Shown here in pieces: positions 1 through 32,796 of a DNA stretch of 32,796 bases. This DNA is from Verrucomicrobiota bacterium (lineage in GTDB: Bacteria; Verrucomicrobiota; Verrucomicrobiae; Limisphaerales; UBA11358). Each line of letters starts with the position of its first letter. Within the stretch, counting starts at the first letter, position 1. Location of the stretch: assembly GCA_014860005.1 (NCBI GenBank), contig JACZKP010000059.1, forward strand, positions 1 through 32,796, written 5' to 3'. The translations under genes were made by a program, and so were the position numbers. The notes beneath the pieces were generated by a model. The model was given only the letters and a program-made list of their open reading frames with translations, did no database searches and was not told where the DNA came from.

Positions 1-1
1 T

Positions 2-448
2 TGGCGATATGGATTCCTGGTCTGCGATGACACCACGCCTGCGGCGGACCAACGCACCCCGAAAAGCGTGTTCGCGTTTCACGCGCTCAAAGGCGCCAGC
101 GAGCAAGGGTTCAGCCATTTGTTGAGCGACTTGGATTTGCACCACCCTCCCTGTGAGAAGTTGGTGGCCAATCAAATGTTTTATGCCATCGGTCTGCTGG
201 CCTACAACCTGTTGATCGCCCTGCGGGTGCTCGATCTTCCCAACGACGCCCAAGGTTGGCGGCCGCGCTCAATCATCCGCAATCTTCTGACGGTTCCGGT
301 CAAGGTTGGCGTGCATGCCCGTTATCGCCGCGCCACGATCTGCATTCCCGCCGGGTGGCTGCGCTGGTGGAGACTCTTTCTGCAAGACCACGGCCCCAAA
401 CGCACCCACGGCGGAGCCCGGGTTCGTCTGGAAGAGAGCGGCTTGTAG
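2..448 (+). CDS. IS1380-like transposase, C-terminal part (5' end outside window)
   Basis: The reading frame is open from base 2 and ends at the TAG at 446-448, giving about 148 residues of a DDE transposase C-terminus. Recognisable parts are the K-G-A-S-E-Q segment, where the third acidic catalytic residue would lie, the helix NQMFYAIGLLAYNLLIAL, and the basic segment VKVGVHARYRRATICIPAGW followed by an aromatic W-W-R stretch. This order is typical of the IS1380 / DDE group 1 family. The start, the first two catalytic acids and the upstream terminal repeat are outside the window. No convincing right-hand terminal repeat was found in the 300 bases after the stop, so the end of the element is not placed. 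The family call is from memory of these motifs. Confidence 0.75.
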   Translation, partial: WRYGFLVCDDTTPAADQRTPKSVFAFHALKGASEQGFSHLLSDLDLHHPPCEKLVANQMFYAIGLLAYNLLIALRVLDLPNDAQGWRPRSIIRNLLTVPVKVGVHARYRRATICIPAGWLRWWRLFLQDHGPKRTHGGARVRLEESGL

Positions 449-931
449 CAAGCCACCTTTTGCAGGCGGCTCTGTGCTCAACACAGCGACCCTGTGCGTC
501 ACGTCGTGCCCGCGCGCGGCCAATTTTCCGATTTTCCTCAGTTTCCGGGCTCTCGGTGCCTGGTGTTTGGCTGTTTCTTCTCCCAAGTGGGCATCCTGTG
601 GTTCACAACCACGTCCAGCCCGGCTTCCGATTACCAATCCAGCGCCGCAGGTTTCCAGGCCAAGTCTCACGCTAATGTTTTGGGAGACAAGAGTTGGACG
701 AGTAATGGCTTGACTTCCAAGTGCGCTTTCGGTTAATTACACGCGTCAATACGGGTGCTGAATCATGGGTCCCATGAAACCAAACCTAGACTGTTTGCGA
801 GCCGGGTTCTCTCCAAGAGTTCCATGTCCGGGACAGCAGGAAAGGATTCTTCCCATCAGCACCGAAGTCACCCAAAACCGTTCAACCTCAAGCACCATGC
901 CGGCGCGAGTGTGCCGGCTGGCCATTTAGCT
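449..931. other. Intergenic DNA between the transposase and the large secreted protein
   Basis: No gene is supported here. Overlapping short reading frames exist on both strands, but none has a recognisable protein character. The left part probably includes the undetermined right end of the IS1380-like element. A promoter-like pair, TTGACT at 710-715 and TTAATT at 733-738 with a 17-base spacer, lies about 195 bases before the chosen ATG of the next gene; the -10 match is weak (3 of 6). The frame of the downstream gene is open back to about 755, but that stretch has no signal-peptide character. Confidence 0.5.
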
Positions 932-3900
932 ATGAAAAGAACCAAACCCATCCTACTCATCCTATCCTCTCTGGCCTTGGCGGCTTCCGTCGGGGCGCAG
1001 ACATTCGTCGGCGCCAACGTCGGCACCCCGGCCCTGGCCGGCTCCGTTACAGGCACTGCCCCCGGGACCCAAACCATCACCGGCGGCGGCAACGACATCT
1101 GGGGCACCAGTGACAACTTCTATTACGTTTACACCTCCGTGACCGGCCAGGTCTGGGAGGCGAAAGTTCGAGTCCATGACTTGGTGCGGGCTGCCGGGGA
1201 CGATGGATGGACGAAGTGCGAACTCATGGTGCGTGTGCCGGATGCTTCTGGAATTCCCCAAGGACCAGATCGCTTTGTCGCGGCCATGACGACGGGTAGT
1301 ACTGGGCAGAACGAAGTGGGACCGCAATATCGCGCGGTGCGTGGCGGCGACGCCGGCAATGCCAATTTTGGCTTCACCGGTGGGATTATCAGGCCGACCT
1401 ATCCCAACACATGGTTGCGCCTGACCCGCCAGGGCAGCGTGTTCACAATATGGTATGGGACGGACGGCACCACATGGAACAAATACGCCGATATTAATAC
1501 GGCGGGAACGCTGAATGGATTCGGCAATCCGTTCCCGGACCCGGTCCTAGTCGGCGTAGCCGTCACCGCCCACAACAACAATGATCCCATCGGCGGCATC
1601 GCGACCGTTTCCGACCTGAGTGTCACGGTGACGCCCTCTGCGCCGATCCTGACGCCGGTCACGCAGGTGCAGGATGCCTCCACGCATGTGGGCAGTGACG
1701 CGCACTTCAGTTTTGTGGTGACCAACAGCGCCATCGCCAACGGTTCCGCCGCCAACTATCAGTGGTACAAGAACGGTCAAATGGTCACCAACGCCACCGG
1801 CCCGAACTTCTCCGTGTTTGCCTCCGCTGCGGACAACGGGGCCAAAGTGTATTCCGTCGCCTCGCTGCCCGGCGCTTCCGTCAACAGCGCCACCGGCACG
1901 GTATCGGTGGCTACAGCCACCGAATACCCTGGCTACTTGAAGTATCAGGTTTATCCGGGTCACCAGCGCGCCGATGTGAACAGCGGCAGCTACGGTCCCG
2001 CCAGCCGCATTTCGGCGATGCCGGGATTTGAAGCCCCGGTGGATTGGTCGGCTGATTTTGGCAGCCGCCTGAGTGGCTACTTCATCCCACCAGCCAATGG
2101 CGACTACGTGTTTTTCATTTGCTCCGATGACGACTCGGACCTTTGGCTCGGCACGAACAGTAGTCCCGACAGTGTGCGCCTGATCGCCCAACAATTAGGC
2201 TGGGCCAATTCCCGTAATTGGGTCAATACCGGCGGAACCGGCGCAACAGACTTATACCAGAAGCGCTCGGATTACTTCTCTCCTGACGGAGCGACCACTC
2301 CTTACGCGCTGGGCATCCCCTTGGTCGGTGGGCAGAAATACTTCATCATGGCCACCCATCGCGAAGGCGGCGGCGGCGACAACCTCGGAGTGTATGCCAA
2401 GCTCTATGCCGACCCGGACCCCGTGGACGGCGTTCCATCCAACCTCACCGGTGCTGCAATCAGCATGTTGAGCGGACCGGCCACCACCTTAGAGATCACC
2501 ACTCAGCCGGTGGACACCCAGGTCTTTGAAGGCTTGGACGTGACCTTGCAGGTGGCGGCGACCACAGATGCCGAGGTGAACCCGGTGTATCAATGGCAAC
2601 GCAATCAAGTGGACATGGCGGGACGTACAACGTCGACCTTGAATTTGTCTCCGGCCAGCCTCGCGGACAATGGGGCGAAGTACCGTTGCATCGTTACACT
2701 GCCGCCCACCAGCTTGAGCGTGACCAGCGCCGAAGTCACCCTCACGGTGCAGGCGTCGGTGTTCATCCCCAGTTTGGTCAAGCAGGAGATTTGGGGACCG
2801 GGCGCCGCGACTACGCGGGCAGAAGTGAACGCTGGCACCGCCGGCCCGGCCACCACCACGACCTACATCGGCATGTTTGACCAGCCGGACTTTGCAGACA
2901 ATTACGCGCAACGTCTGAGCACCTGGTTCAAGCCGCCCCAGAACGGCAATTACGTGTTCTTCCTCTGTTCAGATGATGACAGTGACCTGTTCCTGAGCAC
3001 AAATGACGATCCGGCCACCAAACGCTTGATCGCCCAGCAGGCTAACTGGAATGGCACGCGCGATTGGGATGGTGGCGAGAATGTGGCTCAGCGCCGTTCC
3101 GATCAATGGTCACCTAATAATGACGGCAGCATGCCTTACGCAGCCGGAATCCCACTCCTGGCAAACCAGCTCTATTACATCGAAGCCGTCCATCGCGAAG
3201 GCACCGGCGGGGACAACCTCGCGGCGTACTATGTGATCAACGATGGCGTAAACCCGGTGGTTCCCCCGGCGGACGGTACGCCGTCCAACCTGACCGGTGA
3301 CCGGGTAGGAGTCAAACTGCCCGAACCGACTTCACTGGTGATCACTGACGAACCGGATGATCAATCAGTTAACATTTGGGGCACCGCCACGTTTACGGTC
3401 GAGACCTCCACGGACGCGCTCTATCCGCCCAATTATCAGTGGCGGCGGGGCGGCGTCAATATCCCTGGCGCCACGACTGCGCAATACGTCTTGGACACTG
3501 TGCCCGGTGACAACGGAGCTACGTTTGATGTCGTCGTGACGCTCGCCGCGTCCAGTTTGGCGGTCACCAGCAGGGTGGCCACCCTCACGATCGCCGTTGA
3601 TACCGTGGCTCCGGTTGTTGTGGGCGCAGGGGCCATTGCCAAGAGCGACGGCACCACGATCGAGTTGGGTGTGGAGTTCAGTGAACCGATGGATCATGCC
3701 TCCGCCACCACTCTCGCCAACTATACGTTGAGCAAGGGCACCGTGACTGGCGTGCGCCACTATCCCTTCGTCGCCTTGCCGCCAAACTTTGACGCGGTGG
3801 CTCTCGAAGTTACCGGCCTGGTCAATGGCGACACGGTGGACCTAACCGTTCAAAACGTGAAGGATGTGAGCCTGAATGCCGTGGCGACCACAGTCAAGCC

Positions 3901-4798
3901 GGTCACGGTCAACACCGCCATCCGCTACGCGATTGTGGGTGCCCGGGAAATCTTCAACACCCCACCGGCGGGCACCACGGCGGCCGACTGGCCGGATGAA
4001 GCCATTGCCTTGGGCAATGGCAATTACCTCATGCTCAGTTCCTGCAACAGCCATTGGGCGCAATACGACGAACAAACCTACGTGTACGAGGTCCTGACCG
4101 GGGACTTCGAGCGCGTGGTCCGCGTCCAGCACCAGGACGACAGCAGCAACTGGGCACGAGCCGGCCTCATGGCCCGCGAAGAGCTACAGGAAGGCATGGA
4201 CCGCAATGACATGCTCTTGCAGGCCAGCCGGCTCGCCAACATTCGCATCAACCCGGTGCGCCAGTGGAGCGGCGTGAACGCCAACAACCAGATCGAGCGG
4301 AATGCCCGCAAAATCATTGGTGGCGGCTACGAAGACCTCACCGCCGGAACGGGCGGCAATCCCGCCTATCCGAACCAGTGGCTCCGCATCACCCGGGTGG
4401 GTGACATGCTGTCCACCTTCCACAGCGCCAATGGCGTGGACTGGTCCGTCGGCGGCACCTGGACGCCAGATGTGGCTGAACCGCTGAACGCGGCGTTGCA
4501 CGTCGGCGCGTTCTACGCTCCTGAGTTGAACAACAACAATTCGGCGGCGGGCATTGGGCATTCCCCCAAGGCCATCTTCCGCTCGTACGCGGCACAAGTG
4601 GTCCTGCCACCAGTGCTGCCGTCGCTCAGCATCACGAAGTCCGGAAACAACGTCGAGATTTCCTGGGCTCCGACCGGCGGGACTCTGCAGTCGAGGACGT
4701 CGCTCACCAGCGGCACCTGGACCACGGTCGGCACGGCCAATCCGGCCATTGTGCCGATCTCGGGGGCCGAGACGTACTTCCGGGTGGTTACCCCATAA
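932..4798 (+). CDS. Large secreted multidomain protein with Ig-like and PA14-type domains
   Basis: A secreted, probably cell-surface or adhesive/carbohydrate-binding protein of 1288 residues. The ATG at 932 is preferred over in-frame starts upstream because it begins a clear signal peptide (MKRTKPILLILSSLALAASV, cleavage near A-Q). Approximate order: a concanavalin-like beta-sandwich domain (25-232); Ig-like (237-327, with YQWYKNG); PA14-type (330-517); Ig-like (517-608); a second PA14-type (609-798); Ig-like (800-889); a Big/SbsA-like domain (890-995, with FSEPMD); a second copy of the first beta-sandwich domain (996-1222); and a short C-terminal domain ending YFRVVTP. Both PA14 units carry the same C-S-D-D-D-S-D-L core. 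No catalytic domain is visible, and no transmembrane anchor follows the C-terminal domain. It is monocistronic, with a strong terminator 41 bases after the stop. The precise ligand cannot be inferred. Confidence 0.85.
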   Translation: MKRTKPILLILSSLALAASVGAQTFVGANVGTPALAGSVTGTAPGTQTITGGGNDIWGTSDNFYYVYTSVTGQVWEAKVRVHDLVRAAGDDGWTKCELMVRVPDASGIPQGPDRFVAAMTTGSTGQNEVGPQYRAVRGGDAGNANFGFTGGIIRPTYPNTWLRLTRQGSVFTIWYGTDGTTWNKYADINTAGTLNGFGNPFPDPVLVGVAVTAHNNNDPIGGIATVSDLSVTVTPSAPILTPVTQVQDASTHVGSDAHFSFVVTNSAIANGSAANYQWYKNGQMVTNATGPNFSVFASAADNGAKVYSVASLPGASVNSATGTVSVATATEYPGYLKYQVYPGHQRADVNSGSYGPASRISAMPGFEAPVDWSADFGSRLSGYFIPPANGDYVFFICSDDDSDLWLGTNSSPDSVRLIAQQLGWANSRNWVNTGGTGATDLYQKRSDYFSPDGATTPYALGIPLVGGQKYFIMATHREGGGGDNLGVYAKLYADPDPVDGVPSNLTGAAISMLSGPATTLEITTQPVDTQVFEGLDVTLQVAATTDAEVNPVYQWQRNQVDMAGRTTSTLNLSPASLADNGAKYRCIVTLPPTSLSVTSAEVTLTVQASVFIPSLVKQEIWGPGAATTRAEVNAGTAGPATTTTYIGMFDQPDFADNYAQRLSTWFKPPQNGNYVFFLCSDDDSDLFLSTNDDPATKRLIAQQANWNGTRDWDGGENVAQRRSDQWSPNNDGSMPYAAGIPLLANQLYYIEAVHREGTGGDNLAAYYVINDGVNPVVPPADGTPSNLTGDRVGVKLPEPTSLVITDEPDDQSVNIWGTATFTVETSTDALYPPNYQWRRGGVNIPGATTAQYVLDTVPGDNGATFDVVVTLAASSLAVTSRVATLTIAVDTVAPVVVGAGAIAKSDGTTIELGVEFSEPMDHASATTLANYTLSKGTVTGVRHYPFVALPPNFDAVALEVTGLVNGDTVDLTVQNVKDVSLNAVATTVKPVTVNTAIRYAIVGAREIFNTPPAGTTAADWPDEAIALGNGNYLMLSSCNSHWAQYDEQTYVYEVLTGDFERVVRVQHQDDSSNWARAGLMAREELQEGMDRNDMLLQASRLANIRINPVRQWSGVNANNQIERNARKIIGGGYEDLTAGTGGNPAYPNQWLRITRVGDMLSTFHSANGVDWSVGGTWTPDVAEPLNAALHVGAFYAPELNNNNSAAGIGHSPKAIFRSYAAQVVLPPVLPSLSITKSGNNVEISWAPTGGTLQSRTSLTSGTWTTVGTANPAIVPISGAETYFRVVTP

Positions 4799-4838
4799 CC
4801 TCGCGACCGGCGGCTTCGGCCACCGGGTCTAAACTCAA

Positions 4839-4884
4839 CGCGCGGGGCCGGGCCTTAATTGGTCCTGCCCCGCGCGGCTTTTTT
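4839..4884 (+). terminator. Rho-independent terminator of the large secreted-protein gene
   Basis: A 10-bp perfect GC stem (4839-4848 with 4867-4876) continues inwards with five more pairs (4850-4854 with 4861-4865) around a TTAATT loop, and is followed by GC and six T residues at 4879-4884. It starts 41 bases after the stop codon at 4798. Confidence 0.9.
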
Positions 4885-4942
4885 GGCGACTGACGACGAC
4901 GGCTCCCCACGCATATCTCGAAGACCGGCGTCGCACTGGCTG

Positions 4943-5082
4943 CCAGCCCGGATATTTCACACCCCGCGCGGATGGCCGACAGTCCGGAGCGCCGGTCTGT
5001 GACCGGCTTTTGGCCTTCCGACCGCGATAAGCCGGTCACAGACCGGCGCTCCGTCGCGGTGGGTGTAAAATATCCGGGCTGG
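4943..5082. repeat. 140-bp nested palindromic intergenic element
   Basis: The outer arms 4943-4964 and 5061-5082 are complementary over 22 bases with one mismatch, beginning CCAGCCCGGATATTT. The inner arms 4985-5009 and 5029-5053 form a perfect 25-bp inverted repeat around a 19-base loop. The left half carries about 13 extra bases (around 4971-4984) relative to the right half. There is no coding capacity of its own. It resembles palindromic (REP/MITE-like) intergenic repeats; copies elsewhere in the genome would be needed to prove mobility. Confidence 0.8.
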
Positions 5083-5085
5083 AAT

Positions 5086-5339
5086 TAATGCCTTTCGGGA
5101 ATTCAGACCGACGTTTGTCCCGGAGGGACATCCGACCATAGCCCAGCGTTTTAACGCTGGGTTGAGCCGCCAAGCGGAACAAGTCCCGGAGGGACGGGAG
5201 AAAGCCGGCTCGGCAACGCGATGCTGTTTCGTCCCGCTGGGACTCGCTGGTTTTGGATCGCGCAACCCAGCGTTGAAACGCTGGGCGATTTTCACAATGT
5301 CCCTCCGGGACAGGACCGCCCAACTCCCGAAAGGCGTTA
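5086..5339. mobile_element. 254-bp MITE-like element with terminal inverted repeats and 10-bp duplication
   Basis: The ends are inverted repeats: TAATGCCTTTCGGGA at 5086-5100 against the complement of 5325-5339 (TAACGCCTTTCGGGA), 14 of 15 identical. They are flanked exactly by the direct repeat GGGCTGGAAT at 5076-5085 and 5340-5349, as expected of a target-site duplication. Inside are further paired palindromes: GTCCCGGAGGGACAT at 5117-5131 with its exact complement at 5297-5311, and the self-palindromic CCCAGCGTT..AACGCTGGG at 5142-5161 and 5266-5285. No open frame with protein character is present, so any mobility would depend on a transposase supplied in trans. Confidence 0.75.
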
Positions 5340-5349
5340 GGGCTGGAAT

Positions 5350-5575
5350 CGTCGCTTTCTACGACGGTGTTGGAGGAGTGCGGGCAGCCTTGTCCGCAGC
5401 TTCCCATCCCCACGCCAGCAACGCGCGGACTCAGCGGTTCGCGCTCCTTTGTTTGCGGCTTTGCCACGCGGCTCAAGCTGCGCGAGCAATGCCGTCTGCC
5501 TTGGGCGTCGGTCTGTCCGCTTCTTGAACCCGTTGGTTACAGACCAGAAGTGGGTTGATTTTCGCCAAAAAATGG
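5350..5575. other. Intergenic DNA upstream of the pyrophosphatase gene
   Basis: No gene is supported between the MITE-like element and the pyrophosphatase promoter. The frame of the pyrophosphatase is open back to about 5449, but the extra residues are arginine- and cysteine-rich with no family resemblance, so this stretch is treated as untranslated. Confidence 0.5.
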
Positions 5576-5603
5576 TTGGCTTCCCCGGACGGGCTTGCAT
5601 AGT
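5576..5603 (+). promoter_or_regulatory. Candidate sigma70-type promoter of the pyrophosphatase gene
   Basis: TTGGCT at 5576-5581, a 16-base spacer, and CATAGT at 5598-5603 (4 of 6 matches in each box). The start codon is 16 bases further on, so the predicted leader is only about ten bases and holds no Shine-Dalgarno sequence. Confidence 0.35.
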
Positions 5604-5619
5604 TTCACCGCACTATTTT

Positions 5620-8130
5620 ATGCAAATAAAATCACTTCGATATTGGGTTGTCTTCCTCATTGTGGCCTTGGGCTTTGCGTTCGGGGCGTCCGCCAGCGAG
5701 GCGAACATCAAAATTCCACCTTTGGACACGGTAAAGTTCGACGGCTTGGGTGGCATCAGCGGCGTGGCGCTCATGTACATTGGCATCGTGATCTGTGCCA
5801 TCGGCGCCATCTTCGGGGTGGTGCAATATCAACAGACCAAGGCGTTGCCAGTGCATGAGTCCATGAGCAAGGTGTCGCACACGATCTGGGAGACCTGCAA
5901 AACCTACCTGTTCACCCAGGGCAAGTTCCTGGCGATCCTGTGGCTGCTGATCGCGGCCTGCATGGTTTATTACTTCGGGTTTCTGACCGACCACGAGGAC
6001 GCGAGCGGGCAGGCCATGACCAGCGGGCACGTGGCGGTGAACGTCATTGTGATCCTGCTGGCGTCCATTCTCGGCATTTTGGGTTCTTACGGGGTGGCCT
6101 GGTTCGGCATCCGCATCAACACGGTGGCCAATTCCCGTACCGCGTTCTCCGCGCTCAAGGGTAACCCGCTCGCCACGCTGGGCATCCCGCTGCGCTCCGG
6201 CATGAGCGTCGGCCTGTTGCTCGTGTCCGTGGAACTGTTCTTCATGATCTGTATTCTGGTGTTCCTGCCCCGCGACCTCGTCGGCCCCTGCTTCATCGGC
6301 TTCGCCATTGGCGAATCGCTCGGGGCGGCGGTGCTTCGCATCTGCGGCGGCATCTTCACAAAGATTGCCGACATTGGCTCGGACTTGATGAAGATCGTTT
6401 TCAAACTGCCCGAGGATGATCCGAAGAATCCGGGCGTCATCGCGGACTGCACGGGTGACAACGCCGGTGACTCGGTCGGCCCGACGGCCGATGGGTTCGA
6501 GACCTACGGCGTGACGGGCGTGGCGTTGATCGCTTTCCTGGCGCTCGCGTTGGCGACGACGCCCACGATCGTGGCCACCCTCATCATCTGGATGTTTGTC
6601 ATGCGCGCTTTGATGATCGTGACGTCGCTGGCGTCGTATTTCGGCAATGAAATGCTCAGCAAAGCGATGTTTGGCGGCAAAAAGGACTTCGATTTTGAAG
6701 CCCCGCTGACGCACCTGGTCTGGATCACCTCGGCGGTGTCCATCGCCGTCACCTTCATCGCCAGCAAAATGCTGCTGGGCGACTTCAAGGACGCCGCGGG
6801 CGTGGCGCAACCGGCGCTCTGGTGGGTGCTTTCGAGCATCATCAGTTGCGGCACGGTGGCCGGCGCGTTGATTCCCGAATTCACCAAGATCTTCGTCAGC
6901 ACGACGTCGCGCCACGTGCGCGAAGTGACCAACTGCTCCAAGCACGGCGGCGCGTCGCTGAACATCCTGTCCGGGTTTGTGGCGGGCAATTTTTCGGCGT
7001 TCTGGATGGGCTTGGTCATCATGTTTCTGATGTTCACTTCGTATCATTTCTCCACAAACCCCGCGCTGATGGCGATTATGCCGGCGGAATTCGCCTTTGC
7101 CGCGCCGATCTTCGCCTTCGGCTTGGTAGCGTTTGGCTTCCTCGGAATGGGTCCGGTGACAATTGCGGTGGATAGCTACGGGCCAGTCACGGACAACGCG
7201 CAATCGGTTTATGAACTGAGCCAGATCGAAGCGCGCAAGGGCATCCGGGAAGAAATCAAACGCGACTTCCGCTTCGACGCGGACTTCGAGAACGCCAAGT
7301 ATCAACTGGAGAAAGGCGACGGGGCGGGTAACACCTTCAAAGCCACGGCCAAACCGGTGCTCATCGGCACCGCGGTCGTGGGCGCCACCACGATGGTGTT
7401 CGGCATCATCATCCTGCTCGAAAACCTGTTTGGCGGCGTGGTTTCCAAGCTCAGTCTCGTGCAACCAGAAATCATTCTGGGCCTGATCATGGGCGGTTCG
7501 GTGATTTATTGGTTCACTGGCGCCTCCTGTCAGGCGGTTGTCACCGGCGCCTACCGCGCGGTCGTTTACATCAAGGAGCACATGAAACTCGACGCCACCA
7601 CGGCCTCCGAGAATGACAGCAAGGAAGTCGTCCGCATCTGCACGGTTTATGCGCAGAAAGGCATGTGGAACATCTTCATCGTAGTGTTCTGCTTCGCGCT
7701 GGCCCTGCCGTTCTTCAATCCCTACTTCTTCATCGGCTACTTGATCGCCATTGCGTTTTTCGGTTTGTTCCAAGCCATCTTTATGGCCAACGCCGGCGGT
7801 GCGTGGGACAACGCCAAGAAGATTGTGGAGGTTGACATGCGCCAAAAGGGAACAGAACTGCACGCTGCGACCGTCGTCGGCGACACCGTGGGTGATCCCT
7901 TCAAGGACACCTCGTCCGTGGCGCTGAATCCGGTGATCAAATTCACCACGCTGTTCGGCCTGCTGGCGGTGGAGATCGCGGTAAGCATGAAGCTGGCCTA
8001 CCAGGCGGCGATTGATGCCGGCAAGGCGGCAACCAACTGGGGGCCTTGGATCGGCGGGGTCTTCTTCCTCGTCGCCCTGGTCTTTGTCTATCGCTCGTTC
8101 TACGGGATGCGGATTCCGGAAGACAAGTAA
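5620..8130 (+). CDS. hppA: Membrane-bound ion-translocating pyrophosphatase, divergent type
   Basis: An integral membrane protein of 836 residues that couples PPi hydrolysis to H+ (or Na+) export. The ATG at 5620 begins a hydrophobic first segment; the longer upstream frame has no such character. About 16 hydrophobic segments are visible. Family signatures include PEDDPKNPGVIAD (264-276), the aspartate-rich TGDNAGDSVGPTADGFETYG loop directly after it, and the C-terminal NAGGAWDNAKK and GDTVGDPFKDTSSVALNP blocks. The family D-x7-K-x-E motif is not intact: after D251 the sequence reads IGSDLMKIVFKL, one residue shorter than usual and without the glutamate. In the GNTFKAT motif K574 sits where potassium-independent enzymes carry lysine, so potassium independence is predicted. 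It is longer than the usual 670-770 residues and stands alone between its own promoter and terminator. Ion specificity is unknown. Confidence 0.95.
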   Translation: MQIKSLRYWVVFLIVALGFAFGASASEANIKIPPLDTVKFDGLGGISGVALMYIGIVICAIGAIFGVVQYQQTKALPVHESMSKVSHTIWETCKTYLFTQGKFLAILWLLIAACMVYYFGFLTDHEDASGQAMTSGHVAVNVIVILLASILGILGSYGVAWFGIRINTVANSRTAFSALKGNPLATLGIPLRSGMSVGLLLVSVELFFMICILVFLPRDLVGPCFIGFAIGESLGAAVLRICGGIFTKIADIGSDLMKIVFKLPEDDPKNPGVIADCTGDNAGDSVGPTADGFETYGVTGVALIAFLALALATTPTIVATLIIWMFVMRALMIVTSLASYFGNEMLSKAMFGGKKDFDFEAPLTHLVWITSAVSIAVTFIASKMLLGDFKDAAGVAQPALWWVLSSIISCGTVAGALIPEFTKIFVSTTSRHVREVTNCSKHGGASLNILSGFVAGNFSAFWMGLVIMFLMFTSYHFSTNPALMAIMPAEFAFAAPIFAFGLVAFGFLGMGPVTIAVDSYGPVTDNAQSVYELSQIEARKGIREEIKRDFRFDADFENAKYQLEKGDGAGNTFKATAKPVLIGTAVVGATTMVFGIIILLENLFGGVVSKLSLVQPEIILGLIMGGSVIYWFTGASCQAVVTGAYRAVVYIKEHMKLDATTASENDSKEVVRICTVYAQKGMWNIFIVVFCFALALPFFNPYFFIGYLIAIAFFGLFQAIFMANAGGAWDNAKKIVEVDMRQKGTELHAATVVGDTVGDPFKDTSSVALNPVIKFTTLFGLLAVEIAVSMKLAYQAAIDAGKAATNWGPWIGGVFFLVALVFVYRSFYGMRIPEDK

Positions 8131-8147
8131 GCCGGGTTTTTCAAGCG

Positions 8148-8187
8148 ACGCCCTGCCGGTTGATCAACCGGCAGGGCGTTGTGTTTT
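8148..8187 (+). terminator. Rho-independent terminator after the pyrophosphatase gene
   Basis: A perfect 16-bp inverted repeat without spacer (8148-8163 with 8164-8179, ACGCCCTGCCGGTTGA and its complement) is followed by TGTGTTTT. It begins 17 bases after the stop codon. The very tip (TTGATCAA) will form the loop. Confidence 0.85.
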
Positions 8188-8335
8188 AGGGGCAGGCAAA
8201 TGCCACGGTTTCGGATTATCCCGCGAGCAATTCACCCGGCAGGGGTTTTCGTCGGAGCCACCTCCACACTCCGGCAAATTCCATCCTTGCGCCCGGCGCC
8301 ACGACAGGGAAAATCCCGCGCAACAAATTCAAATC

Positions 8336-8635
8336 ATGTTTTCACACGTTGTCATCTTTTGGACCGACCCGGCGCAGCCGGATGCGGTGGAGAAACTCAT
8401 TGCCGGCGCGAACCAGTATTTGAAGGGCCTTCCGGGCATGTTGCACTTTCACGTTGGCAAGATGGCCCGCAGCGCGCGGCCGGTGGTGGACCAAAGCTAT
8501 CAAGTGGCGCTGAACACCGTCTTTGCGAGCCAACAGGCGCAGGACGATTACCAGGTGCATCCGCAACACGTCGAGTTTGTGGAAAAGGTGTTCAAGCAGG
8601 TCTGCACCAAAGTCGTCATTTACGATTTTGAGTAG
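8336..8635 (+). CDS. Stress-responsive A/B-barrel (Dabb) domain protein
   Basis: A small cytoplasmic protein of 99 residues with the dimeric alpha/beta-barrel (Dabb) pattern: an N-terminal strand MFSHVVIFW, a helix over PDAVEKLIAGANQYL, a glycine turn (LPGMLHFHVGK), and the ending Q-x-H-P-x-H-V-x-F-V-E-K-V typical of this family, with the C-terminal strand KVVIYDF. Length fits the family (95-105 residues). The start at 8336 is chosen because the beta-strand begins at once; the frame runs further upstream into the terminator, which argues against a longer form. No Shine-Dalgarno sequence and no promoter were found. Members are often of unknown function; a role in stress or degradation is not shown here. 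Its stop codon lies in the palindrome shared with the convergent recombinase gene. Confidence 0.8.
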   Translation: MFSHVVIFWTDPAQPDAVEKLIAGANQYLKGLPGMLHFHVGKMARSARPVVDQSYQVALNTVFASQQAQDDYQVHPQHVEFVEKVFKQVCTKVVIYDFE

Positions 8636-8718
8636 GACAGGCCTCGCGCCTGTTGCAAACTTGATTCTCCCGCCCAGGCTGAGCAGGAAGTCCGCGACCG
8701 GCGCGACGCCTGTTCTAC
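8632..8718. repeat. 87-bp near-palindrome carrying both stop codons of convergent genes
   Basis: The arms 8632-8656 and 8694-8718 are complementary at 21 of 25 positions. The TAG near the outer edge of each arm is the stop codon of the neighbouring gene: 8633-8635 for the Dabb gene on plus and 8715-8717 for the recombinase on minus. The sequence can form a hairpin on either transcript, so a bidirectional terminator is possible, although there is no T-run. It could also be a short mobile palindrome. Confidence 0.75.
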
Positions 8719-9635
8719 GGTCGCGGATGAAACTTCCGGTGAATGTCCCGCAGCCGGCTGCCGCTGACATGCGTATAAACTTCCGTGGTGCTGATCGTCG
8801 CATGGCCCAACAATTCCTGAATCACGCGCAAGTCCGCGCCGTGCTCCAGCAGATGCGTGGCGAAACTGTGCCGCAACATGTGTGGGGTGACGTTCCGGGA
8901 AACGCCCGCCCGGCGCGTCCGGCGCTTGACGCGCAGCCACATCGTGACGGCGGCGAACGGCGTGCCGCGTTGGGTTAGAAACACATTCCCTGGTGATCGG
9001 CGAGTGACGAGCTTGGGCCGGCCCGACTCCAGGTACTGATTCAACGCTTCCACCGCCTTTTGGCCGACGGGCACCACGCGCTCCTTGTTGCCCTTGCCCA
9101 CGACGTTGAGGAATCCGGCTTCGAGGTGGAGCTGTTCCAACCGCAGGCCGCGCAGTTCCGACAAACGCAGACCGGAGGCGTAGGCCAGTTCGAGGATGGC
9201 CTGATCGCACAAGGTTTGCGGGGTGGCCGGAACTTCCGGCGCGAGCACTTCTTCCATTTCCGAATCGGTGAGTGCCTTCGGCAGCCGCTTCCAGCGTCGC
9301 GGCAGAGAGAGATGCTCCGCCACATTGGCCGGCAGCAGCTTCTCCTGCTCGGCGAAACGATAGAACGCCCGCAGCGCGGCAATTTCCAGATAAACGCTCT
9401 CGCTGCTGAGCCGGCGGGTGGATTCCTTGGGTTCGGATGCCAGCGGACGCGCACGCTCGTGCTGGAGGAACGCCATCAAGTGTTTCAGGTCAACCTGCTT
9501 CCAGTCGGTCAGATCTTGTTTGCCGGCCCACGCGACAAACTTGTTCAACAAAGCCGCGTAGGTCCGCTGCGTGTGTTCCGCCTGCCCGCGCTCGTGGCGG
9601 AGGTATTGGAGGAAATCTTCGACGAGGGTTTGCAT
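8715..9635 (-). CDS. xerD: Site-specific tyrosine recombinase, XerC/XerD type
   Basis: A 306-residue recombinase likely to resolve chromosome dimers at dif. The N-terminal SAM-like DNA-binding domain covers about 1-100 (FLQYLRHERGQAEHTQRTYA) and the catalytic domain about 120-300. All expected catalytic residues are present: R157 (SGLRLSEL), K181 (VGKGNKER), H252 and R255 (PHMLRHSFATH), H278 (LLGHATIST) and the nucleophile Y287 (TEVYTHV). Length and the lack of extra domains fit Xer rather than a phage integrase. The motifs are intermediate between XerC and XerD, so the choice of symbol is tentative. The ATG at 9635 begins right at the first helix. No obvious dif-like site or integron was seen nearby. 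It is convergent with the Dabb gene. Confidence 0.9.
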   Translation of the reverse strand: MQTLVEDFLQYLRHERGQAEHTQRTYAALLNKFVAWAGKQDLTDWKQVDLKHLMAFLQHERARPLASEPKESTRRLSSESVYLEIAALRAFYRFAEQEKLLPANVAEHLSLPRRWKRLPKALTDSEMEEVLAPEVPATPQTLCDQAILELAYASGLRLSELRGLRLEQLHLEAGFLNVVGKGNKERVVPVGQKAVEALNQYLESGRPKLVTRRSPGNVFLTQRGTPFAAVTMWLRVKRRTRRAGVSRNVTPHMLRHSFATHLLEHGADLRVIQELLGHATISTTEVYTHVSGSRLRDIHRKFHPRP

Positions 9636-9762
9636 TCGGAAACATTCAGGCTGGCTGATTGCTCATCAAGGCGTGAAGCTCTGGCTTGAATCAACCTTTC
9701 GATCTCGCGGGCGCCATGCAGTACCGCCAGTGGGTGGGGGCTTATTCCAGTCAAACACAGCC

Positions 9763-9975
9763 TCAAGCCGCCAATGCTTCAGCGCGAGCGAGCGCAGCTT
9801 CGAATACCCGCAGCAGATTCTCCTTCTGACGAACCACGGCATCTGCCGGGGCGAGCTTCTTTTCAAGGGAAAGACCGGACTGCGGTTCCGTCAGACGTAG
9901 CAGGCGCTCGCCGCCGACGAGCTTGATGAGGTCAAACTGGATTTTATCGCGGTCAACCATGAGTTTATTGTTCAT
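9763..9975 (-). CDS. Small protein of unknown function, second gene of a two-gene unit
   Basis: Seventy residues from the ATG at 9975, which overlaps the end of the preceding gene by 11 bases; a second ATG at 9958-9960, four bases after that gene's stop, is equally possible. The sequence is charged: a central IQFDLIKLVGGERLLRLTEP segment is followed by a helical C-terminus rich in alanine, leucine and arginine (NLLRVFEAALARAEALAA). No signal peptide, membrane segment or known motif is recognised. Overlap with the upstream gene implies cotranscription and perhaps a functional pair. A small-partner role is only a guess. Confidence 0.5.
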   Translation of the reverse strand: MNNKLMVDRDKIQFDLIKLVGGERLLRLTEPQSGLSLEKKLAPADAVVRQKENLLRVFEAALARAEALAA

Positions 9976-10339
9976 GAAATCCGTGGAATTGCAACAGGAG
10001 GTTGAGATTAGCCGGCGAGGCCGCACCCCAACGCGCATGGGCTTCGCGGGCGGCGCGCTCAAATTCTCCTTCGTTGAAATCCATCAGGTTCTCCGGCGGA
10101 TTCATACTTCCCACGGCTGCCGCTTCCAGGATTTCGTGGTAAAGCGTGACGGATAATTCTTCCTCGCTCAAACCTCCTTGGATGAGCAGACGGAATTCGT
10201 TGGCCACGATCCGGGTTTGAGCCTTTGCTTGCCGTTTCAGTGCATCCACCAACGGCTCATTGGTGAACTTGATTTCTTTGATGATGAACCCGCCACGAAG
10301 CTGGAGGCTTATGAATTGGTTGGGATCAATCACGCTCAA
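9965..10339 (-). CDS. Conserved-looking small protein with an H-E-x-x-E motif, first gene of a pair
   Basis: 124 residues, starting at TTG 10339 or GTG 10333; a stop lies just upstream in frame and there is no ATG. A beta-like N-terminus (NQFISLQLRGGFIIKEIKF) is followed by a helical part with LSVTLYHEILEA (H68, E69, E72), then MNPPENLMDFNEGEFERAA and a C-terminal SPANLNLLLQFHGF. The Y-H-E-I-L-E segment resembles the zinc helix of small metallopeptidase-like proteins, with glutamate in place of the second histidine. That is only a similarity of pattern and no activity is claimed. I recall similar short bacterial proteins of unknown function. The next gene overlaps its 3' end. Confidence 0.6.
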   Translation of the reverse strand: MSVIDPNQFISLQLRGGFIIKEIKFTNEPLVDALKRQAKAQTRIVANEFRLLIQGGLSEEELSVTLYHEILEAAAVGSMNPPENLMDFNEGEFERAAREAHARWGAASPANLNLLLQFHGFHEQ

Positions 10340-10401
10340 TGGTTGTCAGCATAGACCCGAAATCTCCAGCGGTTTTACAGTGCGTCCCGGGTCTTGGAGG
10401 T

Positions 10402-11310
10402 TCACAACTTCTTTCCCGTCAGCTTCTCATAGGCTTCCAGATACTTCGCCTGCGTTTTGGCGACGACTTCGGGCGGCAGGGCGGGCGCAGGTGGGGTTTT
10501 GTCCCAGTCCAGCGTTTCGAGGTAGTCGCGGACGAATTGTTTGTCGAAACTGGGTTGGCCTTTGCCTGGCGCGTATTGGTCAGCGGGCCAGAAGCGCGAA
10601 GAATCCGGCGTGAGCACTTCGTCAATCAGGATCAAGTTGCCCTCGTGCAGACCGAACTCGAATTTGGTGTCGGCGATGATGATGCCGCGCTGCCGGGCGT
10701 AGTCCCGGGCGAATTTGTAAATCTTCAGGCTCAGGTCGCGGGCCTGGTTGGCAATGTCGTCACCGAGAATCTTCTTCGCCTCGGTGAAGGGGATGTTTTC
10801 GTCGTGGCCGGACTCAGCCTTGGTGGACGGCGTGAAGATGGGTTCGGGCAACTCGGAGGATTCCTGCAAGCCGGCGGGCAGCGGACTGCCACAGACGGTT
10901 TGTGATTTCTTGTATTCCTTCCACCCCGAACCTGCCAGATAGCCGCGTACAATGCACTCGACGGCGAGGGGTTGGGCTTTCTTGACGATCATGGCGCGTT
11001 TGGCGAGCGAGGCCTTCGTGTCGGCAGGAATGCCTGCCAACGCCGGGATGTTGAAGGATTCTCCGGCCTTCACCAGACGGTGGTTCGGCACAAGCGATTC
11101 GGTCTGGTCGAACCAGAAATGCGAAATCTGCGTGAGCACCTCGCCCTTGCGGGGAATGCCGTTGGGCATCACGCAGTCAAACGCGGAAATGCGGTCGCTG
11201 GCGACGAAGAGAAAAGCGTCGCCGAGGTCGAAAATCTCGCGGACCTTGCCGGTTTTGAGCTTCTTGATGCCGGGCAGTTCGAGATGGAGTAATGGGTTGT
11301 CAGTTGCCAT
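10402..11310 (-). CDS. purC: Phosphoribosylaminoimidazole-succinocarboxamide synthase
   Basis: SAICAR synthetase of 302 residues, catalysing the ATP-dependent joining of aspartate to CAIR in purine synthesis (cytosolic). Visible family features: the N-terminal nucleotide-binding segment KTGKVREIFDLGD, FVASDRISAFD, the V-R-G-Y-L-A-G-S-G-W-K-E-Y block, DTKFEFGL and IDEVLTPDSSRFW. Length matches the longer (yeast Ade1-like) form rather than the roughly 240-residue enteric form. ATG 11310 is preferred to GTG 11316 because a -10-like CATACT lies nine bases upstream, so the GTG would fall at or before the transcription start. It stands alone; no other purine genes are in the window. Confidence 0.95.
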   Translation of the reverse strand: MATDNPLLHLELPGIKKLKTGKVREIFDLGDAFLFVASDRISAFDCVMPNGIPRKGEVLTQISHFWFDQTESLVPNHRLVKAGESFNIPALAGIPADTKASLAKRAMIVKKAQPLAVECIVRGYLAGSGWKEYKKSQTVCGSPLPAGLQESSELPEPIFTPSTKAESGHDENIPFTEAKKILGDDIANQARDLSLKIYKFARDYARQRGIIIADTKFEFGLHEGNLILIDEVLTPDSSRFWPADQYAPGKGQPSFDKQFVRDYLETLDWDKTPPAPALPPEVVAKTQAKYLEAYEKLTGKKL

Positions 11311-11319
11311 ACGCACGGA

Positions 11320-11347
11320 AGTATGAGCGAGCGAAGCCGGGGTTCAA
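11320..11347 (-). promoter_or_regulatory. Candidate sigma70-type promoter of purC
   Basis: Read on the minus strand: TTGAAC (11342-11347), a 16-base spacer and CATACT (11320-11325), then nine bases to ATG 11310. The mRNA would be almost leaderless. This spacing decides between the two possible purC starts. Confidence 0.45.
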
Positions 11348-11495
11348 GCGCAAGGTTCAGAATTCAAACCGGCGAAGAGCGTAAGCCGGTGTCCTGAGGA
11401 TTACCCAAAGATGAGGCTGCGGCTGCTGCGGGAAATCGTTCCTCCAACCGAGCTTTTTATTGACTGACTCATGGGCTATCCGTCCTAATCTGCCT

Positions 11496-12065
11496 ATGGC
11501 AACCGCCCATCGCTATCATCGCCCGGTATTTGAAGACGCCCTCGAAGCCTGGAAGGCCCTCCTGCATTCACGTGGGTTCGGCGCCGAACTGGTGTGGATT
11601 CTCGAAGAGAACTTGTGTTTCGAGCAGGATCCGGCCGCACCGGCCGGCGTCAAGCTGGGTTTCCAGGCGCAGTTTACGCCGCATTCGGTCGAGGACGCCA
11701 AAGTCGCTTATCATCACTTTGCAGAAACTGACGAGCGGATGGTTTTCTATCGGCTTGGCGCGAGCCGCGGGCGTTCGGTTTGCATGTTGCTTTGCGATGC
11801 CTGGTTTGAACCCAAGGGAGAAACCGACGGTTATGTGCGGCGGGACGACTGGCTGATTTCGTTCCATCCCGGTCATGCGGAAGAAATCGAGGAAGTCACG
11901 GACGAAACCCGCTGGCGGGAGCGTGTGGTGCGCGGACGCCCGTTGAGCGCGGTGGATTTTTGCATGACCTTCGCTGCGCTGCATGAATTGAAGGCGCATG
12001 GCCGGGTCTTGATGCCGGATGAACGGTTCGGCCTCAAAATTCTCCGGTCCATGCAGCAGGGATGA
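11496..12065 (+). CDS. Protein of unknown function
   Basis: 189 residues from ATG 11496 (MATAHRYHRP). An in-frame TTG at 11460 would add 12 residues of no clear character and overlaps the probable promoter (TTGACT at 11460 or CTGACT at 11464, with TAATCT at 11486-11491). No signal peptide or membrane segment. The protein is acidic and mixed alpha/beta, with LVWILEENLCF, VKLGFQAQF, VCMLLCDAWFEP and a stretch rich in E, D and R (EEIEEVTDETRWRERVV). I do not recognise a family. Codon use is like its neighbours. It is monocistronic, with its own terminator. Confidence 0.75.
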   Translation: MATAHRYHRPVFEDALEAWKALLHSRGFGAELVWILEENLCFEQDPAAPAGVKLGFQAQFTPHSVEDAKVAYHHFAETDERMVFYRLGASRGRSVCMLLCDAWFEPKGETDGYVRRDDWLISFHPGHAEEIEEVTDETRWRERVVRGRPLSAVDFCMTFAALHELKAHGRVLMPDERFGLKILRSMQQG

Positions 12066-12093
12066 TTCCCTGCCAGGGTAACGACGGGGTTTA

Positions 12094-12130
12094 AAAACGC
12101 GCGGCCGACAGTGTCCGCGCGTTTTGTTTT
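12094..12130 (+). terminator. Rho-independent terminator
   Basis: A perfect 11-bp stem (AAAACGCGCGG at 12094-12104 with CCGCGCGTTTT at 12115-12125), a ten-base loop and a T-rich tail (GTTTTGTTTT). It begins 29 bases after the stop at 12065. Confidence 0.85.
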
Positions 12131-12176
12131 CCGCGGCCGCGCCCGCTGTCACGAAGCCCTGCCTTGGGTTTGCGGC

Positions 12177-12205
12177 TCGACACCCTTGGACGCTCTGCCT
12201 AAGTT
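12177..12205 (+). promoter_or_regulatory. Candidate sigma70-type promoter of the M20 peptidase and flippase genes
   Basis: TCGACA (12177-12182), a 17-base spacer and TAAGTT (12200-12205); the ATG follows 24 bases later. The terminator just upstream means that a promoter is required here. Confidence 0.4.
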
Positions 12206-12229
12206 CTGCCGTCGGCAAAACCGTCAGGC

Positions 12230-13360
12230 ATGAACACGACCGCCACACTCCTGGAAGACTTGATCGCGCTGCCCAGCGTGAATCCGGCATTCCTTTCCGC
12301 GCGCCATCGTCACGCGGGCGAAGGCCGCGTGGCGGAATTCCTGGCGGCAGTGGCCGCCGGCGCCGGACTGGATGTCGAGTTCCAGAAAGTTGCACCGCAC
12401 CGTCCGAATTTGTTGGTTCGCCTGTCGCCGCCCTCCCGGCCAACGCGGCGGGTGGTGCTCGCGCCGCATCTGGACACGGTCAATGCCGCCATCGATGCCC
12501 AGTTCATTCCGAGTCGGAAGCAGGGCCGGATTTACGGTCGCGGCGCGTGCGACACCAAGGGCTGCGTGGCCGCGATGCTTTCTGCTTTGTGCGAACTCGC
12601 CCGGTCGAAATCGCGTCCGCAGCAAACAGAGATCGTTTTCGCCGGTTTGATTGACGAGGAAAACGGCCAACTCGGCTCGCGGGCGCTGGCTGCCAGTGGC
12701 CTGCGGGCGGACCTGGCCGTTGTGGGTGAACCGACGCGTTTGCAGGTGGTCACGGCGCACAAAGGAAGTTTGTGGCTGCAATTGGAGTCTCGCGGGAAGG
12801 CTGCACACGGCGCCAGCCCGCATTTGGGCCGCAACGCCGTGCATGGAATGGCGCGCGTGGTGGATTTTCTGGAAACGGATTACGCCGCGCGACTGCGCCG
12901 TCGCCAACACTCGTTGTTGGGGACGGCAACCGTCAGTGTGGGCACGATCTGCGGCGGATCGCAGCCGAACATTGTGCCGGATCGTTGCACCATCTCGGTG
13001 GATCGGCGGACGCTGCCGGGCGAAACGGAAAAAACAGTGTGCCGCGACATGAACGCCTTGCTGCGCCGGCAGAAACTTCAGGCGAAAGTATCCAGCCTCA
13101 AATCGCTGGCTTGTTTGCCGATGGAAACCAATCCGAAGCTGCCGTTGGTGCGCCAGTTTTTGCGGAGCGTCGGACAGGCCCAGCCTGCGGGCGTGCATTA
13201 TTTTTGCGATGCCTCAATTCTGTCGCACGCCGGCATACCGAGCGTGGTGTTCGGCCCGGGCGACATCGCGCAAGCGCACACGGCGGATGAGTGGATTTCG
13301 CTGAGCTCGCTTGAGCGCGGAAAGAATTTATTGGTCGGTTTCCTGAGATCGCTGCCCTGA
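12230..13360 (+). CDS. M20-family metallopeptidase/deacetylase (ArgE/DapE type)
   Basis: A 376-residue cytosolic zinc hydrolase that removes an acyl group or cleaves a dipeptide; the substrate is not defined. The metal-site residues of the family are present: H80 in APHLDTV, the bridging D108 in RGACDTKG, the catalytic glutamate pair E143/E144 in DEENGQLG, E167 in VGEPT and the late H350 in AQAHTADEW. The dimerisation (lid) domain about 175-290 contains the usual G-K-A-A-H-G-A-S-P-H segment. Length is normal for ArgE/DapE. No other arg, lys or dap gene is nearby, so acetylornithine deacetylase or succinyl-diaminopimelate desuccinylase cannot be chosen. The flippase-like gene starts 21 bases after its stop, suggesting an operon. 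Confidence 0.88.
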   Translation: MNTTATLLEDLIALPSVNPAFLSARHRHAGEGRVAEFLAAVAAGAGLDVEFQKVAPHRPNLLVRLSPPSRPTRRVVLAPHLDTVNAAIDAQFIPSRKQGRIYGRGACDTKGCVAAMLSALCELARSKSRPQQTEIVFAGLIDEENGQLGSRALAASGLRADLAVVGEPTRLQVVTAHKGSLWLQLESRGKAAHGASPHLGRNAVHGMARVVDFLETDYAARLRRRQHSLLGTATVSVGTICGGSQPNIVPDRCTISVDRRTLPGETEKTVCRDMNALLRRQKLQAKVSSLKSLACLPMETNPKLPLVRQFLRSVGQAQPAGVHYFCDASILSHAGIPSVVFGPGDIAQAHTADEWISLSSLERGKNLLVGFLRSLP

Positions 13361-13381
13361 TTCTGGTCGCGCCATTTTTCC

Positions 13382-14674
13382 ATGCCTTCCCCTTCCTCCG
13401 CCGATTCGAGTGCAGCGCCCACAGCGCATCGCGCGTCCTTTTTCCGGCAGAGCGGCTGGCTGATGATTGCCAACGTGGCGGGTGGCGCGCTGATGTATGC
13501 CGTGCATCTGCTGAACAAGTTCATTCCCCCGGGTGAGTATGGCAGCTTTGGCGCCATGCTGGCCGTGGTGTTGTTGCTGCCCACCATTCCCCTGCAAATG
13601 ATCCTGGCCCAACAAACCGCCCGGGCTTTGGCGCACGGCACGGAACGGGAACTGGCGGGTGTCATCCGGCTCTTCTGGCTGCTCAGCACGGGGGTGTGGC
13701 TGGCGGGCGCCGTGATCGTGCTGCTCTTGCAGCAATCCATTTTGCGAAACTGGCAGATGACCGATCCGGCCGGTTTGTGGATCACGCTGGTCATCGTGCT
13801 GCTCTCCCTGTGGTTGCCAATTTTCTGGGGTGTGCTCCAGGGGCAGCAGAACTTTCTGTGGCTGGGCTGGAGCATGTTGGCCAGCGCCATTGGCCGGCTC
13901 GCGGTGGCAGCATTTGCGGTCGTGGTCCTGCATGCTTATTCCTCCGGGATGATGGCCGGAGTGCTCTTGGGCATTGGCGCGGCTTTCGGGATCGCTGCCT
14001 GGCAGAGCCGCGGATTGTGGCGGTTGAAACCGGCACCCTTCGACTGGCGGGGACTCCTGCGCCAGGTCATTCCATTGATACTGGGCTTTCTCGGATTCCA
14101 GATTCTGTTCACAGCCGACACGATTCTCGTGAAGGCCTATTTCAGCCAGACGGATGCGGACTTCTATGTCGCCGCCGGAACGCTTTCGCGGGCGTTGATG
14201 TGGCTGGTCCTGCCGCTGGCGGCCGTCATGTTTCCACGCCTTGTCCACAGTGCCGCCAAGTCGGAAAAGTCGAACCTCATGGGCATGGTGTTGCTGGTGA
14301 CCGGCGCGCTGGCCATGGCCGGTGCCCTTGGGTTGTCGCTGCTGGGGCCGTGGATTGTCCGGTTGATCTACAAACCCGATTTTGTCGAAGTGGCCGCGGC
14401 CATTCTTCCGTGGTATGCCTCAGCGATGGTGCCCTTGGCACTGGCCAACGTGTTGCTGAACAATCTGCTCGCCCGGCCGGCCTCCACCCTGGTGCCGGCA
14501 TTGTGCATTTTCTGCCTGGCCCTGGGGTATCTGTTCGCGCTCACGCAATTTCATGGCAGCCTCGTAACCGTGCTCAAGGTGTTGGGGGTGTTTAACGTCG
14601 GCTTGCTGGCCATCTGCGCGTGGTTCACCTGGCGCGGACGGCAGATTCGATTGCAGGAAGGCAATGGCTCGTAG
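13382..14674 (+). CDS. Polysaccharide-type flippase (MOP superfamily, Wzx-like)
   Basis: A polytopic inner-membrane protein of 430 residues with about 12 hydrophobic segments, beginning near residue 25 (WLMIANVAGGALMYAVHLL). The early N-K-F-I-P-P-G-E-Y-G-S-F-G pattern is the signature seen at the start of O-antigen/teichoic-acid flippases. Such proteins move lipid-linked sugars from the cytosolic to the periplasmic side. The segment QVIPLILGFLGFQILFTADTILVK corresponds to the conserved TM7 region of that family. The substrate is unknown; no glycan cluster surrounds it, although a GT2 enzyme lies 10 kb away. It follows the M20 gene by 21 bases without its own Shine-Dalgarno sequence. Confidence 0.8.
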   Translation: MPSPSSADSSAAPTAHRASFFRQSGWLMIANVAGGALMYAVHLLNKFIPPGEYGSFGAMLAVVLLLPTIPLQMILAQQTARALAHGTERELAGVIRLFWLLSTGVWLAGAVIVLLLQQSILRNWQMTDPAGLWITLVIVLLSLWLPIFWGVLQGQQNFLWLGWSMLASAIGRLAVAAFAVVVLHAYSSGMMAGVLLGIGAAFGIAAWQSRGLWRLKPAPFDWRGLLRQVIPLILGFLGFQILFTADTILVKAYFSQTDADFYVAAGTLSRALMWLVLPLAAVMFPRLVHSAAKSEKSNLMGMVLLVTGALAMAGALGLSLLGPWIVRLIYKPDFVEVAAAILPWYASAMVPLALANVLLNNLLARPASTLVPALCIFCLALGYLFALTQFHGSLVTVLKVLGVFNVGLLAICAWFTWRGRQIRLQEGNGS

Positions 14675-14808
14675 TTGTTTGGTCAAAAACGTAGCGTGTG
14701 ATCCAACTGAAAGGCTTGGAATTGTAGTAACCGAAGAGTTCCTGCCAGGCTCCATATTCCTTGCTGATCGTGCGCCGGTTCAAATGCCCCAAGCCAGATT
14801 TCCAGCCG

Positions 14809-14837
14809 TTGACGGATTCAGCGGTGTTGCCTAACTT
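14809..14837 (+). promoter_or_regulatory. Candidate sigma70-type promoter of the methyltransferase-like gene
   Basis: TTGACG (14809-14814; 5 of 6), a 17-base spacer and TAACTT (14832-14837; 3 of 6), followed by eight bases and ATG 14846. A transcript from here would be leaderless or nearly so. Confidence 0.45.
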
Positions 14838-14845
14838 ACGTCGCC

Positions 14846-15586
14846 ATGCTTGTTAAACAATTACCCCGAGTGGGCGCTAAATTATTTCGTTGGCGGAGCT
14901 TCTTGCCCTTGGTGTTCCTTCCCGTCGGGCTGTGGGGCCTGCGCGACGCGGAATATCTCGACGTAGTCTTGGGTGATCAGATGGATGATTTCTTTGAAGC
15001 TTTTGCGCTGGGGGTTTCTCTGATGGGCATCGCTGTGCGTATCATTACCGTCGGTCATGTCCCTCGGTCCACTTCTGGAAGAAATACGAAGGAGCAGCGC
15101 GCGGCGGTGTTGAACACCTGCGGCGTATATTCCGTGGTTCGTCACCCGCTCTATCTGGGTAATTTTTTGATCATTCTCGGGTTGCTCCTTACGACGGGCC
15201 TTTGGCACATAACTATTATCGGTATCCTGGCCTTCGCGCTCTATTACGAGAGGATTATGATGGCAGAAGAGAAGTTTCTCCTTGATCGGTTTGGCGAAGC
15301 TTATGCGAGATGGAGCAAAGTGACGCCGGCTTTCTTCCCAAGGTTTGCTCAGTGGCGGAAATCCGCGCTACAGTTCTCGTGGCGGATGGTGCTCCGCCGT
15401 GAAATCAGCACGTGGCTTGGCTTTGTGTCTGCCGCACTGTTTCTTGATGTCGCTGAAGACCTCATCGCGGACTCGCGGTGGGAACTGGATCCTGAGTGGC
15501 TTTTGGCGCTGGCTGTGTTGCTCCTTTCTTACGTCGTCATTCAACGAAGCAAGAAGTCAGGCCGGCTGCGGGTGACTGACCGTTGA
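14846..15586 (+). CDS. Isoprenylcysteine carboxyl methyltransferase-like membrane protein
   Basis: 246 residues with hydrophobic segments at about 19-31, 51-69, 104-134, 186-202 and 216-232. The hallmark of the ICMT/PEMT-like methyltransferases is present: GVYSVVRHPLYLGNFL (93-108), then YYERIMMAEEKFLLDRFGEAYARW (133-156), with R99-H100-P and E141/E142 as the likely SAM-site residues. Bacterial members methylate lipids or small molecules; a lipid A phosphate methyltransferase is known in this superfamily in Leptospira, but the substrate here cannot be told. A C-terminal part after about 170, with two extra hydrophobic segments, extends beyond the core domain. It is monocistronic and convergent with the response regulator, 58 bases apart. 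Confidence 0.8.
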   Translation: MLVKQLPRVGAKLFRWRSFLPLVFLPVGLWGLRDAEYLDVVLGDQMDDFFEAFALGVSLMGIAVRIITVGHVPRSTSGRNTKEQRAAVLNTCGVYSVVRHPLYLGNFLIILGLLLTTGLWHITIIGILAFALYYERIMMAEEKFLLDRFGEAYARWSKVTPAFFPRFAQWRKSALQFSWRMVLRREISTWLGFVSAALFLDVAEDLIADSRWELDPEWLLALAVLLLSYVVIQRSKKSGRLRVTDR

Positions 15587-15644
15587 TTGCGCAGTTATGG
15601 GCTGGGGATTAGAAAGTGATTGGTTGCCGTTGTAGCGAATTGTG

Positions 15645-17048
15645 CTACTGGTGCAAACCAAGCTGCCTCAGCTTTTCACGCAATTTGAGCCGCGTGACTC
15701 CCAGCCAGCGTGCGGCCCGCCCTTGGTTTCCCTGCGCCAGCCGAAATGCTTGCGTGAACAATTCCGGTTCGAGATCAGCGATGACGCGGGCGTAGGCGTC
15801 CTGTTCCTCCCCGCGTTGCACCCTCGACAACAAATCCCTCACGTAATTGCTATAGCCAGCGCCGAGGACCGAGACGGCTTTGCGCCCTTGGGCGAGCACC
15901 TGTTTGACGTGCTCCGGGTTGATCGCGAATGGACGGGCCAGCAGGAGCGCCTGGCGGACGGCGTTCTCCAATTCACGGACGTTGCCGGGCCAGAATTGAT
16001 CGCCAAGAAGTGAAAGCGCATCACTTTGGATGGAAGGGGACTCGACTCCCAGCGCATGGGCGTCGCGTTGGATGAAAAATTCAACCAGCGAGGGTATGTC
16101 TTCGCGCCGTTCGCGCAGCGGCGGGATTTGAATCACTACTCCGTTCAGCCGGTAAAACAAATCCTCGCGGAATTCCTTTTCCCGGATCGCCGTTTCAATG
16201 TCGCAATGCGTCGCGGCCAGTACTCGCACATCCACCGCAATGAGTTCATTACCGCCCAATCGCTGGATGTGCCGCTCTTGCAGGACACGCAGCAGCTTGG
16301 ACTGCGTGTTTTGCGGCAGGTCGCCGATTTCATCCAGGAAGATGGTGCCCCCACTAGCCTGCTCGAATCGCCCGATGCGCTGGGATTGCGCGCCTGTAAA
16401 GGCACCGCGTTCGTGCCCGAACAATTCGCTCTCAAGCAGGGTCTCAGGAATGGCGGCGCAGTTGATGGCGATAAACGGCTTGTCCGCACGTTCGCTGTGC
16501 TGGTAAATGGCCCGCGCAACCAGTTCCTTGCCAGTGCCGGTTTCACCCCGGATCAAGACCGTAACTGGGGTCGCAGCGATGCGACCGATTTGTTTGTAAA
16601 TGCTCTGCATCACCCGGCTATTGCCGACCAAGGCGCGCGGGGCGGAATGTGACTCGCCAAGCTCAACTTCCTCCGTCATTAACCGTGACTGCTCGACGAC
16701 TGACGCAACGAGGTCGAGCAATTCATCCACTTCAAACGGTTTCACTAAATATTCGTATGCGCCCAGTTTGGTGGCTTGAATCGCCGTCTCGGTCGTGCCG
16801 TGAGCGGTCATCATGATGATGGGTAACCGCGGCTGCGAAGCTCGCAGTTTGCTGATCAGTTCAAGTCCGCTCACTCCGGGCAGTTTGAAATCTGTAAGCA
16901 CCAGATCGAACTGCTGGCGCACGGCGGCGGCGAGCCCCTCCTCCCCGCGCGAAACCGAAAGCACTACGTAGCCGGCCATGCGCAGCACTTTTTCAAATGC
17001 CGCGCCGGCGCTGACGTCATCTTCAATTAGTAGAATCCGTGGTGGCAT
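15645..17048 (-). CDS. Sigma54-dependent response regulator, NtrC family
   Basis: A 467-residue transcription activator. The receiver domain (1-120) has the acidic pocket E9-D10-D11, phospho-acceptor D53, T81 and K103. The AAA+ domain (about 138-375) has Walker A GETGTGKE (168-175), the sigma54-contact loop GAFTGA (215-220) and Walker B IFLDEIGD (236-243). A Fis-like helix-turn-helix ends the protein (GNQGRAARWLGVTRLKLREKL). ATG 17048 is chosen because the receiver strand PPRILLIEDD starts there; 64 codons upstream in frame overlap the kinase gene and have no domain. It overlaps the kinase gene by 26 bases, so the two are translationally linked. Its most likely target is the divergent adaptor/TolC operon, which has a sigma54 promoter. 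Confidence 0.95.
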   Translation of the reverse strand: MPPRILLIEDDVSAGAAFEKVLRMAGYVVLSVSRGEEGLAAAVRQQFDLVLTDFKLPGVSGLELISKLRASQPRLPIIMMTAHGTTETAIQATKLGAYEYLVKPFEVDELLDLVASVVEQSRLMTEEVELGESHSAPRALVGNSRVMQSIYKQIGRIAATPVTVLIRGETGTGKELVARAIYQHSERADKPFIAINCAAIPETLLESELFGHERGAFTGAQSQRIGRFEQASGGTIFLDEIGDLPQNTQSKLLRVLQERHIQRLGGNELIAVDVRVLAATHCDIETAIREKEFREDLFYRLNGVVIQIPPLRERREDIPSLVEFFIQRDAHALGVESPSIQSDALSLLGDQFWPGNVRELENAVRQALLLARPFAINPEHVKQVLAQGRKAVSVLGAGYSNYVRDLLSRVQRGEEQDAYARVIADLEPELFTQAFRLAQGNQGRAARWLGVTRLKLREKLRQLGLHQ

Positions 17049-18441
17049 GATTGGTCCATCGAGGCAGCCCGACACTGAAGGTCGTGCCGGAGTTTTGTTG
17101 CGTATGATATTGGATGTGTCCGCCGTGCTTCTCAACAATGCGCGCAGCAATGGACAATCCCAAGCCGGTGCCGCATTTCTTGGTCGAGAAAAACGGATCG
17201 AACAGACGGCTTTCGACTTCGGGTGGAATGCCCGCACCATTGTCCGTCACTTCGAAGATGGCCATCGGCTGTGAACCGCTGGTGCGATGCGCCGCTCCCT
17301 GCCGGATCCGAAGCGTCACGCTGCCATTTGCTCGAACACTCTCCGCCGCGTTCTGCGCAAGGTTGATGAGCACCTGTTTGATTTGTTCCTTGTCCGCATG
17401 CAGCCAAAGGTCATCCGTAATCTCGACGGCGAGTTGGACCGACTGTTTCTCAAACTGGCCGCGCAACAAGTCATGAACTTCCTGAAGCAATTGGGCGGCG
17501 GACACCTTCGCCCGTTCAGGTTCGGACGGCCGCGCGAACCGAAGGAAGTCTTTCACAATGCGTTCCAAGCGATTGATTTCGTCGCCGATGATTCGAAGAT
17601 CTTCGGTGTCGGCTAAACCAGACGACAGCGAATCCTGCAAGCTGAACAACCGGAACTTGATGGCGGCAAGCGGATTCCGGATTTCGTGTGCAACGCCGGC
17701 TGCCAGGGCGCCGAGCGCGGCCAGTTTCTCCTGTCGTTGAATGGCCGCCGTGCTGGCATTGAGCTGGCTTTGCAGCGGTGCGAAGAAGGCGCGATAGGCC
17801 AAGGCCAGAATCCCCGCACACAGGGTCAGCATGAGCGCCGCAGAGCCTTGCATCAACCGAATCACGTTGGTGACCGAACGATCCGACTGCGACAGGACGG
17901 ACTCCCAAGCTGATTGATTCGCTGCCACCAACTCATCGCAAACTAGCAGAACGGCAGCCGACTTCCCGGCGATTTGCTGTGCCAGTTCCTCAGTGGTGCC
18001 ACGTCGGATACCGCGAATCCCGCGAACCAGCAGTGGGGTCGCGTCCGCCAGATACACTCGATAGGCCGCCTCCACGGCCTTAAGCGATTCGACTTCCAGG
18101 TCAGTGACCAAATGCGGTTTCATCCGCTCAATTTGTTCGCTCAATTCCCGGGACTCGCGCAAGTAAGACTCGCGTTCGGTCTGGTCTTCCGACAACTGAA
18201 AGCGCAGCAATCGTCCGTCCAGCCGCCAGATTCCGGCACGCAAATGGACGCCGAGATAAAAACTCTCGGTGCGAATCGCGGCCATTTCCTTTTGCAGCAA
18301 TCTGGCCTGGTTCCAAGTGCTGCGCTCAATCCACAGGACCAATACCAACCCGGCGGCAACCACCAGCACGAAGCCGATCAACCGCGCTCTTGCCTCCGGA
18401 CTGCGAATTGAACTAAACATGCCAGCTTTGGAACAATTCAT
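17023..18441 (-). CDS. Membrane sensor histidine kinase, partner of the NtrC-type regulator
   Basis: 472 residues. A first membrane segment (about 21-38), a helical periplasmic domain of about 155 residues (charged helices with heptad-like leucines, resembling four-helix-bundle sensors) and a second membrane segment (about 199-218) precede a HisKA domain with H252 in GVAHEIRNPLAAIKFRL. The HATPase domain has N-box LINLAQNAAES, G1 VTDNGAGIPP, F-box LFDPFFSTK and G2 GTGLGLSIAARIVEKHGG, all intact. There is no visible HAMP or PAS domain. It starts at ATG 18441 (or ATG 18420). The kinase signals to the overlapping sigma54 activator. The ligand of the periplasmic bundle is unknown. It is divergent from the operon starting at 18646. 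Confidence 0.93.
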   Translation of the reverse strand: MNCSKAGMFSSIRSPEARARLIGFVLVVAAGLVLVLWIERSTWNQARLLQKEMAAIRTESFYLGVHLRAGIWRLDGRLLRFQLSEDQTERESYLRESRELSEQIERMKPHLVTDLEVESLKAVEAAYRVYLADATPLLVRGIRGIRRGTTEELAQQIAGKSAAVLLVCDELVAANQSAWESVLSQSDRSVTNVIRLMQGSAALMLTLCAGILALAYRAFFAPLQSQLNASTAAIQRQEKLAALGALAAGVAHEIRNPLAAIKFRLFSLQDSLSSGLADTEDLRIIGDEINRLERIVKDFLRFARPSEPERAKVSAAQLLQEVHDLLRGQFEKQSVQLAVEITDDLWLHADKEQIKQVLINLAQNAAESVRANGSVTLRIRQGAAHRTSGSQPMAIFEVTDNGAGIPPEVESRLFDPFFSTKKCGTGLGLSIAARIVEKHGGHIQYHTQQNSGTTFSVGLPRWTNHATTDSTN

Positions 18442-18475
18442 TCAATTTCGTTTCGCGGGCGTTTATGGAAATAGC

Positions 18476-18495
18476 AGAAACTGGGAGGGTTTTCT
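18476..18495. promoter_or_regulatory. Possible activator-binding dyad upstream of the sigma54 promoter
   Basis: AGAAA (18476-18480), ten bases, then TTTCT (18491-18495) form a small dyad 23 bases upstream of the -24/-12 element, between the divergent start codons. Enhancer sites of NtrC-type activators lie upstream of such promoters, but usually further away, and the arms are short. This is only a candidate. Confidence 0.2.
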
Positions 18496-18518
18496 CGATG
18501 TTGGGCGCGGCTGCCCTG

Positions 18519-18535
18519 TTGGCATGTTCGTGGCT
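18519..18535 (+). promoter_or_regulatory. Sigma54 (-24/-12) promoter of the adaptor/TolC operon
   Basis: TTGGCATGTTCGTGGCT matches the sigma54 consensus YTGGCACGRNNNTTGCW at all but three positions, with the invariant GG (18521-18522) and GC (18533-18534) at the required spacing. A transcript starting about 12 bases after the GC would have a leader of roughly 100 bases. The neighbouring divergent regulator carries the GAFTGA sigma54-contact loop, which supports the assignment. Confidence 0.65.
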
Positions 18536-18645
18536 ATAGGGAGAAAGTCGCAAATCATGGTTTTGCAAAAATTTCATTACGGCCTCCATTCTAATGCTTT
18601 GGATGCGGGAAATCTCTCTGAATTTTTCCGGGAGGAATTGCTTTC

Positions 18646-19797
18646 ATGAGTTCGCCACGTCCAATCCCCATTCCCTGGTCGGCGCGATGGCGCGAATTCC
18701 GGGTCCGGTACGTGCCCTGGATCTTCTTTGCATTGCTAGTCGGTGCCATCGGGGTCATGCTGCAGTACTACAGTGCAACAGGAAACCTGCATGGAATCGG
18801 CGAAGGGGTGCGATCGCTCTTGGCCGCCCCGCAGCCCGCACGGATTGAGCAGTGGCTGGTGGCCCCATACACGATCGTGGAGCAGGGAACGGCGGTCGCG
18901 GTTCTCAGTCCGGTGGATGCGCGCGCTGACTTCGATCTGCTGCGCTCGTTGTTTGAGATGGCCCGCGTTCGCTTGCAGCCGTCGCTCGCGGAGAACAACG
19001 CGATGAACTTTGAGCGCATCCGGGTGGAATTATTGAAAACCAGATCCGAACTTGCCGTCGCCCGGGTGAAACTTGAACTGGCCGAAAGGGATGTATTACG
19101 CAACACCCCGCTGTATAAGGAGAAACTGGTTGCTGAGGACATTTATGAACTGAGTGTAAACGCACGCGATGCGCTGAAAGCCGAGGTTGAGGAGAAAGCC
19201 AAGGCCACTAGTGAGATTGAGCACCGCCTGGAGGAGTTACGGTCCATCGGCGACCCCGGTGCCTTGTCCAACGCCTCCGCAATCCCGGAATGGCTGTCCC
19301 AGTTGGAGCAAGCTCAGGCCAGTGCAGCCAGCAACCTGCAACCCCTCACCCTGCTCGCACCGATCACAGGTATGACGGGAGTGCCGCTGCGGCAACCAGG
19401 GGAGTTCGTGCTGGCCGGCGAACCTTTGCTCGCCATTAACGCTCTTCGATCGGATCGGGTGGTTGCCTATCTTCGGCAGCCCTACCCGTTGGAGCCAAAG
19501 GTGGGCATGCCTGCGCGTGTCACAACCCGAACCAAGCCGCGCCAAGTCTTCTGGAGTCATATTGAGCAGATTGGAGCTCACATGGAGATTCTCACCAATT
19601 CCTTGGCCATTGTGCGTCCGGATGCGTTGGTGGATGTGGCCCTGCCGGTCATGCTGCCGGTGCCGGACGATATTACCGTCCGTCCCGGTGAAATCGTGGA
19701 CCTTCTGATTCCTGATGCACCAACCGAGTCCTCAAGCCCCGTCCCTTCAGCGAAGGTCACTTTAATCCATCAGCAATCGTCCTCAATAAAACGATGA
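18646..19797 (+). CDS. HlyD/RND-type periplasmic adaptor (membrane fusion) protein
   Basis: 383 residues: one N-terminal membrane segment (about 24-42), then a periplasmic part. A long alpha-helical hairpin with heptads runs about 120-205 (LLKTRSELAVARVKLELAERD, then VNARDALKAEVEEKAKA); the lipoyl-like half motif LTLLAPITGMTGVPLRQPGEFVLAGEPLLAI follows at about 236-266, and a beta-barrel region after it. These proteins link an inner-membrane transporter to a TolC channel. The ATG at 18646 is supported by GGAGGA at 18631-18636, the clearest Shine-Dalgarno site in the window. The next gene overlaps it by four bases (ATGA). No transporter gene is in the operon. The N-terminal lipoyl half is weak (IEQWLVAPYTIVEQGTAVAVLSP), so the fold is somewhat degenerate. 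Confidence 0.85.
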   Translation: MSSPRPIPIPWSARWREFRVRYVPWIFFALLVGAIGVMLQYYSATGNLHGIGEGVRSLLAAPQPARIEQWLVAPYTIVEQGTAVAVLSPVDARADFDLLRSLFEMARVRLQPSLAENNAMNFERIRVELLKTRSELAVARVKLELAERDVLRNTPLYKEKLVAEDIYELSVNARDALKAEVEEKAKATSEIEHRLEELRSIGDPGALSNASAIPEWLSQLEQAQASAASNLQPLTLLAPITGMTGVPLRQPGEFVLAGEPLLAINALRSDRVVAYLRQPYPLEPKVGMPARVTTRTKPRQVFWSHIEQIGAHMEILTNSLAIVRPDALVDVALPVMLPVPDDITVRPGEIVDLLIPDAPTESSSPVPSAKVTLIHQQSSSIKR

Positions 19798-20786
19798 ATC
19801 CACGAATACACCATCGTCTGCGCATTCTTGCCGTTGCCGCTGCTTTGCTGTTTGCCCAATTGGCTGCCGCGAATCCTGCCGCCATCACCTGCCGCGGCAT
19901 GTGTGATGCCTCGGCGGTGGTGCCGTTGGGCAGCAGTCACTTCGTCGTTGCCGATGACGAGGACAACATTCTGCGCGTCTATTCGCGCATCAACGGCGGG
20001 CTGCCTTTGCACACTTATGATCTTTCCACCTTCCTGCGGGTGGATCCCAAGTCGCCGGAAGTGGACCTCGAAGGCGCCGCGCCGTTGGGAGATCGGGTTT
20101 ATTGGATTTCCTCCCACGCGCGGAATAAGAACGGCAAAGACCGTGTGAGTCGGCGGCGTTTATTTGCCACCACGCTGTCCGAGGTGAACGGCAAATCCAC
20201 CATCCAAGCGGTGGGACGTCCTTACCTCAATCTGTTGTCGGATCTGTTGAAAGATCCGCGCCTGAAACCCTTCAATTTGGCTGCGGCCGCCCGGCGCGCG
20301 CCCAAGTCGAAGAATGCGCTAAACATTGAAGGTTTGTGCGCCACAGCGGAAGGACATCTGCTGATCGGCTTCCGCAATCCCGTTCCCGCCGGCAGGGCTT
20401 TGATCGTGCCTCTGCTCAATCCGGCGGAAGTAATTGAAGGCAAAGCCGCGCGTCTGGGCGATTCGCTGCTGCTGGATTTGGGCGGCTTGGGCATTCGTAG
20501 TCTGGCACGGTCAGGGGACCGATATTTAATCATCGCGGGTCCATACGATGGCGAAGGCCAATCGCTGCTCTTTGAATGGCGCGGTGGGGCGGACGTTCCC
20601 CGCCGACTGCCACGCGCGGAACTGGCCGGGCTGAATCCAGAAGCGATCGAGTTCCTGACCGAAAACGGTGTCGAACGTCTGTTGGTTGTGAGCGACGACG
20701 GCACGCGGAAAATTAACGGGCAGGACTGCAAGACATTGACCGACCCGAATCTGAAATGCTTCCGGGCCCTTACGATTGATTTCTGA
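19794..20786 (+). CDS. Secreted DUF3616-like protein
   Basis: 330 residues with a signal peptide (RILAVAAALLFAQLAAANPAA). The rest looks like an irregular beta-propeller: GMCDASAVVPLGSSHFVVADDEDNILRVYS, VDLEGAAPLGDRVYWISSHARNKNGK, LNIEGLCATAEGHLLIGFRNP and NPEAIEFLTENGVERLLVVSDDG. The E-G-A and E-G-L-C blocks, each before a read-out strand, are the pattern I associate with DUF3616. Function is unknown in the family. It begins by ATGA overlap with the adaptor gene and is followed three bases after its stop by the next gene, so it is part of the same translationally coupled operon. It is probably periplasmic or exported through the neighbouring channel. Confidence 0.75.
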   Translation: MNPRIHHRLRILAVAAALLFAQLAAANPAAITCRGMCDASAVVPLGSSHFVVADDEDNILRVYSRINGGLPLHTYDLSTFLRVDPKSPEVDLEGAAPLGDRVYWISSHARNKNGKDRVSRRRLFATTLSEVNGKSTIQAVGRPYLNLLSDLLKDPRLKPFNLAAAARRAPKSKNALNIEGLCATAEGHLLIGFRNPVPAGRALIVPLLNPAEVIEGKAARLGDSLLLDLGGLGIRSLARSGDRYLIIAGPYDGEGQSLLFEWRGGADVPRRLPRAELAGLNPEAIEFLTENGVERLLVVSDDGTRKINGQDCKTLTDPNLKCFRALTIDF

Positions 20787-20789
20787 CTT

Positions 20790-23153
20790 ATGCTGAATCG
20801 CAATGGGAAACATCCCTTCATCCTCCTGGCCGCGGTTTGCATGGGATTGACCCTCGCGGGAACGGGGAGTCGCGCCCAAGTGGTACTGAACGAAGTCCTG
20901 GCCGACAACCGTTCCGCCGTCGCCAACGGCGGCAACTTCCCGGATTACATCGAACTGCACAATCCGTCGGCATTGGCGGTGAACGTTGGCAACTGGAGTC
21001 TGTCCGACGACCCCCTCCTGCCTCGGCAATTCGTGTTCCCGGCCGGCGCCACCGTGCCCGCCAATGGCTTTCTCGTTGTCTGGGCGGACCTCAATTTCGG
21101 TTCACCCGGCCTGCACACCGGTTTTGGTCTCGGCGCCAAGGGTGACCATGTCCGGCTTTATGCGCCGGACGGTATCACCGTGGTTGACCAAATTGCGTTT
21201 GGCTTGCAAGTGGGGGATTTCTCCCTCGGGCGCGTGCCGGACGGCTCGGGCGCGTGGGTGTTGAACCAGCCGTCGGTCGGGCTGCCCAATACCGCCACGG
21301 CCACGGGCGTCGCCAGCCAGCTTCGCCTCAACGAATGGATGGCCAGACCCGCCACTGGCGATGACTGGCTTGAAATGTTCAATGGCGCGAACCAGCCGGT
21401 AGCACTCGGCGGACTGGTCATCACGGACACTCCCGGCGGCACGCCCGGCAACCGCGCCATTCCCGCCCATTCCTTCATCGCGGCGGGTGATTTTGTGCAG
21501 TTCTTCGCCTCGGATCTCGCCAAGTCCGACGCTGACAACCTCGACTTCAAACTGGCGACTGAGGGGGAAACCCTGACCATTTACGGAGCAAACCGAACGA
21601 CGATTCTGGATCGCGTTGTCTTTGGGGCGCAAACCCAGAATGTTTCCCAGGGTCGCGCCCCGGACGGCAGCGAAAACTTTGCCTTCTTTCCCGCCGGCAC
21701 GGCCACTCCGGGTGACAGCAACTTCCAGATGCTAACCAACATCACGATATCCGAGGTGCTCACCCATACTGACCTGCCGTTTGAGGATGCTATCGAATTG
21801 CAGAACCTCACCGCCGCGCCCATGGACATCAGTCATTGGTGGCTGAGCGATTCAGGTTCGCAACCGCAGAAATACCGAATCCCGGCGGGCACCGTCATCG
21901 CCGCGCATGGCTTCAAGGTGTTTTACCACGTTCAGTTTGGAGCGGGTGAAACCGGCTTTGCGCTCAATTCCTCCGAGGGGGATGAAGTCTATCTTTCGGC
22001 CGGCAACTCGGCGGGCAATCTGACAGGGAAACAAATGTTTGTCCGCTTTGGCGCGCTCAAGAATCGCGTCTCGGCGGGCCGTCACGCGACCAGCACAGGC
22101 GTTGATTTCGTCCCGTTAAGTCAACTCAGCTTCGGCGTGGCCCATCCCGCAACGGTAGTCCAGTTCCGCCAGGGCGCGGGGCTGACGAACGCCGCGCCGC
22201 GCATCGGACCGATTGTCATTAACGAAATCATGTTTTTTCCACCGGACGTTGGCGGACAACCCAACACCGACGAGGAATTCATCGAACTGCACAACCCCGG
22301 GGCGGTCGAGGCTTTCCTATACGATCAACTTTTCCCGACGAACACCTGGCGGCTGCGCGACGGAGTCACGTTTGACTTCCCGCCCCAACTCACCATCCCG
22401 ACTGGAGGATTTCTGCTGCTGGTCAGCTTCGACCCGGTGGCCAGTCCGGCCAAGCTGACGGCGTTTCGCACCAAGTACGGCGTCGCCGCCAACGTGCCGG
22501 TGCTCGGTCCCTACACCGGTAAACTCAGCGACACGGGCGAGGCCTTGGAAGTTCTGGAGCCGGACACGCCGCAAGGGCCACTGAGTCCGGACCCCGGATT
22601 CGTGCCTTACATGCAAACCGAGCGGATCAAGTATGCCAGCGCCGCGCCGTGGCCGACGAATACCGCCGGAAGTGGACGCTCCCTCCAACGCCGCACGCCG
22701 CTGGCGTATGGCAACGAGCCGTTGAATTGGATCGCCGGCACGCCCAGCGCCGGACGAGCCAATGTGATTGATTCCGATGGGGACGGCATGCCCGATGTTT
22801 GGGAAGACCTGTATGAACTAAACCTCAATTCACCACTCGATGCTGCTGATGACGAGGATCTGGATGGGGCGAGCAACTTGATGGAATACCAGGCCGGCAC
22901 TAATCCGCGTGATATTGCCAGCGTGTTCGCTTTCACGAGCATCAGCCGGGACGGCGACTCACTCCGGCTTCGCTTTCACGCGGTTCAAGGGCGGACGTAT
23001 GCCGTGCAGGCAACTGACCCGCTGTTGCCCGGCGCTTGGCAGTTGGTCACGAATCATCCCCCCGTCACTGCCACCGGCGAGGTGGAATTGGTGGTTGCTG
23101 GCGCCACGAACACCAACAACTATTTCCGGCTGCTGACGCCGATCCTGCCATGA
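20790..23153 (+). CDS. Secreted protein with four lamin-tail domains and a Ca-binding-like linker
   Basis: 787 residues. Signal peptide (ILLAAVCMGLTLAGTGSRAQ), then four lamin-tail (LTD) units, each opening with an N/S-E-x-(L/M/I) strand followed by a (D/E)-x-(I/L)-E segment: VVLNEVLADN (from 31), LRLNEWMARP (about 173), ITISEVLTHT (about 317) and IVINEIMFFP (about 476). An aspartate-rich thrombospondin-3/EF-like stretch DSDGDGMPDVWEDLYELN lies at about 660, with a second DDEDLDGASNLMEY. The C-terminal domain (about 709-787) ends NNYFRLLTP, like the giant secreted protein at 932. No CotH kinase or nuclease domain, which often accompany LTDs, is present. It overlaps the TolC gene by ATGA. LTD proteins may bind polymers or DNA at the surface; the role here is not known. 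Confidence 0.85.
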   Translation: MLNRNGKHPFILLAAVCMGLTLAGTGSRAQVVLNEVLADNRSAVANGGNFPDYIELHNPSALAVNVGNWSLSDDPLLPRQFVFPAGATVPANGFLVVWADLNFGSPGLHTGFGLGAKGDHVRLYAPDGITVVDQIAFGLQVGDFSLGRVPDGSGAWVLNQPSVGLPNTATATGVASQLRLNEWMARPATGDDWLEMFNGANQPVALGGLVITDTPGGTPGNRAIPAHSFIAAGDFVQFFASDLAKSDADNLDFKLATEGETLTIYGANRTTILDRVVFGAQTQNVSQGRAPDGSENFAFFPAGTATPGDSNFQMLTNITISEVLTHTDLPFEDAIELQNLTAAPMDISHWWLSDSGSQPQKYRIPAGTVIAAHGFKVFYHVQFGAGETGFALNSSEGDEVYLSAGNSAGNLTGKQMFVRFGALKNRVSAGRHATSTGVDFVPLSQLSFGVAHPATVVQFRQGAGLTNAAPRIGPIVINEIMFFPPDVGGQPNTDEEFIELHNPGAVEAFLYDQLFPTNTWRLRDGVTFDFPPQLTIPTGGFLLLVSFDPVASPAKLTAFRTKYGVAANVPVLGPYTGKLSDTGEALEVLEPDTPQGPLSPDPGFVPYMQTERIKYASAAPWPTNTAGSGRSLQRRTPLAYGNEPLNWIAGTPSAGRANVIDSDGDGMPDVWEDLYELNLNSPLDAADDEDLDGASNLMEYQAGTNPRDIASVFAFTSISRDGDSLRLRFHAVQGRTYAVQATDPLLPGAWQLVTNHPPVTATGEVELVVAGATNTNNYFRLLTPILP

Positions 23154-24715
23154 GGTGGCGAACTGATAGCCCGATGCGCCGGGGTATTCTTGCGGTGATT
23201 GGCACGCTCGCGCTCCAAGGCGGCGCGTTCGCTGTAGATCAATCCGGGCAGCCGGAGTCTTCGGAGGTCCGCCACCTGGCACTTGAAGAATGTATTCGCA
23301 TCGCCTTGCTGCAAAATCGCACCTTGCAGATCGAACGCTTGAATCCCGCCATCGCCCAATCCTGGCTGAGCGCTTCCTACGGCTACTACGATCCCATTTT
23401 TTCGGTCGAAGCGCGCTCGGAGGATTCCGAAGACACTGGCGGATTTGATCCGGCGGATTTCAGCCGCGACGCCGTTTTCTCGGCGGATTCAGAAGTGGCC
23501 CGTGGCGGACTGATTGGCTTCCTCCCGGGCGGACTGAGCTATTCGATCTCAGGCGGCTACGCGCATAGTGAAGGTTTGCGCAACGGCCTGAATTTTGAGT
23601 CCTACAGTCTGCAGACCAGTTTCATGCTCAGGCAGCCGTTGCTGCGGAACTTCTGGATAGATCAAGGGCGCATGACGATTCAGGTGAACAGGCAGAATCT
23701 GGCGATCACGGAGCTGGGTGTTCTATTCGTGGCGATGGATGTTATCAATCAGGTTCAACATGCCTACTACGAACTGGCCTGCGCCCTCGGCGAATTGCGG
23801 GTGCGCCGGGAACTACTGGAAACCCGGCGGCAGCTTCTCTCGGGTGTGCGCCGCAAAATTGAAATGGGCACCCTCACGGTGCTCGACGAACGGCTTGCCG
23901 AAGCCCAGGTTGCTAATGTTGAAGCGGATCTTACCCTTGCGGACAACGCCATTCGGCTTGCGGAAAACGAATTGAGGTCATTGCTGGGGGATAGTTGGAC
24001 TAACACAGTTGATGTGCGCTTGGAGACAACCGATCCCTTGTTGGTGATGCCCGAACGGTTTGATCTCCCGGCGTGCTGGCAGCAGGGCCTTGCCAACCGT
24101 CCCGACCTCGCCCAGCTTCGCCAAGATGTCGAGAAGTCCGCCACGGATTTAAAGTTCCGCCGCAACCAACTCTTTCCATCGCTGGATTTCGTGGCCGGCC
24201 ACAGCCGCAAGGGTGCAAGCACGGGACAATTGTTGCCGCCCTTGCGTCCATCTGCGTCGTCCGACGAGGCCCGGGATCAGATCAGCGACGGCGACGCACC
24301 AACCGACATGGTGGGTATTGTGTTCTCCGTGCCCTTAAGTCGCACGGCCGAGCGAGCGAATTTTCGGGCCAGCAAACACGCGCGAGCCCAGGCTGAACTG
24401 CGTGTAAAACAATTTGAGGAGCAGGTCATGCGGGAGATTTCTGACGCCCTCCACACGGCGCGCGCCCGCCTTGATCGTGTTGGCCTTATCCGGCGTGCCC
24501 GCGAGCTCTCCGAAACTGCGCTGGAAGCCGAAGAGCAGAAACTGGCTGGCGGAAAGAGCACCCTTTTCTTTGTGCTCCAGTTGCAGAACGATCTCGCCTC
24601 CGCCCGTTCGGCCGAACTCCGAACCAAAGCCGACTACAATCAAGCCCTGTCCCAATTGCGCTTCGCCGAAGCAACTCTGCTTGAACGATGGGGGCTTCGT
24701 GTTGAATTCAAGTGA
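23150..24715 (+). CDS. TolC-family outer-membrane channel protein
   Basis: 521 residues from the ATG at 23150, which forms an ATGA overlap with the preceding stop; a second ATG at 23174 begins the signal-peptide core (MRRGILAVIGTLALQGGAFA). The TolC/OEP plan is clear: LALEECIRIALLQNRTLQIERLNPAIAQ at the first helical repeat, strand regions with alternating residues (GLSYSISGGYAHSEG), and two OEP repeats with long helices (VMDVINQVQHAYYELACALGELRVRRELLETRR and EEQVMREISDALHTARARLDRVGLIRRARELSE). It forms a trimeric outer-membrane and periplasmic conduit. As the last gene of the operon it provides the outer-membrane partner of the adaptor at 18646. It is slightly longer than typical TolC-like proteins (about 430-500). 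Confidence 0.93.
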   Translation: MRWRTDSPMRRGILAVIGTLALQGGAFAVDQSGQPESSEVRHLALEECIRIALLQNRTLQIERLNPAIAQSWLSASYGYYDPIFSVEARSEDSEDTGGFDPADFSRDAVFSADSEVARGGLIGFLPGGLSYSISGGYAHSEGLRNGLNFESYSLQTSFMLRQPLLRNFWIDQGRMTIQVNRQNLAITELGVLFVAMDVINQVQHAYYELACALGELRVRRELLETRRQLLSGVRRKIEMGTLTVLDERLAEAQVANVEADLTLADNAIRLAENELRSLLGDSWTNTVDVRLETTDPLLVMPERFDLPACWQQGLANRPDLAQLRQDVEKSATDLKFRRNQLFPSLDFVAGHSRKGASTGQLLPPLRPSASSDEARDQISDGDAPTDMVGIVFSVPLSRTAERANFRASKHARAQAELRVKQFEEQVMREISDALHTARARLDRVGLIRRARELSETALEAEEQKLAGGKSTLFFVLQLQNDLASARSAELRTKADYNQALSQLRFAEATLLERWGLRVEFK

Positions 24716-24744
24716 CTCGATTGGCTTATGTTAGCGGGAATTGA

Positions 24745-25587
24745 CTACGCGTCGTCTTCCGTGGAACGCAGCCCCGAGTAGGGCTTGGGCGCGCGCAACT
24801 TCCGGTAAATCCACGCCTCCAGCGGTCCCAAGCCGAGTCGCCGCAGCCAACCGTAGAACGGCGAGTGAATCAGCCGCACCCGCACCACCGAGAGAAACAT
24901 CGTCAACGACGAACGGAACAGCGTGGAACTCACCTTCGAGCCCAGCTTGTCCGTCCACTCGGTCGGCACTTCGAGGATTCTGAATCCCGCTCGCTTGACG
25001 GCCACCAGCAGATTCACATCGAACGCGAGGTCGGCAATGCAGAGTGATTCATGCACCTTTTCCACCACGGCGCGTTTCATCACTTTGCAGGGGCATTGCG
25101 TGTCCTTCACGTGCAGCCAGAAAAGCAGTTCCACCACGAGATGAAAACAGCGGCTGGTGAAGCGTCGGAGCAGCGGCTGCGCCTGATGCAACACCGAATC
25201 CGGCAACCAGCGCGAACCAATCACGCAATCGGCTTCGCCCGCGGCCAGCCGGCGCGTCAGTTCGTGGAACGCCTGCGGCGGCGAGGCGCCGTCGGCGTCC
25301 ACGTAACCGATCAATTCCGCGTGCGAGGCCAGCTTCAAACCTTCAATGAGCGCGCCGCCCTTGCCAATGGGCGCGGGGAAATCCAGGAAACTAAGGCTGG
25401 GGAACTCCTTCATTACCCGCTCGACCACGCCGCGCGTATTGTCGCGACAACCATTGAGCACCACGACGAGTTGAAACGGACCGCGGTAGTGGTCGCGGAA
25501 ATAAACGCCGAACTCGCGCAGCACCGGTTCGATGCGCGCCTCTTCGTTGTAGGCGGGAATGAGCAGCAACAAGCTGGGCTCGGTCAC
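24745..25587 (-). CDS. Family 2 glycosyltransferase, dolichyl-phosphate-mannose-synthase-like
   Basis: 280 residues. The N-terminal GT-A fold is shown by LLLIPAYNEEARI (7-19), the nucleotide-sugar-binding acidic pair in YVDADGASPP (DAD at 97-99) and VIGSRW (122-127); a C-terminal part with amphipathic stretches (FRSSLTMFLSVVRVRLI) may contact the membrane. Enzymes of this type transfer a sugar from a nucleotide sugar to a polyprenyl phosphate. The start is GTG 25587, since no ATG lies before the first strand. It follows the NtrC-type regulator on the same strand with a 122-base gap that contains a small dyad (TGACGCA at 25632-25638, TGCGTCA at 25648-25654). Donor and acceptor are unknown. Confidence 0.88.
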   Translation of the reverse strand: MTEPSLLLLIPAYNEEARIEPVLREFGVYFRDHYRGPFQLVVVLNGCRDNTRGVVERVMKEFPSLSFLDFPAPIGKGGALIEGLKLASHAELIGYVDADGASPPQAFHELTRRLAAGEADCVIGSRWLPDSVLHQAQPLLRRFTSRCFHLVVELLFWLHVKDTQCPCKVMKRAVVEKVHESLCIADLAFDVNLLVAVKRAGFRILEVPTEWTDKLGSKVSSTLFRSSLTMFLSVVRVRLIHSPFYGWLRRLGLGPLEAWIYRKLRAPKPYSGLRSTEDDA

Positions 25588-25709
25588 GCGCTCTTTCTAA
25601 CAGACTGAATCGGGAATGAAAAGCCGCGCGATGACGCATGCGCATCGTGCGTCACCCGGTCTCCGGTGTGGGCGAAGATGGAGCGAATGCACGTTTGCTG
25701 CTGCGAGCC

Positions 25710-27149
25710 TCATTCAATCTTCATCTCGCGCTGAATGCCGAATTTTTCAATCCGTTTCCGCAGGGTCGCGCGGGTGATGCCGAGCAGTTTGGCGGCGTGG
25801 ACCTGGTTGTTGCTGGTTTCCTTGAGCGCCTGGATCACCAACTCGCGTTCGACGAAGGGAATGATCTTCAATTTCGGCTCGCGCCGCGCCAACTGATACA
25901 ACTGCCGCGCCAGCACCGCGGCATCACTGGTCCCGCTTTCGCCCGCCGTTGCCAAAGCCGCGGGAGCGCTGCCACTGGCTTGACCGCTGATGTCGCCCGG
26001 CAAGTCGCTCAACAGAATCGCATCGCCCTTGGCCATGACGTGCGCGTGGCGGATGGCGTTCTCCAGTTCCCGGACGTTGCCCGGCCAATGATATTTTTCC
26101 AGCGCCTTGACGACGCTCGTCGCGACGGACTTGGGCGGTTGGGTTTGATCGGGCGCCAATCGCTTCAGAAAATAATTTACCAGCAGCGGAATGTCCTCGC
26201 GGCGCTCGCGCAACGGCGCAATGTGAATCCGCACCACGTTGAGCCGGTAAAACAAGTCTTCGCGGAACTGCCGCGCGGCCACAGCCTGTTCCAGCGGCTT
26301 GTTAGTGGCGGCGATCACGCGTGCGTCCACCTTGATGGGCGTGTTGCCACCCACACGCTCGAAGGTGCCACTTTGCAGGACGCGCAGAATTTTCGTTTGC
26401 GTGGGCGGCGTCATGTCACCGATTTCATCGAGGAAAATCGTGCCGCGGTGGCATTGTTCAAACTTGCCGATGCGCTGGTTGGTGGCACCGGTGAACGCGC
26501 CGCGTTCGTGACCGAATAATTCACTTTCCAAGAGTTGCTCGGGAATCGCCGCGCAGTTTACCGCAAGAAACGGGCGCTGACTGCGTTGGCTGTGATGATA
26601 GATTGCGCGAGCGACGAGTTCCTTCCCCGTGCCGCTTTCGCCGGTGACCAGCGCCGTGGCATCCGAGGCGGCGAGTTGCCCGATGAGTTTGAACACCTGC
26701 TGCATGGCTTGGCTGCGGCCTACAATGCCCAGTTCATAATCCTCCGATTCGAGCAACGGCTGGTACGACACCACTTGTTTCATGTCGCGCGCGGCTTTGA
26801 GCGCGTTGGCAACGATCTCCTTGATCTTCGGCACATCGAACGGCTTGAGTAGATAATCGTACGCGCCGAGTTTCATCGCCTCGATGGCCATTTGGGTGGT
26901 GCCGTAGGCGGTCATCAGAATGACGAGGAGCTTGGAATCCATCTGCCGGATGCGACGGAGAGTTTCCAGACCGTTCATGCCGCCCATGCGGATGTCCATG
27001 AGGACAAGGTCGGGCTGGAATTTGGGAATCAACTTCAAGCCTTCCTCACCGCTGGAGGCGGTGGCGAGTTCCAGGTCCGGCGCATCAAAGATGCGCCGGA
27101 ACGAGTATTGCACGTCCGTTTCGTCGTCAATCAACAGCAGTTTGCTCAT
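25710..27149 (-). CDS. Second sigma54-dependent response regulator, NtrC family, no kinase beside it
   Basis: 479 residues. The receiver domain has D8-D9-E10, phospho-acceptor D52, T80 and K102. The AAA+ domain has Walker A GESGTGKE (170-177), the GAFTGA loop (217-222) and Walker B IFLDEIGD (238-245), all intact. The Fis-like helix-turn-helix at the C-terminus reads NNQVHAAKLLGITRATLRKRIEKFGI. It is paralogous to the regulator at 15645 but has a longer, alanine- and serine-rich linker before the helix-turn-helix. No histidine kinase adjoins it, so its partner must be elsewhere, or it is regulated otherwise. A weak promoter (TTGCTT at 27181-27186, TACCCT at 27159-27164, minus strand) sits nine bases before the ATG. 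Confidence 0.95.
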   Translation of the reverse strand: MSKLLLIDDETDVQYSFRRIFDAPDLELATASSGEEGLKLIPKFQPDLVLMDIRMGGMNGLETLRRIRQMDSKLLVILMTAYGTTQMAIEAMKLGAYDYLLKPFDVPKIKEIVANALKAARDMKQVVSYQPLLESEDYELGIVGRSQAMQQVFKLIGQLAASDATALVTGESGTGKELVARAIYHHSQRSQRPFLAVNCAAIPEQLLESELFGHERGAFTGATNQRIGKFEQCHRGTIFLDEIGDMTPPTQTKILRVLQSGTFERVGGNTPIKVDARVIAATNKPLEQAVAARQFREDLFYRLNVVRIHIAPLRERREDIPLLVNYFLKRLAPDQTQPPKSVATSVVKALEKYHWPGNVRELENAIRHAHVMAKGDAILLSDLPGDISGQASGSAPAALATAGESGTSDAAVLARQLYQLARREPKLKIIPFVERELVIQALKETSNNQVHAAKLLGITRATLRKRIEKFGIQREMKIE

Positions 27150-27605
27150 CGGCGCACAAGGGTAGCGGGAATTTGAACAGAAGCAACCTGCCCGAAATCT
27201 GCGAGAATTCGACTGGTTTCGAGGCTCGGCCCAAGCTCGCCCATGGAATTGGCCCCGCTCCAGATTTCAGTAATTCAAAGCGCGAATCGCTTCGGCGAAT
27301 TCTCGAACTTGGTAGTGGCATGGGCGTCCCGCCCGTGCGACTACCCATGAATCACAACCCCGTAACGCCGACTTTCCAGTCGTCCCGCCGGTCGCCGGTT
27401 GGAAAACCGGCGCTACAGGCAGCCCTCGGTTCGTACTCCCGATGCGCGTCCGTTCTTGGAGGTCGAAGCTCTCCATGAACCTGCCACTGGTAGCCGCCGA
27501 CGTGAGGAGGCGGAGGGCATTGCGAACCAACCGATTCCGCCTCCTCACGTCGGCGGCTAAGGTTGGGGGATTCGATGCGCGAGATTTGGCTCGGGAAATT
27601 TCTCC
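27150..27605. other. Hairpin-rich intergenic DNA
   Basis: No gene is supported in these 456 bases. They hold the weak promoter of the regulator gene (27159-27186, minus strand) and at least three palindromes: GCATGGGCG..CGCCCGTGC around 27318-27338, GCCGGTT at 27394-27400 with AACCGGC at 27405-27411, and the long perfect inverted repeat at 27491-27559. The run resembles a patch of short intergenic repeats rather than a decayed gene. Confidence 0.6.
27491..27559. repeat. Perfect 24-bp inverted repeat with 21-base loop
   Basis: The left arm 27491-27514 (starting TAGCCGCCGACGTGAGG) is exactly complementary to 27536-27559. The size and loop length are close to those of the inner palindrome at 4985-5053, though the sequence differs. 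It lies 47 bases past the stop codon of the RidA-like gene on the minus strand, so it may end that transcript, although there is no T-run. Confidence 0.8.
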
Positions 27606-28004
27606 CTATGGTTGAATCTGCGTCTGTTTTGCCACGCAATCAATCTCCACCTTGATTTGATTCCACAAAACCGATTGCACCGTAGTGCGCGCGGGCAGCA
27701 CGGCAACGTCCCGGAAGAACTCCCGGTAAACTGCGTTGAAGCGATCGAAGTCTTCAATATCCGCGAGATGCACCGTGCATTTGACGACCTCGTGGCGTGA
27801 GCAACCGGCTGCACCAAGAATTTTGTCCAATTGCCCAAGTACGTGGCGCGTCTCGTCTTCGATGCTGCCGCGGACGGCTTGGCCAGTTTGCGGGTCCACC
27901 GGGCCAATCCCGCTCACATACACCCAGCCGTCCACTGCCACGGCGGCGGAATACGCTGCAGTGGAAGTTGCCTTGTCGGGATGTCGGATTTCTTGCTTGG
28001 ACAT
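27606..28004 (-). CDS. RidA/YjgF family protein (enamine/imine deaminase-like)
   Basis: 132 residues, the usual length. Cytosolic trimeric enzymes of this family hydrolyse reactive 2-aminoacrylate-type enamines to keto acids. Visible signatures: YSAAVAVDGWVYVSGIGPVDPQTG (18-41), the central LGQLDKILGAAGCSRHEVVKCTVHLAD, and near the end PARTTVQ with R106, the carboxylate-binding arginine, and KVEIDCVA with E120. Both key residues of deaminase-active members are therefore present. ATG 28004 is preferred; an in-frame TTG at 28037 would add 11 residues with no family counterpart. It follows the unknown gene at 28115-29524 on the same strand with a gap of 110 bases. Confidence 0.88.
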   Translation of the reverse strand: MSKQEIRHPDKATSTAAYSAAVAVDGWVYVSGIGPVDPQTGQAVRGSIEDETRHVLGQLDKILGAAGCSRHEVVKCTVHLADIEDFDRFNAVYREFFRDVAVLPARTTVQSVLWNQIKVEIDCVAKQTQIQP

Positions 28005-28114
28005 GTTCCGGGGACCATCCACCAAGGGACTGGCCAAGTAAAAGTCAAACGTGCCCTGTTATTTCAATATCATTGGCGCGCAGAACAGCCGGAGCGGGGC
28101 CCGCGCGGTGGGGG

Positions 28115-29524
28115 TCAACCAGCCGGCTGATAGCCAAACAGCCGTTTGGCTTTGATGACTTCCACGATCACCGGCGGCACGAGCTGTTCCCACGCAGCAT
28201 TGCCGGTCTTGATTTTTTCCAGCACATCGCGTGAGCGGATGCGCAGGAAGTCCGCGTCGGAATTCTGGATGTCCAGCAGGAAACGATTCTCGAGCAGGTG
28301 GGCGTGCAGTGATTTCAAGTACGGCGGCACGGGGGCATTGGCGGCCGTAACCACCTGCCCGGTTTTGAAATCGAGGCTCGGATACACATAGAGCCGGCCC
28401 GGATTCTTGAACAACTGCCCCAACCCGCCCAGCAGTCCGCCCTCGCTGTTGTTGTAGTAGTGCTCGTCGAAAATCTCGCCCAGCTTGGAGGCGCCGAGCG
28501 CCAGGCCGATGGGGCGTTGCGTGTAGCGCGAAAGATAGGCGGCCAGCCGGTGAAAACGGCGAAAGTTCGACACCAGCACCGTTTTGCCCAACGGCGTGAG
28601 CGTGTCCGCGCGATCCAGGAAATCATGCGGATCAATCGCGTCATCCGCCGTCAGGTGACGCAACGTCATCTCCATGAGGACCACCGGCGCTTCGCCGTTG
28701 ACTTCCGGCTCGCGGACAAACTGTTCCACGGCGCGTTCCAGCACGTCGAGCGTGGCGTTGGTGACGGGCCGAAAACTGCCGCGCTGGACGAGCACGGGCT
28801 TCTTGTAAAGCACTTCGTCCCATTGTGCGGCTTCGCCCGTGGCCGTGAACATCGCGGCTTCCGTCAATCCGTGCCGGACCAGTTGCAGCGCCATGAGGCG
28901 GTTGTCCACACCCGCGAACGCCGGGCCGGAGAACTGGATCAGGTCCACCTCCACCCGCTCCCAGGTGAGGTTGTCGAGCAAAGCGCCGATGAGCGCCTCC
29001 GGTTCGCGATGCAGATAAAACGCGCCGTGAATGAGGTTCACTCCAATGATCCCCAAGGCCTCCTGCTGTCGGACGTTCTCCTTGTCGAGCATCCGCACGT
29101 GAATGAGGATTTCCGAGGCCGGCCCGCGCGATTCGGTCTGAAGGCGGATGCCCAGCCAGCCGCGACCGACTTCCTGGCGGCTGAAACTGTGCGTGGCGAC
29201 AGTATTGGCGAACACGAAGAAAGTGCATTTGTCGCCGCGCGTGGAATCAAGCCGCTGCAGGAGCAGATTGAATTCGTAATCAAGCATCGCCCGCAGCCGG
29301 TGGCGGCTGACGTAACGATCGCTCGGACCGTAAATGGCGTCGCTCACCGCCATGTCGTAAGCGGACATGGTTTTGGCCACGGTGCCCGAGGCGCCGCCGA
29401 CATGGAAAAACCAGCGCGCGACTTCCTGGCCGGCGCCAATCTCGGCAAAGGTGCCATAACGCCGGGCATCAATGTTGATCTGGAGCGCCTTCTGATGAGT
29501 GCTGTAAGTATTCTCGTCGTTCAT
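28115..29524 (-). CDS. Large conserved protein of unknown function
   Basis: 469 residues, no signal peptide and no clear membrane segments, so cytosolic. The N-terminus is distinctive: KALQINIDARRYGTFAEIGAGQEVAR, then FFHVGGASGTVAKTMSAYDM and a SDAIYG..RYVS segment. Further on come FFVFANTVAT, GWLGIRLQTE, VNLIHGAFYLH, an F-S-G-P-A-F block and a C-terminal part with LFKNPGRLYVYPSLDF and FLRIRSRDVLEKI. I recall similar proteins of about 470-480 residues in Bacteroidota and cyanobacteria, sometimes labelled as nicotinate-nucleotide adenylyltransferase or TonB receptor, but neither fold is evident here and no function is assigned. The ATG at 29524 is the first in frame. It may be cotranscribed with the RidA-like gene downstream. 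Confidence 0.8.
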   Translation of the reverse strand: MNDENTYSTHQKALQINIDARRYGTFAEIGAGQEVARWFFHVGGASGTVAKTMSAYDMAVSDAIYGPSDRYVSRHRLRAMLDYEFNLLLQRLDSTRGDKCTFFVFANTVATHSFSRQEVGRGWLGIRLQTESRGPASEILIHVRMLDKENVRQQEALGIIGVNLIHGAFYLHREPEALIGALLDNLTWERVEVDLIQFSGPAFAGVDNRLMALQLVRHGLTEAAMFTATGEAAQWDEVLYKKPVLVQRGSFRPVTNATLDVLERAVEQFVREPEVNGEAPVVLMEMTLRHLTADDAIDPHDFLDRADTLTPLGKTVLVSNFRRFHRLAAYLSRYTQRPIGLALGASKLGEIFDEHYYNNSEGGLLGGLGQLFKNPGRLYVYPSLDFKTGQVVTAANAPVPPYLKSLHAHLLENRFLLDIQNSDADFLRIRSRDVLEKIKTGNAAWEQLVPPVIVEVIKAKRLFGYQPAG

Positions 29525-29671
29525 GGTTTCGCCATTGCGTGTCGCTCACACCGATACCTGAAAAGTCCGCGTCGTGAAACTTCTTTCCGGCGGGCCAACC
29601 GCCGGATCAGCAAACTCTCTGGAGGCCCAAAGGTCTGCCCCGCGATCTCTTCGCTCCCTGGCAATCATTCC

Positions 29672-29692
29672 CGCGCGATTGACACTCGCGCG
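29672..29692. promoter_or_regulatory. Possible operator: perfect dyad centred on the -35 box
   Basis: CGCGCGA (29672-29678), seven bases and TCGCGCG (29686-29692) form a perfect dyad around the TTGACA of the promoter of the propeller gene. A repressor bound here would block the promoter. The high GC content of the region makes chance formation possible. Confidence 0.3.
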
Positions 29693-29707
29693 CCGTTGGG
29701 CTAACTG
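29679..29707 (+). promoter_or_regulatory. Sigma70-type promoter of the PQQ-propeller gene
   Basis: A consensus TTGACA (29679-29684), a 17-base spacer and TAACTG (29702-29707), then seven bases to ATG 29715. The best -35 match noticed in the window. The mRNA would be leaderless or nearly so. Confidence 0.5.
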
Positions 29708-29714
29708 TCCCTGC

Positions 29715-30914
29715 ATGATAAATGCCATCCGAATTTCCGTGATCGCCACGCTGCTGGCGGCAACCTTCTCCGCCACCGCCGCCGATTGGTACCGCTGGCG
29801 CGGACCGGACGCGAATGGCATCTCGAAGGAAACCGGCTGGGCTGCCAACTGGCCGGCGAGTGGTCCCAAACAGCTCTGGACCGCGAAAGTGGGCATCGGG
29901 TTTGCATCGTTTGCCGTCAGCCAGGGACGGGTCTATACCACGGGCAACGCCAACGACATGGACACAGTTTTTTGTTTCGACGCCAACACAGGCAGGGAAG
30001 TTTGGAAACATACCTATCCCAGCCAGCTTGATCCCAAGTATTACGAGGGCGGCACCAGCGCCACGCCCACCGTGGACGCCAACCGGGTTTACACCTTGAG
30101 CAAACGCGGGGTGGTGCATTGTCTGGACGCCGCCAGCGGCAAGGTGATTTGGACGAAGAATCTGATGGAGGAGCTAAAGGCCGAAATGCCGACCTGGGGC
30201 TTCGCCAGCTCGGTGTTGATCGAAGGCAATCTGGCGATTGTGAATGTGGGCGCTGCCGGCGCCGCGCTCGACAAGCAAACCGGCAAGGTCGTGTGGTCCT
30301 CCGGTACCGAGCACGCGGGTTATTCGAGTGCGGTGCCGTACACTGTGGGCGGTGAACGCGCGGTGGCGATGGCCATCAAACAGGATGTCGTCGCGCTTCA
30401 CGTCAAGGACGGCAAGGAACTCTGGCGTTTTCCGTGGAAGACGCAGCACGACGTCAACGCGGCCGACCCGATCGTCGTGGGCAGCAAAGTCTTCATCTCT
30501 TCGGGTTACAATCACGGTGGCGCGTTGTTCGATGTGGGCAGCGGCGAACCCACGAAAATCTGGGAAAACAGAAACATGCGCAACCAGATGAACAGTTGCG
30601 TTCTCTGGGAGGGGCATCTCTACGGCGTGGACGAGAATCAGCTTCGTTGCCTGGTGTTTGAGACTGGTGAGGTGAAGTGGACGGAGAAGGCTGTGGGCAA
30701 GGGTTCCTTGAGCATGGCCGACGGCAAACTGATTGTGTTGAGCGAGCGCGGAATCTTGATGGTAGCCGATGCCTCGCCAGAAGGATTCAAACCCATTTCC
30801 CGCGCCCAGGTTCTCAGTGGGAAATGTTGGACAACGCCAGTGTTGTCGAACGGCAAAATTTATTGCCGCAATGCCGCGGGCGATGTGGTGTGCCTGGATG
30901 TGAGCGGAAGCTAA
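29715..30914 (+). CDS. Secreted PQQ-type (outer-membrane-assembly-like) beta-propeller protein
   Basis: 399 residues with a signal peptide (MINAIRISVIATLLAATFSATAA). The mature start DWYRWRGPDANGIS is characteristic of the PQQ-like repeat proteins of Planctomycetes and Verrucomicrobia. At least five propeller blades are seen by their D-x-x-T/S-G-x-x-x-W endings: DANTGREVWKH, DAASGKVIWTK, DKQTGKVVWSS, HVKDGKELWRF and ETGEVKWTE. No dehydrogenase residues for bound PQQ can be identified, so a scaffold or binding role is more likely than catalysis. The start at 29715 fits the signal peptide and the promoter; the open frame upstream has neither. It is convergent with rsmD, 45 bases apart. Confidence 0.88.
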   Translation: MINAIRISVIATLLAATFSATAADWYRWRGPDANGISKETGWAANWPASGPKQLWTAKVGIGFASFAVSQGRVYTTGNANDMDTVFCFDANTGREVWKHTYPSQLDPKYYEGGTSATPTVDANRVYTLSKRGVVHCLDAASGKVIWTKNLMEELKAEMPTWGFASSVLIEGNLAIVNVGAAGAALDKQTGKVVWSSGTEHAGYSSAVPYTVGGERAVAMAIKQDVVALHVKDGKELWRFPWKTQHDVNAADPIVVGSKVFISSGYNHGGALFDVGSGEPTKIWENRNMRNQMNSCVLWEGHLYGVDENQLRCLVFETGEVKWTEKAVGKGSLSMADGKLIVLSERGILMVADASPEGFKPISRAQVLSGKCWTTPVLSNGKIYCRNAAGDVVCLDVSGS

Positions 30915-30959
30915 CCGGCGATTCGATTTTTCCAAACGCGGCCTGGAGTGCTTTCGTTC

Positions 30960-31538
30960 TCACTGCTTGAGTTCCAAAAAGCGCATCAGGCTGTCGCCGT
31001 GTTTCAGCATTTTGACTTCGTGCCACGGTGCGGGTATTTCCAAAGTGTCGCGGCGTGCGTGACCCAGGACCAAACGCCCGCCCGGCGCGAGCGCTTTGGG
31101 CAGGATCGGATCATCCACTAGTTGTTGCGCAAAGGAAGTGGAACGACGGCCCACGTTTTTTTCTCCGTAAGGCGGATCGGCCAGGATCAAATCGAAGATC
31201 TCTCCGTTGGCGGCAAGTTGCGGCAGCGCGCTAAAGACATCCTGGACGCGAACCTCGAGCGCATTGGGCGGAAACTCCGGCGCGCTGCTGTTGCGGCGGA
31301 TGAATTCCGCGTGTCTGGCCGACTTCTCCACACACAATGCCGACACCGCGCCACGGCTCAGACATTCAAGGCTCAACGCCCCGCTCCCGGCAAACAGTTC
31401 GAGCACCCGCGCTCCGACCACCCGTGCGCCCAAACTGTTAAACACAGCCTGCTTGACCAGGTCGGGCGTGGGTCGCACAGCCAAGCCTTTAGGGACCTTT
31501 AAGATTCGTCCGCCTGCGTGTCCACCCGTGATGCGCAT
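30960..31538 (-). CDS. rsmD: 16S rRNA (guanine-N2)-methyltransferase RsmD
   Basis: 192 residues. A SAM-dependent methyltransferase that modifies G966 of 16S rRNA in the small subunit. Motifs: N-terminal MRITGGHAGGRILKVP and VRPTPDLVKQAVFNSLG, which are family-specific; motif I VLELFAGSGALSLE (45-58); and the catalytic DPPY (121-124) in LILADPPYGEKN. Length is standard (180-200). ATG 31538 begins exactly at the family N-terminus; a TTG at 31553 would add five residues. The coaD gene often found next to rsmD is absent. A hairpin (31560-31609) separates it from the upstream gene, suggesting its own transcription. Confidence 0.93.
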   Translation of the reverse strand: MRITGGHAGGRILKVPKGLAVRPTPDLVKQAVFNSLGARVVGARVLELFAGSGALSLECLSRGAVSALCVEKSARHAEFIRRNSSAPEFPPNALEVRVQDVFSALPQLAANGEIFDLILADPPYGEKNVGRRSTSFAQQLVDDPILPKALAPGGRLVLGHARRDTLEIPAPWHEVKMLKHGDSLMRFLELKQ

Positions 31539-31559
31539 GTTGAAAGCAGCCAATTACCC

Positions 31560-31609
31560 AAACACCCAAGCACCCAACTCATTTTGGGTATTTGGGTGCT
31601 TGGGTGTTT
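31560..31609 (-). terminator. Hairpin between the hydrolase gene and rsmD, possible terminator
   Basis: A perfect 18-bp inverted repeat (AAACACCCAAGCACCCAA at 31560-31577 with its complement at 31592-31609) around a 14-base loop. On the minus strand it lies four bases after the stop of the hydrolase gene and 21 bases before the rsmD start. No strong T-run follows, so it may instead protect the 3' end of the mRNA. Confidence 0.55.
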
Positions 31610-31613
31610 ATCA

Positions 31614-32387
31614 TTACTTGAATATCTCGGCGAGGAACTGCTTCATATCTTCCCACGACCTTTTGTCCGCCCGCTCGTCATACTTCGCCCCGGGTATCGA
31701 GCCGTCGGCTTTCCAGTCCGTGAAGCTATGCACTGCGCCGCCGTACTGAACAAGCTGCCAGTCCACTTTCGCACCGCGCATTTCAGCGACGAACGCGGCC
31801 ACGTCCTTGTCCGGCACAAACGGATCATCCGCGCCGTGCAGCGCCAGCACCTTGCACTTGATGTTCTTGCCGTCCTCTGGTTTCGGCGAATCCAAGGCTC
31901 CATGGAAGCTGACCACGCCTGAGACTTCCGCGCCGCTGCGAGCCAATTCGATGACCGTCGTTCCGCCGAAGCAATAACCAATGGCCGCGATGGGTTTGGT
32001 GTCCACGAGCTTGTGCCGGCGCAGGGCTTCGAGTCCGGCAGTGACCCGCGCCCGCAGCAAAGCGCGATCGTTCTTATACTTGCTCGCCTCGGCGCTGGCG
32101 GCTTCGACAGTCTGCGGACGCACGCCTTTGCCGTAGATGTCCACGGCAAACGCCACGTAACCCAGCCGGGCCAGCATCTCGGAGCGTTGCTTCTCATAGT
32201 CCGACAGCCCTTTCCACTGATGCACAACTAAAACGCCCGGGCGCGGTCCCCGGAACGAATCTTCATAAGTCAGATGCCCTTCAAGGGTCACATCGCCGTG
32301 TTTGTATTCGATGGTTTCGGTGCGAATGGCCGCAGACGCGGCCAACGCAGTCGCCAGCAGAAGAGAAGTCGTCGTTGAGATCTTCAT
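31614..32387 (-). CDS. Exported dienelactone hydrolase family protein
   Basis: 257 residues, with a signal peptide (STTTSLLLATALAASAA) and then an alpha/beta-hydrolase of the dienelactone hydrolase type. The nucleophile elbow is G-Y-C-F-G-G with C139, the acid D187 or D188 in LHGADDPFVPD, and H220 in YGGAVHSFTD. E-x-x-R-x-x-A-D features of true carboxymethylenebutenolidases are not obvious, so the substrate is open; the protein acts outside the cytosol. The ATG at 32387 fits the signal peptide. A -10-like TATCGT (32395-32400, minus strand) precedes it by seven bases, without a convincing -35. Confidence 0.88.
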   Translation of the reverse strand: MKISTTTSLLLATALAASAAIRTETIEYKHGDVTLEGHLTYEDSFRGPRPGVLVVHQWKGLSDYEKQRSEMLARLGYVAFAVDIYGKGVRPQTVEAASAEASKYKNDRALLRARVTAGLEALRRHKLVDTKPIAAIGYCFGGTTVIELARSGAEVSGVVSFHGALDSPKPEDGKNIKCKVLALHGADDPFVPDKDVAAFVAEMRGAKVDWQLVQYGGAVHSFTDWKADGSIPGAKYDERADKRSWEDMKQFLAEIFK

Positions 32388-32658
32388 GGCGGAAACGATA
32401 ACCGAAAGCAGCCGCCAACGCCAGCGACGGCAGACAAAAACTCCACAAACGCACGCTCCAGCGGTGGTTGAACCCAGCCGCTCCGCGGCGGGCCTGTCGG
32501 GCTACGCGCGATTCCGGTGTCAGGTTGAACTCGACAGGTAGATTGGGAGCGGCCATTGTTGGCCCGTGGCAGGCCAACGACACGCCTGCCCGCCGGGGTG
32601 CATCCCCTGCGGTTTTTGCGTAAGGGCTTGCAGCAGAGGGGCCGCCCAAAAAGCAAAA
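32388..32658. other. Intergenic DNA upstream of the hydrolase gene
   Basis: No gene is supported in these 271 bases. The stretch holds the -10-like hexamer of the hydrolase gene and several short GC-rich palindromic words, for example GCCGCTCCGCGGC at about 32477-32489. Its right edge is the terminus of the ISL3-like element. Confidence 0.45.
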
Positions 32659-32796
32659 GGTTCTTCGCTGTTTTCGGTGGAATTAAAATTGGGGGAAGCG
32701 GAGTTTTCCGGCGACGAAGTAGAGCATGGTGATCAGATGCGTCGTCGAACGGTAGCCGCGAGCCTTGCGTTTGGTCGCGCTGAAGACGCTGTTTAA
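32659..32796 (-). mobile_element. ISL3-like insertion sequence, one terminus (continues beyond window)
   Basis: The sequence starting at 32659, GGTTCTTCGCTGTTTTCGG, has the GG(C/T)TCTTC-type terminal repeat I associate with the ISL3 family. It stands 24 bases outside the stop codon of an ISL3-type transposase, the expected place. The eight bases before it (AAGCAAAA, 32651-32658) are AT-rich, as expected of the 8-bp target duplication made by this family; the other copy would lie beyond the window. Confidence 0.6.
32683..32796 (-). CDS. ISL3-family transposase, C-terminal end (5' part outside window)
   Basis: The minus-strand frame from the window edge to the TAA at 32683-32685 reads LNSVFSATKRKARGYRSTTH followed by LITMLYFVAGKLRFPQF. 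The F-x-x-x-K-R-K-A-R-G-Y segment followed by a hydrophobic stretch is the typical end of ISL3 (IS204/IS1001/IS1165-type) DDE transposases. Only 37 residues are in the window, so intactness cannot be judged. The gene is too short here to be noticed by length alone. Confidence 0.75.
   Translation of the reverse strand, partial: LNSVFSATKRKARGYRSTTHLITMLYFVAGKLRFPQF

Follow-up and report, generated by a model that had tools for sequence, protein, structure and literature searches.

What does an operon do that encodes a periplasmic adaptor and a TolC-like outer-membrane channel and no pump? The question is raised by a stretch of 32,796 nucleotides from a Verrucomicrobiota bacterium (contig JACZKP010000059.1), which as a whole is called the window here. 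Its forward strand carries, in this order, genes for an adaptor, a DUF3616 protein, a protein with four LTD stretches and a TolC-like channel, as recognised from the sequence, Pfam and NCBIfam (Table 1). They are tightly coupled, as had been noticed from the letters of the sequence: an ATGA (19794-19797) holds both the stop of the adaptor gene and the start of the DUF3616 gene, a gap of 3 bases (20787-20789) separates the DUF3616 and LTD genes, and a second ATGA (23150-23153) joins the LTD stop to the TolC start. Pfam agreed with the identities first proposed for DUF3616 (3.7e-17), LTD (6.4e-42, 4 stretches) and the channel (OEP, 6.7e-41), the last match placing it in the TolC family of outer-membrane channels. 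The HlyD-like nature of the adaptor was borne out weakly. The window protein matched HlyD_3 at 0.0012, under the cut-off of this Pfam family, which the relatives L105 and L049 exceed; in NCBIfam the adaptor matched RND_mfp (7.3e-12) and the channel the TolC family (1.8e-31), each under its curated cut-off. The similarity of the adaptor to EmrA is weak, yet the HlyD/EmrA-type signal was consistent across searches. Neither Pfam nor NCBIfam recognised an ABC, RND or MFS gene in the operon, in agreement with the original prediction; VTC, DUF4956 and (by Pfam) CotH kinase genes are not present in it either. VTC genes encode relatives of the yeast polyphosphate polymerase Vtc4, and DUF4956 genes a membrane protein. 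The closest genome fetched was a Verrucomicrobiia MAG (L001/G001), with identities to the window of 98% (adaptor), 90% (DUF3616) and 93% (LTD), and it is therefore a relative of the source of the window and a distinct genome. Elsewhere in the window there is a membrane H+-pyrophosphatase gene (5449-8130, + strand), about 10 kb upstream of the operon, and downstream of it, past a GT2 glycosyltransferase, a second NtrC-type regulator (25710-27149, - strand).

Table 1. The operon of the window, its promoter-like site and the divergent regulatory genes.
Feature	Coordinates	Strand	Basis
NtrC-type response regulator (receiver, sigma54 AAA+, Fis-type HTH), start taken at 17048	15645..17048	-	Pfam, GAFTGA loop
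Sensor histidine kinase, divergent from the operon	17023..18441	-	Pfam HisKA, HATPase_c
Sigma54 -24/-12 promoter-like site TGGCATGTTCGTGGCT, GG-N10-GC	18520..18535	+	Pattern recurs in relatives
Inner-membrane-anchored periplasmic adaptor, VTC-DUF4956-linked adaptor family	18646..19797	+	Pfam, NCBIfam, alignment, tree
DUF3616 protein, predicted signal helix and beta-propeller	19794..20786	+	PF12275; AF2 pLDDT 89.7
Four-LTD secreted protein, Ca-binding-type DxDxDG stretch, C-terminal module	20790..23153	+	PF00932, 4 stretches
TolC-like outer-membrane channel	23150..24715	+	PF02321, NCBIfam

The two genes divergent from the operon had been described as a histidine kinase and an NtrC-type regulator, and this was confirmed: Pfam recognised receiver, Sigma54_activat and HTH_8 domains in the regulator, in which the GAFTGA loop is present. 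Orthologues of the regulator (66-99%) were found in L001, L002, L008 and L009, and adjacent orthologues of the kinase in the same four loci and in L096 and L100. The predicted -24/-12 promoter holds as a promoter-like site, since the pattern GGCAY-N7-GCT points toward the operon in six of six kinase/operon intergenic regions (those of the window, L002, L008, L009, L100 and L096); the L100 region has one additional match on the opposite strand. Its chance occurrence, 0.3-1.4% per region in mononucleotide shuffles, is an indicative figure because the pattern was fitted after the sites had been seen. Kinase, regulator and -24/-12 site are kept in relatives, and the Pfam domains, the promoter-like site and the relatives' loci together uphold the notion of a dedicated sigma54/two-component envelope operon without a classical pump.

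An adaptor alignment (A1) was used to fetch 13 loci, genome stretches were added later, and local profiles then served to annotate 50 distinct adaptors. A DUF4956 gene lies directly upstream, on the same strand, in 34 of the 50, and in 28 of these 34 a VTC gene precedes it within the stretch seen; in L105 the VTC-DUF4956 pair is divergent from the adaptor, and 15 adaptors have neither VTC nor DUF4956 in view. L013 appears to be a remote locus of the MacA-MacB type. The adaptor tree, rooted at its midpoint, comprised 47 of the annotated adaptors (a fetched locus was required and three short rows were left out). The TolC-linked adaptors form a clade of 14 rows (support 100/100) nested among VTC-DUF4956-linked adaptors (30 rows outside the clade), and the VTC-linked L097-L099 sit near it. 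If the root lies anywhere outside this clade, the window-type adaptor descends from a family of VTC- and DUF4956-linked adaptors. Inside the TolC-linked clade, the four rows that have DUF4956 upstream of the adaptor and DUF3616 downstream of it make up one clade (100/97); either the lineage of the window may have lost the upstream VTC-DUF4956 pair or the bridging clade may have regained it. The gene orders are HK/RR - VTC - DUF4956 - adaptor - DUF3616 in L009, HK/RR - DUF4956 - adaptor - DUF3616 - LTD - TolC in L100, VTC - DUF4956 - adaptor - DUF3616 - TolC in L004 and L005, and that of the window in L096. The promoter-like site is found upstream of VTC in L009 and upstream of DUF4956 in L100, and therefore VTC and DUF4956 could there be under a switch of this type as well.

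The genes adjacent to the adaptor in the 14 loci of the TolC-linked clade were DUF3616 (12), TolC (12), HK/RR (6), LTD (6), DUF4956 (4) and VTC (3). The exceptions include L010, without DUF3616, L009, which stops at DUF3616, and L007, a stretch that begins at the adaptor. L011 contains a decayed copy (9896-11125) in which a truncated adaptor continues in frame into a piece of DUF3616; the stretch shows none of this TolC. A search for conserved co-occurrence of the whole set had been advised; DUF3616 and TolC were found in 12/14 each, LTD and the kinase/regulator pair in 6/14 each. The possibility that a pump normally sits in the operon and was merely lost here is not supported: in the 12 of 14 clade loci showing both adaptor and TolC, nothing other than DUF3616 and/or LTD was recognised between them, though the flanks were annotated in part and a pump may lie further off.

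To follow the genes beyond the adaptor loci we searched 286 genomes from the class of G001, with an adaptor family threshold of E<=1e-20; at most 6 adaptor candidates and at most 10 DUF4956 candidates were scored per genome, so that weak extra copies may be missed. The adaptor was present in 43 genomes, VTC in 67 and DUF4956 in 70. Both VTC and DUF4956 were present in 42 of the 43 adaptor genomes, the exception (G163) having neither. There were 47 adaptor places from 48 rows (two adaptor pieces of G177 were merged; the adaptor of G074, at a contig end, was left out of the unlinked count). At 36 of the 47 a DUF4956 gene lies at most 340 bases upstream on the same strand, and at 30 a VTC gene precedes the adaptor on the same strand, no more than 3 kb away; at four more places (G187, G284, G239 and G043) the VTC-DUF4956 pair is next door on the opposite strand. 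When the adaptor-type DUF4956 proteins (alignment A4) served as the query, the matches fell cleanly into two groups, at 202-448 bits in 43 genomes and at or below 104.5 bits for the rest. Of the 43 genomes with the adaptor-type subfamily 42 carry the adaptor, all 42 with a VTC gene; the odd one (G274) has an adaptor-type DUF4956 pair and no adaptor nearby. Among the matches listed, none of the 23 genomes having other DUF4956 types alone had an adaptor. The Fisher p values were 1e-31 (VTC) and 4e-48 (DUF4956 subfamily), figures that ignore shared ancestry and so are not probabilities. The weight of the argument lies in adjacency and in those genomes that have the genes on separate contigs or in separate operons. 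In G153 and G201 adaptor and DUF4956 are on different contigs, yet both are present; in G001, G002 and G244 they belong to another operon; and G003 has a VTC-DUF4956 pair without an adaptor and an adaptor-DUF3616-TolC operon elsewhere in the genome. A search for an unlinked transporter that co-varies with the operon had been advised at the outset, and the co-varying partner found was VTC plus DUF4956 (42/43 adaptor genomes), a tie that the first reading of the sequence had missed. CotH, present in 78 of the 286 genomes, was set aside as a constant neighbour, this being a count of genomes and not of adjacency.

We lean, with modest confidence, towards the view that the operon supplies the periplasmic and outer-membrane parts of a machine made of VTC, DUF4956, adaptor and TolC, the inner half of which is encoded elsewhere. 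This view builds on what was observed of gene order, co-occurrence, the adaptor tree, the promoter-like site and the tunnel residues of VTC. The inner half would consist of DUF4956, predicted to have 5 TM helices and an ACT/ferredoxin-like tail, and of a Vtc4-like triphosphate-tunnel enzyme, with no ABC, RND or MFS pump; their genes, directly upstream in the same operon in some relatives, would lie elsewhere in the lineage of the window. On the cytosolic side, VTC would make or process a polymer rich in phosphate, which DUF4956 would gate or pass, and the adaptor, anchored by its conserved cytosolic tail, would couple DUF4956/VTC to TolC. Outside the inner membrane, accessory or surface roles may fall to the propeller protein DUF3616 and, in part of the lineages, to LTD proteins, and the kinase/NtrC pair would turn the set on via sigma54. 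As counter-evidence, the only adaptor-type VTC-DUF4956 pair of G001 has its own adaptor, and therefore the adaptor of the window may have moved to another partner. No window-type TolC was seen beside the VTC-DUF4956-adaptor operons outside the clade, where many stretches reach only 1.5 kb.

The same G001 pair, already provided with an adaptor, favours a different explanation, namely that the adaptor and TolC serve an ordinary unlinked ABC, RND or MFS pump and that the link to VTC/DUF4956 is historical. The weak RND_mfp and EmrA similarity of the adaptor points the same way, and so do two neighbourhoods: in G006 the VTC-DUF4956-adaptor genes are preceded, at a distance of about 210 bp, by a MacA-MacB-type ABC cluster with two permease genes (L058, 3683-8473), and the VTC-DUF4956 pair of G003 has an RND operon some 2 kb away. 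However, the space between adaptor and TolC held no recognisable pump gene in the clade loci and the co-varying partner that was found is DUF4956, even from another contig, and we consider an unlinked pump unlikely.

The 60 genomes searched for the outer parts were the 43 with the adaptor, 9 more that had come with the first loci, and 8 taken from the 25 that have VTC and lack the adaptor. The window-type TolC subfamily (at least 636 bits) was found in 13 of the 60, 12 of them with a clade adaptor and the other being G052, and less close TolCs (E<=1e-40) raised the total to 49; the window-type TolC is thus tied to the adaptor clade of the window. Window-type DUF3616 (E<=1e-15) was present in 29 of the 43 adaptor genomes, 9 of the 9 first-loci genomes and none of the 8 VTC genomes without adaptor, and 24 of the 38 adaptor genomes outside the TolC-linked clade have it away from the adaptor. 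In four genomes (G025, G100, G254 and G010) the sole DUF3616 match is an open frame of about 1140-1170 aa. By this distribution DUF3616 behaves as a member of the module even when unlinked, and it looks like a component rather than cargo because it is near-constant in the operon and present away from the adaptor outside the clade; LTD looks like an optional surface protein. The original prediction had given the two proteins equal standing, which the clade counts (DUF3616 12/14, LTD 6/14) correct.

These counts also bear on the export of both proteins as passengers, as first proposed, in which adaptor and TolC would take the co-encoded secreted DUF3616 and LTD proteins from the periplasm. The tight coupling of the genes, the constancy of DUF3616 in the clade and the signal-peptide-bearing appearance of both proteins (from the sequence and, for DUF3616, the model) speak for it. 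Against it, LTD is absent from 8 of the 14 loci, DUF3616 keeps company with the adaptor family when encoded elsewhere and is missing from the adaptor-less VTC genomes, an energy source is still lacking, and a DUF3616 protein encoded elsewhere shows a weak likeness to the C-terminal module of the LTD protein. We therefore judge this export improbable, and the passenger role to be unsupported.

The protein just mentioned belongs to a group of 1138-1147 aa with a DUF3616-type domain near the C-terminus (L114 1926-5342, L115 457-3873 and L116 2883-6326). The domain of L114 is 34% identical to the DUF3616 protein of the window, and it is the C-terminal module of L114 that is weakly like that of the LTD protein. 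A gene fusion of LTD and DUF3616 was rejected as proof of a link, because L114-L116 have no Pfam LTD and the BLASTP match of L114 to LTD was not significant. In L006 a frame of 620 aa directly upstream of the adaptor (8092-9954) has sigma-70 regions 2 and 4 followed by DUF3616, either a fusion or an in-frame run-on. By fold, the DUF3616 model matched many propellers with TMq at most 0.47 among the best matches listed, and no specific function was derived from them. The LTD protein gave weak matches in the PDB (the best 0.21) and nothing in PHROGs.

Returning to the VTC-DUF4956-adaptor-TolC machine, the adaptor would have to hold an inner partner. The most conserved stretch of the adaptor family is the cytosolic N-tail, residues 6-24 (PIPTP..RWREFR..LP), as expected if this tail holds the inner partner; the mean share of the commonest residue is 0.64 in the N-tail, 0.38 in the TM, 0.45 in the hairpin and 0.48 and 0.51 in the barrel, with limits set by eye. 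Five adaptors match the family in their second half only, in short open frames, and the two of these examined, L103 (8983-9744, 253 aa) and L105 (8336-9058, 240 aa), have no hairpin and the same type of cytosolic tail. The adaptor of L105 is the one divergent from VTC-DUF4956, and the L103 stretch has neither gene. A precedent for an adaptor without hairpin, as described in a review, is Borrelia BesA (PMC8277102). That adaptor, propeller and TolC-like barrel are no transporter at all and tether or sense a surface structure built by VTC/DUF4956/CotH/LTD genes is suggested by the adaptors without a TolC-reaching hairpin, by the CotH genes of the class and by the gene for an LTD-CotH protein after TolC in L012, but the TolC-like channel conserved in 12 of the 14 clade loci argues for a conduit and leaves this idea with a slim chance.

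For the machine we favour, the nature of its inner half can be approached through the VTC and DUF4956 proteins of relatives. A profile of 19 VTC proteins matched Vtc4 chains in the PDB at 5.1e-16, whereas a single-sequence search found nothing relevant there. E11, R75, R77, Y156, R158, R171, D175, E206 and K233 are invariant in the 19 proteins, and K13 and K92 are conserved in at least 90% of them. The basic tunnel residues and the metal-binding Glu of Vtc4 are thus present (R75, R77, R158, R171, K233 and E206), R75/R77 aligning by eye with R264/R266, E206 with E426 and K233 with K458; R264, R266 and E426 are among the Vtc4 residues named in the literature (PMC9911596), as is K458 (PMC4641920). 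An acidic patch is described in many other TTM enzymes and as absent from Vtc4 (PMC4641920). E11, the Glu that stands two positions ahead of the first tunnel Lys, corresponds to a Thr in Vtc4, and for this reason the polymerase activity of the relatives' VTC is not assured. Two further VTC/DUF4956 pairs of other subfamilies occur in G001 (L055 8832-10257 and L056 7377-8776) with no adaptor in view, a CotH match lying about 3 kb from the L056 pair.

The DUF4956 model shows five helices that probably span the membrane, followed by a tail of ferredoxin/ACT-like type, at moderate confidence (pLDDT 73). Foldseek gave no match below 1e-3 for it, and the DUF4956 and DUF3616 profiles found no relative in the PDB. 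A Vtc1-like channel fold was considered for DUF4956 and is not established, given the Foldseek result and a second look (VIA) that covered mainly residues 146-232. MgtC/YhiD proteins likewise combine a predicted TM bundle with an ACT/ferredoxin-like domain behind it, and the MgtC C-domain (2lqj) ranked 42 among the Foldseek matches; the fold match is not significant and there is no PDB sequence match, which makes this a resemblance only.

That the parts form a complex, the direction in which it transports and its substrate, perhaps polyphosphate, are what we infer. In the most specific version the Vtc4-like enzyme would polymerise a phosphate polymer in the cytosol, and the DUF4956 channel, adaptor and TolC would pass it to the cell surface as a dedicated polyphosphate exporter, a proposal that we put forward tentatively and hold to be somewhat unlikely. 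If it were true, TolC conduits would have a further class of inner-membrane partner besides ABC, RND and MFS, and with polyphosphate as the substrate there would be a route for its active secretion in Verrucomicrobiota. Even the near one-to-one link of the adaptor with DUF4956/VTC would add a different inner half for such conduits and give bacterial VTC and DUF4956, both little studied, a testable job. The "pump-less" operon would turn into a concrete prediction: DUF4956 and VTC as partners, and an extracellular phosphate polymer under sigma54 control.

Clusters of CotH, VTC and DUF4956 are already in print; the tie of the adaptor family to VTC/DUF4956 is new here, our searches of open-licence PMC papers having brought up none that connects VTC or DUF4956 with an adaptor or with TolC. 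In the portion of one study that describes Gram-positive Pel loci, CotH, a VTC-type poly-phosphate polymerase and DUF4956 are a cluster of accessory genes, discussed in the context of extracellular polymers (PMC7112168). As in the relatives analysed here, the polyphosphate-polymerase-type gene adjoins DUF4956, and CotH and LTD proteins are found in genomes of the adaptor family too; that portion of the study mentions no adaptor, DUF3616 or TolC (PMC7112168). The operon of the window differs in having no CotH gene and in belonging to a set that reaches across the outer membrane. A VTC/CotH cluster has also been described in Clostridium perfringens, in a passage of another report (PMC2879425). 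In yeast, according to the section on the VTC complex (Vtc1/3/4), polyphosphate synthesis is coupled to passage through the membrane (PMC9911596). What the yeast complex and the relatives' genes have in common is the VTC catalytic domain, the conserved tunnel residues and a multi-TM partner alongside; the match is confined to the VTC domain, kinship of DUF4956 with Vtc1 not being established, and the yeast complex has no periplasmic adaptor or outer-membrane channel. For tripartite systems, the inner-membrane transporters named in the part of the review concerned are ABC, RND and MFS (PMC8277102). Tripartite efflux and type I secretion share with the operon of the window the periplasmic adaptor and the TolC-family channel, but they have an ABC, RND or MFS partner, and none is found in this operon.

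Synthase-dependent secretion (cellulose, alginate, Pel, PNAG) couples polymerisation to export via a trans-envelope path. The proposed machine would have no glycosyltransferase synthase and would use a TTM-fold enzyme and TolC instead, and we take synthase-dependent secretion as a working analogy for it.
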